Positions 1 through 64,000 of a DNA stretch of 64,000 bases are shown one piece after another (the stretch's first letter is position 1; every line of letters begins with the position of its first letter). The notes under the pieces were generated by a model. The model worked only from the letters and a program-made list of their open reading frames with translations. It ran no database searches and had not been told where the DNA came from. Made by a program: the position numbers and the translations under genes. Source of the DNA: Acidimicrobiales bacterium. Its GTDB lineage: Bacteria > Actinomycetota > Acidimicrobiia > Acidimicrobiales > Ilumatobacteraceae. The stretch is from contig JAURCL010000005.1 of assembly GCA_030828465.1 (NCBI GenBank), positions 1 through 64,000 of the forward strand. Direction: 5' to 3'.

Positions 1-71
1 CCGACGGCCAAGAAGGCATCAACTCGTTCCTCGAGAAGCGCCGTCCCGACTTCATGCCGCCTGGGCGATAG
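1..71 (+). CDS. C-terminal fragment of an enoyl-CoA hydratase/isomerase (crotonase) family protein
   Basis: Only the last 22 codons are inside the window, in the frame starting at base 3, ending EGINSFLEKRRPDFMPPGR and a TAG stop. The pattern of EG, then an aliphatic/aromatic pair, then EKRxPxF, is the usual C-terminal tail of crotonase-fold acyl-CoA enzymes, where the last helix packs against the active site. The gene starts upstream of the window. Its 3' end overlaps the convergent sigma/HTH-like gene by 20 bases. The family call rests on a short tail, so the exact reaction cannot be given. Confidence 0.6.
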   Translation, partial: DGQEGINSFLEKRRPDFMPPGR

Positions 72-807
72 CGGCCAGTTCGCCAGCGACTCGGCTGCAC
101 CGGTAACGCACCGCCCGGGGGCTGATACCCATGGCTTCGGCCACGCGCTCGGTCGACCCGGTGAGGAGCACGCGGCGCAGCGCCTCGAGGTTCACCGGGT
201 CGATACCGCGGAGTCTCGCCTCGATGAGCACCTCTCGAACTCGATCGAGAACCTGATCGTCAGGAGCGGTCAAACTCCTCCAATCCTGGGGGTCGACGAG
301 CACCTCGGGCCGCTTCTCGCGCCGTCGACGATCGGACTTGAACACCCGGTACACGGCGTCGTTGATGAGCGCGGCCGAAATGCACGAGGGTGATCGGCTC
401 GGGTCGTAGGACCGAATAGCAATCCACGCCGCAGCCACGAGTTCCTGAAGGGCGTCGTCGGCGCTCATATCGCTCGGTCGATGTCGCGTCGCGCCGATGA
501 GACCGGGCACGATCCGCTGCACCACGACGCGCGCGGCAAGCTCGTCGTGGTGGGCCCGGTCGACGAGGCGCCTTAACACCTCCTCAGCAGCTGTGTCGTC
601 ACGACGCTCGTAACCGGCGAGAGCGAGCAACCCATCGAGGTCGTCGAAGTGGGTGGAAACGACTCCCCACGAGCGGGCCCGCTGAATTGACGCGCGCCGG
701 CGGGCGGTGCGCTCCCATTCGGCGGTCAGCGAACGGGCGAAGCCGCGGCGGCTATCGGCTCCGCGGCGGGTTCGGAGATGGTCATGGTCGGATGAGGGTC
801 GGTTCAT
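52..807 (-). CDS. Sigma-70-like / helix-turn-helix regulator
   Basis: A 251-aa protein from an ATG at 807; upstream in-frame codons look like non-coding extension into the divergent promoter region. The N-terminal third is Arg-rich. The middle segment (DALQELVAAAW, then a basic stretch ending FKSDRRRREK) resembles region 2 of ECF-type sigma factors. The C-terminus holds a clear HTH (STERVAEAMGISPRAVRYRC) like sigma region 4 or a LuxR-type HTH. It is probably a DNA-binding regulator or divergent sigma factor. It is divergent from the EccC-like ATPase gene, so it may control that gene (inference). I do not recognise a named family. Confidence 0.65.
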   Translation of the reverse strand: MNRPSSDHDHLRTRRGADSRRGFARSLTAEWERTARRRASIQRARSWGVVSTHFDDLDGLLALAGYERRDDTAAEEVLRRLVDRAHHDELAARVVVQRIVPGLIGATRHRPSDMSADDALQELVAAAWIAIRSYDPSRSPSCISAALINDAVYRVFKSDRRRREKRPEVLVDPQDWRSLTAPDDQVLDRVREVLIEARLRGIDPVNLEALRRVLLTGSTERVAEAMGISPRAVRYRCSRVAGELAAIAQAA

Positions 808-951
808 GACGGCCAACCTCGGGGAGCGGTCTCCCCAGCGGCCTCTCCGAGAGCCTCCCCGATGCTCCACCGAGTCCTATTCGTCTCCCCCGGAGGCTCC
901 CCGAAGACGCGATTGTCTGCCGGTGGGCGCGTCTCGCGCCCCCACTCGCGT
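808..951. promoter_or_regulatory. Divergent intergenic region with clustered CTCCCC motifs and palindromes
   Basis: This 144-base region separates the sigma/HTH-like gene from the EccC-like ATPase gene. It holds a perfect hairpin GGGGAG-CGGT-CTCCCC (821-836), a CTCTC-C-GAGAG palindrome (843-853), and four CTCCCC copies (831, 855, 885, 897). An in-frame ATG at 862 would extend the ATPase gene into this region. The density of symmetric motifs argues instead that it is regulatory and that translation starts at 952. No confident -35/-10 pair was identified. Confidence 0.4.
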
Positions 952-3900
952 ATGGAAATCGGTGCAATAGCGGTGCTCTCGGGTCCCGACTCCGGCCGGA
1001 TTGTCGAGGTCAGGGAGTTGACAGGCGCGACGATCGGTCGGGCCGCCGACTTGCGCATCGACGACCACCGTCTCGAGGTGGTCCACGCCCGACTCGACCG
1101 AACGAGCGGTGCCCTCACGCCGCTCGGCGGGCCCGTGCTCACAACAACGGGCGGGGATCACCTGTTGGGGGCGACAGCACTGCGAATGGTCCCGGAGTCG
1201 CCGAGAACGGAGCGACGGACCGGTCGCGTGATCGAGCGACCCATTCGGGCCCAGCAGCCACTCGCTGAGCCGAGTCCGCTCGTCATCGTGGATGAGCAGT
1301 CGGTGACAGCAGCCACGCCACGAACCGTCGGAACCGGATCGCTGATCGGTGCCGCCGTCGGGATCGGCGGATCGACGGTGTTCGCTCTCGTCACCGGCAA
1401 CGCCATGTTCATGCTGATCGGATCGATCGGCGCGCTGACCGCGGTGGCGACCTGGACGGTTGATCTCGTCAGATCTCGACGTCATCGCCGCCGAGAGCGA
1501 ATCGCGGTAGCAGAGCGGCGTGCCGACGAGATCGACCAGTTGTACGCCGATCACCAGCGGAGGGCTCGCGCCCTTCGTCATGTCTGGCCGATCGATCTCG
1601 TGGCCGTCGCCAAATCACCCCGGGTGTGGGAGCGGCGACCCGACCACGCGGACTTCCTCCGAGTCATCATCGCCACCCAACGCGACACCCACCCGGCGGT
1701 CGAGCACACGACTCCGGACGTCCCCGACGTTCCCTTCAGCATCGATCTCGCGTCCACCCGCGTTGTCGCGGTGATCGCGCCGCCGTCGATCTCAACCTCG
1801 ATCCTCCGCTCCATCGTCTGCCAAGTCGCCGTCGCGGTTGGCCCGGCCGACCTCACGATCGATCTCAGGCACCCCGAACTGCTCCAAGCGTTTCGACCCC
1901 TGGCCCACTATCAGAACGGAGGCTCCGACGATCGCCACCGGGTCATCGTCGGTTGCGACCCCTCCGAGCTCTCGGATCCGGCGAGTCCCGCGCGTCGTGC
2001 GCTCGACGTCGCCACACCCTCAACCTTGATCGTCGGTATCGCACCCGGCGAGCCGATTCCCGCCTCAGTCGCCGCCATCCTCGAGATCGACGCTGACTGG
2101 CGAGCGCGATGGACCCCCGACACCTCGAGACCGGAGGAGTCGCGCTCGCTCGTCGCAGCGGTCGGCGTCTCTGTCTGCACCGCAGCCAGGGTCGCGGCCG
2201 AACTCAGCGGTCTCATCGATCCCGAACTCGCTCCATCGAGCCAGTTGCTACCCAACAGCGTGAATCTCGGATCTCTGCTCGATGGCGCTGGGATCGAGGC
2301 GAAGGGGGGTGACGCTCTGGAGATGATCCTCGGCGTCGGTGACAGGGGTCCGATCGTCGTTGACCTCGTGCGGGATGGGCCCCACGCGCTCGTCGCGGGC
2401 ACGACCGGTTCGGGCAAGAGCGAACTGCTGCGGGCCATGGTCGTCAGCGCCGCCGATCGGCATGACCCCGACGCGCTGAATATCGCCCTGATCGACTTCA
2501 AGGGTGGAGCCGCCTTCGACTCGCTCGCTTCCCTTCCCCATGTGGTCGGCACCCTCACCGACCTTGACGGCCACGCAGCCAACCGAGTCCTCATCGGTCT
2601 CACCGCGGAACTTCGTCGACGGGAGGAGATTCTGCGCGACCAGTCCGGCGCTCGGCAGAGGATTCCCCGTCTGCTCGTTGTGATCGACGAGTTCGCGGAA
2701 CTCGTGGCCGCCGACGCGAACGCGTCGCGCGCCATGCTTGGCATCGCGCGTCGTGGGCGAAGCCTCGGCGTTCACCTCGTGATCGCTACGCAGCGGCCAT
2801 CTGGCGTGGTCAACGACGAGGTCCGGGCGAATACCGACCTCAGGATCTGTCTCCGGGTCAACTCGACCGCCGACTCGATCGACGTCATCGGCGGTCCCGC
2901 GGCGGCCGATATCAAGCGCCAGCTCCCCGGGCGGGCGGTTCTGGCAGTAGCCGGCCGAGGTCGCGAACACTTCCAGACCGCTCTCGTGACCGAGACGGAG
3001 ATTGAGCCCCTCCGATCCCGCCGAGCCCGTCACCCGCTGCTCCGTCCCTGGCAGGACCCCCTCCCGGTCGAACTGCCACCCGGCGACACCACCGATGCCA
3101 TGGACCTTGGGATCGTCGACCGTCCAGAGGCACAGTGCTTTGAGCCGCTCCGATGGGAGCCCGAGGAGGGAAGTCTCATCATCAGCGGTGATCCGTGCAC
3201 CGGCAGGACGACAGCCCTCACCACGGTGCTGTTCGGTACGCGGCACCCGACCTACTTCGTCACCGCTCGAACGGGTGAAGCCATCGCGTCCGACGTCGAG
3301 CACGTGGGCGACGCCATTCGAGCGGACGACGGCGAACGGTTGAGGCGGCTCCTGCGGCAACTCCACCGTGAGATCAGCCGGCGGCGAGATGGCTCGTCTC
3401 GAGACCGACTCGTGCTCGCGGTCGACGGGATCGACATGGTGGTGTCCGCGTTCGAGCGACTCGGCGATGAGGACTCGATCGACCTGCTCCGCGGAGTGAT
3501 CAGCGATGGCGCTCCCCTCGGCGTCCCGACCGTTGCGACGGCTCGATCTCTGCGCCGACTCGATGATCTGGCGTGCACCCACTGGCTACTGCATCGGGCC
3601 GACATCGGATCCGCGCAGCACCTCGGAGCGCCCACTGCCCTGCTGCCTCCGAGGATTCCCGGCCGAATCCTCCGACTCCCCGACCCGGCGCAAGCGCAGA
3701 TCCGTCGACCACCATCCCAGATTCGACCTCAAGGCGTCAGCCCTCCCGGCCCAATCAGGGTGCTGCCGAGCAGAACCGGTCGGCTCGACCCGGTCGGCGC
3801 ACGGGTCGAGCGCGGCCTCCGCCTCGAACTCGGGATCGACGCCGACGACCTCGCCCCGGTGGATGTCACGCTTACCGGCGGACGTCACCTCCTCGTCATC

Positions 3901-4392
3901 GGCGGCCGAGGCAGCGGGCGCACCACCGCGCTCGACTGGATCGGGGAGAGTTGGCGTTCGATCACGGGGGAGCCGCCGGCCTGGATTCGTCACAGCCTCG
4001 ACGAGCTGCCTGAGGCGGCAACGGGGTTAGTGCTCGTCGACGACGCCTTGACCGTCGACGGTGGTGTCTCGGCCGACCGTATCCGAGACGATCCCGAGAT
4101 CGTGCTCGTCGCGGCCACCGACGGAGATGGGCTCCGAGGGTCGTGGGGACACTGGCTCGGCGATCTTCGACGCTGGCGCACCGGGTTGGTGATGGCGTCG
4201 GGGGGAGGGCTCGACGGTGATCTGCTCGGGGCCACGCTCCCGTCTCGGACACCGATCGCGGGCCGTCCAGGGCTCGCGTGGTGGGTCGCCGATGGGCGCG
4301 CCCGACTGCTGCAGGTCCACGCGGGGCCCGAGGACCCATCGATGGCCCTGCACCCCGGCCCGGTGACCGTAGATGACATGCTGGCCCGATGA
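952..4392 (+). CDS. FHA-domain EccC/EssC-like FtsK/SpoIIIE family ATPase
   Basis: A 1146-aa membrane ATPase of the type VII secretion EccC/EssC class. Residues 1-80 look like an FHA (phosphothreonine-binding) domain (GRAADLRIDDHRLEVVHARL). Residues about 129-172 form two membrane segments. The first FtsK module has a canonical Walker A (GTTGSGKS, about 483-490) and Walker B (LLVVIDEFAEL, about 573). Two further ATPase-like modules have Walker A-like motifs with Arg in place of Lys: GDPCTGRTT (about 746) and GGRGSGRTT (about 983). This matches the one-active, two-degenerate layout reported for EccC. No WXG100, EccB/D/E or mycosin gene is in the window, so it is an orphan here. The start at 952 puts the FHA domain at the N-terminus; ATG 862 is an alternative. 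Confidence 0.85.
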   Translation: MEIGAIAVLSGPDSGRIVEVRELTGATIGRAADLRIDDHRLEVVHARLDRTSGALTPLGGPVLTTTGGDHLLGATALRMVPESPRTERRTGRVIERPIRAQQPLAEPSPLVIVDEQSVTAATPRTVGTGSLIGAAVGIGGSTVFALVTGNAMFMLIGSIGALTAVATWTVDLVRSRRHRRRERIAVAERRADEIDQLYADHQRRARALRHVWPIDLVAVAKSPRVWERRPDHADFLRVIIATQRDTHPAVEHTTPDVPDVPFSIDLASTRVVAVIAPPSISTSILRSIVCQVAVAVGPADLTIDLRHPELLQAFRPLAHYQNGGSDDRHRVIVGCDPSELSDPASPARRALDVATPSTLIVGIAPGEPIPASVAAILEIDADWRARWTPDTSRPEESRSLVAAVGVSVCTAARVAAELSGLIDPELAPSSQLLPNSVNLGSLLDGAGIEAKGGDALEMILGVGDRGPIVVDLVRDGPHALVAGTTGSGKSELLRAMVVSAADRHDPDALNIALIDFKGGAAFDSLASLPHVVGTLTDLDGHAANRVLIGLTAELRRREEILRDQSGARQRIPRLLVVIDEFAELVAADANASRAMLGIARRGRSLGVHLVIATQRPSGVVNDEVRANTDLRICLRVNSTADSIDVIGGPAAADIKRQLPGRAVLAVAGRGREHFQTALVTETEIEPLRSRRARHPLLRPWQDPLPVELPPGDTTDAMDLGIVDRPEAQCFEPLRWEPEEGSLIISGDPCTGRTTALTTVLFGTRHPTYFVTARTGEAIASDVEHVGDAIRADDGERLRRLLRQLHREISRRRDGSSRDRLVLAVDGIDMVVSAFERLGDEDSIDLLRGVISDGAPLGVPTVATARSLRRLDDLACTHWLLHRADIGSAQHLGAPTALLPPRIPGRILRLPDPAQAQIRRPPSQIRPQGVSPPGPIRVLPSRTGRLDPVGARVERGLRLELGIDADDLAPVDVTLTGGRHLLVIGGRGSGRTTALDWIGESWRSITGEPPAWIRHSLDELPEAATGLVLVDDALTVDGGVSADRIRDDPEIVLVAATDGDGLRGSWGHWLGDLRRWRTGLVMASGGGLDGDLLGATLPSRTPIAGRPGLAWWVADGRARLLQVHAGPEDPSMALHPGPVTVDDMLAR

Positions 4393-5171
4393 CCGACGCC
4401 GAACGTTCGCCCGCCGATGCGCTTGACCTGTTCCGGCTCGACGGCCAGGTAGCGCTAGTCACCGGCGCCTCATCGGGGCTTGGCGAACGAATGGCCCGGG
4501 TCTTGCACGGCGCGGGTGCGACCGTTGTGGTCACCGCGAGACGACAGGATCGATTGGAGCGCCTCGCCGCCGACCTCGACCGGGTAACAGTGATCGCCGC
4601 CGACCTCTACTCAGCGGACGACCGCGAGCGCTTGATCGCTGAGGCCGAACACGCGCACGGGCGAATCGACATCTTGGTGAATAACGCCGGGACCACCTCG
4701 GTGGTCGGCATCGCTGACGAGGAGGTCGAACTCTTTCGATCGGTGCTCGAGTTGAACACCACCGCCCCGTGGCATCTGGCGAAACTCTGCGCCCCTGGAA
4801 TGATCGACCGGGGAAGCGGTTCGATCGTGAATGTCGCCTCGATGCTCGGGCACGTTGGCGCCACACCGGTGAAGCAGGCGAACTACTGCGCATCGAAAGG
4901 CGCGGTGGTCAACCTCACCCGCGAGCTCGCCCTCCAGTGGGCGAGGAGGGGCATCCGTGTGAACGCGCTCTGTCCCGGCTGGTTCCCCTCGGAGATGACC
5001 GAGGACATGCAGGACGAGTCGAGTCAGGCTTTCATCCGTCAGAACTCGCCGATTCCGAGGATGGGTGAGCCCCACGAGCTCGACGGCGCACTCCTGCTGC
5101 TTGCCTCGGCCGCGGGCACCTTCCTGACTGGACAGTCCCTCATCGTCGACGGAGGCTGGACCGCCCGCTGA
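4389..5171 (+). CDS. Short-chain dehydrogenase/reductase (SDR)
   Basis: A 260-aa classical SDR that would oxidise or reduce an alcohol/carbonyl substrate with NAD(P)(H). Visible are the cofactor motif TGASSGLG (25-32), the NNAG motif and the catalytic YxxxK pair Y166/K170. It also has the C-terminal pattern GQSLIVDGGWT seen in gluconate/3-ketoacyl-type SDRs. Its ATG overlaps the stop of the ATPase gene (ATGA), so the two are translationally coupled. A functional link to secretion is not evident. The substrate cannot be assigned; motifs such as GxxPSEMT are shared by many actinobacterial SDRs. Confidence 0.9.
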   Translation: MTDAERSPADALDLFRLDGQVALVTGASSGLGERMARVLHGAGATVVVTARRQDRLERLAADLDRVTVIAADLYSADDRERLIAEAEHAHGRIDILVNNAGTTSVVGIADEEVELFRSVLELNTTAPWHLAKLCAPGMIDRGSGSIVNVASMLGHVGATPVKQANYCASKGAVVNLTRELALQWARRGIRVNALCPGWFPSEMTEDMQDESSQAFIRQNSPIPRMGEPHELDGALLLLASAAGTFLTGQSLIVDGGWTAR

Positions 5172-5178
5172 GGCACCC

Positions 5179-5772
5179 ATGCGCGAGATCTTCAGCCTCC
5201 GATTCTTCGCCGCTATCGGCGCGGTCATCGCCTCGTTCCTGATCGCCTCGGCGGTGGTGGGAGGCGGGGCGGAGGTCGTGTCCGAGGAGGAGGTCACGGC
5301 GCAGTTGATCCGACGGGTCGATCTCGTCGAGCGCGTCGAGCGATTCCAGGACGATGGTGCCTCGTTCGCCGTGCAGGACGGTGTCGCGGTGAACGGCACC
5401 GTGCTCGTTCTCGACGAGCGACGGAGCGCACGGATCGTGCCGGGCACACCAGGTGAGGACCGCTGCCCGATCGGTCGGCGGATCGGAGCCTGCGCCCTGA
5501 TCGCCGACCTGCTCGGCGAGGCCGTCATTTGGTTCCGTCTCGAGCCGGTGGAGCCCGGGGGCGTGGTCGACTTCGGGCCGATCGTCTCGCTTGACGATGA
5601 TGTGGCGACGCTCGCTGACGGCCTCCAGTTGCCTTACGCGCCAGTGCTCGCCCGACGCTGCGACACCGAGTTCGACTCGTTCAGCGCCTTCCGGCGAGAG
5701 CTCGGCGAATCCTTCGTGTCGAGGTACACCCTGTCTGAACGTCGACTGACCGACGTCATCTGCACAGGGTGA
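5179..5772 (+). CDS. Membrane-anchored or secreted protein of unknown function
   Basis: A 197-aa protein with an N-terminal hydrophobic helix (about residues 8-28, IGAVIASFLIASAVVGGG), either a signal peptide or a single anchor. The rest looks extracytoplasmic. It is acidic and carries four to five Cys (DRCPIG, GACALI, ARRCDTE, VICTG) that could form disulfides. It lies 7 bases after the SDR stop, so it is probably the last gene of the ATPase-SDR operon. Its 3' end overlaps the convergent flavoprotein gene by 17 bases. No family recognised. Confidence 0.7.
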   Translation: MREIFSLRFFAAIGAVIASFLIASAVVGGGAEVVSEEEVTAQLIRRVDLVERVERFQDDGASFAVQDGVAVNGTVLVLDERRSARIVPGTPGEDRCPIGRRIGACALIADLLGEAVIWFRLEPVEPGGVVDFGPIVSLDDDVATLADGLQLPYAPVLARRCDTEFDSFSAFRRELGESFVSRYTLSERRLTDVICTG

Positions 5773-6739
5773 CCACGGCCTCGGCCGCGGCGATCCCAGA
5801 CTCCCAGGCACCCTCGAACCTCGGTCCAGCGAAGGCGTCGCCCCCAAGCACCAGCCGCGTTGGTTCGTCGATCCAGCAGCGCTCGCTCCACGGTGCTCGC
5901 GGAGTGGCGAACCGCCAACGCTTCACCTGGGCCTCGACGATGCCGGCTGACCCGATGAAGGGCTCGGCGAGCCCGTGGAGTTCGGACTCGACGCCGTCGG
6001 GATCGGCGTCCCAGCGCTCGAGCGACCATGCGGGATCGGCGTGAAGAGTGAGCGCCGGCACGGGGCTGATGCCCTTCAGTGCGTTGTCAGCCACGAACGC
6101 CACACCGGGTAAGGGCTGCTGCATCCCTCCGGGGGGCGCGAGGGCGCTCGGTCCGTCCAACACGACCAGAAGACCGAGGGTTCGGTCGTAATCCGCGTCG
6201 AACACCTCTCGCGGCAGCCCGTCCACCGATTCGAACACCAGCGAGAACGACTGGGGAACGGGAGCGGTCGACAGGAGGCAGCGACTCCGGTGGACGGTTC
6301 CGTCGTCGGTGGTCACCTCCCAGTGACCGAGATCATCGAAGCGGGTCGCAACAGCCATGGCGGGCGCACGGACATCCACCCCAGTGGCGAGGTCCTTGGC
6401 GAGGGAGTTCATTCCGGCAGTCCCGATGTATCTCGGGTGGCCGTCCTCGCCATCGAATCCGTTGCACCACACCCGCACCAGATCGCGCGAGGTCCAGTCA
6501 TCGACCTGAGCGGCGAGTGACTCGCTGCGGACGGTGAAGAACTGCGCGCCATGGTCGACGACCGCTCCGGCCATCCGGCGGGTGGCGAGACGGCCGCCCA
6601 CCGAACGACCCTTGTCGAGGACGCGCACCGTGAGGCCGGCAGCAATGAGCCTGCGGGCGGCGACGAGACCGGAGAGACCCGCGCCGATGATGAGCGTGTC
6701 GACCTCGGGTCCCGGCGCGCGACCGGCGCGGGCGGTCAA
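5756..6739 (-). CDS. Renalase-like FAD-dependent amine oxidase/oxidoreductase
   Basis: A 327-aa flavoprotein. The dinucleotide-binding motif GxGxxG lies at residues 19-24 (IIGAGLSGLVAARRL) and is followed by an acidic strand end (VRVLDKG) and the GGRLATRR motif typical of renalase/amine-oxidase-like proteins. The C-terminal LVLGGDAF...GAWESGIAAAEAV segment is the second FAD-contacting motif. By family, a cytosolic oxidase acting on reduced or isomeric nicotinamide-type substrates is possible, but this is inference. The downstream gene starts within its last codons (overlap 6736-6739); stop-to-stop convergence with the upstream plus-strand unknown gives a 17-base overlap. Confidence 0.82.
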   Translation of the reverse strand: MTARAGRAPGPEVDTLIIGAGLSGLVAARRLIAAGLTVRVLDKGRSVGGRLATRRMAGAVVDHGAQFFTVRSESLAAQVDDWTSRDLVRVWCNGFDGEDGHPRYIGTAGMNSLAKDLATGVDVRAPAMAVATRFDDLGHWEVTTDDGTVHRSRCLLSTAPVPQSFSLVFESVDGLPREVFDADYDRTLGLLVVLDGPSALAPPGGMQQPLPGVAFVADNALKGISPVPALTLHADPAWSLERWDADPDGVESELHGLAEPFIGSAGIVEAQVKRWRFATPRAPWSERCWIDEPTRLVLGGDAFAGPRFEGAWESGIAAAEAVVTLCR

Positions 6740-7242
6740 CGCAACTCGTGGACTCGGATGATCAACTCGCGGGCGAACGGGTCGAGTTTCCGGCCGGTCA
6801 ACTGCTCGGTCACCGTGATCGTCTCGGTGTCGCCGTCGACGAGTCCGGCCCAGCGGATGTATCCGCCCATCACTCCGACGAGCCGATCGCCGAGCTCCTC
6901 GGCGTGGACGACCACGCGTTGTCCGGCCCTCACGAGGTCATCAATCTCGGTGTAGAACGACCGAAGCCAGGTGTCGAGGTCGTCGGTGCGCATCGGCCGA
7001 TGCCGGTACGGCATGCCGAGTTCCTCGTAGTTGTGGAGGTTGTGCGGCGCCTGGATGATCGAGACGACGTAGTTGAAGCCGTTCTCGCGAATCCAGATGA
7101 TCTCCTCTTGGCGTCGGACGCGACGGTGGTTGTCGCCGAAGCCTCCCGGACGCTCACAGATCGCGAGTTTGTCCTTCAGGATCCAGGTGAAATTGCGCGG
7201 TTCGATGCCGAGCGCCCACTTGCCGCGGAGTTTCGGCGGCAT
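6736..7242 (-). CDS. Phosphatase-fold protein lacking the catalytic cysteine (putative pseudophosphatase)
   Basis: A 168-aa protein whose layout matches small dual-specificity/tyrosine phosphatases. An NFTWILKDKLAICERPG opening is followed by a helix-strand unit, an ELGMPYRHRPMRTDD general-acid-loop-like segment and a VVVHAEELGDRLVGVMGGY P-loop-like segment. In active enzymes the loop is HCxxGxxR. Here the Cys position is Ala and the Arg position is kept (HAEELGDR). If the family reading is right it cannot do cysteine-based phosphatase chemistry and may bind phospho-ligands instead. It is the upstream partner of the renalase-like gene with a 4-base overlap. Family assignment is by pattern, not by search. 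Confidence 0.55.
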   Translation of the reverse strand: MPPKLRGKWALGIEPRNFTWILKDKLAICERPGGFGDNHRRVRRQEEIIWIRENGFNYVVSIIQAPHNLHNYEELGMPYRHRPMRTDDLDTWLRSFYTEIDDLVRAGQRVVVHAEELGDRLVGVMGGYIRWAGLVDGDTETITVTEQLTGRKLDPFARELIIRVHELR

Positions 7243-7301
7243 CAGACGGCTCTCCGCAACGGGGCCTCAGAGTCGGAGATGGGCTGCATCCGGCGCCGAT
7301 G

Positions 7302-8198
7302 CTACTCGTTCCCGGTCTGGACCGAGGTGAGCCGGAGCCTCCCACCGGACCGGGCGATGCGGATTCCGCCGGAGATCTCACAGGCTGTCGAATCGCTGTC
7401 CACCACTCCCATGACCCTCTCGAGGGCACCGGCCGACGGTGGGTATCCGGTGGCCTCGCTGATCCACCTGCGCACGGCCCGTCGGGCGAGAGCTGGCTCG
7501 GCCCCTCGGAGGGCGCGGCAGTCGGTCGGGTCGAGGTCGGCGGAGAGGCGGTCGAGAAGGTCCCCCTCGGAGCCGGAGAGCGTGGCGGTCCGAACGAGCA
7601 GCGGAACCGGGTCACGGCCTGAGATCTCGGCTAACAGGGGGATGAGTTCGGATCGAACGCGGTTGCGTCGGATCGCGGGATCTGAGTTGGACTCATCGAT
7701 GATCGGCTCGACGCCCGCCCTTCGGCAGAGCTCCACCGTCTCCGTTCGCCGGAGATCGAGAATCGGGTGCTCGTGACCGGGTCGCATGGCAGCCAGACCG
7801 GTCGGCCCGGATCCCCTCAGCAGCCGGAGCAGCACGGTCTCGGCTTGGTCATCGGCGGTATGCCCGGTCATCGAGCCGGCGGGGATCGCGGCGCGGCGGG
7901 CCTCGCGAGCCCGGGCCTCGAGGTTGGGTCCGGGCTCGACCGTCACCTCGTGAAGTTCGAAGGCGACCCCGATCGACTCCGCGATCGACGCTGCTCGACG
8001 CGCCTCGGCGCTGGAGGAGGCTCGGATGCCGTGATCGACGTGATGGGCCACCGGTTTGAGTCCGGCTTCTCGGGCAAGGATGATCAGCGCGGTCGAGTCA
8101 GCTCCTCCTGAGAAGGCGCAGGCGACCGGGTGGCCGGGAGTGGGGAAGCGGCACCGACTGAGAAGGTCCGCGAGAACGGGATCGACGGGGTCGATCAG
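7302..8198 (-). CDS. tilS: tRNA(Ile)-lysidine synthase
   Basis: A 298-aa PP-loop ATPase that attaches lysine to C34 of tRNA-Ile2 so the CAU anticodon reads AUA. The SGGADS PP-loop lies at residues 30-35, followed by the HHVDHG, GHTADDQAET and RNRVRSELIPLL motifs typical of TilS. There is no ATG, GTG or TTG close to the domain start. The best start is a CTG at 8198 that overlaps the TGA of the upstream small gene (CTGA), mimicking ATGA coupling. Upstream in-frame starts would run through that small gene. The hpt and ftsH genes that often follow tilS are absent here. Confidence 0.88.
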   Translation of the reverse strand: MIDPVDPVLADLLSRCRFPTPGHPVACAFSGGADSTALIILAREAGLKPVAHHVDHGIRASSSAEARRAASIAESIGVAFELHEVTVEPGPNLEARAREARRAAIPAGSMTGHTADDQAETVLLRLLRGSGPTGLAAMRPGHEHPILDLRRTETVELCRRAGVEPIIDESNSDPAIRRNRVRSELIPLLAEISGRDPVPLLVRTATLSGSEGDLLDRLSADLDPTDCRALRGAEPALARRAVRRWISEATGYPPSAGALERVMGVVDSDSTACEISGGIRIARSGGRLRLTSVQTGNE

Positions 8199-8347
8199 AG
8201 TTCCGCGTCGCGTTGGCGGCGACCGAGGGGGTGCTTGAGGGCGGTGACCGACTTCAGGTAGCCGACGACGAGACCGAGCACGGCGCCGACTCCCGTGAGC
8301 GCGAGGATGACGCCAATCCACCAGTGCCAGATGTTGGCTGCGAGCAT
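8195..8347 (-). CDS. Small single-pass membrane protein (50 aa)
   Basis: A short gene from ATG 8347 to TGA 8195. It opens with MLAANIWHWWIGVILALTG, continues through a Gly/Val-rich helix, and ends in a basic tail (LGRRQRDAEL). One membrane helix covers about residues 8-32. Actinobacteria commonly encode such Trp-rich one-helix proteins near SigR-type loci, but I cannot name a family. It lies 16 bases downstream of rsrA and overlaps the presumed tilS start, so it appears co-transcribed with sigR-rsrA-tilS. The good coding fit and exact junctions support a real gene. Confidence 0.7.
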   Translation of the reverse strand: MLAANIWHWWIGVILALTGVGAVLGLVVGYLKSVTALKHPLGRRQRDAEL

Positions 8348-8363
8348 GACGACAGCGTAGCCC

Positions 8364-8624
8364 TCAGGCCTTGTCGCCGATCACTCCGTCTCCGTCGAAA
8401 TCTTCGGTGAGGCAGACCTCGAGGCGACTCACCAGCGATTCGGGGAGGGCTTCATCACTGCACTTGCGGCGGATCGCCTCTTTGAGTTCGAGGTGGAACT
8501 CGAAAGCCTGCTGGCAGTCGGGGCAGGAGTCGAGGTGGTGGTGAACGTGGTGACGGACCTCGTCGGCGAGTTCGCCATCGAGGTAAGGCTCGAGCTCTCT
8601 CAGTGTGTCGGCGCAGTCTGACAT
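8364..8624 (-). CDS. rsrA: RsrA-type zinc anti-sigma factor (mycothiol system)
   Basis: An 86-aa ZAS-domain protein that would hold the SigR-like factor inactive until oxidation ejects zinc. Metal-site residues are C4, H30, C34 and C37. The spacing 26-4-3 is identical to Streptomyces RsrA (C11, H37, C41, C44), which strongly supports redox-switch function. The middle is His-rich (HHVHHHLDSCPDC). It lies 27 bases downstream of the sigma gene, the standard sigR-rsrA arrangement. It ends in an acidic tail. Confidence 0.92.
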   Translation of the reverse strand: MSDCADTLRELEPYLDGELADEVRHHVHHHLDSCPDCQQAFEFHLELKEAIRRKCSDEALPESLVSRLEVCLTEDFDGDGVIGDKA

Positions 8625-8651
8625 GAGGTCGGTTCCGTGATCTTCAGAGGC

Positions 8652-9212
8652 TCAGGCGGTGAGCCCTTTCTCCTGTGCGTACTCGTACAACTCGCGTTGC
8701 ATCGCCTTTCTTCCCCGATGCAACCTCGACATGACGGTCCCGATAGGTACGTCGAGCATTTCGGCGATCTCCCGGTAGGCGAATCCCTCCACGTCGGCGA
8801 GGAGCACCGGGAGACGAAAGCTCTCTGGGAGGTTCTCCAAGGCAGTCTTCACCTCGTCGTCGGTGAAGAGGTCGAGGAACTGCTCCTCGGCGGAGAGCGA
8901 GGCCGCTGCCGACTCCATCGAGGGCACGCGTCGATAGAGGTACATGTCCTCTACATCGGCGAGATCGGATTCATCGGGCCGGCGCTGGGCTGCCCGGTAG
9001 CGATTGATGTAGACGTTCGTGAGGATCCGGAAGAGCCAGGCCCGAAGGTTCGTACCCTCGGTGAAGGTGTGGAAGCTCCGGTAGCCGCGCAGCATCGTCT
9101 CCTGCACGAGGTCCTCGGCGTCGGCGCGGTTCCGGGTCATCCGGAGGGCGGCGGAGTAGAGCTGAGGAGCAAACTCCATCGCGGTGGCGGCGAAGTCGGT
9201 TCGGTCGGCCAC
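8652..9212 (-). CDS. sigR: SigR/SigH-family ECF sigma factor (thiol-oxidative stress)
   Basis: A 186-aa ECF sigma factor. Region 2 runs through [17 protein letters not shown] and [19 protein letters not shown]. Region 4 contains [20 protein letters not shown] and the [20 protein letters not shown]. Start is a GTG at 9212; the same frame runs open upstream through the fcl gene, which is a shadow. It is paired with rsrA just downstream. Known members direct thioredoxin, mycothiol and protein-quality-control genes from GGGAAT/GTT promoters. No SigR-type promoter could be placed immediately upstream because fcl ends 10 bases before the start. Confidence 0.92.
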
Positions 9213-9222
9213 TGACTCGAAA

Positions 9223-10224
9223 CTAGCGGGGAGCCCCCGCGCGGTCGAAGCCGCGGAGCGACTCGCTCCCTGAGGTGGCTTCGTTGAGGAACCACGAGTA
9301 GGTGTCGGCGAGGCCGGATTCGAGGTCGATCGAGGGATCCCAGCCGAGACCGCGAAGGCGGGTGACGTCGAGGAGCTTCCTTGGCGTGCCGTCGGGCTTG
9401 GTGGTGTCCCAGATGAGTTCGGCTCCAGGGTTGACGATGCGCTGGACGGTCTCGGCGAGCTCCCGGATGGAGAGATCAACCCCGGTGCCGACGTTGATGT
9501 GCGAGTCGTCGCTGTAGTTCTCGAGGAGGAAGAGACAGGCCCGGGCGAGATCGTCGACGTGGAGGAACTCACGGAACGCAGATCCGGTTCCCCACACCTC
9601 AACCCGGTTCGGCGCGCCGCTGGTCTCGGCCTCGACACGGGCGTCGTGGAACTTGCGAATGAGGGCTGGGATGACGTGGGAGGAGGCGAGGTCGAAGTTG
9701 TCTCCGGGGCCGTAGAGATTGGTCGGCATGGCCGAGATGAAGTCGGAGCCGTACTGGCGCCGGTAGGCCTGGCAGAGCTTGATCCCAGCGATCTTGGCGA
9801 TCGCGTACCACTCGTTGGTCGACTCGAGGGGTCCGGTGAGCAACTGATCCTCAGTGATCGGCTGGGTCGCATGGCGGGGGTAGATGCACGATGACCCGAG
9901 GTAGAGCAACTTCTCGGTGCCCACCTCGTGAGCGGCGTGCACGACCGTGCCGTGGATCATCATGTTGTCGTAGATGAACTCGGCGGGGCGCGTGCTGTTG
10001 GCGAGGATGCCGCCGACTGTTCCGGCGACGAGCATGACGTAGCGCGGACGGTTTGCCTTGAACCAGTGCGAGACCTCGGCCTGGTTCCTCAGGTCGACCT
10101 GGTCTCGGGTGGCCGTCAGGATGTTGTCGAAGCCCTCGGCCTCGAGGAGCCGGACGATCGCCGATCCGACGAGTCCCCCGTGCCCGGCCACGTAGATCGG
10201 GGCGGATCGCTCGATTACTGCCAT
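9223..10224 (-). CDS. fcl: GDP-L-fucose synthase (GDP-4-keto-6-deoxymannose epimerase/reductase)
   Basis: A 333-aa extended SDR. The NADP-binding motif is GHGGLVGS (14-21). The catalytic YxxxK is Y140/K144 (WYAIAK), with the SSCIYP serine just before (111-115). The [10 protein letters not shown] and EFLHVDDLA motifs are characteristic of GDP-fucose synthase. It converts GDP-4-keto-6-deoxy-D-mannose to GDP-L-fucose for cell-surface glycans. The partner gmd gene is not in the window. It lies immediately upstream of sigR on the same strand, which may place sigR in its transcript. Confidence 0.9.
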
Positions 10225-10279
10225 GGCCGCGAGGCTAACGAGTCGGGAGGACTGGCCCGACAGATGCCCTTTCTGGGGG

Positions 10280-10984
10280 TCAGTCGAGTTGGGCGAACTC
10301 GAAGTGGAGGTGCGCGATCACGCGGGTCGTGAAGTCATCGCGAAGCGAGGCGAGCAGGGCCGGATACTGCGCGGAGAGCGACTTCGATCCCGGGTGATTT
10401 CCGGTGAGGAACGTCGCAGCACCGAGGGCGGACAGCGCGACGAACGCGGTGAGGTCGGCGAACTCGGGCCGGTAGAGCGGATCGTCAGCGGTCAACTCAT
10501 GGTTGATCGGATGCCCGTGGTAGAGCGCTGCGACTGTCGCCGACAGCCCACCCATGTCTGCGATGGTGATCTCAGAGACCCGAGCTTCGAACTCCTGGTT
10601 CAGGATCTCGCCGACCGGGTCGAGGACGTGCGTGTAGTTGAGCATCGAGTCGATGCCCGGGTGCGCGGTGGTCCAGTCGAAGCGGTACCTGAATCGGGCC
10701 CGGAACTGATCCTCGGCACTTGAGGTCACGGCGAAGGTGACCGCGTTCATTCCCTCGACGAGTTTGGCGTGCTCGTGCACCACCGCTTCGGCGAGGAGGC
10801 GGTCGCGGCCACCAAAGTGGTAGTTCACGAGGGCAGGGGAGAGATCGAGTTCCTCGCAGATGTCGGCGAGCACGACCGCGCGCGGACCTCGGATGGCCAA
10901 TTGCGCGCCGACGGCGTCGAGCAGGGTCTGTCGAGCGTCGCCGTAGCGGATTCCCTCCCGACCAGTGGTCGTCGAACGAGCCAT
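10280..10984 (-). CDS. TetR-family transcriptional regulator
   Basis: A 234-aa protein. An N-terminal TetR HTH covers about residues 18-65 (LLDAVGAQLAIRG, then VVLADICEELDLSPALVNYHFGGRD), with the SxxxxxxYHFxxRDxL signature of the recognition helix. It is followed by an alpha-helical ligand-binding domain without recognisable subfamily motifs. It lies 55 bases upstream of fcl on the same strand and just downstream of a tRNA-Thr gene. The ligand and targets are unknown. Confidence 0.88.
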   Translation of the reverse strand: MARSTTTGREGIRYGDARQTLLDAVGAQLAIRGPRAVVLADICEELDLSPALVNYHFGGRDRLLAEAVVHEHAKLVEGMNAVTFAVTSSAEDQFRARFRYRFDWTTAHPGIDSMLNYTHVLDPVGEILNQEFEARVSEITIADMGGLSATVAALYHGHPINHELTADDPLYRPEFADLTAFVALSALGAATFLTGNHPGSKSLSAQYPALLASLRDDFTTRVIAHLHFEFAQLD

Positions 10985-11033
10985 ACGAGAACAGTACCTG
11001 AGATCCGCTGGCCTGTCTGGAGGAGCGAAACGC

Positions 11034-11109
11034 TGGAGCCCGGGATGAGAATCGAACTCACGACCTACGCATTACGAGTGCGTTGCTCTACCGACTGAGC
11101 TACCCGGGC
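11034..11109 (-). tRNA. tRNA-Thr (anticodon CGT)
   Basis: Read on the minus strand, the cloverleaf is complete. A GCCCGGG acceptor stem pairs with CCCGGGC. A GCTC/GAGC D stem is followed by a 5-bp anticodon stem ACGCA/TGCGT closing a CTCGTAA loop with anticodon CGT (11074-11076). A GTGAG/CTCAT T stem encloses TTCGATT. The CCA end is encoded (11034-11036). It lies between holB and the TetR gene, reading the same way. Confidence 0.96.
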
Positions 11110-11153
11110 GACGGCCGCCGATGCTACCGAGAGGTCGTGCCACCGGCACGGGC

Positions 11154-12197
11154 TCACGGCAGAGGCAACGACCAGACCAGTCGCTGGAGGGCGAGCGTCG
11201 AGTTGGCGTTGCGACCGAGCGACGAGATGGTCGCCTGGATCGCGGAGACGGCCCTGGCCGCGTCGGCGGTCGACACGCGCTCGCCGACCGCGGCATCCCG
11301 GTAGGCGCCGGCCATCGCCGAGAGCCCCGACCGGAGTTCATCGGTCGTGAACCGTCGAAGCTCGCGTTTGTGGCGCTCTTCGAGTTGTTTTCGGCCGCTG
11401 CCCCTCGCACCGACCCGCTCGATCCGCTCCTGCAGGTCGGCGGCTTCGGTCGCCTGCCGCGCTTTCAGCGGCTCGGCCGCGCGGTCGATCAACTGCTCGA
11501 CACGGTCGACGAAGGCGAGTGCCGCACGACCTGAGCCATCGAGCGTCTCGAGAACCGAGGCGAACGCGGCTCGTCGCTCGGCGACCTCGGGATCGCCCGC
11601 CAGCACTCTCGCTCGCTCGAGGTCGCCGGCGGCGCCGGCGGACACGATCTCAGCGAGGTTCTGGTCGACACCCTCAGCGATGAGTCGATCGCGGATGACC
11701 GCATCGGGGATGGTGGCGAAGTCCACCCGCACACACCGAGAGGCGATGGTCACCAGCGAGGTGGGGACCGACTCCGCGAGGATGACGAAGCGAGTCGACT
11801 CCGGTGGTTCCTCGACGGTCTTGAGGAGCCGTCCGGCGGCGATTTCTGACAGCAGGTGGAACTCGTGGAGCATCATGACCTTCGACGTTCCCTCGACCGG
11901 GCTGAGCCAGGCCTGCTCGTTGATCCACTCCGCCTGATCGCGATCGATCGCCGCGCCAACCCGCTCGACCTCCCGGCAGTCGGGGTGCTCCCCGGCCATG
12001 ACCAGTCGGGCATCTCGGCCCTCGGCGTCGTCGGAGCCGGTGAGGAGCATCGCGGCGAACGCCCGAGCGGCCCGCTCCACCGTCGATCCGTGGGGGCCGA
12101 CCAGCAGGTAGGCGTGCACTGGGTCCGCTGCGGCGCGCCGCAGTCGCTCGACTGCGCGGTCCTGACCGACGACGTCGTCCCAGACCGACGACGTCAC
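11154..12197 (-). CDS. holB: DNA polymerase III delta' subunit (clamp-loader AAA+ protein)
   Basis: A 347-aa clamp-loader-like protein starting at GTG 12197, which overlaps the tmk stop (GTGA). The order SVWDDVVGQDRAVERLRRA, then HAYLLVGPHGS, then KTVEEPPESTRFVIL and the SRC sensor motif is that of delta'/tau subunits. The Walker A is not functional (GPHGSTVERA, no GKT), as is common in delta'. The Cys residues of the zinc module are not all present. The C-terminal segment is helical and charged. tmk-holB pairing is standard in bacteria. Confidence 0.88.
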   Translation of the reverse strand: MTSSVWDDVVGQDRAVERLRRAAADPVHAYLLVGPHGSTVERAARAFAAMLLTGSDDAEGRDARLVMAGEHPDCREVERVGAAIDRDQAEWINEQAWLSPVEGTSKVMMLHEFHLLSEIAAGRLLKTVEEPPESTRFVILAESVPTSLVTIASRCVRVDFATIPDAVIRDRLIAEGVDQNLAEIVSAGAAGDLERARVLAGDPEVAERRAAFASVLETLDGSGRAALAFVDRVEQLIDRAAEPLKARQATEAADLQERIERVGARGSGRKQLEERHKRELRRFTTDELRSGLSAMAGAYRDAAVGERVSTADAARAVSAIQATISSLGRNANSTLALQRLVWSLPLP

Positions 12198-12802
12198 AGC
12201 CCGAGGCGCTCTGAGACGACGGACCGGATGATGGACTCGACCTCGTCCTTGGGAAGGAGGCCGTCGATGACCACCCATCGTGAGGGGTCCCGCTCTGCTA
12301 GTTCGGCGAATCCCTCGGCGACCCGTCGATGAAAGTCGGCCCCGGCGCGCTCGAAGCGGTCGAGGTCGCGCTTGCGGAGTCGGATCTCCATCTCCTCGGC
12401 GGGAACAGCGATCAGCACGACGAGATCGGGGAGGGTGTCGCCGACCGCCCAGGAGTTCACCTGAAGCACCTCGTTCATCCCGAGCTGCCGGCCGGCGCCC
12501 TGATAAGCGAGCGAGGAGTACACGGATCGGTCACTCACCACATGCCGTCCCGACGCGAGAGCAGGACGCACCACCTGGGCGAGATGCTGAGCTCGATCGG
12601 CGGCAACGATGAGCGTCTCAGCGCGCTCGTCGAGGTCATCGACCTCGACATCGTGGAGGATGCTTCGGAGTCGCTCACCGATCGCGGTGCCCCCGGTCTC
12701 TCGGGTGAGCACGGCGTCGAGGGAGGCGGCGAGACGAGTGGCGTGGGTGCTCTTCCCGCACCCCTCAGAACCCTCGAAGGCGATGTAGCGGGGGCTCGTC
12801 AC
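12194..12802 (-). CDS. tmk: Thymidylate kinase
   Basis: A 202-aa dTMP kinase converting dTMP to dTDP with ATP. Visible are the P-loop FEGSEGCGKST (9-19), the DRSVYSSLAYQG motif that positions dTMP, and a LID region with RKRDLDRFERAG. The start ATG at 12802 follows topA by 21 bases on the same strand. It overlaps holB by 4 bases. Length and motif order are normal for the family. Confidence 0.95.
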   Translation of the reverse strand: MTSPRYIAFEGSEGCGKSTHATRLAASLDAVLTRETGGTAIGERLRSILHDVEVDDLDERAETLIVAADRAQHLAQVVRPALASGRHVVSDRSVYSSLAYQGAGRQLGMNEVLQVNSWAVGDTLPDLVVLIAVPAEEMEIRLRKRDLDRFERAGADFHRRVAEGFAELAERDPSRWVVIDGLLPKDEVESIIRSVVSERLGL

Positions 12803-12823
12803 GAGGCCAATGTAGACGGGGGC

Positions 12824-15511
12824 TTAGTCGGCGTCGCCGGAAGCGCGCTTGCCCCCGGCATTCTTCGCCGGGCTTTTTCTCGCCGCGGACTTCTTCGCTC
12901 CCGTTTTCTTGGCGGTCTTCTTCGAAGCAGCCTTCTTCGGGGCGGCCTTTTTGGCACCCTTCTTCGCGGGAGCCTGCTCGCGCCGGATGGCGAGCAGTTC
13001 GAAGGCCCGCTCGGGAAGCATGTCCTCGATGCGATCACCCTTGCCGATCGAGGCGTTCGTCTCGCCATCGGTCACGTAGACGCCGAAGCGACCGTCTCGG
13101 GCGACGACCTTGCGCCCGGACACCGGATCGTCACCGAACTCCCGGAGAGGACCGGCGGCGGCCATCGATCGTCCAGCGCGCTTGAACACCTTCGGGAGCT
13201 CGAAGATCCGCACCGCCTCGTCGAGGGTGATGGTGAGCAGTTGGTGCTCGGAGTCGATCGAGCGGAAATCGCGACCCTTCACGACATACGGTCCGTATCG
13301 ACCGTTGTCGGCACGGATCTCCTCACCGTCGTTGGGGTCGAGTCCGAGCACCCGTGGAAGGGTGAGCAGCCGCTCGGCGTCCTCCATGGTGATGTGCTCG
13401 AGGGACATCGAGGCAAACAGGCTGGTCATCCGAGGCTTGTCCATGCCCGGCGGCGGAGCGTCCGGCGTGCCCCACTGCACGTAGGGGCCGTAGCGGCCAT
13501 TCTTCGCGAACACGGGGAGACCGTCGAGTTCGCCGATCGGCTCATCGCTCTTGGGAAGCGACAGGAGGCGGAGCGCCTCGGCGAGGGTGAGCTCGTCGGG
13601 GGCGAGGGTGTCCGGAATCGACGCGGTGTCCTCTCCGCGCTTCACATACGGCCCATAACGACCGGGTTTCGCCACGACCTCGTTGCCGTCCTCGTCGACA
13701 CCGATCGGGAAGGTGTTGATCCTCGCGGCATCGATCTGGTCGAGGTTCTCCTCGACGAGAGTCTTGAGGCCGGGCAGGTCGTCAGACCCGAAGTAAAACC
13801 GCTGGAGCCACTGGTCCTTGTGTCGCGATCCGTCAGCGATGCCGTCGAGGTCTTCCTCGATCTTGGCGGTGAGCTCGTAGTCGACGAGATCGTCGAAGTG
13901 CTGCTCGAGCAGGCCGACGACCGCGAACGCCGTCCAGGTCGGGACGAGAGCCTGCCCCTTCTTCCAGACGTAGCCGCGATCCTGCACCGTCTGGATGATC
14001 GATGCCCACGTTGACGGCCGGCCGATGCCGAGCTCCTCGAGGCGCTTCACGAGACTGGCCTCGGTGAACCGCGCCGGGGGCGAGGTGTTGTGCCCCTCGG
14101 CGGTGAGATCGGCGACCGGTACTGGGTCGCCGACGGTGAGTTCAGGGAGGAGCACGTCGTCGCCGGCCTTGCTCTGGTCGTCGCCGTCGGTCGGGGTGCT
14201 GTCGAGCACCGCTCGGTGACCGGGGAACGTGATCGTGGTTCCGCTCGCGGCGAAGAGGCAGTCGGTCGCGTCATCGGTGGTCGCCCCACCGATCCGCACG
14301 CTGACGGTGACACCGCGGGCGTCAGCCATCTGCGAAGCGAGGGTCCGCTGCCAGACGAGCGTGTAGAGGGCGAGTTGTTGGCGGTCCCGGATCTCTCCTG
14401 AGACCGACTTCGGCGAGCGGAAGGGGGTGGTCGGCCGGATCGCCTCGTGGGCCTCCTGAGCGTTCTTCGACTTCGAGGAGTACTGCTTCGGAGCGTCGGA
14501 GAGGTAGCTCGCCCCATACTCAGCCTCGACCGCGACGCGTGTCGCCGCGAGCGCCTCGTCGGAGAGGACGACGTTGTCGGTCCTCATATAGGTGATGAAG
14601 CCCTGCTCGTAGAGACCTTGGGCCAGCCGCATCACCTGCGAGGAGGAGAGCCTCAGTCGACGTCCGGCCTCCTGCTGGAGCGTCGAGGTCATGAACGGAG
14701 CCTTCGGAGATGAGCGATACGGCTTCTCCTCGACCGAGCGAACCGAGACGTCTGCCGCGGAGAGCCCCAACGCCAAGCGTCGCGCCTCCGCCTCGTCGAG
14801 TACCCGCACGCGCTCGTCGGCCCGTCCTGCCGCGTCGAAGTCGCGGCCGGTCGCCACCCGGACGCCGTCGACCTCGAGAAGGCGGGCGGTGAAGGCTGGG
14901 GCGGTGGCGGTGAGCAACTCGAGATCCCAGTAGCCGGCGGAGACGAAGGCGATCCGCTCGCGCTCGCGCTCGACGATGAGTCGAATCGTCGGGCTCTGAA
15001 CGCGCCCGGCGGATAGACCTCGGTTCACCTTGCGCCAGAGGATCGGCGAGACCTCGTAGCCGTAGAGCCGGTCGAGGATGCGACGGGTCTCGGCCGCATC
15101 GACGAGGCCGTAATCAATGCCGCGAGGGTTCTCAACCGCGTGATCGATCGCAGCGCGCGTGATCTCGTGGAACACCATTCGCTTCACCGGCACCTTCGGC
15201 TTCAGGTACTCGAGGAGATGCCAGCTGATGGCTTCGCCCTCGCGGTCCTCATCGGTCGCGAGATAGAGCTCGCTGGCGTCCTTGAGCGCCGCGCGGAGAT
15301 CGCGAATCACCTGCTTGCCGCGCTCGGTCAACTCGTAGGTCGGTTTGAACCCGTTGTCGACGTCAACCGCGAGACCTTTGGAGGGGAGGTCGGCGACATG
15401 GCCGACCGAGGCCCGCACATCGAACTCGTCGCCCAGGAAGCGGGCGATCGTCTTCGCCTTCGCTGGTGACTCGACGATCACGAGCGGGCGACCGGATGCG
15501 GTGGAGGCCAT
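12824..15511 (-). CDS. topA: DNA topoisomerase I
   Basis: An 895-aa type IA topoisomerase that relaxes negative supercoils. The N-terminal TOPRIM domain has the catalytic Glu of VIVESPAKAK and the acidic triad ATDEDREGE (about 85-93). The active-site Tyr is Y308 in FITYMRTDN. The C-terminal part lacks zinc-finger Cys clusters and instead has four GRYGPYV-type repeats, as in other actinobacteria. It ends in a long Lys/Ala-rich tail with repeated KKAA units that probably binds DNA. ATG 15511 was chosen because residues upstream do not fit the family. Confidence 0.96.
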   Translation of the reverse strand: MASTASGRPLVIVESPAKAKTIARFLGDEFDVRASVGHVADLPSKGLAVDVDNGFKPTYELTERGKQVIRDLRAALKDASELYLATDEDREGEAISWHLLEYLKPKVPVKRMVFHEITRAAIDHAVENPRGIDYGLVDAAETRRILDRLYGYEVSPILWRKVNRGLSAGRVQSPTIRLIVERERERIAFVSAGYWDLELLTATAPAFTARLLEVDGVRVATGRDFDAAGRADERVRVLDEAEARRLALGLSAADVSVRSVEEKPYRSSPKAPFMTSTLQQEAGRRLRLSSSQVMRLAQGLYEQGFITYMRTDNVVLSDEALAATRVAVEAEYGASYLSDAPKQYSSKSKNAQEAHEAIRPTTPFRSPKSVSGEIRDRQQLALYTLVWQRTLASQMADARGVTVSVRIGGATTDDATDCLFAASGTTITFPGHRAVLDSTPTDGDDQSKAGDDVLLPELTVGDPVPVADLTAEGHNTSPPARFTEASLVKRLEELGIGRPSTWASIIQTVQDRGYVWKKGQALVPTWTAFAVVGLLEQHFDDLVDYELTAKIEEDLDGIADGSRHKDQWLQRFYFGSDDLPGLKTLVEENLDQIDAARINTFPIGVDEDGNEVVAKPGRYGPYVKRGEDTASIPDTLAPDELTLAEALRLLSLPKSDEPIGELDGLPVFAKNGRYGPYVQWGTPDAPPPGMDKPRMTSLFASMSLEHITMEDAERLLTLPRVLGLDPNDGEEIRADNGRYGPYVVKGRDFRSIDSEHQLLTITLDEAVRIFELPKVFKRAGRSMAAAGPLREFGDDPVSGRKVVARDGRFGVYVTDGETNASIGKGDRIEDMLPERAFELLAIRREQAPAKKGAKKAAPKKAASKKTAKKTGAKKSAARKSPAKNAGGKRASGDAD

Positions 15512-15615
15512 GGGAGCGGTGAGTGTGCCCCGATGCCGGGTCGAGACCAACACGGGGTCACGCCGGTCGGGGGCACGGATGGAGCAATGATGCCGGCGCT
15601 CGTAGTGTCCGAGAC

Positions 15616-17124
15616 GTGGCGACCGACACCGTCTGGGTTCTCGGCGACCAACTCGATGAACGCCTCGCACACCTCGCGGATCGCGATCCGACCGCGACCA
15701 CCGTGCTCATGGTGGTGTCGAGGTCGAAACTGGCATCGAGACGCTGGGGTCGACAGCGCGCCCACTTCTATGTCGCCTCGATGCGGCGGTTCGCGGAGCG
15801 TCTCCGCAACCTCGGATTCACCGTCGACTGGAGGGTGGCCCACTCGATGCGCGCGGGACTCGATGCGCACATCGCCGACTACGGTCCGCGCGCCGTCGTC
15901 GCGATGGAGCCAGCCAACCGGGCGGGCTCCGACCTGCTCGACCGGCTCGGCGTCCGGCTGATCCCCTCCGACCAATTTCTCTGCCACCGCGACGAGTTCC
16001 GCGCGTGGGCCGCGGAGCACCGGCGACGAGACGGGTCGCTGCTGATGGAGGACTTCTACCGCTGGCAACGACGGCGACTGGGAATCCTGATCGAGGAGGA
16101 CGGGTCGCCAGTTGGAGGTCGATGGAACCTCGACGAGGAGAACCGACTGCCACCTCCCGCCGACGGGGGACAGTGGCCTGAGGCGCCGCTCGATCAACCC
16201 GATGCGATCGATGCCGAGGTCGATGAGATCTTGTCGGGCTTCAACCTCAGCGGTGGGAAGTGGAACGGGCTGTGGGCCACCGACCGCGAGGGGGCGCTCC
16301 GGCGACTCGCTCACTTCGTTACCGAGGCCCTACCGGGCTTCGGACCCTATGAGGACGCGGTGGTCAGCCATCACCGGCATCTCAACCACTCGATGCTGAG
16401 CCCGTACCTCAACAACGGTCTCCTCCACCCGCGAGAGGTGGTGGAGGCGGTGCTGGCGGCAAATCGCGACGGCGGCATCCCACTCAACTCGGTGGAGGGC
16501 ATCATCCGGCAAATCATCGGCTGGCGCGAGTACATCGCCGGCCTCTACTGGACGAACGATCCCGACTACATCGACGCCAACCACTTCGGGAACACGATGG
16601 AGGTACCGCCGGCACTCCTCGGAACAGCGACGAACATGAACTGCGTATCCCACGTCGCTCGCTGGGTGGCCGAGGACGGGTGGACCCATCACATCCCGCG
16701 ACTCATGGTGATCGCGAATCTCGCGACGCTCGCCGGTGTGCGGCCGCGCGCTCTAGTCGACTGGATGTGGGAGTCCTTCGTCGATGGAGCCGAATGGGTG
16801 ATGGTGCCGAATGTCGTCGGCATGGGCATGTACGCCGATGGTGGGGCGATGAGCACCAAGCCCTACGTCGCCGGAGGGAACTACCTGTCGAAGATGACCG
16901 ACTTCTGCGGATCCTGCGCTTTCGACCGTCGACGCCGCACCGGCGATGACGCCTGCCCCTTCACCACCCTCTACTGGGACTTCCTCGACCGTCACCGGGA
17001 TCTGCTCGCCGGAAACCACCGACTGGCCCGCGTGTACGCGAACCTCAATCGCCTGTCGGATATCGACGACGTCCGGGAACGCGCGGTCGAGGTCCGAGGG
17101 CGACTCGCCACTGGGACCCTGTGA
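15616..17124 (+). CDS. FeS-type bacterial cryptochrome/photolyase (PhrB-like, (6-4) type)
   Basis: A 502-aa protein of the iron-sulfur bacterial cryptochrome/photolyase group, starting at GTG 15616. It opens WVLGDQLDERLAHL. The FAD region contains SPYLNNGLLHPREV and GIIRQIIGWREYIAGLYW. The four cluster Cys fall at 343, 431, 434 and 447, exactly seven positions before C350, C438, C441 and C454 of Agrobacterium PhrB. The expected role is light-driven repair of (6-4) photoproducts or light sensing, in the cytoplasm. It is divergent from topA across 104 bases and 22 bases upstream of rsgA. Confidence 0.92.
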   Translation: MATDTVWVLGDQLDERLAHLADRDPTATTVLMVVSRSKLASRRWGRQRAHFYVASMRRFAERLRNLGFTVDWRVAHSMRAGLDAHIADYGPRAVVAMEPANRAGSDLLDRLGVRLIPSDQFLCHRDEFRAWAAEHRRRDGSLLMEDFYRWQRRRLGILIEEDGSPVGGRWNLDEENRLPPPADGGQWPEAPLDQPDAIDAEVDEILSGFNLSGGKWNGLWATDREGALRRLAHFVTEALPGFGPYEDAVVSHHRHLNHSMLSPYLNNGLLHPREVVEAVLAANRDGGIPLNSVEGIIRQIIGWREYIAGLYWTNDPDYIDANHFGNTMEVPPALLGTATNMNCVSHVARWVAEDGWTHHIPRLMVIANLATLAGVRPRALVDWMWESFVDGAEWVMVPNVVGMGMYADGGAMSTKPYVAGGNYLSKMTDFCGSCAFDRRRRTGDDACPFTTLYWDFLDRHRDLLAGNHRLARVYANLNRLSDIDDVRERAVEVRGRLATGTL

Positions 17125-17146
17125 CTCGCAGCGGTACCGTTCGGGT

Positions 17147-18208
17147 GTGAGCCCTGACCGCCTCCTCGGCTGGACCGATCGGTTCGCCGAGTGCTGGGAG
17201 CGGCTCGGAGCGCCGTCGGCGCACGGCACACCGGGCCGGGTTGCGCGGATCGATCGCGGATGGTCGACCGTGATGCGAACCCACGACGACACCGACGGTC
17301 TTCGGGTCCGCAACATCGGAGCTGATGTGGCCGTCGGTGACTGGGTGGTGGTGGATGACGGGGGCGAGCGCATCGAGCATGTCCTCGACCGCACCTCCGC
17401 CTTCACTCGACGCGCCTCCCACGAGGGAGATCGGGCGGTGCCCGACGTGCTCGCCGCGAACATCGATGTCGTCTTCCTCGTGCACGCCCTCACGGCGCCG
17501 CCCAACCAGCGGCGCCTTGAGCGTGAGCTCGTGTTGGCCTTCGATTCCGGAGCGACACCCGCTGTGGTGCTGACAAAGGTCGATGTCGCCGAGGATCCGT
17601 CCGCTGTGGTCGACGAACTGACCGCCGTGGCCCCCGGTGTGCCCGTGCTGGTCGTCAGCGGGGTGACTGGAGAGGGGGTCGACGAGATCGGCCGCCGCGC
17701 CGTCGACGGCTCGACCCTCGCCCTCCTCGGCGCCTCCGGGGTTGGGAAGTCGACGATCGTCAATTCGCTCCTCGGCCGCGACGAGATGGCGACCGCCGCG
17801 GTGCGCGACGGCGATCAACGCGGGCGTCACACCACGGTCGCGACGCGCTTGCTTCCGGTGCCGGGCGGTGGCTGGCTGATCGATACGCCGGGCTTCCGGG
17901 CGGTGAGTCTCTGGCTGTCCGGTCGGGGCATCGAACGAGCCTTCTCCGACGTGTTCTCGCTCATGGACGACTGTCGCTTCCGCGACTGCAAGCATGATCG
18001 CGAACCCGGTTGCGCCGTGAGAGTTGCGATCGAGGATGGCTCGCTCGATCCATCGCGGTTCGCGAGCCTCGAGCGGCTCGTCGCCGAAGAGGCGGCCGTT
18101 GAGGCGGAGCAGGAGCGGCGGCTCCGAATCGCCGATCGACGCCGGCACGGCCGGCCCGGGCCGGAGGGCGACGAAGACGACGAATCCGACGCGCGAGGCG
18201 CCGAGTGA
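17147..18208 (+). CDS. rsgA: Ribosome small-subunit biogenesis GTPase RsgA
   Basis: A 353-aa circularly permuted GTPase for late 30S assembly, starting at GTG 17147. An N-terminal OB-like domain is followed by G4 (TKVD), then G1 (GASGVGKST, about 195-203), G2 (GRHTTV) and G3 (DTPG), the permuted order diagnostic of the family. A C-terminal zinc motif is present (CRFRDCKHDREPGC). The last 30 residues form an acidic tail. It follows the photolyase by 22 bases and is likely co-transcribed. Confidence 0.95.
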   Translation: MSPDRLLGWTDRFAECWERLGAPSAHGTPGRVARIDRGWSTVMRTHDDTDGLRVRNIGADVAVGDWVVVDDGGERIEHVLDRTSAFTRRASHEGDRAVPDVLAANIDVVFLVHALTAPPNQRRLERELVLAFDSGATPAVVLTKVDVAEDPSAVVDELTAVAPGVPVLVVSGVTGEGVDEIGRRAVDGSTLALLGASGVGKSTIVNSLLGRDEMATAAVRDGDQRGRHTTVATRLLPVPGGGWLIDTPGFRAVSLWLSGRGIERAFSDVFSLMDDCRFRDCKHDREPGCAVRVAIEDGSLDPSRFASLERLVAEEAAVEAEQERRLRIADRRRHGRPGPEGDEDDESDARGAE

Positions 18209-18264
18209 CCCCTCGATTCTCCACCGACTGATCGCGGCTTCGAGTCCGGCGGTACTGTCGTCAT

Positions 18265-19593
18265 ATGGCAGGCATGGAGACCACCCCCGGCATGTTCGAC
18301 CTCCGGATGTCGGAGGGCGCGCGTCCGCTCTACGAACGAGTCCTCGAGTTCATCGAGACCGAGATCGAGCCGAAGACCGAGGAGTTCTTCCGACTCGGCA
18401 GCGACCGCGATGAGCGCTGGTCGTACGGTCCGGGGCAGCTCGAACTGCTCGACGGCATCAAGGAACGGGCCAAGCAGGCGGGGCTATGGAACTTCTTCCT
18501 GCCCGACGCCGAGACCGGCGAGGGGCTGAGCAACCTCGACTACGCGTACATCGCGATGGAGCTCGGTCGGAACCCGATCGCCAGCGAGTGCCTCAACTGC
18601 TCGGCTCCCGACACCGGCAACATGGAGGTGCTCGAACGGGTGGGAACAGCCGAGCAGAAGGAGCGATGGTTGGCGCCGCTCCTCGCCGGCGAGATCCGAT
18701 CGGCGTACGCCATGACCGAGCCCGACACCCCGTCCTCGGACGCGAAGAACATCTCCTGCCGAGCCGTCAAAGACGGTGACGAGTGGGTGATCACGGGAGA
18801 GAAGTACTGGACCTCGGGGGCGGGTGACCCACGCTGCAAGATCCTGATCGTCATGGTGCAGACCGATCCCGACGGTCCACCGCACCGGCGCCAGTCGCAG
18901 ATCCTCGTCCCGATGGACACGCCGGGGGTGCGGGTCATGGGGCCGATGCACGTCTTCGGGGAGGACGACGCCCCCCACGGGCATATGCATCTCCGGTTCG
19001 AGGACGTGCGGGTGCCGGCCACCAACATGCTGCTCGGGGAGGGTCGGGGCTTCGAGATCTCGCAGCTCCGACTCGGACCTGGCCGAATCCATCACTGCAT
19101 GAGGTCGATCGGAGCCGGGGAGCGCGCGCTCGAGTTGATGGTGAAGCGCGGTTTGTCGCGGGAGGCGTTCGGCAAGCCGATCGCCCAACTCGGCGGCAAC
19201 GTGGAGACCATCGCCCGAGCCCGTGTCGAACTCGAGTCGATGCGCCGGATGGTGCTCACCGCGGCTAAGGCGATGGATGAACTCGGCAACGCGGAGGCGA
19301 GGGTCTGGGTGAGCGCCGTCAAGGCCCTCGTGCCCGAGCGCGTCGTCGCGATCATCGACCAGGCCATTCAGGTGCACGGCGCGACCGGCGTCTCCCAGTG
19401 GACCCCGCTCGCCAAGATGTACACGGGGCAGCGCACCCTCCGACTCGCCGATGGCCCGGACGAGGTGCATTGGTTCGTCGTGGGTCGGGCTGAACTGGCC
19501 CGCTGGGAGTCTGAGGCCGCCGACTACGACCCCAAGCGTGAGTTCTACGCGGCGAGGGACGCTCGAGTCGACGCGGTCTTTACCGGTCCCTGA
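18265..19593 (+). CDS. Acyl-CoA dehydrogenase (ACAD10/11-like)
   Basis: A 442-aa flavoenzyme catalysing alpha,beta-dehydrogenation of an acyl-CoA. Visible are the FAD/substrate segment AYAMTEPDTPSSDAKN, the EKYWTSGAG strand, the C-terminal FAD-binding helix SREAFGKPIAQLGGN and the HGATGVSQWTPLA motif. The N-terminus and the PDTGNMEVL segment are typical of the larger ACAD10/11-like branch found in actinobacteria. It stands 56 bases after rsgA, probably with its own start. No electron-transfer flavoprotein genes are nearby. Chain-length specificity is not readable. Confidence 0.92.
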   Translation: MAGMETTPGMFDLRMSEGARPLYERVLEFIETEIEPKTEEFFRLGSDRDERWSYGPGQLELLDGIKERAKQAGLWNFFLPDAETGEGLSNLDYAYIAMELGRNPIASECLNCSAPDTGNMEVLERVGTAEQKERWLAPLLAGEIRSAYAMTEPDTPSSDAKNISCRAVKDGDEWVITGEKYWTSGAGDPRCKILIVMVQTDPDGPPHRRQSQILVPMDTPGVRVMGPMHVFGEDDAPHGHMHLRFEDVRVPATNMLLGEGRGFEISQLRLGPGRIHHCMRSIGAGERALELMVKRGLSREAFGKPIAQLGGNVETIARARVELESMRRMVLTAAKAMDELGNAEARVWVSAVKALVPERVVAIIDQAIQVHGATGVSQWTPLAKMYTGQRTLRLADGPDEVHWFVVGRAELARWESEAADYDPKREFYAARDARVDAVFTGP

Positions 19594-19602
19594 TTCGTCG
19601 CG

Positions 19603-19986
19603 CTATCTCCCGAGGTGCCAACCGTCGGGTCCGCGCCTCCAGCGGTGGACGGCGCTGACCGCGGTGGTGGGAAGTTCCCCGTAGAGGTGGGGGAACAACT
19701 CGCCCCCACCCTCGGCGGCTGGCTCGTCCACGAGGTCGGCGCCAAGGCGCGTCGGGTCGAGGTCGAGCACCACGAGCTCATGGACATCGTCGTAGAAGCG
19801 GCGCGCCACTCCCTCGATCTGCCCGATCCTCGCGCAGTGGACGAACCCGACCTCGGCGAAGGTGAGCCCCCGAGTGCTCCAGGGGTATGAGCCGGTGGTG
19901 GCGGCTCGCTCCCAGTCGTCCGGAAGTGCGAGGTGCACGATCCGCTCAGCGCTGAGACCGCTGTCCATTGGGCCGAGGGTAGCCAT
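19603..19986 (-). CDS. DUF952 family protein
   Basis: A 127-aa protein with the DUF952 pattern: IVHLALPDDWERAATTGSYP near the start, FVHCARIGQIEGVARRFY in the middle, then LVVLDLDPTRLG and FPHLYGELPTTAV. The family has a fold related to ADP-ribosyltransferase-like proteins, but its function is unknown. It is the last gene of the Tad operon (3 bases after the TadE-like gene), although a role in pili is not implied. It converges on the acyl-CoA dehydrogenase gene with 9 bases between stops. Confidence 0.82.
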   Translation of the reverse strand: MATLGPMDSGLSAERIVHLALPDDWERAATTGSYPWSTRGLTFAEVGFVHCARIGQIEGVARRFYDDVHELVVLDLDPTRLGADLVDEPAAEGGGELFPHLYGELPTTAVSAVHRWRRGPDGWHLGR

Positions 19987-19989
19987 CGG

Positions 19990-20373
19990 TCAAGGACGGC
20001 CGATGGGCTCGATCGCCGCGGTCGCGTCGGCGGTGATCCTGCGGGGACCGAGGAGGGAGAGAGGCGACCAGGAGGATCGCCTGGTCCGCTCGATCGTGAC
20101 GGTCACGAGGAGCCCGTCGCGGGAGATCTCGTGGGAGAAGTCATCGGCTGAACCTGCGCCAGCCTGGTCGAGGAGCTCGGAGACCGCACTCTCGGGACGT
20201 TCGGTGGAGGCCGCCAAGCGAGCGGCGGCTCCAGCGGTGTGCTCGAGCGAGACCCGTGCGACCGAGAGGGCCGCGACGTCGATGACCGCCGCGACGACGA
20301 CCGCAACGAGCGGGAGGACCATGGCCAGTTCGACCGCCGCCTGGCCTCGGTCTGACGCCGTCGTGGACCTCAC
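19990..20373 (-). CDS. TadE-like minor pilin / pseudopilin
   Basis: A 127-aa protein with the TadE signature at the N-terminus: a short basic segment (MRSTTASDRGQAAVELAMV) and then a long hydrophobic helix to about residue 36. The GQAAVELA motif is the prepilin-like processing region, with the conserved Glu at +5. The remaining domain is extracellular. Its start overlaps the stop of the pilin-like gene (20370-20373). Part of a compact Flp/Tad locus. Confidence 0.85.
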   Translation of the reverse strand: MRSTTASDRGQAAVELAMVLPLVAVVVAAVIDVAALSVARVSLEHTAGAAARLAASTERPESAVSELLDQAGAGSADDFSHEISRDGLLVTVTIERTRRSSWSPLSLLGPRRITADATAAIEPIGRP

Positions 20374-20588
20374 ACCTGTTCGAGCACTGTTCGCAGGATC
20401 CGATCGAAGAGCCGCGACACGGTTTCCGCCCCCGAGCCGGTGGTCGCCCAGCCAACGACCATCAACCCGACGAAGGCGGCGGCGAGTATGACGAGGGCGT
20501 ACTCGGTGGTCGCCTGCCCCAACTCGGATCCCGTCGTCGTTGAGTCGCGTCGCCGACCGGCCGCTTGTCGCATCGGTGGTGGTGTCAT
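20370..20588 (-). CDS. Flp pilin-like small protein (DUF4244)
   Basis: A 72-aa protein from ATG 20588. A basic leader precedes the GQATTEYALVILAAAFVGLM motif and hydrophobic helix of DUF4244/Flp-type pilins. Cleavage before or within this motif by a TadV-type peptidase would release a pilin of under 55 residues. It is the likely major pilin of the locus. A larger open frame extends upstream through the neighbouring gene but is a shadow. It lies 55 bases after the TadB/TadC-like gene. Confidence 0.82.
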   Translation of the reverse strand: MTPPPMRQAAGRRRDSTTTGSELGQATTEYALVILAAAFVGLMVVGWATTGSGAETVSRLFDRILRTVLEQV

Positions 20589-20643
20589 CTTTGGCTCCCT
20601 CTCGTCGTGGCGTGATGTCTCGGCCCGATCGGGCGATGGGGCC

Positions 20644-21777
20644 TCACAGGTCGGCGCGGACCGCTCGCAGGGCGGCGACCGCGACCGGGGCGATGGCGAT
20701 GAGAACGACCGCGGGCAGGGTGCAGAGCACGAGGGGAGGGGTGAGCCGCACCGGGAGTTCACCGATCGCGGTGTGATGGAGCCGGCGCGCCTCTGAGCGG
20801 AGGTCATCTGCGAGGTGGTCGAGGGCCGGCGCCAGTGGTGAGCCATCGCGAGAGCAGTCGACGAGGAGAGCGGCGAGGCGTCGCGCGCGTCGGTCGGTCC
20901 CGAGTCCGGCGAGAGCGGTGTCGAGTCGCTCGCCGCGGTCGACGGCCTCGCACACACGGCTGAGTGACGCACGGAGCACCGGGGGTCCCACCGCAGCGAG
21001 CAGCCGGATCGTCTCGACGGCCGCTGACCCCGATCGGACACCGATCGCCAACAGCTCGACAAGGAGGGCGAGGGCGTCCTCCCGATCGACACCGCGTCGG
21101 GCCCCGGTGCGCCCCGACCCCCGACTGGCGACCGATCGCATCCAACGCCAGCCGATCACATCGAGCGCTGCGCCGAGCGCGATCACCATGATCATCGGGA
21201 GGTCGGTGACGCCGGAGCGCACCCCTGGTGACAACGCGAGGGCACCGAGGAGGACCACCGGTGGGAGGACGGTCATGACGCGCGCGGAGAGGACCGCCTG
21301 GGCAGCTGATGACCGGCGGCGGCGGCGCACATCCTCCCGAGACCGCACCACCGCTGCGGCCTGACGCAATCCGTCGACGAGCGCGGCGGTGTCCCCCCGA
21401 GCGGACAGCAGCGACACGGTGATCACGTCGAGGTCTCCAGTCGTCGGCGTGACTCGGATGGAATTGTCGAGGGTCCCACCGGTGGCGAGACCGCGTTCGA
21501 TCCCCTCCCACCAGTCGTTGAGCGCCGAGCGGCGGTTCGAGCCGGTGATCGGTCGCGAGGAACGCAGCGCCGCGATCGGGCTCAGGCCGGTCGCGATGCA
21601 CCGAGCGAGATCCTCGGCGTAGTCGGCGATACCCGCCGGCGTCTCGCTGGTTGATGGCGGAACGACGGTTCCCGACTCCTCGGTGATTCGGCGGGAGGCG
21701 GGAGGGGCGAAGGCGAGTCGGGCGATGAGGATGCCGATGAGTGAGGGTTCGGCGATGAGCGCGATCGGCCACATCAC
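20644..21777 (-). CDS. Fused TadB-TadC-like pilus platform protein (two type II secretion F domains)
   Basis: A 377-aa inner-membrane protein with two halves of the same plan. Residues about 50-215 form one T2SSF-like helical domain (EDLARCIATGLSPIAAL) ending in two membrane helices (MTVLPPVVLLGALAL, MIMVIALGAALDVIGW). Residues about 235-370 form a second (ALLVELLAIGVRSGSAAVETI) ending in VLCTLPAVVLIAIAPVAVAAL. In most Tad loci TadB and TadC are separate genes. Start is GTG 21777 overlapping the tadA stop, or ATG 21774. It is expected to be the membrane platform for pilus assembly. Confidence 0.75.
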   Translation of the reverse strand: MMWPIALIAEPSLIGILIARLAFAPPASRRITEESGTVVPPSTSETPAGIADYAEDLARCIATGLSPIAALRSSRPITGSNRRSALNDWWEGIERGLATGGTLDNSIRVTPTTGDLDVITVSLLSARGDTAALVDGLRQAAAVVRSREDVRRRRRSSAAQAVLSARVMTVLPPVVLLGALALSPGVRSGVTDLPMIMVIALGAALDVIGWRWMRSVASRGSGRTGARRGVDREDALALLVELLAIGVRSGSAAVETIRLLAAVGPPVLRASLSRVCEAVDRGERLDTALAGLGTDRRARRLAALLVDCSRDGSPLAPALDHLADDLRSEARRLHHTAIGELPVRLTPPLVLCTLPAVVLIAIAPVAVAALRAVRADL

Positions 21778-22835
21778 CCGCGGGTCACCTCGAACGCGGT
21801 GCTCGGCCCGGAGGGGGTCAACTCAACGATCTCGCTGACCAGGCGCTGCCCGGTCGGCAGGCGTCGAAGATGGACGAGCAGGTCGACGCTCATTCGGAGG
21901 TGCTCCCGGGCGGCCTCAGCCGACCACGCTGGCATGGACCGAGCGAGCAGGTTCTCAAGACGGGCGAGCGCGTCGGTCGCGCTGTTCGAGTGGCAGGTGG
22001 CGAGAGCCCCGTCGTGACCGGTATTGACCGCTTGGATGAGCGCGACCACCTCAGCACCCCGGATCTCGCCCACGACGAGCCGATCGGGTCGGAGCCGCAG
22101 CGCGGCTCGAACCAGATCCTCGGCGTCGACCGCCTCGATCCCCTCGGCTCGCGGCCGCGCCTCGAGGCGCACCGATTGTGGGTGCTGTGGGTCGAGTTCG
22201 GCCGTGTCCTCGATGATCACCACCCGCTGCTCCTTCGGCACGCGGTCGATGAGGGCGCCGACGAGGCTCGTCTTCCCAGAGGAGGCACCGCCGGAAACAA
22301 GGATCGTCTTGCGCTCTTCGATGGCGGCGGCGAGTTGCTCTACGACCTCAGGAGGGCCGAAGTCGTCGAGGCGCAAGCGGCGTCGCGCGGGTGCCCTCAC
22401 CGCCACGGCGGTTCCGTCGACGGCCACGGGCGGGAGGACGGCGCAGAGCCTCGAACCGTCGGGAAGCCGCGCGTCGACCACGGGGTGGGAGCGGTCGAGT
22501 CGGCGACCGCTACCGGCAAGCATCCGTTCGAGGACCACTTCGAGTTCCCCGGCTGAGATCTCCGCTCGATACTCCAACCGCCCAGCGCGCTCCGTCCACA
22601 CCTCCCCACCTCGATGGACGAGGACCTCGTCGACGTCGCGGTCGGCGAGGAGTTCTCCGATGAGACCGTGGCCGGTCATCCGCGCGAGCGCGCTCTGTCG
22701 GAGCCGGTCCTGTTGCTCGTCGTTAGCGAGAGCGAATCGGCTGCGGACGATCTGCGAGACGGTGTCGATCGGCTCGCCGGTGAGCCGGGTAGCAGCCGCG
22801 ACCACCTCGGCCACCTGCTCCTCCCAAGCACTCAT
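21774..22835 (-). CDS. tadA: TadA/CpaF-family pilus assembly ATPase
   Basis: A 353-aa secretion ATPase. The N-terminal domain precedes the Walker A GGASSGKTS (182-190). After it come an acidic-box strand (VVIIEDTAELD), an LRLRPDRLVVGEIRG Walker B region and the His box GHDGALATCHSN. It would hexamerise in the cytoplasm and power Flp pilus extension and retraction. The ATG at 22835 overlaps the stop of the TadZ-like gene (ATGA), which decides this start over a longer frame. Confidence 0.93.
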   Translation of the reverse strand: MSAWEEQVAEVVAAATRLTGEPIDTVSQIVRSRFALANDEQQDRLRQSALARMTGHGLIGELLADRDVDEVLVHRGGEVWTERAGRLEYRAEISAGELEVVLERMLAGSGRRLDRSHPVVDARLPDGSRLCAVLPPVAVDGTAVAVRAPARRRLRLDDFGPPEVVEQLAAAIEERKTILVSGGASSGKTSLVGALIDRVPKEQRVVIIEDTAELDPQHPQSVRLEARPRAEGIEAVDAEDLVRAALRLRPDRLVVGEIRGAEVVALIQAVNTGHDGALATCHSNSATDALARLENLLARSMPAWSAEAAREHLRMSVDLLVHLRRLPTGQRLVSEIVELTPSGPSTAFEVTRG

Positions 22836-23458
22836 GTTGGCAGCGCTGAGGCGAGCGCACCGAGCGATGCCGGCAGCCGCGAGAGGAGCAAACCTGCGTC
22901 GACCGCTCGCGCGACGGTTGGATCGATGGCGAGCGAGGCGAGGATTGGGGCTCCGAGACACCGGGCGACGTCGTCAGCCGACAGAGCGCGCCCCGGTTCG
23001 GAGATCACGATGACCCCGTCGGGGGTCGCCCCAGCTCGCACCGAGCGACGGAGCGCGAGGTAGCACGGTCTCACCACCATCACGTTCCGAGTAGCGACCT
23101 TCGGCCACCCGTCGGGCCGACCCGTTCCGAGGTCGACGATCACCGCGTCGGAGCGCGTCGAGGCCCAGTCGGCGAGTCGGGCCCAGGATCGATCCTCGAC
23201 GGGCTCGGGGGAGGAGCCGGCGCGAATGATGGAGAGTTGGTCGTCGATGTCCTCCACCAGATCGTCGAGACGCGAGTTGGGTGAGTCGCTCACGAGCCAG
23301 TCGCGAACCCCGGGCGCGTCGGATTCGGCGAGACCGAGGACGGCGGGCACATCGCCGGAGGTGTCGACGATGACGGCGGGGTCGTGCAGGCGCGCGAGCG
23401 CGCAGGCAGTGACGGTGGTGCCGCTCCCACCTTTGGGTGTCCAGAGTCCGGTGAGCAT
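22832..23458 (-). CDS. TadZ/CpaE-like MinD/ParA-fold localisation protein
   Basis: A 208-aa ParA/MinD-fold protein. The N-terminal motif TPKGGSGTTV keeps the signature Lys (K9) of deviant Walker A proteins but has Thr where the second P-loop Lys normally lies. This degeneracy is known for TadZ. Later strands VIVDTSGDVPAVLGL and AVIVDLGTG fit the fold. It is the first gene of the Tad operon; its family localises the pilus machinery in the cell. The response-regulator-like domain of CpaE is absent. Confidence 0.75.
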   Translation of the reverse strand: MLTGLWTPKGGSGTTVTACALARLHDPAVIVDTSGDVPAVLGLAESDAPGVRDWLVSDSPNSRLDDLVEDIDDQLSIIRAGSSPEPVEDRSWARLADWASTRSDAVIVDLGTGRPDGWPKVATRNVMVVRPCYLALRRSVRAGATPDGVIVISEPGRALSADDVARCLGAPILASLAIDPTVARAVDAGLLLSRLPASLGALASALPT

Positions 23459-23513
23459 GTCCCTCCCAGGTCGGTGTCGGGAGGTCGGGACTCGAGTGTG
23501 GGCGCGCGACCCC

Positions 23514-24464
23514 TCAGCGTGACGCCGTGTCGGAAGCCGTCTGCGCGAGCAGTTCGAGGAATGTGTCCTCGGCCCGACGGGCTGAGCGGTGGGTCGATCC
23601 CGAGGAGTGCGGGGTGATGATCACCCGCTCCATCGCCCACAGCGGGGACTCCTCGGGGAGCGGTTCGATCTCGAACACGTCGAGGGCCGCTCCGGCGAGG
23701 TGTCCGGAGTCGAGGGCGTCGATCAGCGCGCTCTCGTCGACGCACTCACCCCGGCCCACGTTCACGAAGTACGACCCGGTCGGCATCGCCGCGAACTCGT
23801 CGGCGCCGAGCATCTCGCGGGTGTCGTCGGTGAGCGGGGCGCACATGACGAGGGCGTCGGAGTGCGTGAGGAGCTCACTCAGTCGGTCGGTGGCCCAGGT
23901 GGGGCACGGCTCGGATCCTGTGGGGTGTCGACGGAGACCGACGACGTCCATGCCGATCGCCATCGCCAGCCGAGCGATCTCCGACCCGATCGAACCAAGG
24001 CCGATGATCCCGAGGCGAAGATCGGCGGGGTCATCGGTGACTCGGTGGGACCACTGGCGCTGGTGCTGGTCGCGTCCGATCTCGTCGAGTCGTCGGATGA
24101 GGGTGATCAGGTGGTGGATCACCGAGTGCGCGATCGCCGGCGCGGCAGCCCCCGGGGAGTTCGTTACTCGCACTCCGCGGTCGGAGAGCCGCGCGAATAC
24201 CGGGTCGTCGAGCCCGGCGGAGAAGGTGTGGAGCCAGTGGAGTCGGGGGGCCCGGACCACGGGTCCCATGAGGGCGGCCGTTCGTCCGGGCCAGGCGTCA
24301 GCCGAGAAGAAAGCGATCGTCAGCCGTTCGATGTCCGGATCGCTCACGGGTGACTCCCTGAGCACGATGAACTCGGCGCCAGGGCTGATCGTCGTCAGTT
24401 CCGCGGAACGGGCCTCCCATACGGTGTCGGTGACCAGGATGACCTCACCCTCGCTTCGACCCAC
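23514..24464 (-). CDS. D-isomer-specific 2-hydroxyacid dehydrogenase
   Basis: A 316-aa NAD(P)-dependent dehydrogenase starting at GTG 24464. The Rossmann motif is GIIGLGSIGSEIA. The catalytic Arg is in NVGRGECVDE, the Glu in FEIEPLPEESPLW, and the catalytic His in ITPHSSG. The substrate-domain pattern HTFSAGLDDP is of the hydroxypyruvate/glyoxylate reductase-like branch. The substrate is not determinable. It lies 55 bases upstream of the Tad operon on the same strand and is divergent from the tRNA-Sec gene. Confidence 0.9.
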   Translation of the reverse strand: MGRSEGEVILVTDTVWEARSAELTTISPGAEFIVLRESPVSDPDIERLTIAFFSADAWPGRTAALMGPVVRAPRLHWLHTFSAGLDDPVFARLSDRGVRVTNSPGAAAPAIAHSVIHHLITLIRRLDEIGRDQHQRQWSHRVTDDPADLRLGIIGLGSIGSEIARLAMAIGMDVVGLRRHPTGSEPCPTWATDRLSELLTHSDALVMCAPLTDDTREMLGADEFAAMPTGSYFVNVGRGECVDESALIDALDSGHLAGAALDVFEIEPLPEESPLWAMERVIITPHSSGSTHRSARRAEDTFLELLAQTASDTASR

Positions 24465-24504
24465 GCGGGGGATGCTAGGTCTTGCGATCGGTACGCTCCC
24501 GGGT

Positions 24505-24600
24505 GGAGGTGTCCGCACGCCTGGTGGGTGCCGCCGCCTTCAAAGCGGTTGGGGCGGGTGTTCCCCGTCCGGCGGGTTCGATTCCCGTCCACCTCCGCCA
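24505..24600 (+). tRNA. selC: Selenocysteine tRNA (anticodon TCA)
   Basis: A 96-base tRNA with encoded CCA. The acceptor GGAGGTG pairs with CACCTCC, and the discriminator is G. It has an enlarged D arm and a 5-bp anticodon stem closing loop CTTCAAA with anticodon TCA (24540-24542). The TTGGGGC start of a long variable arm resembles E. coli selC, and the T arm contains TTCGATT. This combination identifies tRNA-Sec, which lets UGA be read as selenocysteine with SelA, SelB and SelD. None of those genes, and no obvious selenoprotein, is in the window. Confidence 0.94.
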
Positions 24601-24601
24601 C

Positions 24602-24615
24602 ACGGCCTCGGCCGT
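24602..24615 (+). terminator. Short hairpin immediately after tRNA-Sec
   Basis: ACGGCC (24602-24607) and GGCCGT (24610-24615) are perfect inverted repeats separated by TC, directly after the CCA end. A short run of T follows in CCGTTTC. It could end or process the tRNA transcript before the VOC gene. The loop is too tight for all six pairs, so about five pairs would form. Low certainty. Confidence 0.3.
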
Positions 24616-24627
24616 AGTGTCCGTTTC

Positions 24628-25053
24628 ATGACCGACACGCCCTCGCTCATCCGCCACGGCCAACGCGCCATCGATCTCGGCATCGTCGTTCGCGACGCCG
24701 AAGCTGCGCTCGCCTTCTATCGGGACCTCCTCGGTCTCGTTGACGAGGGATCGATGCCGATGCCGGTCGGCGCCGGCGGCACCATGTACCGGCTGCGGTG
24801 CGGCGACTCACTGATCAAGATCGTCGCTTTCGACGAGAATCCGGAGGCCAAGGCGCCGCGCGGCGGTATCCCGGGCGCCTCCGGCTATCGCTACTTCACG
24901 ATCCACGTCGCCAACATCGATGAGATCGCCGAGGCCTGCCGATCGGCGGGCGCGAGAGTGGTGGTCGAGCCGGTGGAGATTCGGCCCGGGGTTCGAATCT
25001 CTCTCGTCAACGACCCCGACGGCAACACCGTCGAGTTCGTCGAGTCGACCTGA
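24628..25053 (+). CDS. VOC (glyoxalase/bleomycin-resistance) superfamily protein
   Basis: A 141-aa protein with the two beta-alpha-beta-beta-beta modules of the vicinal-oxygen-chelate fold. Module one is AIDLGIVVRDAEAALAFYRDLLGL; module two has YFTIHVANIDEIAEACRSAG and ends NDPDGNTVEFVEST, where the Glu is a usual metal ligand. The substrate is unknown; methylmalonyl-CoA epimerase, dioxygenase and resistance proteins share this fold. It starts 28 bases after the tRNA-Sec gene. It converges on the sigma factor gene. Confidence 0.85.
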   Translation: MTDTPSLIRHGQRAIDLGIVVRDAEAALAFYRDLLGLVDEGSMPMPVGAGGTMYRLRCGDSLIKIVAFDENPEAKAPRGGIPGASGYRYFTIHVANIDEIAEACRSAGARVVVEPVEIRPGVRISLVNDPDGNTVEFVEST

Positions 25054-25071
25054 CGACGGAGTGATGGCGGG

Positions 25072-26010
<939 letters not shown>

Positions 26011-26085
26011 TTTGACTCCCTCTTCGAGGTCTGGCTAGCGGATGGAACTCCCCGTGAGACGGGCGTCACGTTACCGACGATTCGG

Positions 26086-26100
26086 CCTTGAGCCTCAAGG
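26086..26100. promoter_or_regulatory. Perfect palindrome CCTTGAG-C-CTCAAGG between sigma and Bax-inhibitor genes
   Basis: A 15-base perfect inverted repeat lies in the 245-base divergent region between the sigma factor gene (start 26010) and the Bax-inhibitor-1 gene (start 26256). The half-site CTTGAG is also the half-site of the HspR (HAIR) operator. Here the arms are one base apart rather than seven, so HspR binding is doubtful. A TATCAT hexamer around 26187 could be a -10 for the plus-strand gene. Nothing else stands out in this region. Confidence 0.3.
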
Positions 26101-26255
26101 GAGCTCGAGGGTTATCCATCGCTTCCGGAGATGTCGACGCAGGTCTCGGACGGTGCGGACGACAGGCGCGCGATCGATCCGCGATCTATCATCAGGGGCC
26201 ACCGAGCGGTCGGGTCGTCGACCCGCCGATCGGACCCACCGAGGAGGAGGATCCG

Positions 26256-27065
26256 ATGTCGAACCCCGTACTGAACGAGAAGGTCTTCAACAACTGGGCA
26301 CCGCCGGAACCGGGCACCGAGTACCGGGGTTCTGTATCCGATGGGCCGTCGACGCCGTGGCGTTCGGCGGGGGAAGTCATGACCGTCGGAGGAACGATCT
26401 CGGCGACGGCGACGCTGCTCGCCCTCCTGCTCGCATCGGCCACGGTCGGTTGGCTCGCCACCGGCGCGCCGGCCGTCGCCGCCGATGGCTCAATCAGCTA
26501 CGGGATGCCGGGCCTCGCGATCCTCGGCGTGATCGTCGGAATCGCGGCGGCCTTCGCCATCGCTTTCCGACCGCAACTGGCTCGTATCGTCGGGCCGGTC
26601 TACGCGCTCGCTCAAGGGTTCGCGGTCGGTTCGATCTCGCGGGTCTACGAGGAGTTCTACGACGGCATCGTGCTCCAGGCCGCCGGTGTGACCATCGCCG
26701 TCTTCGCGGTGATGCTCAGCCTGTACCGGTCCGGAGCCATCAGGGTCACCGACCGCTTCCGTCGCACGATCGTCATGGCCACCATCGGTGTGATGGTCTT
26801 CTACGGCATCAGTCTGATGATCTCGCTCTTCGGCGGCTCCGTGTCGTTCATCTCGAGCCCGAGTCTCTTCGGCATCGGGTTCAGCATCTTCGTCGCGGGT
26901 CTCGCCGCCATGAACCTCGCCCTCGACTTCGATTTCATCGAGCGGGGCACCGCTGAGGGACTGCCCCGTCACTTCGAGTGGTTCGCGGCCTTCGGCATGC
27001 TCGTCACCATCGTCTGGCTCTATCTCGAGATCCTGCGACTGCTGGCCAAACTCCGCGAGCGGTGA
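26256..27065 (+). CDS. Bax inhibitor-1/YccA family membrane protein
   Basis: A 269-aa protein with a hydrophilic N-terminus (about 45 residues, including FNNWAPPEP) followed by about seven membrane helices, the BI-1/TMBIM layout. The family forms pH-sensitive ion (Ca2+) leak channels or protease modulators in bacteria. ATG 26256 is preceded by a strong GGAGGAGG ribosome binding site, which decides the start over a longer frame. The last segment (FEWFAAFGMLVTIVWLYLEILRLLAKL) is the conserved C-terminal helix pair. The next gene overlaps by GTGA. Confidence 0.88.
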   Translation: MSNPVLNEKVFNNWAPPEPGTEYRGSVSDGPSTPWRSAGEVMTVGGTISATATLLALLLASATVGWLATGAPAVAADGSISYGMPGLAILGVIVGIAAAFAIAFRPQLARIVGPVYALAQGFAVGSISRVYEEFYDGIVLQAAGVTIAVFAVMLSLYRSGAIRVTDRFRRTIVMATIGVMVFYGISLMISLFGGSVSFISSPSLFGIGFSIFVAGLAAMNLALDFDFIERGTAEGLPRHFEWFAAFGMLVTIVWLYLEILRLLAKLRER

Positions 27066-27712
27066 CTCGCCCCTCCCACCGGTTCGCCGAGGCGACCGCG
27101 CTCGGCGCGGCTGGAGGTGTGCTCGCTGGCCTGTGCTGGTCGTCCGTCGGCCTCGGCGTTCCGGCCGCGGTGGTGGGTGGAGTCAACGGGGTGATCTCCG
27201 GCGCTCGAGCCACCTACAGCCGAGACCGGATCGGTGCGCTCGCGTTCGCGCTCGACTCGACCTGGGCGCTCGCGACCACGACGGCCTCACTCGGTGTGCA
27301 TGTCGTGGATGGCGCTCTCCGAACGCCGTATCTGCCGGAGATCAGTCGCCGAATGAACCGGCATGTGTATCGAGGCGGCTTCACGCCGAGGCGCGGCTAC
27401 GCGGTGACCGTCGGCAACGTGATCTCGTCGGCGGGAGACGTCTCGGTGGAGAGCCGACATCGCCTCGTCGATGAGCATGAGGAGACCCATGTCTGGCAGG
27501 CCCGCATCCTCGGACCGCTCTTCGCCCCGGCCTATCTGGGTTGGAGCGCCATCGGCGCGGTGCTGGGCGCGCTTCGGTGGATCACCCTCTCGCGGCCCCG
27601 GCCGAGCCTGCCCTCAGTGGTCGATCGACTCGCCTACCGCGCCAACCCGTTCGAGCGTTGGGCTGAGCTGCACCCGATCCGACGGGGTTCGGTCAGACCG
27701 ATCGGGAGATGA
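27062..27712 (+). CDS. Membrane protein of unknown function with an HEETH motif
   Basis: A 216-aa protein starting at GTG 27062, overlapping the stop of the Bax-inhibitor gene. Residues about 8-50 are hydrophobic and Gly-rich (two helices), and about 145-170 form another hydrophobic segment (LFAPAYLGWSAIGAVLGAL). HEETHVWQARILGP at 139-152 contains an HExxH pattern, the zinc site of gluzincin/metzincin proteases. No third ligand is certain and the motif may be structural. Co-translated with the Bax-inhibitor protein, so a membrane quality-control role is conceivable (inference). Confidence 0.7.
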   Translation: MTRPSHRFAEATALGAAGGVLAGLCWSSVGLGVPAAVVGGVNGVISGARATYSRDRIGALAFALDSTWALATTTASLGVHVVDGALRTPYLPEISRRMNRHVYRGGFTPRRGYAVTVGNVISSAGDVSVESRHRLVDEHEETHVWQARILGPLFAPAYLGWSAIGAVLGALRWITLSRPRPSLPSVVDRLAYRANPFERWAELHPIRRGSVRPIGR

Positions 27713-28679
27713 AGTCGAGGAGAGCTCGGTTGAACTCTCCGGGTGCCTCCTGCTGGACCCAGTGACCCGCGCCGGGGATGAGCACGGTGGCGCGGTGGTC
27801 GGCGAGATCGGAGTCCATTCGCGCGAGGTAGTCGTCTCGCCCGTGGATCACCGGATCGAGCGATCCGGCGACGAAGAACGTGGGCATGGTGATCGGCGAT
27901 GCACCGAGTGGCGCGGTGAGGTCATGGTTGGGGTCGAAGTTCCGATACCAATCGACGGGTCCGTTGAATCCACTGCGCTCGAATTGCGACACGTAGACCT
28001 GAAGATCGGCTTCGCTCAGCCACGGCGGCGGTGACGTCCGTCGGCCACCGGACTGGTGCTCGAAGGCCTCGGTGACCGTCGTTCCCGATGCTGGCAGCGG
28101 GGACCCGTCACGGGTCGGGTGGCTCTCGGCCGCCGCGGCCCAGATGATCGACAGCAGGAAGCGGCGGACGTCTCGATGCATCTCGGCCTCGGCGAGGCGG
28201 GGTTGCTGGAAGTGGAGGATGTAAAAGAAGTCGTCGCCGTGGACAGCTCGGAGGAGTTCGGTCGGAGCCATCGGCCACGGGGTCCAGGGAACGCTCGCGG
28301 CGATCACCGAGGCACATCGCTCGGGATGCAGCTGGGCCATGTGCCAAGCGACGATCGACCCCCAGTCGTGGCCGACGATGATGGCGCTCTCCACCTCGGC
28401 GTCGTCGAGGAGAGCCGCGATGTCCCTGGTGAGGTGGTCGGCCCGGTAGTGCGAGGTGTCGTTTGGTCGCGACGAGTCGCCATAGCCGCGTTGATCGGGG
28501 ACGATGACCCTGAGCCCCGCGTCGACGAGCGGCTCGATCTGATGGCGCCAAGAGTGGGAGGTCTCCGGGAAGCCGTGCAGGAGGACGACGGTCCGTTCGG
28601 GCCCGGGTCCCGAGTCAAGGACGTCGAGTTCGACGCCGGGCGCCGTCTCGACGCGGCGGCGGTGCGTCGACTCAGACAC
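27693..28679 (-). CDS. Alpha/beta hydrolase, epoxide hydrolase family
   Basis: A 328-aa soluble hydrolase. The oxyanion motif is HGFPE (35-39). The nucleophile elbow is GHDWGS with Asp105 as nucleophile, and the acid is in AGSLDPVI. The catalytic His is in GAGHWVQQEAP, and cap-domain Tyr residues are present (FFYILHF, VDWYRNF). Asp rather than Ser as nucleophile marks epoxide hydrolases or haloalkane dehalogenases; the HGFPETSHSWRHQ opening favours epoxide hydrolase. It is the last gene of a four-gene minus-strand operon. Its 3' end overlaps the convergent HEETH gene by 20 bases. Confidence 0.88.
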   Translation of the reverse strand: MSESTHRRRVETAPGVELDVLDSGPGPERTVVLLHGFPETSHSWRHQIEPLVDAGLRVIVPDQRGYGDSSRPNDTSHYRADHLTRDIAALLDDAEVESAIIVGHDWGSIVAWHMAQLHPERCASVIAASVPWTPWPMAPTELLRAVHGDDFFYILHFQQPRLAEAEMHRDVRRFLLSIIWAAAAESHPTRDGSPLPASGTTVTEAFEHQSGGRRTSPPPWLSEADLQVYVSQFERSGFNGPVDWYRNFDPNHDLTAPLGASPITMPTFFVAGSLDPVIHGRDDYLARMDSDLADHRATVLIPGAGHWVQQEAPGEFNRALLDFISRSV

Positions 28680-29085
28680 CGACCCGGGCGGCCTCGTCGA
28701 TGAGACTCGACAGCAAGTGGATCGCCTCAGCGATCAGCCCGTCGGTCGCCGGATCGCTGAGCGGATCGATCTCGCCGCGCCGGAGCGACAACTCCTCCGA
28801 GCGCGCGGCCATCGCTGCCCGGTAGGACATGAGATCGCCAACCGGCTGGGGCGGATCGTCGACGAGCATTCGAGCCGTGTCATCGGTGACCGGGAGTCGG
28901 GCTTCCCAATCGGCGGCGAGCGCCGTGTGCCGGTGCGACGCCGCGATGAGGAATTGCTGACGTTCGCCGGGTCCGGCCTCGCGCGCGCCATCACCGAGGA
29001 GGGTCGCCCATCGCCGATCGCGTGCGGCTTCGTCGCGGCAGAGACGAGTCACCGCGGCCAGGGATCCCGGCCAGTCCGCTGTCAC
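28672..29085 (-). CDS. Small helical protein of unknown function
   Basis: A 137-aa soluble, helix-rich protein starting at GTG 29085, which overlaps the stop of the DksA-like gene. It is rich in Ala, Arg, Asp and Glu, with a Trp/Arg-rich first third (RDRRWATLLG) and a Leu-rich last helix (AEAIHLLSSLIDEAARVG). No signal peptide or membrane helix. It overlaps the hydrolase start by 8 bases. Family not recognised. It belongs to the operon LppM-like, DksA-like, this gene, epoxide hydrolase. Confidence 0.6.
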   Translation of the reverse strand: MTADWPGSLAAVTRLCRDEAARDRRWATLLGDGAREAGPGERQQFLIAASHRHTALAADWEARLPVTDDTARMLVDDPPQPVGDLMSYRAAMAARSEELSLRRGEIDPLSDPATDGLIAEAIHLLSSLIDEAARVGV

Positions 29086-29288
29086 GGGTTTCGCCGGGCC
29101 GTCGGATCGGCGGCGAGCACCGAATCGTCGATCGGCTCACCGGAGATCTCATCGGACCAGTAGGTGCCGGACTCGAGTCGGGTGAGCGCGGAGGACACGG
29201 CTTCGAGATCGTTGGCCAGTCGGTCGAGAGCTCCGTTCGTATCGGTCTCGCCTGAGTCCGCGACGGTGGGCACCGGCTCTGCACTCAC
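29082..29288 (-). CDS. Short DksA/TraR-like protein lacking zinc cysteines
   Basis: A 68-aa acidic protein from GTG 29288. Its second half follows the DksA/TraR zinc-finger pattern: a helix LDRLANDLEAVSSALTRLE, then GTYWSDEISGEPIDDSVLAA and DPTARRNP. In canonical members this reads GTYGxCxxCGxPIxxxRL followed by AxxC. All three Cys positions visible here are replaced (D, S, N), so zinc binding is lost while the GEPI turn is kept. The N-terminal coiled coil is very short. It starts 4 bases after the LppM-like stop. Function unknown. Confidence 0.6.
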   Translation of the reverse strand: MSAEPVPTVADSGETDTNGALDRLANDLEAVSSALTRLESGTYWSDEISGEPIDDSVLAADPTARRNP

Positions 29289-29292
29289 GTCG

Positions 29293-30108
29293 TCATCGTA
29301 CTCGTCGTCCGGCGGCGGCCGCGGCGCGCCGCCGCTCCTCGCGCCGACGACGGGCGAGGATGACCCAGCCGATGAAGGCGATGCTGGCCGTGACCCAGAC
29401 GACCAGGGCGACCCGGGCGGCGGTCGCGATGGGCTCCGCCCACGACCCCCCGGTCGCGGTGCTCTGGAAGGAGGCGATCGCGATCGTCTGGGTCGTGCCG
29501 TCGAGTGGCGCGGCCCACGAGACGCTGCGCGCTCCCGATTCGGTGCTGCTCTCTCGACCGTCGTGCTCGGTGAGCTCCCCGGGCAGGAGGACGGTGACGG
29601 TAAATCCGAGTCGGTCGGAGAGCGGCGTCCCGTCCGAGAGCACATCATCGAACGGCGGTGCGCCGAGGGCTGCGACGAGACGCTCATCGGAGAAGGAGGA
29701 CGCGCCATCGGGGAGGCCGAGGGACGCTGTCAGCGCGTTGACCGCCTCGGTTGAGTCCTCGTTCAACTCCCGCGTGACCGCGGGGGTGAGGAGAGGCGCG
29801 CCGACGGAGCGGAGGAGCGCTGAGAGCCCTGAGGCGTCGTCATAGTCATGGTCGAGGACGACGACAGCCCCGCCCTCGGCCGTCGGTTCGGGCCCGGTCA
29901 CGACCCATCCGGCCGCGATGAGGTCCTCGACCGCGAGGCCGTCGACGACCCCGGGCTCCGCGGCGACGAGATCGGCGTCCGCTACCGCTCGCACCCTGAC
30001 CGTCCCGGACCCGTCGGCGTCCATGGTGACGGCGACGTCGACGTCGAGCCGGCACGAGGTGAGCAGGCCCGCTGCCACGGCGAGGAGGAGGAGGAGCGGA
30101 CGACGCAC
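29293..30108 (-). CDS. LppM-like lipoprotein (DUF3153 family)
   Basis: A 271-aa exported lipoprotein starting at GTG 30108. The signal peptide is RRPLLLLLAVAAGLLTSC with a lipobox Cys at residue 19. It is followed by a beta-rich domain (LDVDVAVTMDADGSGTVRVR) as in mycobacterial LppM, which is linked to cell-envelope lipid biology. A second hydrophobic helix near the C-terminus (VALVVWVTASIAFIGWVIL) and an Arg-rich tail anchor it again in the membrane. It is first in a four-gene operon and divergent from the DUF1353-like gene over 61 bases. Confidence 0.75.
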   Translation of the reverse strand: MRRPLLLLLAVAAGLLTSCRLDVDVAVTMDADGSGTVRVRAVADADLVAAEPGVVDGLAVEDLIAAGWVVTGPEPTAEGGAVVVLDHDYDDASGLSALLRSVGAPLLTPAVTRELNEDSTEAVNALTASLGLPDGASSFSDERLVAALGAPPFDDVLSDGTPLSDRLGFTVTVLLPGELTEHDGRESSTESGARSVSWAAPLDGTTQTIAIASFQSTATGGSWAEPIATAARVALVVWVTASIAFIGWVILARRRREERRRAAAAAGRRVR

Positions 30109-30169
30109 CTGCCCATGATGGCCCGTAATCCCGCGACACGGTGGGCACCGGATCGACGATGCTCCGGGC

Positions 30170-31072
30170 ATGCCCGACTTCACGAATCATCGGGACCGAC
30201 GTCACCGGGCGGTTCGCATCGAGGGACGCCTCCTCCTTGAGCGCGTCTCGGTGGCCCGCGATGGACGCAGCCATGAACGGTTCCGACTCGAGCGGCCGGT
30301 GTCGGTGACGCACCCGGAACTCGGCTTGCTCTCGATCCCCGCCGATCACGCTCGATTCGAGACCGATCTGACGTCGGTGCCCGCGGTGTTCGGCTGGCTG
30401 ATCGGTTCGACCGGCGCGCATCTGCCGGCCGCCGTGGTGCACGACGCGCTCATCGCTGGGCTCGAGGAGGACCGATCACCTGTCGATCGTCGGGGTGCTG
30501 ATCGGGTCTTCGGTGATCTGCTGCGGGCCTCGGGGGTTGGTCCGGTCAGGAGGACGATGATGCTCGCGGCCGTCACCCTCGCGACGAGGGTGCGCTCGGG
30601 ACGGGTCGCTTTGATGGGGGTGGTGATCCATCTGGTCGTCATCGCGCTCTGTGGGCTCTGGGCAACCGCTGCGCTTCTCGGCGTCGTCGCCGATCCACCC
30701 TGGATGATCGGGCAGGGCGTCTCTCGGGGGGTCAGCGCCCTGCTCGGTATCGCCCTGGTGCCGGTCCCACTCGCGTTGTTGTGGGGGCGCGACCGAGCCC
30801 AAGGGGTGGTGACAGGGTGGGCGCTCGCCGCCCTGCTGCACGTGACCGCCGCGGTTGGCCTGCTGCTCGTGTTGATCGACCGGCTCGACCGACTCGGCCG
30901 AGGGATCGACGCGGATCAGTCGACCGGCGGAGTGTCGCTGTCGCCCTCACCCGAGGCGGTCGCGGCGAGTTCGACCGCCGACGGCGGGACGAATCCCTCG
31001 ACGGAGCTAAATGAGAACCGGCGGCTTCCCTCGCGATCGGGGTCGTCCTCAACGTCGACCACGATGATCTGA
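30170..31072 (+). CDS. DUF1353-like domain protein with C-terminal membrane helices
   Basis: A 300-aa protein. Residues about 15-120 match the DUF1353 plan: a beta-strand segment, then ARFETDLTSVPAVFGWLIG and AAVVHDALIAG. The D/TSVP and HD motifs are shared with phage-encoded DUF1353 proteins. Three hydrophobic helices follow (about 145-172, 188-206, 220-243). The last 50 or so codons are antisense to the 3' end of clpC; no earlier stop exists in this frame, so the convergent overlap is 157 bases. The low-complexity C-terminus (Ser/Thr-rich) may be an accident of that overlap. Confidence 0.65.
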   Translation: MPDFTNHRDRRHRAVRIEGRLLLERVSVARDGRSHERFRLERPVSVTHPELGLLSIPADHARFETDLTSVPAVFGWLIGSTGAHLPAAVVHDALIAGLEEDRSPVDRRGADRVFGDLLRASGVGPVRRTMMLAAVTLATRVRSGRVALMGVVIHLVVIALCGLWATAALLGVVADPPWMIGQGVSRGVSALLGIALVPVPLALLWGRDRAQGVVTGWALAALLHVTAAVGLLLVLIDRLDRLGRGIDADQSTGGVSLSPSPEAVAASSTADGGTNPSTELNENRRLPSRSGSSSTSTTMI

Positions 31073-33486
31073 CCGGCACCGAACTCCTTGTAGAGGAGCT
31101 TCTCGGAGAGCACGTCCTCGATCTGGCGCTGGATCGCCCGACGGAGCGGACGGGCACCGAGCTGCGGGTCGTAGCCGACGTCAGCGAGCAACTCCTTGGC
31201 CGCTTGGGTCAGCTCGATCCCGAGACCCTGAGACTCCAGCTGAACGGTCAGCCGCTTGAGCATGAGGTCGACCATCTGGACGACCTCGCTCTTGGAGAGC
31301 TCGTGGAACACGATGATCTCGTCGAGGCGGTTGAGGAACTCGGGCCGGAAGTGCTGCTTCAGCGCATCCATGACCTTGTCCTTCATGCGCTCGTAGGACA
31401 TGGCGGAGTCGTCGGTAGTGAAGCCGACGTTGGCCTTGCGGAGGTCCTGCGTGCCGAGGTTCGACGTCATGATCAGCACGGTGTTGCGGAAGTCGACCGA
31501 ACGACCCTGGGCGTCGGTCAGGCGGCCCTCCTCGAGGATCTGCAACAGGGTGTTGAAGACGTCGGGGTGAGCCTTCTCAATCTCGTCGAAGAGCACGACG
31601 GAGAACGGCTTGCGCCGAACGGCCTCGGTGAGCTGACCGCCTTCCTCGTAACCGACGTATCCGGGAGGTGAGCCGACCAGACGGCTGACGGTGTGCTTCT
31701 CCATGTATTCGGACATGTCGAGGGTGATGAGCGCGGAGTCATCTCCGAAGAGGAACTCCGACAGCGTCTTGGCGAGTTCGGTCTTGCCGACACCGGTGGG
31801 TCCCAAGAAGATGAATGAGCCGCTCGGGCGTTTCGGGTCCTTCAGTCCGGCCCGTGTGCGTCGGATCGACTGCGAGACCGCGGCGACGGCGTTCTCCTGA
31901 CCGATGATGCGCCGGTGGAGTTCCTCCTCCATGCGAAGGAGCTTCTGCGTCTCCTCCTCGGTCAGCTTGTACACCGGGATGCCGGTCCACAGTGAGAGCA
32001 CCTCAGCGATCGCCTCCTCGTCGACCTCGTCGAAGAGGTCGACACCGGACGCCTTCACCTCGGCCTCCTTGGCGGCCTTCTCCTCGAGGATCGACTTCTC
32101 CTCGTCACGGAGGCGACCGGCGTCCTCGAAGCGCTGCTCCTCGACCGCGAGACGCTTTGCGCGCAACACATCGTCGAGTTTGCGCTCGAGCTCGCGGAGA
32201 TCGGGAGGGGTTTGCATCCGCTTAATGCGGAGCCGTGAGCCGGCTTCGTCGACGAGGTCGATCGCCTTGTCGGGCAGGTGACGATCGGAGATGTAGCGGT
32301 CGGCGAGGTTGGCGGCGGCCACGAGCGCCTGATCGGTGATGGTCACCCGGTGGTGCGACTCGTACTGGTCGCGCACGCCCTTGAGGATCTCGATGGTGTG
32401 GGCGAGGGTCGGCTCCTCGACCTTCACGGGCTGGAAGCGCCGCTCAAGCGCCGCATCTTTCTCGACGTGTTTGCGGTACTCGTCGAGGGTGGTGGCGCCG
32501 ATGGTCTGCAGCTCTCCGCGGGCCAGCATCGGCTTCAGGATCGATGCAGCGTCGATCGCGCCCTCGGCGGCTCCCGCGCCGACGAGCGTGTGGATCTCGT
32601 CGATGAATAGGACGATGTCGCCGCGGGTCTTGATCTCCTTGAGCACCTTCTTCAACCGCTCCTCGAAGTCGCCGCGGTAGCGGGAACCGGCGACGAGAGC
32701 GCCGAGGTCGAGGGTGTAGAGCTGCTTGTCGCGAAGGGTGTCCGGGACGTCGTCGTCGACGATTCGCTGGGCAAGACCCTCGACGATCGCGGTCTTGCCG
32801 ACGCCGGGCTCACCGACGAGCACCGGGTTGTTCTTCGTGCGCCGCGACAGGATCTGCATGACTCGCTCGAGCTCGTTCGCTCGGCCGATCATCGGGTCGA
32901 GCTTGTGCTCGCGCGCCATCTGCGTGAGGTTGCGGCCGAACTGGTCGAGCACCTGGGAACCCTTGTCGTCGTCGCCCTTCGACGACCCGCCGACACCAGC
33001 GGTCTGGCCCTGCTCGGCGCCCCGACCCTGCTGCGAACCGGCCGGGCCCTGGTAGCCGCTCAGCAGTTGGATGACCTGCTGGCGGACGCGGCTGAGATCG
33101 GCTCCGAGTTTCACGAGGACCTGAGCGGCGACGCCCTCTCCCTCGCGGATGAGGCCGAGGAGGATGTGCTCGGTGCCGATGTAGTTGTGTCCGAGTTGCA
33201 GCGCCTCGCGGAGCGAGAGCTCGAGCACCTTCTTCGCCCGGGGGGTGAAGGGGATGTGACCTGACGGCGACGACCCGCCCTGACCGATGATCTCCTCCAC
33301 CTGGGAGCGGACGGCCTCCAGGGAGATCGAGAGGGACTCGAGGGCCTTCGCGGCGACGCCCTCACCCTCGTGGATGAGGCCGAGCAGGATGTGCTCGGTG
33401 CCGATGTACGAGTGATTGAGGAGGCGGGCCTCCTCTTGAGCGAGCACCACGACGCGGCGAGCCCTGTCGGTGAAGCGTTCGAACAT
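30916..33486 (-). CDS. clpC: ATP-dependent Clp protease ATP-binding subunit ClpC
   Basis: An 856-aa Hsp100 unfoldase. Two Clp-N repeats (about 5-65 and 80-140, each with [12 protein letters not shown]) precede AAA+ domain 1 (GEPGVGKT, 225-232). A UVR-like middle segment follows ([19 protein letters not shown]), then AAA+ domain 2 (GPTGVGKT, about 560), with Walker B motifs LFIDEIHTL and [10 protein letters not shown]. The middle domain and UVR segment mark ClpC rather than ClpB or ClpA. It feeds ClpP for regulated proteolysis. The C-terminal tail is acidic. A GGTCAC/GTGACC inverted repeat lies 35 bases upstream of the start. Confidence 0.97.
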
Positions 33487-33520
33487 GTGCCACCTCTCAA
33501 GTCGTGTGCCTGCTGGTGCC

Positions 33521-33539
33521 GGTCACTCTACCGGTGACC
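33521..33539. promoter_or_regulatory. Inverted repeat GGTCAC-N7-GTGACC upstream of clpC
   Basis: A perfect 6-7-6 inverted repeat lies 35 bases before the clpC start codon in the 160-base region divergent from the polyprenyl synthase gene. It could be an operator or a 5'-UTR hairpin. Two CTCAAG (CTTGAG on the clpC strand) motifs flank it at 33496-33501 and 33561-33566, in the same orientation. It does not match the published ClgR or CtsR boxes as I know them. Confidence 0.3.
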
Positions 33540-33646
33540 CCTTCTCGGTGAGGCCCCGTGCTCAAGGGTGAACGCCGAATTTGGCGACGACTGTGACGGG
33601 GTCGCTCGGGTGCGCCTCGCGGCCGGAGCCGACATAGCCTGCGCGC

Positions 33647-34621
33647 GTGTCCTCGCTGTCCCCGCTTCTTGTGCATGTCGGCGATCAACGCGACCGCATC
33701 GAGCGAGCGATGTTGGCGTCGGTCACCACCACCGACGCTCATCTGACGGAGTTGGCATCGCATCTCATCGTCGCGGGTGGCAAGCGGTTGCGGCCGGTGC
33801 TGACGGTGGTCGCCGGTTCGGTCGACGGACAAGCCGTGACCGATGACGTTGTTCTCGGCGGGGTGTCATGCGAACTCGTCCACCTTGGGTCGCTCTACCA
33901 CGACGATGTCATGGACGAGTCGGAGACCCGACGCGGAGTCGAGACGGTCAACGCGCGGTGGGGGAATCTTCAGGCGATCCTCGCTGGGGACTTCCTGCTG
34001 GCCCGCGCGTCTGAGATCGCGGCGGGTCTTGGCACCGAGGTCGCCGGCCTCCTCGCGCGGACCATCGGTTGGCTCTGCGAGGGACAGATCGAGGAGCTCC
34101 GTCACACCTATGACGTGGGTCGATCGGAGGAGAGCTATCTCGCCTCCATCCACGGCAAGACCGCATCGCTGTACGGCACCGCCGCTCGGGTTGGAGGCCT
34201 CGTCGCCGGACTGGACGACGAGGCGATCGATGCGCTGACGGACTTCGGCAACGCCTTCGGCATGGTCTTCCAGATCGTCGATGACCTTCTCGACCTCACG
34301 TCGACTGACGAGCGGCTCGGCAAGCGGGCCGGTCACGACATGGAGGTGGGCGTCTACACCCTCCCGGTAATCCACGCGCTCGCGGACGGCTCGGCTGAGC
34401 TCGAGGGTCTGCTCGGCGGGCCATTGGAGGGGGCCGTGGCGGACCGGGCTCTCGAGCTCGTTCGCAGCGGACCCGGGATCGAGTCGACGATCTCGCGGGC
34501 GCGCGACTTCGTCAATGAGGCCGTTCGCGCCTGCTCGGCACTCCCCGCCGGTCCGGCTCGCACGGCGCTCGAGGAGGCGCCGGCGGCCCTGCTCGCGTCG
34601 GCGCTCAGCCCGACCGCCTGA
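33647..34621 (+). CDS. Trans polyprenyl diphosphate synthase (menaquinone side-chain type)
   Basis: A 324-aa all-helical prenyltransferase starting at GTG 33647. The first Asp-rich motif is DDVMD (86-90) with downstream ETRRG. The second is VDDLLD (211-216), followed by KRAGHDME and a conserved Lys region. AGGKRLRP near residue 43 binds pyrophosphate. The length and motifs fit hepta-/octa-/nonaprenyl synthases that make the menaquinone tail. Upstream is a shared region with clpC; downstream it converges on the reductase gene across a short repeat cluster. Chain length cannot be read. Confidence 0.93.
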   Translation: MSSLSPLLVHVGDQRDRIERAMLASVTTTDAHLTELASHLIVAGGKRLRPVLTVVAGSVDGQAVTDDVVLGGVSCELVHLGSLYHDDVMDESETRRGVETVNARWGNLQAILAGDFLLARASEIAAGLGTEVAGLLARTIGWLCEGQIEELRHTYDVGRSEESYLASIHGKTASLYGTAARVGGLVAGLDDEAIDALTDFGNAFGMVFQIVDDLLDLTSTDERLGKRAGHDMEVGVYTLPVIHALADGSAELEGLLGGPLEGAVADRALELVRSGPGIESTISRARDFVNEAVRACSALPAGPARTALEEAPAALLASALSPTA

Positions 34622-34653
34622 CGTCTCAGACCTGACGTCTCCATCTTGACGTC
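34619..34653. repeat. Three TGACGTC repeats at 14-base spacing
   Basis: TGACGTC occurs at 34619-34625, 34633-34639 and 34647-34653, with start-to-start distances of exactly 14. The first copy includes the stop codon of the polyprenyl synthase gene. The 37-base gap before the convergent reductase stop is almost filled by this array. The third copy extends to the palindrome TGACGTCA. Function is unknown; it could be a small tandem duplication or a protein-binding array. Confidence 0.7.
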
Positions 34654-34658
34654 ACGGT

Positions 34659-35900
34659 TCAGGCCTCCGGGGCGACGCGACCGAGCAGTTTCGCGACCGA
34701 GTGGAGCGTCTCCGCGGCGCCACCTGTCGCGCGGAACTCGGCGAGCGCGAAGCGCATCATCGTCGGTGCTCCCCAGGAGGTGGTGGCGAGCATGGCGAGG
34801 AGTCGCGATCCGAGTGGCCTCCCCGACAGGCGAACGATCTGGCGCGCCGCCTTGTGGTGATCGGCATGGATGGCGCGGACCCGCGGCACGAAGGCCTGCA
34901 GGGCGTCGGGTGCTGTCCGCGTCGCTGCCGTCAGCACCTCTCCGGCCTCGATGCCGAGCCTGAGCGCCGCCTCGATGCCCCCTCCGGTGAGCGGACTCGC
35001 ATGACCCGCGGCGTCTCCAGCGACGAGGAAGTTGGGACCGGCGACCGGGACGATGGAGTCACCGACCGGTGTTCGGGTGCCCTCCGCTCGCTCGACAGCA
35101 TCCGCGGGATCCTCGCTGACCCCCCATGGTCCGGCAATTCGTTCGAGGAGTCGCTCCAGAAGGAGATGGAGGTTGACCGCGGTGGCGTCGCGCGCCGTCG
35201 ACGCGACCTGCACGCCGACGTTGACGGTGTTGTCGTCAACGGGGAACACCCATCCGAAGCCGGGCAGGCCGTCGCCCGGTCCGCGTTCGAGGTCGAGGTG
35301 GAACTCGATCCCGCGACGATCGGCTGAGGTGCTCTCCAGCACCACGCGGAGCGCTGAGACCGAGGGCCAGTCCTGGCGTCTCGTCGTGCCGAGCGCCCGT
35401 CCGAAGGTGCTGTTCGCGCCGTCGGCCACCAACAGGAGGTCGGCCGCCTCTGTCGACTCGACGTCGCCGTTCGCGGTCCGCACCCCGCGCACGAAGCCGC
35501 GGTCAACGATCGGTTCGAGCGCTTCGCAGCCGAGTTCGACCTCCACACCGAGCTCGCCGGCTCGGTCGAGCAGGGCCGAGTCGAGCCGAGTTCGGGACAC
35601 GACGATTCCGGAGGTGGAGCCGACTCCCGCTCCGACACCGGTCGACGTCGGCCAGCCGACACGCTGTCGGCGTCCACGGGCAACAAGGTCGATCGAGTCG
35701 ATCGGTCGACCGATCGACTCGATCTCAAGGCCGAGGGAGACGAGCAGCCGGGCAGCTCGCGGGGTGAGGAGACCTCCGCATGCCTTCTCGCTCGAGCGAT
35801 GGACACGACGCTCGATCAGTCGCGCTGAGACACCCCGTTCGGCGAGCGTGATCGCCGCGGCTGTCCCGGCGGGACCGCCCCCGATGATGAGCGGACGCAT
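34659..35900 (-). CDS. Geranylgeranyl-reductase-family FAD oxidoreductase (putative menaquinone reductase)
   Basis: A 413-aa flavoprotein with GGGPAGTAAAITLAERG (7-23), the KACGGLLTPRA motif of geranylgeranyl reductases, the FGWVFPVDDNTVNVGV substrate-domain strand and the GDAAGHASPLTGGGIEAAL FAD motif. Family members reduce isoprenoid double bonds. The nearby polyprenyl synthase and the cytochrome c and bc genes point to partial saturation of menaquinone (as MenJ), but archaeal-type lipid or chlorophyll-type roles share the fold. ATG 35900 fits the Rossmann start. It lies 28 bases downstream of the cytochrome c gene. Confidence 0.85.
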   Translation of the reverse strand: MRPLIIGGGPAGTAAAITLAERGVSARLIERRVHRSSEKACGGLLTPRAARLLVSLGLEIESIGRPIDSIDLVARGRRQRVGWPTSTGVGAGVGSTSGIVVSRTRLDSALLDRAGELGVEVELGCEALEPIVDRGFVRGVRTANGDVESTEAADLLLVADGANSTFGRALGTTRRQDWPSVSALRVVLESTSADRRGIEFHLDLERGPGDGLPGFGWVFPVDDNTVNVGVQVASTARDATAVNLHLLLERLLERIAGPWGVSEDPADAVERAEGTRTPVGDSIVPVAGPNFLVAGDAAGHASPLTGGGIEAALRLGIEAGEVLTAATRTAPDALQAFVPRVRAIHADHHKAARQIVRLSGRPLGSRLLAMLATTSWGAPTMMRFALAEFRATGGAAETLHSVAKLLGRVAPEA

Positions 35901-35928
35901 TCCGTCGCCACCCGGGGGCACCCGGAGA

Positions 35929-36759
35929 TCAGTCGGCCCCGGCCGGCGACCCGGAGGCCGGGCCGTCGCCGACGGCGAGGATGCCGTCATGCATCTCGTG
36001 AAGAGTGGCGAGGGAAGCGCCCTCCTCGAGCTCAAGGAAGTACTCGGAGCTCTCCGAGCACCAGTGCTCGAACTCGTCGCCCCACTCTTCTGAGCCGGAG
36101 TCCGCTCCACCGAGGGTGTAGCGCTCGTGGCACACGACCGAGAGGATCTCGTAGTCGGTCAACGCGCCTTCGAAGCCGGGCATCGCGCCGCGGGCCCCCG
36201 TGACATGCGGACCGCCGGGTCGATCCGGGTTGCCGTAGATCTCCACGCCGGCGACGTTGTATGCACCCGTGCCGTAGAGCACGTATCGGAGCTGGTCCTC
36301 GATGTTCGGGAAGGTGAGGAGCACCTCGCCCTCGGTGAAGGCGTAGCCGACGCCGCCTCCTCCGGCTCCGCCGTGGCAGGCCGCACAGTTCGCGTATATC
36401 TCGGCGCCCATGGCGAGTGGACCGCTGGCCTCCTCGGCCTGGGCGGTCACCGAGCGCACGTACATGAATGTCCAGATCGGAAGGAGCGCCAGCGCTGCCA
36501 TCGCCCAGAACGGCACCTTGCGTCGCGCGCGGTAGGCAGCGACGACCGGAGAGTCGGGCTTCGGTGGCGGGGGCTCCGACGGTGCGGCCGCCGCCGTTCT
36601 CGGCGCGGGGCCGGTGGAGGCAGGCGTCGTTGAGGCAGCCGCGGCGGGGGCGGTGTCCTTCGTGGTGGCCACCTCGGTTCCAGGGCTCTCCGAACTGCCG
36701 CCGGCCGCGGCGCGGCGGTCTCGGCTTCGCTTCAGCAAGTGTTCGGGAATCTCGGTCAC
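35929..36759 (-). CDS. Membrane-anchored mono-heme cytochrome c with IPEHLL N-terminal motif
   Basis: A 276-aa protein from GTG 36759, preceded by GAGAGG as ribosome binding site. The cytoplasmic N-terminus begins TEIPEHLLKRSRDRR and continues Ala/Pro-rich to about residue 80. One membrane helix (about 83-100) leads to an extracytoplasmic cytochrome c domain with CAACH (125-129) and a likely Met ligand in GAMPGFEG. It ends with an acidic tail. The IPEHLL start is nearly identical to that of the cytochrome b subunit IV protein encoded divergently at 38938, suggesting the two belong to one complex. It would carry electrons away from the quinol oxidase complex (inference). Confidence 0.88.
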   Translation of the reverse strand: MTEIPEHLLKRSRDRRAAAGGSSESPGTEVATTKDTAPAAAASTTPASTGPAPRTAAAAPSEPPPPKPDSPVVAAYRARRKVPFWAMAALALLPIWTFMYVRSVTAQAEEASGPLAMGAEIYANCAACHGGAGGGGVGYAFTEGEVLLTFPNIEDQLRYVLYGTGAYNVAGVEIYGNPDRPGGPHVTGARGAMPGFEGALTDYEILSVVCHERYTLGGADSGSEEWGDEFEHWCSESSEYFLELEEGASLATLHEMHDGILAVGDGPASGSPAGAD

Positions 36760-37215
36760 GCTGGTCCTCTCGAAGGGGTGTCGTCCGTGTCGGGTTCGAT
36801 CGTCTTGCGACTCGCTCATCGGACCGTTGTCGCGCCTCCACGATAGACGGCGCGACGGCGATCCGGCGAAACCCATGGGAGTCGTCGATCCCGAATTATC
36901 GACCGCTGTCGGAACAACGTCGGAGAGAACTTGCGCACAACCCCGCATGGGGTCGGGGGGCTGCTGGCAGACTGTTGGTCGACCGATCGCGAGGAGCGTT
37001 TCGGTCACCGACATAGAGATCGACAGCAAGACCGAGACGACCACCGGTCGTTGGTCCATCCGGGCTGAGTCGACCGCCGCCGACGCGGTGACGGAATGGC
37101 TCTAACGGGTGGTCCCCCGACTACAGTTGGACGGGAGTGCGGACGGCCCGGCTCGCCGGCAGCCCACCCCCGATCGATCACGAGCACGAGAGAACGAAAG
37201 GCAGCGCGACGAGTC
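36760..37215. promoter_or_regulatory. 456-base divergent intergenic region between cytochrome c and bc-complex genes
   Basis: No convincing gene lies here; open frames on both strands are extensions of the flanking genes or low-quality shadows. It must hold the promoters for the cytochrome c/reductase pair (minus) and for the respiratory array (plus). A GATAAT hexamer on the minus strand (about 36895-36900) and TACAGT on the plus strand (about 37122-37127) are possible -10 elements without good -35 partners. GGAAC at about 36920 resembles an ECF-type -35. A purine-rich GAGAGAACGAAAGG stretch at 37188-37201 precedes the plus-strand start. Confidence 0.4.
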
Positions 37216-37698
37216 ATGTTCGCCTTCAACTGGAACGTCCTGGAGTGGCCCGGGATGAACACCGCCTTCCTCGTCTCGTTCATCGCCTCGAATCTCCTCG
37301 CCTTCGCGGTCATCCCCTATGGCAAGCGCCGGCCGCTCGGCACGCCGATGTCGTGGGGTGAGGCGATGCTCGGCTCCACGTACGTGTTCGGCGTGATGTT
37401 CCTCGCTTTCGGGATCGTCCCGCATCAGTGGATCGACCACGCCGACAAGGACCTCGGGTGGGACCGCACCAAGATCATCTACGGGCCGGGCGGAATCCTG
37501 AAGCCCCAGGCCCTCGACGGCTGGTTCCCGTTCACCCTGCAGTACGAGGCGATCCGCGACATCGTGGTCGTCGTCATCCACGCGTATTACTTCGGACTCG
37601 TGATCTTCCTGTGGTCCTACTGGCAGAAGCGCGGCAAGGACATCAGCACCGAACTTGACACCAGCACGTATGGACGCCCACTGGTGAAGAAGGCCTGA
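37216..37698 (+). CDS. Small multi-pass membrane protein of the bc-complex operon
   Basis: A 160-aa protein with about three membrane helices (MNTAFLVSFIASNLLAFAVI, STYVFGVMFLAFGIV, VVVVIHAYYFGLVIFLWSYW). Conserved-looking His/Asp residues (VPHQWIDHADKD, VVIHAYYFG) lie at helix ends, which could be ligands or quinone-site residues (inference). ATG 37216 was chosen over an upstream frame because the hydrophobic protein begins there. The ferredoxin gene follows after 1 base, so it is the first gene of the respiratory array. I do not recognise the family. Confidence 0.75.
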   Translation: MFAFNWNVLEWPGMNTAFLVSFIASNLLAFAVIPYGKRRPLGTPMSWGEAMLGSTYVFGVMFLAFGIVPHQWIDHADKDLGWDRTKIIYGPGGILKPQALDGWFPFTLQYEAIRDIVVVVIHAYYFGLVIFLWSYWQKRGKDISTELDTSTYGRPLVKKA

Positions 37699-37699
37699 T

Positions 37700-38113
37700 A
37701 TGGCGAAGACCGACGCCAACCCCCCGATGATGCCGTTCACGGACGAGTACACGCTCGTTGAGGTGGACGCCGACTACTTGACCAGGGCGGTCAAGCCGAA
37801 GCAGTTCATCCATATCGATCAGACCGAGTGCATCATGTGCGAGGGCTGCGTCGACATCTGCCCGTGGAAGTGCATCCACATGGTGCAGCCCGAGGCGATC
37901 GTCGAGTCCGAGGGAACCGAGCGGCCCGGTGACGACCCCTCCGACAACGTGGTCTTCATCATCGACGACGACATCTGCACCCGTTGCGCCCTGTGCGTGG
38001 ACCGCTGCCCGACCGGGGTCATCATCCTCGGCAAGGTGGGCCCCGCCACCTCGGCGGGCGATTCGCATACTCGAACCAACAACCATGGCTATGCCTACGG
38101 CATGCGACTCTGA
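37700..38113 (+). CDS. Two-cluster [4Fe-4S] ferredoxin of the bc-complex operon
   Basis: A 137-aa ferredoxin-like protein. Cluster motif one is CIMCEGCVDICP (Cys 44, 47, 50, 54) and motif two is CTRCALCVDRCP (Cys 93, 96, 99, 103). A 38-residue linker separates them, longer than in small ferredoxins, and an extra Cys at 58 replaces the usual Pro-Ala context. It has no membrane helix or signal peptide, so it would act in the cytoplasm. Its position between a membrane protein and cytochrome b6 suggests it is a subunit or electron donor/acceptor of that complex, which is not standard for actinobacterial cytochrome bcc. Confidence 0.92.
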   Translation: MAKTDANPPMMPFTDEYTLVEVDADYLTRAVKPKQFIHIDQTECIMCEGCVDICPWKCIHMVQPEAIVESEGTERPGDDPSDNVVFIIDDDICTRCALCVDRCPTGVIILGKVGPATSAGDSHTRTNNHGYAYGMRL

Positions 38114-38136
38114 CACCATCCGGAACGAGAACTGAC

Positions 38137-38922
38137 ATGGCAAAGATCATCGACGAGACATCTCGCCCCACCGCCAAGGAGCGATTCCAGCAGACGGTCG
38201 ACTCCGTCCAGGGAAGCCAAGCTTGGGCGAGCATCTTCCGACCGGGCTCCATCTTCCGCAAGGGCTACACCGACAGCCCCAGGAACCGCAGCTACGTGGT
38301 TATGAACTCGGTTCTCTACCACCTGCACCCAGTGAAGGTGAAGCGTCATGCGGTCAAGGTGAGCTACACGCTCTGCCTCGGCGGGCTGAGCTTCTTCCTC
38401 TTCATCTTGCTCACGGTGACGGGCATCTTCCTGATGTTCTTCTACCGGCCCGAGGCGACCGCCGCGTGGGACGACATCTCCAACCTGCAGACCTCGGTCA
38501 CCTTCGGACTGCTGGTGAGAAACATGCATCGATGGGGTGCGCACCTCATGGTGCTCGCGGTCTTCCTGCACATGTCGCGCGTCTTCTACCACGGGGCCTA
38601 CAAACCGCCTCGCGAGTTCAACTGGGTGATCGGCGTGATCCTGCTCACGCTCACCCTGCTGCTGTCGTTCACCGGCTACCTGCTGCCGTGGGACCAGCTG
38701 GCACTCTGGGCGGTCGCGGTCGGCACCAACATGATGGGGTACACCCCGGTGTTCGGCCAGGAGGTCAGATTCGTTCTGCTCGGTGGAGCCGAGATCGGAT
38801 CGGAGACCCTGCTCCGTTGGTATGTGCTCCACGTGCTCTTCTTCCCGTTCATCATCGTCATCTTCATGGCGATCCACTTCTGGCGCGTCCGCAAGGACGG
38901 CGGCATCAGCGGACCGCTGTGA
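38137..38922 (+). CDS. Cytochrome b6-type subunit of a quinol:cytochrome c oxidoreductase
   Basis: A 261-aa four-helix cytochrome b. Heme-ligand His pairs are H131/H232 and H145/H247, with the same spacings as b6 of chloroplasts (14 within helix B, 15 within helix D, 101 and 102 between). Cys80 in YTLCLGG lies 51 residues before the first His, exactly as Cys35 before His86 in b6. In b6f that Cys holds the covalent heme c_i. YKPPREFNWV and GYLLPWDQ are core motifs. The N-terminal 70 residues are hydrophilic. The split from subunit IV contrasts with the fused QcrB of typical actinobacteria. Confidence 0.95.
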   Translation: MAKIIDETSRPTAKERFQQTVDSVQGSQAWASIFRPGSIFRKGYTDSPRNRSYVVMNSVLYHLHPVKVKRHAVKVSYTLCLGGLSFFLFILLTVTGIFLMFFYRPEATAAWDDISNLQTSVTFGLLVRNMHRWGAHLMVLAVFLHMSRVFYHGAYKPPREFNWVIGVILLTLTLLLSFTGYLLPWDQLALWAVAVGTNMMGYTPVFGQEVRFVLLGGAEIGSETLLRWYVLHVLFFPFIIVIFMAIHFWRVRKDGGISGPL

Positions 38923-38937
38923 TCGGAGGCTGACCGA

Positions 38938-39711
38938 ATGACCGAGATCCCCGAACACCTCTTGAAGCGAGCCCAGGCGGCTCGAGAGAAGGCTGCCGAG
39001 TCCTCAGCGGAACCGGCGGGTGAGACGGCTGCCCCCGCGGCTGAGGCCGACTCCCGTATCCCCGCCCACCTCCTCGAGCGCTCCAAGGCCGCCCGCACGA
39101 AGGCGGCCGGTGGCGATGACGACGCGGGGGGCGGCGTCGCCGTCGCCGACAAGGTCGCGGCAGCTGTGGCCACCCCTGCAGCCGGCGGCGGCGTGCCGGT
39201 CGGCGCGGGTCCCGGAGGTCACACTCAGCGCCTGCTCACCGTGGTCAAGTCGGGTTCGATCCAAGAGGTCAAGGCTCAGCCCGTCGACAAGGTCCACACC
39301 TGGCCGCACCTGCTCGCCGCAGAGTTCGTGGCTTCCCTCGCCTGCCTGGTGTTCACGTTCCTCTTCTCGATCTGGGTGAACGCGCCGCTGCTCCAGTTGG
39401 CGAACAACAACCAGACGCCGAACCCCTCGAAGGCCCCGTGGTACTTCCTCGGTCTGCAGGAGTTGCTGACGATGTTCCACCCGATGGTCGCCGGTGTGAC
39501 CATTCCTGGTGTTGGCATCATCATGTTGATCTTCGCCCCGTACATCGACAAGAACCCGTCGAACAAGCCTGAGGATCGCAAGTTCGCGACCTCGCTCATG
39601 ACCGTGCACCTCATGTTCTGGGCGGTGCTCGTGATGATCGGCTCGTTCTTCCGGGGCCCCGGATTCAACTTCACGCTGCCGTGGCGTGACGGACTGTTCT
39701 TCGAGCTCTGA
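38938..39711 (+). CDS. Cytochrome b subunit IV-type protein with duplicated IPEHLL extension
   Basis: A 257-aa protein. The C-terminal 130 residues are the three-helix C-terminal part of cytochrome b, with the quinol-site motif NPSKAPWYFLGLQELL (KAPWY in place of PEWY). The N-terminal 120 residues are a hydrophilic, Ala-rich extension with two copies of an IPxHLLxR motif: TEIPEHLLKRAQAAR (2-16) and SRIPAHLLERSKAAR (about 40-54). The same motif starts the divergent cytochrome c. GGAGG lies upstream of the ATG. It pairs with the b6 subunit just upstream. Confidence 0.93.
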   Translation: MTEIPEHLLKRAQAAREKAAESSAEPAGETAAPAAEADSRIPAHLLERSKAARTKAAGGDDDAGGGVAVADKVAAAVATPAAGGGVPVGAGPGGHTQRLLTVVKSGSIQEVKAQPVDKVHTWPHLLAAEFVASLACLVFTFLFSIWVNAPLLQLANNNQTPNPSKAPWYFLGLQELLTMFHPMVAGVTIPGVGIIMLIFAPYIDKNPSNKPEDRKFATSLMTVHLMFWAVLVMIGSFFRGPGFNFTLPWRDGLFFEL

Positions 39712-39730
39712 GGTCGAGGAGGGAACCACA

Positions 39731-40597
39731 TTGAGCGCAACCTCAGTCATCATCATCGCGGTGGTCGCCGTCGTCGTCCTCGGCGGCGCGGCCTTCGCCT
39801 CGCTCGCGCGTCGCTCCGATGTGCGGGGCGCCGGAGCCCTGAGCGACGAGACCGTCGCCCGTGACCGAGCCGCTCGCAAGGCTCGCCAGACGGCCGAGAG
39901 CGGGCCGACCGCTGCCTCGGTTGAGGCCGAGGGAGTCGCCGCTCGCGCTGGCACCTCCGTCGCGGTCGCCGAGGATCGCGCTCCGGTCCCGTTCGTGCCC
40001 GCCGACCCGGAGGCCATTGGGGTAAGCCGTCGGCAGTTCTTCAACCGCGCGACGATCTCCCTCATGTCAGCCGGTATCGGTGCCTTCGCGGCGGCCTCGT
40101 TCGTCGCGTTTCTCTGGCCGACGAAGACCGGTGGATTCGGTGGCAAGGTGTCGATCGGCCGCTACGACGACGTGGTGAGCGGCATCCGGTCGGGTCGCGG
40201 GTTCTTCTACGCCCCCGAAGCCCGCGCGTGGATCACCGAATACCCGGTCGATGTGGTGCCGAAGGCCGAGGGGATCTACAAGGAATCCCTCATGCCTGGG
40301 CTGCAGCGCGGCCTGATCGCGTCGTACCAGAAGTGCCCGCACCTCGGCTGCCGCGTTCCAGAGTGCTCCTCCAGCCAGTGGTTCGAGTGCGGCTGTCATG
40401 GATCGATGTACAACCGAGTCGGCGAGAAGAAGGGCGGACCCGCTCCTCGAGGTCTCGACCACTTCCCCCTCGAGTTCTCGGCGTCGGGTGAGGTGTTCGT
40501 CGACACCGGCACCATCGTTCAGGGTGTCCCGATCGGTGTGAACACCACCGGTCAGGAGGCCGAGGGACCGCATTGCGTGGGAGCGAGTGATCACTGA
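39731..40597 (+). CDS. Rieske [2Fe-2S] protein of the b6-type complex
   Basis: A 288-aa Rieske protein from a TTG at 39731, supported by GAGGAGGG nine bases upstream. An N-terminal membrane helix (about 4-24) and a charged linker precede a twin-arginine motif (SRRQFFNRA, 99-107) with a second helix (about 108-130). Cluster ligands are in CPHLGC (202-207) and CGCHGS (220-225). Tat-dependent export of the folded cluster domain is expected. It accepts an electron from quinol at the outer site and passes it to cytochrome c. The next gene starts on the last base of its stop. Confidence 0.94.
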   Translation: MSATSVIIIAVVAVVVLGGAAFASLARRSDVRGAGALSDETVARDRAARKARQTAESGPTAASVEAEGVAARAGTSVAVAEDRAPVPFVPADPEAIGVSRRQFFNRATISLMSAGIGAFAAASFVAFLWPTKTGGFGGKVSIGRYDDVVSGIRSGRGFFYAPEARAWITEYPVDVVPKAEGIYKESLMPGLQRGLIASYQKCPHLGCRVPECSSSQWFECGCHGSMYNRVGEKKGGPAPRGLDHFPLEFSASGEVFVDTGTIVQGVPIGVNTTGQEAEGPHCVGASDH

Positions 40598-41658
40598 TGC
40601 TGGCCCTGACCACCACCAACATCGCCTGGCTCCTGCTGCTCGTCATCTCGACGGGCTTTATCGTCTACGCGGTTCTCAACATCCGCCAGTCGAGGGCCGA
40701 ACTCGGCTCGGAGATCGAACTCGCTCCGAACCGCAAGGAGTACTACGACGACGAGACGCTGGAAGGAAGCCGACTTGAGCGCGTCCAGTTGCTCGGGGTG
40801 CTCCTCCTCGTGGTGGTCGTGATCGGTCTCCCCGTGTACTGGGTGCTCGAGCCCGGGCGTCAGGCCGGAGCAGTCGAGGCCAAGGAGGAGATCTTCACCG
40901 AGTGGGGTCGTCGCCTGTTCGCGCCGACCGCCGAGGGCGGGTTCAACTGCGCCGGCTGTCACGGCGGGTACGCCGGTGGCGGTGGCGAAGCGGCCTGGAA
41001 CATCACCGACGCGAAGACCGGTGAGGTCGAAGCCGTCAACTGGAAGGCTCCGGCACTCGACACGATCTTCTACCGATTCGACGAGGACGAGGTCCGCTTC
41101 ATCCTCGTCTACGGCCGCCCGTTCTCGCCGATGAGCCCCTGGGGTCTCGAGGGTGGCGGTCCGATGAACGATCAGCAGATCGACACCCTCATCACGTACC
41201 TCTGGTCGATCCAGGTCGAGCGGGAAGACTGCGGTGTCGGTGAGGATGACGCGCGGAGTTGCCCGTCGGGACACCTGCCGTCCGATATGCAGGACGACAT
41301 TGAGACCCGTGCCCGCCAACTCGTCGCCGATGGCACCTACACCTCATACGGCGAGGCGCTCTTCAACCTTGACCTCGGTAGCGGCGCATACAGCTGCGCT
41401 CGGTGCCACACGCCCGGTTGGAGCTGGGGCGATCCGGGAGTGACCGGTCAGGGCGGTTTCGGGTGGAACCTCACCGGCGGCAAGGCGAACACGGTCTTCC
41501 CGAATGAGGACGACATGATCGACTTCATCAGGAACGGCTCGGTCTACGGCGCCAAGTACGGCGTGCAGGGCCAAGGGAGCGGCCGGATGCCCGGTTTCGG
41601 AGCCATGCTCACCGACGAGCAACTCACCGCCGTCGTCGAATACGTGCGGGGTCTGTGA
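40597..41658 (+). CDS. Membrane-anchored di-heme cytochrome c
   Basis: A 353-aa protein. Two N-terminal membrane helices (about 6-28 and 64-84) precede two cytochrome c domains with CAGCH (118-122) and CARCH (267-271). Likely axial Met residues lie in PMSPWG and GRMPGFG. It takes the place of QcrC in the actinobacterial bcc complex but has two N-terminal helices and a different domain arrangement. Overlap of 1 base with the Rieske stop and TGATG with the next gene show tight coupling. It is the likely electron outlet of the complex. Confidence 0.92.
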   Translation: MLALTTTNIAWLLLLVISTGFIVYAVLNIRQSRAELGSEIELAPNRKEYYDDETLEGSRLERVQLLGVLLLVVVVIGLPVYWVLEPGRQAGAVEAKEEIFTEWGRRLFAPTAEGGFNCAGCHGGYAGGGGEAAWNITDAKTGEVEAVNWKAPALDTIFYRFDEDEVRFILVYGRPFSPMSPWGLEGGGPMNDQQIDTLITYLWSIQVEREDCGVGEDDARSCPSGHLPSDMQDDIETRARQLVADGTYTSYGEALFNLDLGSGAYSCARCHTPGWSWGDPGVTGQGGFGWNLTGGKANTVFPNEDDMIDFIRNGSVYGAKYGVQGQGSGRMPGFGAMLTDEQLTAVVEYVRGL

Positions 41659-42485
41659 TGCTCTCAATACTGCTCGCGGTCAACTGGGAACCGGAACTGC
41701 GCGGTCTCCTCACCGTCGTCCTCGGCCTCGTCGCCTTCATGGGCTCGGTGTATCTCATCCTCGGCACCAACCTCGGCGCCCGACTCGGCTTCCTCGTCGC
41801 GCTCACCGGGCTCGCCGGGTGGATGGCGCTCATGGGGGCCATCTGGTGGATCTACGGCATCGGGCTGAAGGGGGAGGATCCCTCTTGGCAGCAGGTGCCC
41901 GGACGCACCGTCATCCAAGATCCCGATGGACTCTTTCAGGCAGGTGTTTTCGAGCAACGGCTCGCCGTCTCCGCGGACGCGCCGCTCGACGTTCTGGCTG
42001 ACGGCATCGTCGACCAGTTCGTCGAAGAGGGCTGGACCGTCGTGGCCGATACCGACCCGGCCTTTGGTCAGGCGGAGTCGTCGGCGACCGTCTTCCTCGA
42101 GGAAGAGGGGGCCTTCGCGCCGGGTGAGTTCGATGTCACCCACGTCTATGAGATCGGTGGCGAGGCCTATCCGAAGATCCTCGGACTCGACGCGCTGGAT
42201 CAGATCGCTTTCTTCCACCGGCCGTACTACACGGTGGTCGAAGTGGCGCCTTACATACCGCTCAGAGACGAGCCCGGCCGCGCTCCGACAGCACCCGAGA
42301 TCGATACGAGTCGTGAGCGTCAGTACGTCTACATGATCCGCGACCTCGGATCTCGCCGCGAGCCCGCGGCGCTCATCACCATCGGTTCGACGATCGTGTT
42401 CCTCGCGCTCTGCTGGATGCTCCATCGACGGGATCGGTTCGTGGCCGAGAATCTGGAACGGAAGGCGATCGCCACGTCGGCGTGA
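41658..42485 (+). CDS. Membrane protein of unknown function between bc and nuo genes
   Basis: A 275-aa protein with two helices at the N-terminus (about 14-36 and 42-64) and one near the C-terminus (ALITIGSTIVFLALCWML). A 170-residue acidic soluble domain between them lacks metal-binding motifs. It starts at ATG in the TGATG junction with the di-heme cytochrome gene and overlaps nuoA by GTGA, so it physically joins the two respiratory operons. I do not recognise the family; an assembly or supercomplex linker role is only inference. Confidence 0.75.
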   Translation: MLSILLAVNWEPELRGLLTVVLGLVAFMGSVYLILGTNLGARLGFLVALTGLAGWMALMGAIWWIYGIGLKGEDPSWQQVPGRTVIQDPDGLFQAGVFEQRLAVSADAPLDVLADGIVDQFVEEGWTVVADTDPAFGQAESSATVFLEEEGAFAPGEFDVTHVYEIGGEAYPKILGLDALDQIAFFHRPYYTVVEVAPYIPLRDEPGRAPTAPEIDTSRERQYVYMIRDLGSRREPAALITIGSTIVFLALCWMLHRRDRFVAENLERKAIATSA

Positions 42486-42979
42486 CCTCGACGATGTCCC
42501 AGTACCTCCCCATTGTCGTACTGCTCATCCTGGCGACGCTCTTCGGAGCGTTGAGTTTCGTGGCATCCCGACTGCTCGCGCCGCGCCGGCCCTCGGTTGC
42601 CAAGGAGGCCCCATACGAGTGTGGGATCGTGCCGAGCCGCGAGCCGCCTGAGCGCTTCCCGGTGAGCTTCTACATCGTCGCGATGCTCTTCATCATGTTC
42701 GACATCGAGATCATCTTCCTCTACCCCTATGCGGTGGAGCGCGGCGCCCTCGGCGCCTTCGGCTTCTGGGCGATCCTCGGCTTCTCGCTCGTGTTCTTCC
42801 TCACCTTCGTCTACGAGGTGGCGAGGGGAGGACTCGACTGGGGGCCTCTCCAGCGCTACCGAGACCTCACGGTCGACGCCGCGATGGTGTCGGCGGGACG
42901 CGACTCCTCGTCGACGATCCGTCGGGTCGGCCTCGAGGGACGCACCCCGTCCGATGATGGATCGGAGGCGGCCGCCTAG
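42482..42979 (+). CDS. nuoA: NADH-quinone oxidoreductase subunit A
   Basis: A 165-aa three-helix membrane subunit of complex I. The family signature [11 protein letters not shown] is present, and so is [23 protein letters not shown], including the acidic residues near the quinone channel. A 40-residue hydrophilic C-terminal tail is longer than usual. Start is GTG 42482 overlapping the previous stop, with ATG 42494 possible. First gene of a complete nuoA-N set. Confidence 0.94.
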
Positions 42980-42992
42980 TCGGCCGATCGTC

Positions 42993-43574
42993 ATGGGAGC
43001 GGTGGGAGACGTCCTTTCCGATGGGCTCGGTGGGCTGTCGCACAACGTGATCACCGGCCGCATCGAGGACCTGGTGAAGTGGGCGCGCTCCCGCTCCTCG
43101 TGGCCAGCGTCGTTTGGTCTGGCCTGCTGCGCGATCGAGATGATGGCGACCGGCGCGGCGCACTACGACATCTCCCGTTTCGGCATGGAGGTGTTCCGCG
43201 CCTCCCCGCGTCAGGCCGACATCATGATCGTCGCGGGCCGGGTGAGCCAGAAGATGGCGCCGGTGCTCCGTCAGGTATACGACCAGATGATGGAACCGAA
43301 GTGGGTCATCTCTATGGGTGTGTGTGCCTCGAGCGGAGGCATGTTCAACAACTACGCCATCGTGCAGGGGGTCGATCAGATCGTGCCGGTGGACGTGTAC
43401 GCCCCCGGATGCCCGCCCACCCCCGAGACGCTGATCCACGCGATCGAGACCCTCCACGGGCTCATCGAGAGCGGCGAGATCATGCGTCGACGCGAGGTGA
43501 CCGGCGCCGGGGCCGATGTCCACGTCCAGGAGATCCCCGCAACCTCCGTTCCCGTACTCCTCGGTAGCAGCTGA
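42993..43574 (+). CDS. nuoB: NADH-quinone oxidoreductase subunit B
   Basis: A 193-aa peripheral-arm subunit carrying cluster N2, the last iron-sulfur centre before quinone. Cluster Cys are in [17 protein letters not shown] and APGCPPTPE. The [15 protein letters not shown] motif is intact. ATG 42993 was chosen; an in-frame ATG at 42953 would add 13 Arg-rich residues. It follows nuoA by 13 bases. Confidence 0.95.
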
Positions 43575-43575
43575 C

Positions 43576-44094
43576 GTGAGTTCTGACGTGACGACCGACG
43601 GCACCGAAATGCCCGTGGACGAGGACGCCGTCCTCCACGGGTGCCCGCTCGTGGAATCGCGCGGGCAGCAGGTGCTGTTCGTCGCGCGGGATCGCTACCT
43701 CGAGGTGCTGCGTCTGCTCACCGATGAGGGCTTCGCGATGTGCGTCGATCTCACCGCCGTCGACTACTCGAGATTTATGGACCGCGACCTCCCCGAAGCC
43801 ATCGACGCTGAGCGGTTCGAGGTCGTCGTCAATCTGCTCGACATCTCGGCGCGGCGTCGGATGCGCGTCCGAGTCCAGGTTCCCGAGTCCGAGCCGGTCG
43901 TGCCGAGCCTCTTCGATCTTCATCCGGGCACCGAGGCGATGGAGCGCGAGGTGTTCGACATGTTCGGGATCGCGTTCAGCGACCATCCCGACCCGTCGCG
44001 CATCCTGATGCCCGAGGACTGGATCGGGCATCCGCTGCGCAAGGACTACGAGACCGGCTCGATCCCCGTTCAGTTCAAGGGAGCGCCGTCGTGA
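43576..44094 (+). CDS. nuoC: NADH-quinone oxidoreductase subunit C
   Basis: A 172-aa peripheral subunit from GTG 43576, one base after the nuoB stop. The conserved segment TEAMEREVFDMFGIAFSDHP and the end motif HPLRKDYE are the NuoC/30-kDa signature. It bridges NuoD and NuoI in the hydrophilic arm. It is separate from NuoD, unlike the fused NuoCD of enterobacteria. Overlaps nuoD by GTGA. Confidence 0.94.
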   Translation: MSSDVTTDGTEMPVDEDAVLHGCPLVESRGQQVLFVARDRYLEVLRLLTDEGFAMCVDLTAVDYSRFMDRDLPEAIDAERFEVVVNLLDISARRRMRVRVQVPESEPVVPSLFDLHPGTEAMEREVFDMFGIAFSDHPDPSRILMPEDWIGHPLRKDYETGSIPVQFKGAPS

Positions 44095-45410
44095 CCATGA
44101 TCGCCAACGAGGGCGCGCAGGAGATGCGTCCCCGGTCCGAGCTGAGCGCTCGCGAGCTCTTCCGCGAGGTCGGCTCCGTGCTCCGCATGAGCGAGGCGGA
44201 AGCCGCCGCGCTCGGCGACCTCCCCGAGGATCCCGAGGACGACCAGACGATGGTCATCAACATGGGCCCCCAGCACCCGTCGACCCACGGAGTGCTCCGA
44301 CTCATGCTCGAACTCCAGGGTGAGACCGTTCTCCGGTGCAAGCCGATCATCGGGTATCTGCACACCGGTATGGAGAAGACCGCCGAGCAACTGACCTTCA
44401 TGCAGGGCGGCACCAACGTGACGCGGATGGACTACCTCAGTCCGCTCAACAACGAACTCGTCTTCTCGCTCGCCACCGAGAAGCTCCTCGGTATCGACGG
44501 CGACATCCCCGAGCGGGCTGTCTGGATGCGGATGCTCCTCTCGGAACTCAACCGGATGAGTTCGCACCTTCTCTTCATGGCGACCAACGGCATGGACCTC
44601 GGTGCCGTCTCGATGATGATCTACGGCTGGCGCGAGCGCGAGGAGGTGCTTCGGTTCTTCCAGAAGGTCACCGGCCTCCGCATGAACCACAACTTCATCC
44701 GACCCGGTGGACTTGCTGCTGATCTTCCGGCGGGATGGCGCGACGATGTCCTCCGCCTCCTCGACATGCTTCCCGCGCGCCTCGAGGAGTACGACATCTT
44801 GATGACGGGTCAGCCCATCTGGCGTGAACGACTCCAGGGTGTCGGGGTTATCACGCCGACCGAGGCGCTAGCGCTCGGCGCGACCGGTCCGATTCTGCGC
44901 TCCACCGGCGTCGAATGGGACCTGCGACGCGATATGCCCTATCTGCGCTACGACGAGGTCGACTTCGACGTGGTCGTCGGCACCTACGGCGACGCCTTCG
45001 ACCGCTACGCGATCCGACTCAACGAGATCCGCGAATCCATGCGCATCGTTCGCCAGATCCTCGACCGTATGCCCTCGGGTGACTACCGCATTCAGGACAA
45101 GAAGGTCACGCCTCCTCCGCGGGCTCGCATCGACGAGTCGATGGAGGCCCTCATCCACCACTTCAAGATCTTCACGGAGGGCTTCAGAGTCCCCGAGGGC
45201 GAGGTGTACGTGGGTATCGAGAGCCCGCGAGGTGAGATCGGCTGTTACATCGCGAGCGACGGCTCACCCACGCCGTATCGAATGCACATGCGCGCGCCCT
45301 CTTTCGTGAACATCCAGTGCCTGCCGCACATGATGCGAGGCGGTCTCGTGGCTGACGCCGTCGCGGTGATCTCCAGCGTCGATCCTGTGCTCGGGGAGGT
45401 CGACCGATGA
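44091..45410 (+). CDS. nuoD: NADH-quinone oxidoreductase subunit D
   Basis: A 439-aa 49-kDa-type subunit forming the quinone pocket with NuoB. NMGPQHPSTHGVLR opens the core at about residue 57; the quinone-site GYLHTGMEK loop and the C-terminal SVDPVLGEVDR are conserved. The first 45 residues are a charged extension not found in all homologues. GTG 44091 overlaps nuoC; ATG 44097 is possible. Confidence 0.95.
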   Translation: MTMIANEGAQEMRPRSELSARELFREVGSVLRMSEAEAAALGDLPEDPEDDQTMVINMGPQHPSTHGVLRLMLELQGETVLRCKPIIGYLHTGMEKTAEQLTFMQGGTNVTRMDYLSPLNNELVFSLATEKLLGIDGDIPERAVWMRMLLSELNRMSSHLLFMATNGMDLGAVSMMIYGWREREEVLRFFQKVTGLRMNHNFIRPGGLAADLPAGWRDDVLRLLDMLPARLEEYDILMTGQPIWRERLQGVGVITPTEALALGATGPILRSTGVEWDLRRDMPYLRYDEVDFDVVVGTYGDAFDRYAIRLNEIRESMRIVRQILDRMPSGDYRIQDKKVTPPPRARIDESMEALIHHFKIFTEGFRVPEGEVYVGIESPRGEIGCYIASDGSPTPYRMHMRAPSFVNIQCLPHMMRGGLVADAVAVISSVDPVLGEVDR

Positions 45411-46027
45411 GTCGTTTCAACGCGGAAAACCTCTCCCTCGCCCGCGAGATCATCGGCCGTTACCCGCGGCCGAAGTCGGCGCTGATCCCGCTCCTCCACC
45501 TAGCTCAGGAGCAGGAGGGCTGGATCTCCGAGGAGGCCATGCGCGAGATCGCCGAACTCGTCGGCGTAACGCCGGCCGAGGTGCGCGGCACCGGCACCTT
45601 CTACGAGATGTTCCACTTCGAGCCGATCGGGCGCTACCTCCTCAATATCTGCGGCACGATGTCGTGCGCGTTGATGGGAGCGGGCGATCTGCTCCACGCC
45701 GCCGAGGAGGAACTCGGCGTCCGCGCCGGCGGCACGACCCCCGACGGGCTCATCACCTTGCATCGGGCGGAGTGTCAGGCGGCCTGCACCGAGGCGCCAT
45801 GTCTGCAGGTCAACTACCGCTATCGCTTCCGCGTCACCCCCGACGGGGTGCGTGAGCTGATCAGCGAACTCCGAGCAGGTTCGCTCGCCGATGAGATCCC
45901 GCCGCACGGCACCTTGGCGACCGTCCGGCAGCACATCCCGGCCGATCGCGCCGTCGGTGCTGTCGATCCCGACGAGGACACCTCGCCTCCGAGTTGGGTG
46001 CCGGTGAGCGTTGAGGGGGCGCGATGA
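45407..46027 (+). CDS. nuoE: NADH-quinone oxidoreductase subunit E
   Basis: A 206-aa thioredoxin-fold [2Fe-2S] subunit of the NADH module. Cluster ligands are the Cx4C of NICGTMSCALMG and the Cx3C of AECQAACTEAPC. The N-terminal helical domain includes LLHLAQEQEGWISEEAM. About 50 acidic/Pro-rich residues follow the usual end of the domain. ATGA overlap with nuoD and with nuoF. Confidence 0.95.
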   Translation: MSRFNAENLSLAREIIGRYPRPKSALIPLLHLAQEQEGWISEEAMREIAELVGVTPAEVRGTGTFYEMFHFEPIGRYLLNICGTMSCALMGAGDLLHAAEEELGVRAGGTTPDGLITLHRAECQAACTEAPCLQVNYRYRFRVTPDGVRELISELRAGSLADEIPPHGTLATVRQHIPADRAVGAVDPDEDTSPPSWVPVSVEGAR

Positions 46028-47436
46028 CCGCCGAGACCTATCCCTGGGCACCCGGTTTCGTTGCCGGTGACCGGCCGAGGATCGTCACCTCCCGGTTCGG
46101 CCACGAGGATTCCCACACCCTCGAGCGCTATCTGGCGACCGGAGGGTACGAGGGGCTGCGCGCCGCGCTCTCCAAGTCGCCGAGCGAGGTGCACGATCAG
46201 GTACGCGGCTCCACGCTCCTCGGCCGCGGCGGTGCTGGTTTCCCCGCCGGCGTCAAGTGGGGTCTCACCCCTGAAGGAGTCTTCCCGCGCTATCTCGTCG
46301 TGAACGGTGACGAGTCCGAGCCAGGCACCTACAAGGACCGCCTGCTCATGGAGCGCGACCCGCACCAGTTGATCGAGGGCTGCCTCATCGCCTGCTACGC
46401 GGCCGGCCTCTCGCGATGCTTCCTCTACATCCGTGGGGAGATGGCCCTCGCCCAGGAGCGCGTCGCCTCCGCGCTCAACGAGGCGTACGCCGCCGGATAC
46501 ATCGGCCGCGACATCCTTGGCTCGGGATTCGGTGTCGACATCGTCCTGCATTGGGGTGCGGGCGCCTACGTCGTCGGCGAGGAGACCGCCCTCATCGAGT
46601 CACTCGAGGGCAACCGCGGCATGCCACGCCTCAAGCCGCCGTTTTTCCCCGCGGCCATCGGGCTCTACGGCAAGCCGACGATCGTCAACAATGTCGAGAC
46701 CCTCTCCAATCTGCCGTTCATCGCCGCTAACGGCGCGGAGGCCTACACCGCGATCGGCACCGAGACCTCCCCGGGTACGCGAATGGTCGCGGTCTCGGGC
46801 CACGTTCGTCGCCCCGGCGTCTACGAGATCGTCAACGGCACCACCACCTTCCGAGACCTCCTCTACGGCGAGGAGTTCTGCGGTGGCATCAGAGATGGCA
46901 ACGACCTGAAGGCTTTTGTGCCGGGCGGCGGCTCCGCCCCGTGGTTCCTGCCCGACCAACTCGATCTCCCCTTCGAGGGGCGCCAGGTGGGCGCTGCCGG
47001 TTCGATGCTCGGGTCGGGCGCGATCATGGTGATGGACTCGACGACGGATATCCCTGCCGCGGCGCTCACGCTCACCCGCTTCTACGCGCACGAGTCGTGT
47101 GGGAAGTGCGTTCCCTGTCGCGAGGGTGGCACCTGGTTGATGCGAGTCCTCGAGCGGGTCGTCGCGGGCGAGGGAACCACCGACGACCTCGACCTCCTTC
47201 TCGAGGTCGGCCAGTCGATCTGTCCGGGTGACATGCCCCACGCCTCGAGTGAGGCGCTCGGTCTCGACGCCACGCCGTTCCCCTACAAGATGACGACGAT
47301 CTGCTTCGTCGGACCGTCGGCCTATGTGCCGGTCCACTCAGCGCTAACGCTCTTCCGATCCGAGTTCGAATCGCGCGTCGCTCCGTCGCGCGCGCGCACG
47401 CGCATACCGGTCGTCGCCGCAGGGGGTGGACAGTGA
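46024..47436 (+). CDS. nuoF: NADH-quinone oxidoreductase subunit F (NADH- and FMN-binding)
   Basis: A 470-aa flavoprotein that takes hydride from NADH. The NADH/FMN motif GRGGAGFPAGVKW and the FMN-loop GAGAYVVGEETALIESLEG are intact. Cluster N3 ligands are in ESCGKCVPCREGG and in SICPGDM. Length is normal with a short basic tail. It lies between nuoE and nuoG with 4-base overlaps at both ends. Confidence 0.96.
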   Translation: MTAETYPWAPGFVAGDRPRIVTSRFGHEDSHTLERYLATGGYEGLRAALSKSPSEVHDQVRGSTLLGRGGAGFPAGVKWGLTPEGVFPRYLVVNGDESEPGTYKDRLLMERDPHQLIEGCLIACYAAGLSRCFLYIRGEMALAQERVASALNEAYAAGYIGRDILGSGFGVDIVLHWGAGAYVVGEETALIESLEGNRGMPRLKPPFFPAAIGLYGKPTIVNNVETLSNLPFIAANGAEAYTAIGTETSPGTRMVAVSGHVRRPGVYEIVNGTTTFRDLLYGEEFCGGIRDGNDLKAFVPGGGSAPWFLPDQLDLPFEGRQVGAAGSMLGSGAIMVMDSTTDIPAAALTLTRFYAHESCGKCVPCREGGTWLMRVLERVVAGEGTTDDLDLLLEVGQSICPGDMPHASSEALGLDATPFPYKMTTICFVGPSAYVPVHSALTLFRSEFESRVAPSRARTRIPVVAAGGGQ

Positions 47437-49781
47437 GCACCACCGAGGAGACCGGCGCCGAGCCGGAGGAAGCGATCGTCGAGCCCGATCCTGACGCGGT
47501 CGCCATCACGATCAACGGTCGAAGCGTGACCGCCCGTCGCGGTGACCTGGTGATCGCGGCAGCTGAGCGCGCCGGCGACTACATCCCTCGCTTCTGCTAC
47601 CACCCGCGCATGTCTTCGGTCGGTATGTGCCGGCAGTGCCTCGTCGAGATCGACACCGGTCGCGGCCCGATGCTCCAGCCCTCGTGCATGGTCACCGTCA
47701 CCGAGGGGATGGTCGTCGACACCGAGTCCGAGACCAGCAAGCGCGCTCAGGAGGGGATCCTCGAGCTGCTGCTCGCCAACCATCCTCTCGATTGCCCGGT
47801 TTGCGACAAGGGCGGTGAGTGCCCCCTTCAGGATCAGGCGTTCAGCCACGGTCCGGGTGAGAGCCGGTACGTCGAGGAGAAGCGCCACTACGAGAAGCCG
47901 ATCCCCATCAGCGATCTCGTCTTCCTCGATCGCGAGCGCTGCATTCTCTGCGACCGGTGCACCCGGTTCGCCGATGAGGTGGCTGGCGATGCGCTGATCC
48001 ACTTCGTCGATCGCGGCAACGCCACCCAGGTCAACACCTTCCCCGATGAGCCGTTCTCCTCGTACTTCTCAGGTAACACGGTGCAGATCTGCCCGGTGGG
48101 TGCCCTGACCGCCAAGCCCTACCGCTTCAAGGCGCGCCCCTGGGACCTCGAGCAGGTCGACAGCACCTGCACGTCGTGCTCGGTCGGATGCCGGATCTCG
48201 GTGCACTCAAGCCGCGACCGGATCCTGCGCTTCCAGGGCGTCGACGACGACGCGGTCAACTGGGGGTGGCTCTGCGATCGCGGTCGCTTCAACTTCGAGT
48301 CGGTGCACTCCGACCGGCGACTCGCCGATCCGCTCATCCGCACGGCCGAGGGACTGGCGACCACGGACTGGTCGTCGGCGCTCTCCCTGACCGCGCAACT
48401 CGTGCGCTCCGCGCTCGCCGACGGTGGTCCTGAGTCGATCGCGATCCTCGGTGGAGCCCGCGGCACGAACGAGGACGCGCTCGCCTGGTCGATGCTCGCC
48501 GACGCCCTCGGGGTCGAGCGCCGCGACGCGCGCCTCGGTGATGGCGTCGGTCTCGATCTGCTTGATCTGCCACGGGCCACGATCGCCGAGGCGGCCGCGG
48601 CCTCGACGATCGTGCTTCTCGCTCCGGATCTGAAGGAGGAGCTGCCCGTCCTTCACCTGCGCCTGCGTGATGCGGTGCTCCGTTCAGGGGCGAAGATCAT
48701 CGAGTTCACCCAGACCGGCTCGGGTCTCACCCGTCACGCGTGGCGAAGCATCCGCCACCTCCCGGGTGTCGGAGCGCAGACGGTCGCCGAGGCGCTTGCT
48801 GAGGAGGCGGTCGCCGCCCAACTCGCCTCGGGGCCGGTGGTCGTCGTGGCCGGACGGGCCAACCTCGCCGAGAGCGCCGCGGCACTGTCTGAGCGCGTCG
48901 CCGCCGTGCTGAGCGCAGCTCCCGACGCCCGTGTGCTGTCGGTGATGCGCCGTGGTAACACCGCTGGCGCCCTCGCCGCCGGGCTCAGCGGATCGGCCGG
49001 GGCCGCGCAGATCCTCCGCGATGCCGCTGATGGTCGTATCGACCTCCTCGTCCTCCTCGGATCCGATCCGCTCGCGGACTTCCCCGACTCCAGGCTCGCA
49101 CGGACGGCGCTGGCCCGGGTGGGTCGCATCGTGTCACTCGATGGGCATCTCTCCGCCTCGAGCGAGCAGGCCGACATTGTCCTCCCGGTCGCGGTCATGG
49201 GGGAGAAGTCGGGAACGACGACGAACCTCGAGGGACGGGTCACCCCGGTCGCTCAGAAGGTAACCGTGCACGGGACCGCGAGACCTGATTGGATGATCGC
49301 GCTCGATCTGGCTGATCGACTCGACGTCGAACTCGAGGTCTCGGACCTCGGCGACCTCACCTCGATGATCGAGTTGTCGGACGACGGTCGATGGACACGG
49401 CCCTTCGGCGCCACGGCGCCGACCTTCGAGTCGGTAGTCGGAACCAACTACGACTTCCGACTGGTGCTCTCCCGGCGGCTCTATGACGCCGCGGTCTCGA
49501 CGGCCGCCTCGCCCTCACTCGCCTCGCTCCCCGGTGGGCGCGGCTTGTCGGTGCACCCCTCCGATCTCGAGCGCATCGGAGTCTCCTCGGGCGATGACGT
49601 GAAGGTGATCGGCTCCCGCGGCTCGGTCGTGCTCCCGGTGTGCGTCGATGATCGAGTCAACCGCGGCACGGTCTGGGCGCCGTTCAACCAGCCGGCGGGT
49701 GAGCGATCCGAGGGCGACGTTCGCGACGTGGTCGATGTCGATGCTTCGGTCACCGATGTCAGGATCGAGCGGCTCTCATGA
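47433..49781 (+). CDS. nuoG: NADH-quinone oxidoreductase subunit G
   Basis: A 782-aa iron-sulfur subunit. The N-terminal [2Fe-2S] domain has CYHPRMSSVGMCRQC. The His/Cys [4Fe-4S] site is CPVCDKGGECPLQD, a further cluster lies at CILCDRCTRFADE, and an N7-like site at CTSCSVGC. The remaining 500 residues form a molybdopterin-oxidoreductase-like domain that does not hold a cofactor in complex I. GTG start overlaps nuoF by GTGA. Confidence 0.95.
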   Translation: MSTTEETGAEPEEAIVEPDPDAVAITINGRSVTARRGDLVIAAAERAGDYIPRFCYHPRMSSVGMCRQCLVEIDTGRGPMLQPSCMVTVTEGMVVDTESETSKRAQEGILELLLANHPLDCPVCDKGGECPLQDQAFSHGPGESRYVEEKRHYEKPIPISDLVFLDRERCILCDRCTRFADEVAGDALIHFVDRGNATQVNTFPDEPFSSYFSGNTVQICPVGALTAKPYRFKARPWDLEQVDSTCTSCSVGCRISVHSSRDRILRFQGVDDDAVNWGWLCDRGRFNFESVHSDRRLADPLIRTAEGLATTDWSSALSLTAQLVRSALADGGPESIAILGGARGTNEDALAWSMLADALGVERRDARLGDGVGLDLLDLPRATIAEAAAASTIVLLAPDLKEELPVLHLRLRDAVLRSGAKIIEFTQTGSGLTRHAWRSIRHLPGVGAQTVAEALAEEAVAAQLASGPVVVVAGRANLAESAAALSERVAAVLSAAPDARVLSVMRRGNTAGALAAGLSGSAGAAQILRDAADGRIDLLVLLGSDPLADFPDSRLARTALARVGRIVSLDGHLSASSEQADIVLPVAVMGEKSGTTTNLEGRVTPVAQKVTVHGTARPDWMIALDLADRLDVELEVSDLGDLTSMIELSDDGRWTRPFGATAPTFESVVGTNYDFRLVLSRRLYDAAVSTAASPSLASLPGGRGLSVHPSDLERIGVSSGDDVKVIGSRGSVVLPVCVDDRVNRGTVWAPFNQPAGERSEGDVRDVVDVDASVTDVRIERLS

Positions 49782-51019
49782 CCGCGATGCTTCCGATCCC
49801 CGCCGTCGATCCCGTGCTCGACACCGAGTCGTGGTGGTGGGAACCGCTCGCGATCGTCGGCCTGAAGGTCCTCGTGGTGTTCGTGATCGGGCTCGTCGGC
49901 ACCATGTTCATGGTCTGGTTCGAGCGCAAGATCGTCGCGGGTATGCAGAACCGGATCGGTCCCGACAAGGCGGGTCCGTTCGGACTGCTGCAGACCCTCG
50001 CCGATGGAATCAAGTTGTTCTTCAAGGAGGACTTGATCCCTGAGCGCTCCGACCGGTTCGTGTTCAAGCTCGCCCCGTTCCTCGCCTTTGTCCCCGCCTT
50101 CTTGATCTGGTCGGTGATCCCGCTCGGTGGAGACTTCTCCGATGGCCGTGATGGAACCGTCGAGTGGTTCGGTCAGATCACTCGCGTGCAGTTGGCCGAT
50201 CCCCCGGTCGGTGTGCTCCTCGTGCTCGCCCTCTCGTCGATCGCTGTCTACGGCGTGATGCTCGCCGGCTGGTCGAGCGGTTCGAAATACCCGCTCCTCG
50301 GCTCGGTGCGCGCCTCGGCTCAGATGATCTCCTACGAGGCCGCGCTCGGGCTCAGTCTCGCGACGGTGTTGATGGCGGCTGGCACGCTCTCCACCTCCGG
50401 GATCGTCGTGGCTCAGGATCGCCTGACCGACTGGCATCTGCTCTCCACCGGCGTGGTGCCCTTCGTCGTGTTCCTCATCGCGATGACCGCTGAGTTGAAC
50501 CGTCCACCATTCGACTTGGTGGAGGCCGAGCAGGAGATCGTCGGCGGCTTCCACACCGAGTACTCCTCGATCCGTTTCGCCCTGTTCTTCCTCGCTGAGT
50601 TCATGAACGTGATCTCGATGAGCGCGCTGTTGGTCACCCTGTTCCTCGGTGGTCCCCAGCCCCTCTTGATCGGATCCTTTGATCTCTTCGCGGTACTCGG
50701 CCCCTTCGGCGGAACCGCCTGGCTCCTGCTGAAGGTGTTCTTGTTCCTGTACGTCTATGTGTGGTTCCGCGCGACGCTGCCGCGACTCCGCTACGACCAG
50801 TTGATGGACCTCGGTTGGAAGGTCCTCATTCCGGTCGCTCTCGGATGGTTCCTGCTGCTCGCCGCGCTCCAACTTGGACGCGACAACGACCTCTCGCAGG
50901 TGAGCTACGTGGCTCTCGTGATCCTCTGTCTGATCGTGCTCGGACTCGGCTACCTGCTCTTCACCGCGGCGATCTCGGTCGCTCGGCGGAACCGTGATCG
51001 GGAAGGAGCGGCGTACTGA
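49778..51019 (+). CDS. nuoH: NADH-quinone oxidoreductase subunit H
   Basis: A 413-aa eight-helix membrane subunit at the quinone entry site. The [18 protein letters not shown] loop, [13 protein letters not shown] and the acidic loop [18 protein letters not shown] are the defining motifs. The sequence matches the family across the whole length. ATG overlaps the nuoG stop, and the stop overlaps nuoI by one base. Confidence 0.96.
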
Positions 51020-51690
51020 TGGGATACCTCGACGGATTCGCGGTCACCCTCCGTCAGCACCGCCTGTTCGGCGGCAAGCGGGTGACCACCTCCTACTCCG
51101 GTGGACGCGAGGCGCGACGGGCCGGTCGCGACGCTGATCCCTCGGCCGACGACGACATCAAGGTCGACAAACCCGAGCGTCTCCACGGGCGGCATGTGCT
51201 CAATCGCTATCCCGACGGGATGGAGAAGTGCATCGGCTGCGAGCTCTGCGCCGGTGTCTGCCCAGCCAAGTGCATCTATGTGCGCGGACAGGACAACGAC
51301 CCGGAGAACCCGACTTCTCCGGGTGAGCGATTCGGCTTCATCTACGAGATCAACTACCTCCGTTGCATCCACTGCGACCTCTGCGTCGAGGCCTGCCCGA
51401 CCGAGGCGATCACCGAGACGAAGCTGTTCGAGTTCTCCTTCACCAACCGGCGCGACGCGATCTACACCAAGGACGAACTCCTCGTCGACGACAGCGGCCG
51501 CCCGCAGCACATGCCCTGGGAGGACTGGCGTGATGGCGAGGACGAGCTCACCTCCGGCTGGATGCGAGCCACGTCGCCATCCGGTGACGCGAGCTTCGAG
51601 GGTGTGGAGGGCTGGAGCGGTGAGCTCGGTCACGGCGTCCGCGCGCCCGAACCCACTCAGGACGTCCGTGACGGGACGAGCGGGGAGTGA
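51019..51690 (+). CDS. nuoI: NADH-quinone oxidoreductase subunit I
   Basis: A 223-aa 2[4Fe-4S] subunit carrying clusters N6a and N6b. Motifs are [15 protein letters not shown] and [15 protein letters not shown]. The [17 protein letters not shown] segment before them is typical. The last 50 residues are an acidic, Gly/Ser-rich tail beyond the usual end. It follows nuoH in TGATG coupling. Confidence 0.95.
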
Positions 51691-52208
51691 TGGAGCTCAT
51701 CGTCTTCGTCCTGGCCTCGGCGATGGTGCTCTCGGGTGCCATCGGCGTCGTGCTGTTCAAGAACCCGGTTCACGCGGCGCTCGGCCTCGTGCTCACGCTG
51801 TTCGGCGTGGCGGTGCACTTCGTGTCGATGGAGGCGCATTTCTTGGCCGCGGTCCAGGTGATCGTCTACGCCGGCGCGATCGTGGTGCTCTTCCTCTTCG
51901 TGATCATGCTCCTCGGTGTCGACCGGGCTGAGGACCTGTCGATCGAGCCGCTCAAGTTGCAGCGCCCGGCGGCGATCGTGCTCGGCGCCGGAGTCACAGT
52001 GCTCGTGGCGGGCGCGGTCGTGCGCGGGGCCGACACCCTCGGCAGCGAGTCGAGCGCCGCGGCCCCCGGTGACTCGAACATCCGCGCGCTAGCCCGCAGC
52101 TTGTATAGCGACCATGTGCTCGCCTTCGAACTGACCTCGGTGCTCCTCATCGTCGCAGTGGCCGGCACGGTGGTGCTGACTCGCCGACTGAAGAAGTCGG
52201 AGGGCTGA
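51690..52208 (+). CDS. nuoJ: NADH-quinone oxidoreductase subunit J
   Basis: A 172-aa membrane subunit with about five helices. [19 protein letters not shown] and the pi-bulge helix [25 protein letters not shown] are the family signature. ATG 51690 in a TGATG junction with nuoI was chosen; GTG 51687 is equally possible. Normal length. Confidence 0.95.
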
Positions 52209-52210
52209 GG

Positions 52211-52516
52211 ATGGAACCGACCACCACCTCCTTCCTCGTGCTCGGCGCTCTGCTTTTCGGCATCGGCGCCACCGGCCTGATGATCCGCCGGAACCCACTC
52301 GTCATGTTCATGTGCATCGAGTTGATGCTCAACGCGGTGAACCTGACCTTCGTCGCGCTCGCCACCCGCTTCTCCGACATCGACGGTCAGACCGCGGTGT
52401 TCTTCGTGATGGTGGTCGCGGCGGCTGAGGTCGTTGTCGGCCTTGGCATCATCATCTCGATCATGCGGCGCCGCCCCGGGGCGACCGTCGACGATCTCGC
52501 GGAACTGAGGGGCTGA
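52211..52516 (+). CDS. nuoK: NADH-quinone oxidoreductase subunit K
   Basis: A 101-aa three-helix membrane subunit. The two conserved Glu of the proton path are in [14 protein letters not shown] and [13 protein letters not shown]. It starts 2 bases after the nuoJ stop, with GAGG just upstream. Typical length. Confidence 0.96.
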
Positions 52517-52518
52517 TC

Positions 52519-54447
52519 GTGCTCGACGTCATCTGGTTGGTGCCAGCTCTGCCCCTGGTCGGGTTCCTGACGATCCTGCTCCTCGGTCGCCGCCTTGGAG
52601 AGCCCGGTGCCGGCTACATCGCGGCCGCTGCGGTGCTCGGCTCGTTCCTGGTCACCGTTGGCGCATTCTTCGACCTGCTCTCGATGGACGAGCACCACCG
52701 CGAGCACGTGAGCGTCCTGTTCTCCTGGGTGCCGGTCTCGTCGCTGCAGATCGACATGGCTCTGCTTGCGGATCCGCTCTCGATCACGATGGCGCTCTTC
52801 GTCACAGGAATCGGCTTCCTGATCCACCTCTTCGCGATCGGCTACATGCACGGCGATCCGAAGTTCCCCAAGTTCTTCCTCTACCTGAACCTCTTCGTGC
52901 TCTCGATGCTCATGCTCGTGCTCGGGGAGAACCTGCTGGTCACCTTCCTCGGCTGGGAGGGTGTCGGTGCCTGCTCCTACTTCCTGATCTCGTTCTGGCA
53001 CACCCGCGAATCGGCGGCGACGGCAGGCAAGAAGGCTTTCGTCACCAACCGGATCGGTGACTGGGGTGTCATGCTGGCGATGTTCCTCGGCTTCCAGGCC
53101 GTTGGCTCAGTGTCGTACTCGGCGCTGAACGGCGCGGCGGAGTCGGGAGCGCTCGCCTCGTCGACGGCGACGGGGATCGCCCTACTGCTCTTCGTCGGCG
53201 CGGCGGGCAAGTCGGCCCAACTTCCGCTCTACCTCTGGCTACCTGACGCCATGGAGGGCCCGACGCCGGTTTCGGCCCTCATCCACGCGGCGACGATGGT
53301 CACCGCTGGTGTGTTCCTCATGACCCGCATGAACCCGGTCATCGCGGCATCGGCCGACTACGCGCCGCAGATCATCGCGTGGGTCGGCGCGTTGACCGCG
53401 CTGTTCGCCGCGACCATCGCGGTCGCCCAGCACGACATCAAGAAGGTGCTCGCGTACTCGACGGTGTCCCAACTCGGATACATGTTCCTCGCGGTCGGCA
53501 CCGGTGCCTATGTCGCGGCGGTGTTCCACATGGTCACCCACGCCTTCTTCAAGGCGCTGATGTTCCTCGGCTCGGGGTCGGTCATCCACGGGATGCATCA
53601 CGAGCAGGACATGCGCCGAATGGGGGCGCTGCGAACCGTCATGCCGATCACGGCCGGCACGTTCATCGTCGGATGGCTGGCCATCGCCGGTGTTCCACCG
53701 TTCGCCGGTTTCTGGTCGAAGGACGAGATCCTGCTGTTCACCCTCGCGTCCAGCCCGGTCCTCTACGTGATCGGGCTCGTGACGGCGGTGCTCACGGCCT
53801 TCTACATGACCCGTCAGGTCGTGATGGTCTTCTTCGGGGAGGCCCGCTGGGAGTCGCACGCCGACGATCACGGCGCGCACGGTGAGTTCCGCCCGCACGA
53901 GTCGCCGCCGATCATGCTCGTGCCGCTGGTCGTCCTCGCCGGCCTCTCCATGGTCGGTGGGGTCATTCAGCTCCCGTCGTTCGGCATCATTCCCGACGGC
54001 TGGCGACATCGCCTCGAGGATTGGCTCCATCCGGTGGTCGAACCGGGCGAGGCGGTGATCAAGGGAACCGGCGCCTACGACGCGAAGTCATGGCTCGCCC
54101 TCCTTGCCATCGCCTGCGCAGCGCTCGGCATCGCCGCGGCGATCGCCGTCTACGCGAAGGGCCGCGCCAAGCCGTTTGAACCGGAGCTCCTCGCCCGGGG
54201 GTGGCGTTACGACGAGGCGATCAGCGCGTTCATGGGAGGTCCCGGACGTCGGGCCTTCGACGCGGTCGCGCGATTCGACTCCCAGGTAGTCGACGGGGCC
54301 GTCACCGGCACGGCGACCGGTGTTCGCTCGGTGGCCGAGCGCCTCCGCCGCGGCCAGACGGGCTTTGTACGCAACTACTCGGCCGTGGTGGTCGCCGGGG
54401 TGCTCGGCGTCCTCATCTGGTTCGTGATCATCAGAGGGGTGCTGTGA
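52519..54447 (+). CDS. nuoL: NADH-quinone oxidoreductase subunit L
   Basis: A 642-aa antiporter-like subunit and proton channel. The N-terminal VPALPLVGFLTILLLGR, the key ENLLVTFLGWEGVGACSYFL Glu helix, KSAQLPLYLWLPDAMEGPTP with its Lys, and HDIKKVLAYSTVSQLGYM are all present. The C-terminal lateral helix and last membrane segment are included. GTG 52519 lies 2 bases after nuoK. Confidence 0.96.
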   Translation: MLDVIWLVPALPLVGFLTILLLGRRLGEPGAGYIAAAAVLGSFLVTVGAFFDLLSMDEHHREHVSVLFSWVPVSSLQIDMALLADPLSITMALFVTGIGFLIHLFAIGYMHGDPKFPKFFLYLNLFVLSMLMLVLGENLLVTFLGWEGVGACSYFLISFWHTRESAATAGKKAFVTNRIGDWGVMLAMFLGFQAVGSVSYSALNGAAESGALASSTATGIALLLFVGAAGKSAQLPLYLWLPDAMEGPTPVSALIHAATMVTAGVFLMTRMNPVIAASADYAPQIIAWVGALTALFAATIAVAQHDIKKVLAYSTVSQLGYMFLAVGTGAYVAAVFHMVTHAFFKALMFLGSGSVIHGMHHEQDMRRMGALRTVMPITAGTFIVGWLAIAGVPPFAGFWSKDEILLFTLASSPVLYVIGLVTAVLTAFYMTRQVVMVFFGEARWESHADDHGAHGEFRPHESPPIMLVPLVVLAGLSMVGGVIQLPSFGIIPDGWRHRLEDWLHPVVEPGEAVIKGTGAYDAKSWLALLAIACAALGIAAAIAVYAKGRAKPFEPELLARGWRYDEAISAFMGGPGRRAFDAVARFDSQVVDGAVTGTATGVRSVAERLRRGQTGFVRNYSAVVVAGVLGVLIWFVIIRGVL

Positions 54448-56015
54448 TGCACGGAGCCGCCGACTTCCCGCTGCTCTCGATGCTCGTGATGGTGCCGGCG
54501 ATCGGCTCGCTGCTCGTCGCCTTGTCGCCTCGACGACGCCCCGAGTACGCCAAGCTCATCGCCACGGTCACCTCGGTTGGGGTCGGCGCGATGTCGGTCT
54601 GGATGTTGCGCGCCTTTGACAGCCACTCGGGCGACTTCCAGTTCGTGTCGCGGCACCCATGGATCGAATCGTGGGGAATCTCTTGGCATCTCGGAGTGGA
54701 CGGGATCTCGCTCTTCCTCGTGGTGCTGACGGGCGTGCTCTTCCCGCTCGCCATCGTCGGCATCGACCCCCACAACGACGATCCACGGCGCGACAAGCCG
54801 TACTTCGCCTGGCTGCTGCTTCTCGAGGCCGGGGTGATGGGGTCGTTCGTCAGCCTCGATCTCTTCCTGTTCTTCGTGTTCTTCGAGATCGTTCTCGTAC
54901 CGATGTACTTCCTCATCGGCGGCTGGGGCTACGAGGGCCGAGTGGGCGCGGCGACGAAGTTCTTCCTCTACACGATGCTCGGGTCCGCCTTCATGCTCGT
55001 CTCGATCCTCGCGACCGTGTTCATCGCCTCAGCGAACGGCCTCGGACGAATCACCTTCGACCTCATCGAACTCGCTGAAGGCGCCTCCTTCGCCGCGTCG
55101 ACGGGGCGCTGGCTCTTCTTCGGATTCGCGATCGCCTTCGCCGTGAAGGTCCCGGTGTTCCCGCTCCACACCTGGTTGCCCGATGCTCATACCCAGGCGC
55201 CGACCGCCGGTTCGGTCGTCCTCGCCGGCGTCATGTTGAAGCTCGGCACCTACGGATTCCTCCGCTTCGGCCTGTACCTCTTCCCCGAGGCTGCTCGCTG
55301 GAGCCGTCCGCTCTGGCTGACGCTCGCCGTGATCGGCATCATCTACGGGGCGATCGCGGCGACGATGCAGGGCGACCTCAAACGGTTGGTGGCCTACTCC
55401 TCGGTTGCCCACCTTGGATTCATCGTGCTCGGTACGTTCGCCTTCACCTCGCAGGCGATCACCGGCTCGGTTATGCAGATGGTGAACCACGGCGTGTCGA
55501 CCGGAGCGCTGTTCCTGATGGTCGGCATGATCTACGAGCGTCGACACACCAGGCAGATCGCCGACCTGCGCGGACTGCAGCATGTCGCTCCGGTGTTTGC
55601 CGCAGCCTTCACCGTGGTGATGCTCTCCTCCATCGGTGTGCCCGGCCTGAACGGGTTCGTTGGCGAGTACTTGATCCTCATCGGGTCGTTCCTCACGGCT
55701 CGCTGGTGGGTGGTCGTCGCGGCGACGGGGGTCATCCTCGCCGCGCTCTATCTGCTGTGGGCCTATCAGCGCGTCTTCCACGGTGAGCCCGATGAGGAGA
55801 ACCGCTCCTTCCCCGAGCTCCGCTGGAGAGAGGGCATGGTGCTTCTGCCCTTCATCGGCATCATCGTGTTCACCGGCATCTATCCGAAGCCGATGCTTGA
55901 GCGGATCGAGCCGGCGGTGCACGACCTGATCGAGCACGTCTCGGAGCGGACCGGCTATGTCGAACCGCAGCCGACCGCTGTCTCGGTCGACGACGGTCAC
56001 GGGGAGGGGGAGTGA
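54447..56015 (+). CDS. nuoM: NADH-quinone oxidoreductase subunit M
   Basis: A 522-aa antiporter-like subunit. The Glu of FVFFEIVLVPMYFLIG, the Lys of VKVPVFPLHTWLPDAHTQAP and the GDLKRLVAYSSVAHLGF motif are intact. ATG 54447 sits in the TGATG junction with nuoL; a longer upstream frame is antisense-like noise within nuoL. A short acidic tail ends it. Confidence 0.96.
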   Translation: MHGAADFPLLSMLVMVPAIGSLLVALSPRRRPEYAKLIATVTSVGVGAMSVWMLRAFDSHSGDFQFVSRHPWIESWGISWHLGVDGISLFLVVLTGVLFPLAIVGIDPHNDDPRRDKPYFAWLLLLEAGVMGSFVSLDLFLFFVFFEIVLVPMYFLIGGWGYEGRVGAATKFFLYTMLGSAFMLVSILATVFIASANGLGRITFDLIELAEGASFAASTGRWLFFGFAIAFAVKVPVFPLHTWLPDAHTQAPTAGSVVLAGVMLKLGTYGFLRFGLYLFPEAARWSRPLWLTLAVIGIIYGAIAATMQGDLKRLVAYSSVAHLGFIVLGTFAFTSQAITGSVMQMVNHGVSTGALFLMVGMIYERRHTRQIADLRGLQHVAPVFAAAFTVVMLSSIGVPGLNGFVGEYLILIGSFLTARWWVVVAATGVILAALYLLWAYQRVFHGEPDEENRSFPELRWREGMVLLPFIGIIVFTGIYPKPMLERIEPAVHDLIEHVSERTGYVEPQPTAVSVDDGHGEGE

Positions 56016-57514
56016 TGCCGGAACAGTTCATCGCTCCGTCCGTCGACTGGTTCGCCCTGTCGCCGTATCTGGTGATGGTCGCTGGCGCGCTCGGCCTGCT
56101 GGTCGTTGGCGCGTTGACTCCCCGTTGGCCGCGCGGCCTCTACTCGCTGGTGTCTGCACTGACGGCGACCTCTGCCGGGGTCCTCGCGGTGTTCATCTGG
56201 CACGACGTGGCCGAGTCGGGTCCGGGCACCCTGGTCGGCGGGGCGCTCGCGCACGACGCCTTCGCGCAGTTCGTGACCGTCGCGGTGTGCTTGTCGACCG
56301 CGCTCGTTGCCCTTGTGACCGACGCCGAGGTCCGGGGCACGGTGCTCGAAGGGCCCGAGATACACGCCCTGCTCCTCGCCGCGGCGACCGGGGCAATGGT
56401 GATGGGGGCGAGCAACGATCTCATCGTCCTCTTCCTCGGACTCGAGACTCTGTCGCTGGCGCTCTACGTCCTCGCTGCCTCGGAGCGGACCGCGGCCGGC
56501 CAGGAAGCGGGCATGAAGTACTTCATCCTCGGCGGTCTCGCCTCGGCGGTCCTCCTCTACGGAATCGCGCTCCTCTACGGAGGTGCTCGGTCGACGAACC
56601 TCGGTGAGATCGTGGCCCGGTTCCAGTCGACGGTCGCGCTCGAGCGAAACGATTCGCTGGTGCTCGCCGGCCTCGCCCTCTTGATCGTCGGACTCGGCTT
56701 CAAAGTCGCGGCCGCTCCCTTCCACGTGTGGTCTCCCGACGTGTACCAGGGAGCCCCGACCCATGTCACGGCCTTCATGGCCTCGGTCGGAAAGGTCGCC
56801 GCCTTCGCGGCCATGCTCCGCGTACTGGTGATCGCGCTCCCGTTCCACCGTGACGACTGGCGACCGGTGATCTGGGTGCTCGCCATCGCCTCGTTGGTGG
56901 TCGGTTCGATGCTTGCTGTCGTTCAGAGCGATGTGAAGCGGATGCTCGCCTTCTCCTCGGTGAGCCATGCAGGCTTCCTGCTCGTCGGAGTTGAGGCAGC
57001 CGGTCACCGCGCCGGTGAACCGCTCAGCGGTGACGGTCTCGAGAGCGTCCTCGTGTACCTGTCGCTCTACTCGGTGCTCGTCGTCGGCACCTTCGCGATC
57101 GTCACCGTCGTTTGCCGCCATGCGGGCGGTTCCACTGACATCTCGGCGTTTGCCGGACTCGGTCGCCGTCGACCGGTGCTCGCCCTCGCGCTCACGGTTC
57201 TCCTCCTAGCCCAGGCTGGTGTTCCGTTGACCTCGGGGTTCGTGGCGAAGTGGGGTGTCATCCAGTCAGCCGTTGCCGAGCGGAGTTACGCGATCGCGGT
57301 CATCGCGATGGTCTCGGCCGTCATCGCAGCATTCCTTTATCTGCGGATCATGGTGAGCGCCTGGCTCGCCGACCCCTCGGAGGTCGAGCCGGAACCGGTA
57401 CCGGTGATGACCGGCGTGGCGATCGCGCTCGCGGCCGTGGTCACCGTCGTCGTCGGTGTCTACCCCGAGCTCCTGCTCGGCTGGACCGACGCCCTCAGCA
57501 GCTATGCGCGCTGA
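56015..57514 (+). CDS. nuoN: NADH-quinone oxidoreductase subunit N
   Basis: A 499-aa antiporter-like subunit. LIVLFLGLETLSLALYVL carries the key Glu, FKVAAAPFHVWSPDVYQGAP the channel Lys, and DVKRMLAFSSVSHAGF the conserved broken-helix segment. It is the last gene of the 14-gene set; a hairpin follows its stop. ATG 56015 overlaps the nuoM stop; GTG 56012 is an alternative. Confidence 0.96.
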   Translation: MPEQFIAPSVDWFALSPYLVMVAGALGLLVVGALTPRWPRGLYSLVSALTATSAGVLAVFIWHDVAESGPGTLVGGALAHDAFAQFVTVAVCLSTALVALVTDAEVRGTVLEGPEIHALLLAAATGAMVMGASNDLIVLFLGLETLSLALYVLAASERTAAGQEAGMKYFILGGLASAVLLYGIALLYGGARSTNLGEIVARFQSTVALERNDSLVLAGLALLIVGLGFKVAAAPFHVWSPDVYQGAPTHVTAFMASVGKVAAFAAMLRVLVIALPFHRDDWRPVIWVLAIASLVVGSMLAVVQSDVKRMLAFSSVSHAGFLLVGVEAAGHRAGEPLSGDGLESVLVYLSLYSVLVVGTFAIVTVVCRHAGGSTDISAFAGLGRRRPVLALALTVLLLAQAGVPLTSGFVAKWGVIQSAVAERSYAIAVIAMVSAVIAAFLYLRIMVSAWLADPSEVEPEPVPVMTGVAIALAAVVTVVVGVYPELLLGWTDALSSYAR

Positions 57515-57519
57515 CCCCG

Positions 57520-57539
57520 ACCGCTCCGACGCGGTCGTT
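57520..57539 (+). terminator. Hairpin after nuoN
   Basis: CGACCGC and GCGGTCG form a perfect 7-bp stem around TCCGAC, 5 bases after the nuoN stop. It is followed only by TTACGG, without a T tract. As the first strong hairpin after 20 kb of overlapping genes, it is a reasonable end or attenuation point for the respiratory transcript. copCD starts 11 bases later. Confidence 0.45.
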
Positions 57540-57550
57540 ACGGTGGTCGC

Positions 57551-58840
57551 GTGAGGAGGGCACGCGTTCTCGCACTGCTCGCCGGGGCCCTCTCGGTGTT
57601 CGCCGTCGCCGGCGGCTCGGCCTCGGCGCACTCCGACTTCGCCGGCTCGCAGCCGGAGGATGGCGCGGTTGTCGACGGGCCGCTCACCTCGGTGGAGATG
57701 CGTTTCGCCCTGCCCGTCGAGGCTCGACCAGGTTTTGAGATGCTCGTCGATGGAGTGGCGGTCGTGAGCTCGTGGGCGGCGCTCGATGTCGAACGCACCA
57801 TCTGGTCGGGATCGCTCTCGGAGGCGGTACCCGGTGGAGCGATCACGGTGACCTATGCCGTGACGGCCGATGACGGCCATTTGATCGAGGGGAGCGTCGG
57901 CTTCACGGCGGTCGCCGCGCCGGCGGCAACAACGTTGCCTCCGGCCGAGCTCACTCCGCCCGACGCGGTCGTGTCGACAACCATCCCCTCGACCACCACG
58001 GTGGCCGAGACCATCGCGGCGTTGACCATCGCATCCCCGCCCGTTGGGGATCGGCTCGAGCATCTGGCGCGCGCCGTCTCGCTCCTCGCGGTCGTGCTGG
58101 TGCTTGGCCTGTTGTTCTTCTCCTCGGCGGTGTTGCGTTCCGGAGTTCCCGGCCCATTTCCGCGCCTCGTGCTGTCGGCCTCGGCGCTCATCGGTGCGTC
58201 CGCGGTTGTCGAATTGGTGGCCGTTGCCGATCGCCTCGGACTCGACGTGGCTGACGCGATCGGGGATCCGCTCGCCCGCGGTCCGGCGGTCCGCCTGCTC
58301 GCCTCGGTGCTTCTGGTGCTCGCCGCGCTCGCGGCTCGCGTCTCCCGGCCGTCATCGGCCGTGCCCATCGCGGGAGCGGTGATCGGAGCGGTCTCCTTCG
58401 CGTTCGACGGCCATGCGCTCACCTTTGGGTGGCGTCCTCTCCACGCCGCGTTCTCGATGATCCACGTCGTGACCGCCTCGGTATGGGTGGGATCGGTGGT
58501 CGGTCTCGTCCTGCTCGGACGTCGGGAACCGGAGGTGACCAGGCGCGTCATCGCCCGGCTCGGTCGGCTGCTGCCGCTCACGGTCGGCGCGATCGCTCTG
58601 AGTGGTCTGGCGATGGTCCTCATGATCCACGGGTGGTCGCTCGCTCTGGGGGAATCGGCATGGGGGAGGACCCTGATCGTGAAGATTTCGTTGGTGGTCG
58701 TGGCCGGCTTCCTCGGTCTCAGGCATCACCTCCAAGGTCGCCGTGGTGCTGTGGTGGTCGGGGCATCGCTACCGGCGGAGGCCATCGTGTTGCTCCTTGT
58801 GCCGGTGATCACCGCCTCGCTCGTCGTGGCGATGCCGTGA
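57551..58840 (+). CDS. Copper resistance protein, CopC-CopD fusion
   Basis: A 429-aa protein from GTG 57551. A signal peptide (about 1-26) ends at SASA, leaving an N-terminal His (HSDFAGSQP), the copper ligand of CopC. The CopC beta-domain covers about 27-125 and ends DGHLIEGSVGF. A Thr/Pro linker leads to a CopD domain of about eight helices (HLARAVSLLAVVLV, ALTFGWRPLHAAFSMIHVV, FLGLRHHLQGR). The fused form is common in actinobacteria and would handle copper at the membrane, fitting oxidase copper supply (inference). Confidence 0.9.
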   Translation: MRRARVLALLAGALSVFAVAGGSASAHSDFAGSQPEDGAVVDGPLTSVEMRFALPVEARPGFEMLVDGVAVVSSWAALDVERTIWSGSLSEAVPGGAITVTYAVTADDGHLIEGSVGFTAVAAPAATTLPPAELTPPDAVVSTTIPSTTTVAETIAALTIASPPVGDRLEHLARAVSLLAVVLVLGLLFFSSAVLRSGVPGPFPRLVLSASALIGASAVVELVAVADRLGLDVADAIGDPLARGPAVRLLASVLLVLAALAARVSRPSSAVPIAGAVIGAVSFAFDGHALTFGWRPLHAAFSMIHVVTASVWVGSVVGLVLLGRREPEVTRRVIARLGRLLPLTVGAIALSGLAMVLMIHGWSLALGESAWGRTLIVKISLVVVAGFLGLRHHLQGRRGAVVVGASLPAEAIVLLLVPVITASLVVAMP

Positions 58841-58844
58841 CGGT

Positions 58845-58860
58845 GCCGCCGTCGGGCGGC
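58845..58860 (+). terminator. GC hairpin after copCD
   Basis: GCCGCC (58845-58850) and GGCGGC (58855-58860) form a perfect stem with a GTCG tetraloop, starting 5 bases after the copCD stop. No T tract follows. It lies in the 62-base gap before the aldehyde dehydrogenase gene and may end the copCD transcript. Confidence 0.45.
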
Positions 58861-58902
58861 CGCACTGCGGGCGTATGAGGGTCGACCACTAGGTTGGCCA
58901 CC

Positions 58903-60330
58903 ATGTTCATCGACGGCGAATGGTGCGAAGCGACCTCCGGGCGGCGCTTCGAGGTGACCGATCCGGCGACCGGTGCGGTGATCGGCGACGCCCCCGACGG
59001 CGCGGCGGACGACGCGGTCCGGGCGGTGGAGGCTGCCGATCGCGCCTTCGCCTCCTGGTCGACGACCACCGCGAAAGAGCGAGCCGACCTGCTGTACGCC
59101 GCATGGCAGTTGATGAACGATCGCTCGGAGTCGCTCGCCGAACTGATGACCCGCGAGCAGGGCAAGCCGCTCCGAGCCAGTCGTAACGAGGTGGCGTACG
59201 CGGGAGACTTCCTCCGCTTCTACGCCGAGGAGGCGACCCGGGTGACGGGGGAGTGGCTCCCATCGGCGCGGGCCGACCAGCGATTCCTCGTGCTCCGTCA
59301 GCCGGTCGGCGTCGTCGGCATGGTGACGCCGTGGAACTACCCGATCTCAATGCTCACGAGGAAGATGGGTCCCGCTCTCGCTGCCGGCTGCACCCTCGTG
59401 CTGAAGCCCGCTGAGGCGACCCCACTGTGCGCCCGGGCGGTCTTCGAGATCTTCGAGGAAGTCGGCCTCCCGGCCGGGGTCGCCAACCTCGTCACCGCTC
59501 TCGATCCGGTGCCGATCGGCGAGGTGCTCACCACCCATCCGGCCGTTCGCAAGATCACCTTCACCGGATCGACCGCGGTCGGTCGGCGGCTCGCTGGCGT
59601 CGCGGCGGGCAACCTCAAGCGGATCTCGGTCGAGCTCGGTGGTCACGCCCCATTCATCGTGTTCCCGGACGCCGACCCGGTGCGAGCCGCCAAGGGCGCC
59701 GCCGCCCTCAAGTTCTTGAACGCCGGTCAAGCGTGTATCAGCCCGAACCGCCTCTACGTGGCCGAATCACAGGCCGACGCGTTCATCTCGACAATGACCG
59801 AGCGCGTCGGGGCCGTCCGCGCCGGCAACGGGTTCGCCGACGGAGTCGGTGTCGGCCCCCTCGTGAACGAGGCCGCGGTCGCCAAGGTCGAGGCGCAGGT
59901 GGACGACGCCGTCGCCAAGGGCGCCGACGCGGTGGTCGGCGGCCATCGGCTCTCCGACGGCGAGTTCTCCGCCGGTCACTTCTTCGCGCCCACCCTGCTC
60001 ACCGGAGTCGACGACTCGATGGCGATCTACCGGGAGGAGACCTTCGGCCCCGTCGCGCCGGTCATCACCTACGGCGATGTCGACCAGGTGCTCGAGCTGG
60101 CGAATGACACCGAGTATGGGCTCGCGGCCTACGTCTACACCCGGGATCTCTCGACGGCAATCCGTGCTTTCGAGGGTCTCCGATTCGGGATCATCGGTGT
60201 GAACGACGTGAATCCGACGGCCGCCTCGGCGCCCTTCGGGGGCATGAAGGACTCGGGCATCGGCCGCGAGGGCAGCCACGACGGAATCGCCGAGTATCTC
60301 GAGACGAAACTCGGCGGATTCGCGGTCTGA
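58903..60330 (+). CDS. NAD(P)-dependent aldehyde dehydrogenase (succinate-semialdehyde dehydrogenase-like)
   Basis: A 475-aa aldehyde dehydrogenase. The opening MFIDGEWCEATSGRRFEV, the cofactor region VTPWNYPISMLTRKMGPAL, the FTGSTAVGRRL strand, the general-base Glu of VELGGHAPF and the nucleophile Cys of NAGQACISPNRLYV are all present. The PFGGMKDSGIGREG end motif is typical. It most resembles the succinate-semialdehyde group, but the substrate is not certain. ATG 58903 is preceded by AGG; TTG 58894 is an alternative. Confidence 0.93.
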   Translation: MFIDGEWCEATSGRRFEVTDPATGAVIGDAPDGAADDAVRAVEAADRAFASWSTTTAKERADLLYAAWQLMNDRSESLAELMTREQGKPLRASRNEVAYAGDFLRFYAEEATRVTGEWLPSARADQRFLVLRQPVGVVGMVTPWNYPISMLTRKMGPALAAGCTLVLKPAEATPLCARAVFEIFEEVGLPAGVANLVTALDPVPIGEVLTTHPAVRKITFTGSTAVGRRLAGVAAGNLKRISVELGGHAPFIVFPDADPVRAAKGAAALKFLNAGQACISPNRLYVAESQADAFISTMTERVGAVRAGNGFADGVGVGPLVNEAAVAKVEAQVDDAVAKGADAVVGGHRLSDGEFSAGHFFAPTLLTGVDDSMAIYREETFGPVAPVITYGDVDQVLELANDTEYGLAAYVYTRDLSTAIRAFEGLRFGIIGVNDVNPTAASAPFGGMKDSGIGREGSHDGIAEYLETKLGGFAV

Positions 60331-60334
60331 GACC

Positions 60335-60363
60335 CCTCCGAGGGTTTGGGACAGGCTCGGAGG
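60335..60363 (+). terminator. Inverted repeat between aldehyde dehydrogenase and second nuo cluster
   Basis: CCTCCGAG (60335-60342) and CTCGGAGG (60356-60363) form a perfect 8-bp stem around a 13-base loop. The repeat starts 5 bases after the aldehyde dehydrogenase stop and ends 22 bases before nuoA2. It may be a terminator for the former or an operator/leader element for the second nuo cluster. There is no T tract. Confidence 0.45.
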
Positions 60364-60385
60364 CGGCTGGTAGCCTCGGCGGACG

Positions 60386-60751
60386 ATGTCGCTGTTCCTG
60401 CGCGATTACCTCAACGTCGTCTGGTTCGGCTTGGCGGCAGTCCTCGTGGCCGGTCTTCTCCTCGGTCTGGCTGCTGCCGTGCGCCCGTCCAGGCCCACCC
60501 GAGAGAAACTCATGGCCTATGAGTCGGGTGTCGATCCGGTCGGGATGGGCTGGTCGCAGAGCCAGGTGCGCTATTACGTCTTCGCCCTGCTCTTCGTGAT
60601 CTTCGACGTCGAGGCCGTGTTCATCTTCCCGTGGGCCGCTTCGATCGAGCGCTACGGCGTCTTCGGCCTGATCACCATGCTCGCCTTCATCATTCTCTTG
60701 CTGGATGGTCTCGTCTACGCGTGGAAGCGGGGGTTGCTCCGATGGGTCTAG
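60386..60751 (+). CDS. nuoA: Complex I subunit A, second copy
   Basis: A 121-aa three-helix protein. [15 protein letters not shown] is the loop signature, with the Cys of the usual ECG motif replaced by Ser. [23 protein letters not shown] is the core helix with its acidic residues. It has no C-terminal tail, unlike the first copy, so the two are not a recent duplication. First gene of the second cluster; overlaps nuoB2 by 10 bases. Confidence 0.94.
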
Positions 60752-61305
60752 TCGACCGCGGGCGCATGCCCTCCCCCCTCACCAAACTCCTCAACCTCGG
60801 TCGCTCCTACTCGATGTGGGTGTATCAGTGGGGCCTCGCCTGCTGCGCGATCGAGATGGGCGCCGCCTTCGGTTCCCCCCGATACGACGTCATGCGCCTC
60901 GGCGTGATTCCCCTCCCGGCCAGCCCTCGTCAGGCCGATCTCGTGGTGATCTCCGGCACGGTGACCGACAAGATGGCGCCGGCGATCAAGCGGCTCTACG
61001 AGCAGATGCCGGAGCCGAAGTACGTGATCTCGATGGGCTCCTGCGCCAATTGCGGCGGCCCCTACTGGGACTCCTACTCGGTCACCAAGGGCGTCGATCA
61101 GATCATTCCAGTCGATGTCTACGTACCTGGCTGCCCTCCTCGGCCCGAGGCCCTACTTGAAGGGGTAGTCCTCCTCCAGCAGCGCATCAAGAACGAGGAC
61201 ATGGCCGCGAAGTGGAGAGGTGAGGAGTTCACCTCCCTTCAGCGGACCGAGGCCGAGCGCTTGGCCGCCGAGCCGATCGTCGTCGGGGGTGGCCCCGTTG
61301 AGTGA
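60742..61305 (+). CDS. nuoB: Complex I subunit B, second copy
   Basis: A 187-aa N2-cluster subunit from ATG 60742. Cluster Cys are in [19 protein letters not shown] and VPGCPPRPE. An extra Cys in GSCANC is absent from the first copy. The [15 protein letters not shown] motif is intact. The C-terminus is charged ([12 protein letters not shown]). Clearly divergent from the first NuoB. Confidence 0.95.
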
Positions 61306-61960
61306 GTCCACCGACACCGAGCCGACCGCTCTCGCCTCCGACACCCTGCGGGAGTCGATCGTCGACACCCTGCGCGAGGCCATCGGCGATGACCTCCTCG
61401 AGTCGTATCTCATCCCGAACGACGACGTCTGGATCCGAGTCTCGGCGTCCGCTTGGCGGCGATCCGGTGAGGCGCTCCGCGAACAGGGTTTCGACTATTT
61501 CTGCTTCCTGTCGGCGATCGACTGGCTGCCGTCGCCCTTCGGCCGCGGTGAGGATGACCCCTCAGCCGAACCCGACGAGGCTGAGGCCGAGTCGAAGGAG
61601 ATGACGCAGGGGTACACCGGGGGAGCGACCCGCTTCCAGATGCTCGCGCGGGTGACCGATCTTCGTCGGCATGTCGGCGTGACCTTGAAGGCCGATGTCG
61701 ACGAGTCGATGGTGGTCGAGTCGTGGATCCCGGTGTACGCGGGTGCCAACTGGCACGAGCGGGAGACCCACGAGATGTTCGGTATCGGCTTCGCCGGACA
61801 CCCCGATCTCCGCAACATGTATCTGCCCGGCGACTTCGAGGGCTACCCGATGCGCAAGGACTTCCCGCTGCTCGCCCGGATGGTCAAGCCGTGGCCGGGA
61901 ATCGTCGACGTCGAACCGATGCCGACCGAAGACGGCGATGAGGAGGCCGAATCATCATGA
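61298..61960 (+). CDS. nuoC: Complex I subunit C, second copy
   Basis: A 220-aa subunit, probably from TTG 61298 with GGGGGTGG upstream; GTG 61289 is an alternative. The signature is [13 protein letters not shown], and the end motif is [10 protein letters not shown] 30-residue acidic insert (around [16 protein letters not shown]) separates the N-terminal and C-terminal halves and is absent from the first NuoC. It overlaps nuoB2 by 8 bases and nuoD2 by ATGA. Confidence 0.9.
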
Positions 61961-63129
61961 CGATGCTCTCCGAGCGCCAGCAGCTCTCCTACATCGCCTC
62001 CCAGGCAGCCGATGCCCGACTCAACGTCGAGCTTGAGACCGAGGGCATGACCCTCAACATCGGTCCGCAGCATCCGGCGACCCACGGCACCCTGCGCATC
62101 ATCGCCCGACTCGACGGCGAGCAGGTCGTGTGGGCGGAGCCGTCGGCGGGCTACATGCACCGTGGCTACGAGAAGTTGACCGAGGTGCGCACCTTCCCGC
62201 AGGTGACCACCCTCATCAACCGCATCGATTGGCTGGGGAGCTTCGCCAACGAGGTGCCGTTCATCCTCGCGGCTGAGAAGTTGATGGAGATCGAGGCCCC
62301 GCCGCGGGCCCAGCACATCCGCACCATCCTCTTCGAACTCTCGCGAATCGCGAACGTCGGCCTTTTCCTCGGCGATCTCGGTGTGCAGATGGGCGCGATC
62401 ACGCCGGTCTTCCTCGCCTTCCGTGATCGCGAATATGTGCTCAACCTGATCGAGGGGGCGACCGGCGGGCGGTTCCACCCCAACTTCGACCGGATCGGCG
62501 GACTGAAGGACGACCTCCCGCAGGGCTGGATCGACGAGACCCGACAGGTGATGAAGAAGCTGCGCGGCTTCTGCGACGAAATCGAGGATCTGCTCTTCGG
62601 CAACGAGATCTTCCAGAGCCGCACCCGTGGCATCGGGGTGATCCCCGCCGATGTCGCCCGCCAGTACGGACTCTCGGGAGCCAACCTCCGCGCCTCGGGC
62701 GTCGACTGGGATCTCCGTCGCGACCAGTCGTTGCCGATGGCCTGGGACAAGGTCGACTTCAAGGTCTGGACGCATCCCGACGGCGACTCGTGGGCGCGCT
62801 GCTGGGTGCGCCTCCAGGAGGTTCGCGAGTCGACGAAGATCGTCGATCAACTCCTCGACACCATGCCGGCCGGCCCGGTCATGGCCAAGGTGCCTCGCAT
62901 CATCAAGGTGCCTGAGGGCGAGGCATGGGTCTCGACGGAGAACCCGCTGGGTGAGATGGGCTACTACGTCGTCTCCAAGGGTGACCTCGGGCCGTTCCGC
63001 GTGAAGATCCGGTCGGCATCGTTCAACAACATCTCGATCACCCCGTGGCTGCTCAAGGGCGTGTATGTGCCCGACATCATCACGATCCTCGCGAGCCTCT
63101 ACTTCATTCTCGGAGACATCGACCGTTGA
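61957..63129 (+). CDS. nuoD: Complex I subunit D, second copy
   Basis: A 390-aa 49-kDa-type subunit. [15 protein letters not shown] opens the core at about residue 28, and [13 protein letters not shown] is the quinone-site loop. It ends [10 protein letters not shown]. It lacks the N-terminal extension of the first copy. The next gene is nuoH, so E, F and G are skipped at this position. Confidence 0.95.
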
Positions 63130-64000
63130 TCGTCCAACTCGCCGTCGAGGTCCCCTACTGGGGACAGTCGCTCCTGCGCGTCCTTGGCGGGCTGGTGGCC
63201 GTGCTGTTGCCAGCGGGCACGATCGTCTACCTCTTCCTCTTCAAGATGATGTCGTTCATGCAGAGCCGCCTGGGACCAATGGAGGCCGGTCCGTTCGGCT
63301 CGATGCAGCTCTTCGCCGAGGTCGGCAAGTGGCTGCAGAAGGAGGACATCGTCCCGGAGAACGCCGACGCGCGCATCTACAAGATCGCCCCGATCATCGT
63401 CCTCGTCTCGACGTTCCTGCTGGTGGTCGTGATCCCGTTCGGGCCCGATGCCTGGTTCACGAATTTCTCGGCCGGTGTGTTCTACGCCCTCGCGATCGGC
63501 TCGGTGTCGGTCATCGGCATCCTTGTCGCCGGCTGGTCGAGCGCGAACAAGTACTCGCTCCTCGGCGGGCTCCGCGCCGCGGGTCAGCTGATCGCCTACG
63601 AGTTGCCGATGGTGCTCGCGGTTGTCGGCGTGGTGATCCAAGCCGGTTCGATGAACCTGCAGGACATCGTGATGGCTCAGAACACCGGTGAGATCTTTGG
63701 ATGGTCCGGCATCGGGTTCCCGTTCGTGCTCACCCAGTTTGTCGGGTTCCTCATCTTCATGATCGCCGTCCAGGCCGAGCTCACCCAGGCGCCGTTCGAT
63801 ATGCCGATCGCCGAGTCCGAGCTCGTGTCGGGGTACATGACCGAGTACTCCGGATTCCGGTTCCTCATGTTCTTCATCGGCGAGTTCGCGACGGCGGGCG
63901 TGTTCGCGCTCATCGCATCGGTGTTGTTCCTCGGTGGGTGGGGCATCCCCTTCTCGTGGTTCGGCTGGGAGACCATCGATCAGGTCGATAACTGGATGAA
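63126..64000 (+). CDS. nuoH: Complex I subunit H, second copy (cut by window end)
   Basis: The first 291 codons of a second NuoH, from TTG 63126 overlapping the nuoD2 stop. MQSRLGPMEAGPFGSMQ and KWLQKEDIVPE are the quinone-site loops, and PFDMPIAESELVSGYMTEYS is the acidic loop. The protein runs off the window. The TTG start is supported by the overlap and by the absence of a closer ATG. Confidence 0.93.
   Translation, partial: MIVQLAVEVPYWGQSLLRVLGGLVAVLLPAGTIVYLFLFKMMSFMQSRLGPMEAGPFGSMQLFAEVGKWLQKEDIVPENADARIYKIAPIIVLVSTFLLVVVIPFGPDAWFTNFSAGVFYALAIGSVSVIGILVAGWSSANKYSLLGGLRAAGQLIAYELPMVLAVVGVVIQAGSMNLQDIVMAQNTGEIFGWSGIGFPFVLTQFVGFLIFMIAVQAELTQAPFDMPIAESELVSGYMTEYSGFRFLMFFIGEFATAGVFALIASVLFLGGWGIPFSWFGWETIDQVDNWM

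Follow-up and report, generated by a model that had tools for sequence, protein, structure and literature searches.

Complex III is usually viewed as a closed quinol-to-cytochrome c machine. The Rieske/b6 complexes of anammox bacteria have an NAD(P)/FAD/Fe-S subunit, and NAD(P)H formation via Q-cycle bifurcation has been proposed for Kustd1480-1485 and Kuste4569-4574 of Kuenenia (PMC12954380). In AF3 models of the Kuenenia complexes, the Fe-S clusters line up with haem c_N, and His62 or His43 of b6 binds a new interface haem; the distances from His62 to Arg266 and from His43 to Arg247 are both 204 (PMC12954380).

Composition of the complex III operon

We analysed a stretch of 64,000 nucleotides from a member of the Ilumatobacteraceae (the window), in which genes for a small membrane protein (MEM) and a ferredoxin (FDX) precede the gene for a b6-type cytochrome b. 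The nearest public match, L001, reached 99% over MEM, and the genome of the window gave a single cytochrome b match, namely b6. The genes are as follows.

35929..37059, - strand: monohaem cytochrome c, divergent and upstream, with its true start probably at about 36819; it neighbours the operon in the class
37216..37698, + strand: MEM, 160 aa with three transmembrane segments and no Pfam family; a SWGEAM loop and the cytoplasmic C-terminal YGRPLVKK are conserved
37700..38113, + strand: FDX, a 2[4Fe-4S] ferredoxin of 137 aa without a signal peptide; the N-terminal DEYxLVEVDADYL and C-terminal HGYAYGMR are conserved
38137..38922, + strand: b6-type cytochrome b, 261 aa, with haem ligands His131/145/232/247, Cys80 for haem c_i, and an N-terminal extension with the invariant FRPGSIFRKGYTDSPRNRSYV...HLHPVKVKRH, including His62
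38938..39711, + strand: subunit IV (petD-like); two IPxHLLxR motifs lie in its long N-terminal tail
39731..40597, + strand: Rieske protein with a TTG start; its cluster motif, CPHLGC...CGCHGSMY, has the high-potential Ser and Tyr
40597..41658, + strand: membrane-anchored dihaem cytochrome c with two CxxCH motifs
41658..42485, + strand: MEM2, a conserved membrane protein of unknown family and the final gene of the complex III operon

The open reading frames, hydropathy, AF2 and Pfam bore out the original prediction of a 160-aa three-helix protein and a 2[4Fe-4S] protein ahead of b6. The predicted gaps were exact by ORF coordinates, with one base between MEM and FDX (37699) and 23 bases between FDX and b6 (38114-38136). 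A promoter shared with b6 had also been claimed, and this was not shown: no sigma-70-like promoter was found across 36700-42600, and only spacing and strand favour a single operon. Downstream lies a complete 14-gene nuo cluster (42482-57514). A second nuo cluster starts at about 60386, where nuoA-D are followed directly by nuoH-N (nuoABCD-HIJKLMN) without nuoEFG; it extends past the window and continues in L239 to about 10990. The electron donor of this second complex I, which lacks the NADH module, could be ferredoxin or F420H2.

The b6 protein matched the Pfam family Cytochrome_B, and its residues 75-261 aligned with b6 of plants and cyanobacteria. Its histidines 131, 145, 232 and 247 aligned with those of 6rqf b6, as in a four-helix b6 with two histidine pairs at b6 spacing. 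Cys80 aligned to Cys35 of plant b6, the ligand of haem c_i, and this cysteine was kept in all FDX-type b6 listed. The separate subunit IV (PF00032) and Rieske protein (PF00355) make this a split complex. By the Ser/Tyr rule for high-potential Rieske clusters (PMC12954380), the Rieske proteins had the high-potential Ser in 121/121 sequences and the Tyr in 114/121. The alignment with plant b6 begins at residue 75, and the FRPGS...HLHPVK extension of the window protein is unmatched. Much of this extension was nearly invariant, and His62 was present in all FDX-type b6 (131/131). An equivalent of His62, within an HLHP motif, also occurred in three loci (L203, L208, L214) that have a fused cytochrome b and a Rieske protein and lack both the c_i cysteine and a nearby FDX.

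Chloroplast and cyanobacterial b6f complexes share with this operon the split into b6 and subunit IV, the cysteine ligand of haem c_i and the histidine pairs, but they have no ferredoxin subunit, no MEM, and cytochrome f in place of the dihaem cytochrome c. The actinobacterial bcc complex (QcrABC) belongs to the same phylum, has menaquinol:cytochrome c function and contains a dihaem cytochrome c. In contrast to the window, its cytochrome b is fused and 500-600 aa long, and FDX is missing; it is the alternative complex in members of the order that lack FDX, and FDX was absent from all 23 genomes of the order whose only cytochrome b is of the long QcrB type.

Kuste4569-4573 and Kustd1480-1485 (PMC12954380) resemble the window in their b6-type cytochrome b with subunit IV and their haem c_N, and probably also in their n-side Fe-S subunit. 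Sequence comparisons, in which L232-L236 served as proxies for the Kuenenia sequences, showed in addition that similar operons encode an FDX-related ferredoxin domain and that an interface-haem histidine lies at an equivalent place, as judged by spacing. In L232-L236, the first His of HLHPxK lies exactly 204 residues before the Arg of an RK pair, and the residue spacing suggests that His62 of the window b6 corresponds to the interface-haem histidine proposed for Kuenenia. The anammox complexes carry their Fe-S domain within an NAD(P)/FAD oxidoreductase and have a multihaem c-side, whereas the window encodes a free-standing FDX, the additional MEM and a dihaem cytochrome c. No gene for an NAD(P)/FAD oxidoreductase was found in 35929-42485.

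Distribution of FDX and related ferredoxin domains

FDX directly preceded b6 in 134 of the 137 readable loci from Acidimicrobiia and other actinomycetotal families. A single protein search yielded 80 loci with the same gene order, in which FDX stood directly before b6 wherever both genes were present (75/75); the counts were 36/38 for loci across the class and 23/23 for loci fetched from families elsewhere in the phylum. The recurring order was MEM-FDX-b6-IV-Rieske-cyt c-MEM2. Outside the class, a short hydrophobic gene with three transmembrane segments lay directly upstream of FDX, with a similar W..A...P..W...RD..KR pattern by eye. Hence, FDX is an old, phylum-level component of the complex III operon. 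The search for synteny that had been suggested for the 160-aa protein and the ferredoxin beside split cytochrome b was thus strongly positive across the phylum, and it supports the claim that a dedicated ferredoxin and a small membrane protein go with a split, haem-c_i-type cytochrome b.

We surveyed drawn samples of genomes, most of them metagenome-assembled. Among 247 Acidimicrobiia genomes, MEM was detected in 159 (within the reach of the profile) and FDX in 195; about 210 had a cytochrome b of the b6 type. Across the phylum, 113 of 396 genomes contained FDX, and it was retained in genomes of about 1 Mb (family f27). One genome, G243, had two complete copies of the MEM-FDX-b6 operon (L110, L111) that have diverged from each other.

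Three genomes (G114, G036 and G018) had lost FDX and retained MEM and b6; each has a second cytochrome b, compared with 50 of the 195 FDX-bearing genomes. Because MEM and b6 can persist after the loss of FDX, the core complex can do without it. In G036 (L113), four of the five changes at otherwise fixed b6 positions fell within N-terminal residues 43-50, a segment that by our own count contains 7 of the 143 fixed positions. G114 showed no such clustering, and G018 had one change there (Y44H). These substitutions hint that segment 43-50 of b6 may be the dock of FDX. Two kinds of apparent exception were discarded: a seeming FDX-b6 fusion in L106 proved to be a frameshift, and seeming losses of FDX in G096, G111, G131 and G139 were contig breaks inside a duplicated FDX gene.

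A record titled Phycisphaeraceae (L023) contained a 3.4-kb contig of actinobacterial type with the MEM-FDX-b6 operon. The genome carries a planctomycete label, and mis-binning of actinobacterial DNA is the likeliest explanation. We therefore treat this contig as a probable contaminant; apart from it, no stand-alone FDX was found with the FDX profile in 294 genomes of the phylum to which the record is assigned, and 20 of these genomes had a related domain inside a larger ORF. The fetched loci of the Planctomycetota type all had the order Rieske-b6-NAD(P)/FAD oxidoreductase (with an FDX-like C-terminal domain)-IV-octahaem cytochrome c (5/5), similar to the gene arrangement published for Kuenenia (PMC12954380). 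The FDX profile scored the fused domain of the anammox-like operons at 58-60 bits, and co-folds gave no confident docking prediction. Acidimicrobiia also have a second type of b6 operon, seen in seven loci (L206, L207, L209, L210, L211, L212, L213), in which b6 lacks the c_i cysteine and follows a GltD/NfnB-like NAD(P)/FAD oxidoreductase that ends in a dicluster domain. The premise that standard complexes have no dedicated ferredoxin subunit consequently needs a qualifier, as anammox complexes have an NAD(P)/FAD/Fe-S subunit (PMC12954380), whose C-terminal domain in similar operons is related to FDX.

Conservation and duplication of FDX

FDX is a dicluster ferredoxin with two CxxCxxCxxxCP motifs; it matched the Pfam dicluster models and most resembled NuoI and polyferredoxin modules. 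Typical identities in the close set, read from the table, were 85% for b6, about 80% for FDX, about 60% for MEM, 60% for the dihaem cytochrome c, about 54% for the Rieske protein and 48% for MEM2. FDX is almost as conserved as b6, its non-cluster ends included. In 149 sequences from across the phylum, the eight cluster cysteines were each at least 97% conserved, and so were, where present, the arm residues Y17, V22, R125, G130, Y131, Y133, G134 and R136. Purely diffusing ferredoxins seldom keep arms of this kind conserved.

The very strong conservation of the non-cluster ends, together with the tolerated loss of FDX in three lineages, would fit a role in structure, assembly or regulation, in which FDX stabilises or tunes the n-side, as PetP does at the cyanobacterial b6f, with its clusters off the catalytic path. 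We consider such a role unlikely, given the conservation of all eight cluster cysteines and the fact that the fused relatives of FDX are redox enzymes.

Two genomes from different families (G107 and G209) had a second, solo FDX gene at the same site between lgt and a mutM-like gene (L247, 4994-5404, - strand; L249, 4954-5364, + strand). The copies differed within these genomes at 0 and 1 of 411 bases, as against 60 between the genomes, and the similarity ended near the gene ends. This pattern implies that the duplication predates the split of the two lineages and that the copies have been kept alike, which is most simply explained by gene conversion, a process known for tuf genes. The contigs of G096, G111, G131, G139 and G203 terminate inside FDX, as a twin would predict; an identical twin breaks short-read assemblies at this gene. 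At least in the twin-bearing lineages, FDX thus seems to be needed in more than complex-bound amounts.

An identical solo gene elsewhere in several genomes also fits a partly soluble carrier, and FDX could be a soluble ferredoxin that is co-expressed with the respiratory operon without binding to the complex. This explanation is improbable in view of the invariant place that FDX occupies next to b6 and MEM throughout the phylum, and of its joint absence with b6.

Possible routes of electrons through FDX

MEM gave no family match against Pfam and NCBIfam. Its hydropathy profile contained three hydrophobic stretches, and AF2 predicted three confident helices (15-37, 46-78, 109-137) for a homologue. 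The original prediction described MEM as His-bearing, which holds for the window protein (H70, H75 and H122) and fails as a property of the family. H70 and H75 are invariant among close relatives; in other families, H70 is replaced by N or S, H75 is lost and H122 is replaced by Y. The three residues and their invariance in near relatives could suggest that MEM is a haem b protein that shuttles electrons between FDX and the quinone pool. However, none of them is retained as a conserved haem ligand across the class or phylum, and by the positive-inside rule all sit on the p-side. We rejected MEM as a haem protein, a role that we regard as very improbable. Being lineage-specific and located on the p-side, these histidines are not a low-potential path near c_i. 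The predicted ferredoxin-linked module at c_i is partly supported: the gene pair goes with a c_i-type b6, and the behaviour of the MEM histidines weakens the prediction.

FDX probably belongs to a b6/IV-type menaquinol:cytochrome c oxidoreductase, either as an n-side redox subunit or as a ferredoxin docked tightly to it, and links the Q cycle to the cytosol. FDX has a fixed place in the operon, co-occurs with b6, accompanies intact cluster, c_i and His62 motifs, and is kin to the anammox-type ferredoxin domain. From these observations we infer how it would dock, which haems it would meet and how electrons would be exchanged. FDX would lie on the cytoplasmic side near the b6 extension, as a 2[4Fe-4S] subunit or docked carrier, and MEM, as a membrane subunit, would provide its anchor or docking site, perhaps through the conserved cytoplasmic tail YGRPLVKK. 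FDX would swap electrons with b_N and c_i, possibly also with an interface haem b ligated by His62 from the two b6 chains, and a soluble low-potential carrier would thereby be coupled to the Q cycle. Co-folds of read-through fusions from homologous loci gave no confident contact, with a pTM of 0.28 for MEM-FDX-b6-IV and of 0.40 for FDX-b6. In 129 FDX-b6 pairs (effective number about 64), the covariation signal to p-side loops was equally strong, and the analysis was discarded.

Electrons could pass through FDX in either direction, and both directions fall within this redox-subunit reading, which we hold to be the probable one. If FDX acts only as an outlet, menaquinol would be bifurcated, with one electron going to the Rieske protein and cytochrome c and the other reaching a soluble acceptor by way of b_P, b_N and FDX; the NAD(P)H-forming complexes of anammox bacteria have been proposed to work in this manner. 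The related ferredoxin domain in the NAD(P)/FAD oxidoreductases of anammox-like operons and of the second operon type of the class points this way, as do the high-potential Ser and Tyr of the Rieske proteins, although these residues may merely reflect a high-potential oxidase. Moreover, FDX is retained in genomes without a POR-family source of reduced ferredoxin. Such a reaction would nevertheless be energetically demanding, uphill from menaquinol, and the Qn site appears intact with c_i retained. We regard an exclusive outlet as a real but tentative possibility.

If FDX acts only as an inlet, it would take electrons from soluble ferredoxin, reduced for instance by 2-oxoglutarate:ferredoxin oxidoreductase, and pass them via c_i into menaquinone at Qn, by analogy with chloroplast cyclic flow. 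The retained c_i cysteine and otherwise normal b6 are consistent with this route, a soluble form might be supplied by the solo FDX twin, and POR-family genes were found in 216 of the 247 class genomes, including that of the window. Yet at least 13 FDX-bearing genomes lacked these genes, whereas 16 of the 23 QcrB-only genomes had them. A link of FDX to 2-oxoacid:ferredoxin oxidoreductases was accordingly rejected, as their presence does not track FDX. Direct transfer from ferredoxin to quinone would also waste about 300 mV, and a complex I of 11 subunits, encoded on the same contig and lacking NuoEFG, could carry out this transfer with pumping. An exclusive inlet is therefore rather doubtful. 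The Rieske Ser and Tyr and the POR-less genomes make us lean weakly to the outlet, and we slightly prefer outward flow, in which bifurcated low-potential electrons exit via FDX, over inward flow from ferredoxin to menaquinone at the Qn site; c_i retention keeps inward flow possible.

This complex III, whose operon with MEM and FDX occurs in most members of one large class of environmental actinobacteria and in many from other classes of Actinomycetota, thus probably has an extra iron-sulfur subunit joined to cytosolic electron carriers. A more far-reaching proposal is that, in much of the phylum outside the bcc-bearing lineages, complex III bifurcates menaquinol and FDX passes the low-potential electrons to ferredoxin, giving aerobic heterotrophs a quinol-driven ferredoxin reductase with the gene-converted twin as soluble acceptor in some lineages; we put this forward as a long shot. 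A ferredoxin subunit fixed to complex III across a major phylum of soils, seas and fresh waters, streamlined genomes of about 1 Mb included, would mean that the low-potential branch of the Q cycle is open to cytosolic metabolism in ordinary aerobes, beyond anammox bacteria. The disputed exchange of ferredoxin or NAD(P) with n-side haems would become testable in culturable organisms. In the open-licence literature we found no description of an FDX/MEM complex III subunit, and a prior account elsewhere is possible.

The subunit IV tail contains the motif (T/R)(E/R)IP(E/A)HLL(K/E)R(A/S) twice, and a single copy lies close to the beginning of the divergent cytochrome c; the motif is kept in relatives. 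This common IPxHLLxR-type motif is possibly a shared docking or targeting tag.

The analysis also corrects gene annotation, as these genes are now listed as hypothetical protein, ferredoxin and ExtP. The ExtP model of selenite/tellurite reduction (NF040969) scored the window b6 at 308 bits, above its cut-off of 290. In contrast, subunit IV reached only 44.7 against the cut-off of 150 for ExtQ (NF040970), and the neighbouring genes are those of complex III and complex I. Automatic annotation may thus mislabel a respiratory b6 as ExtP.
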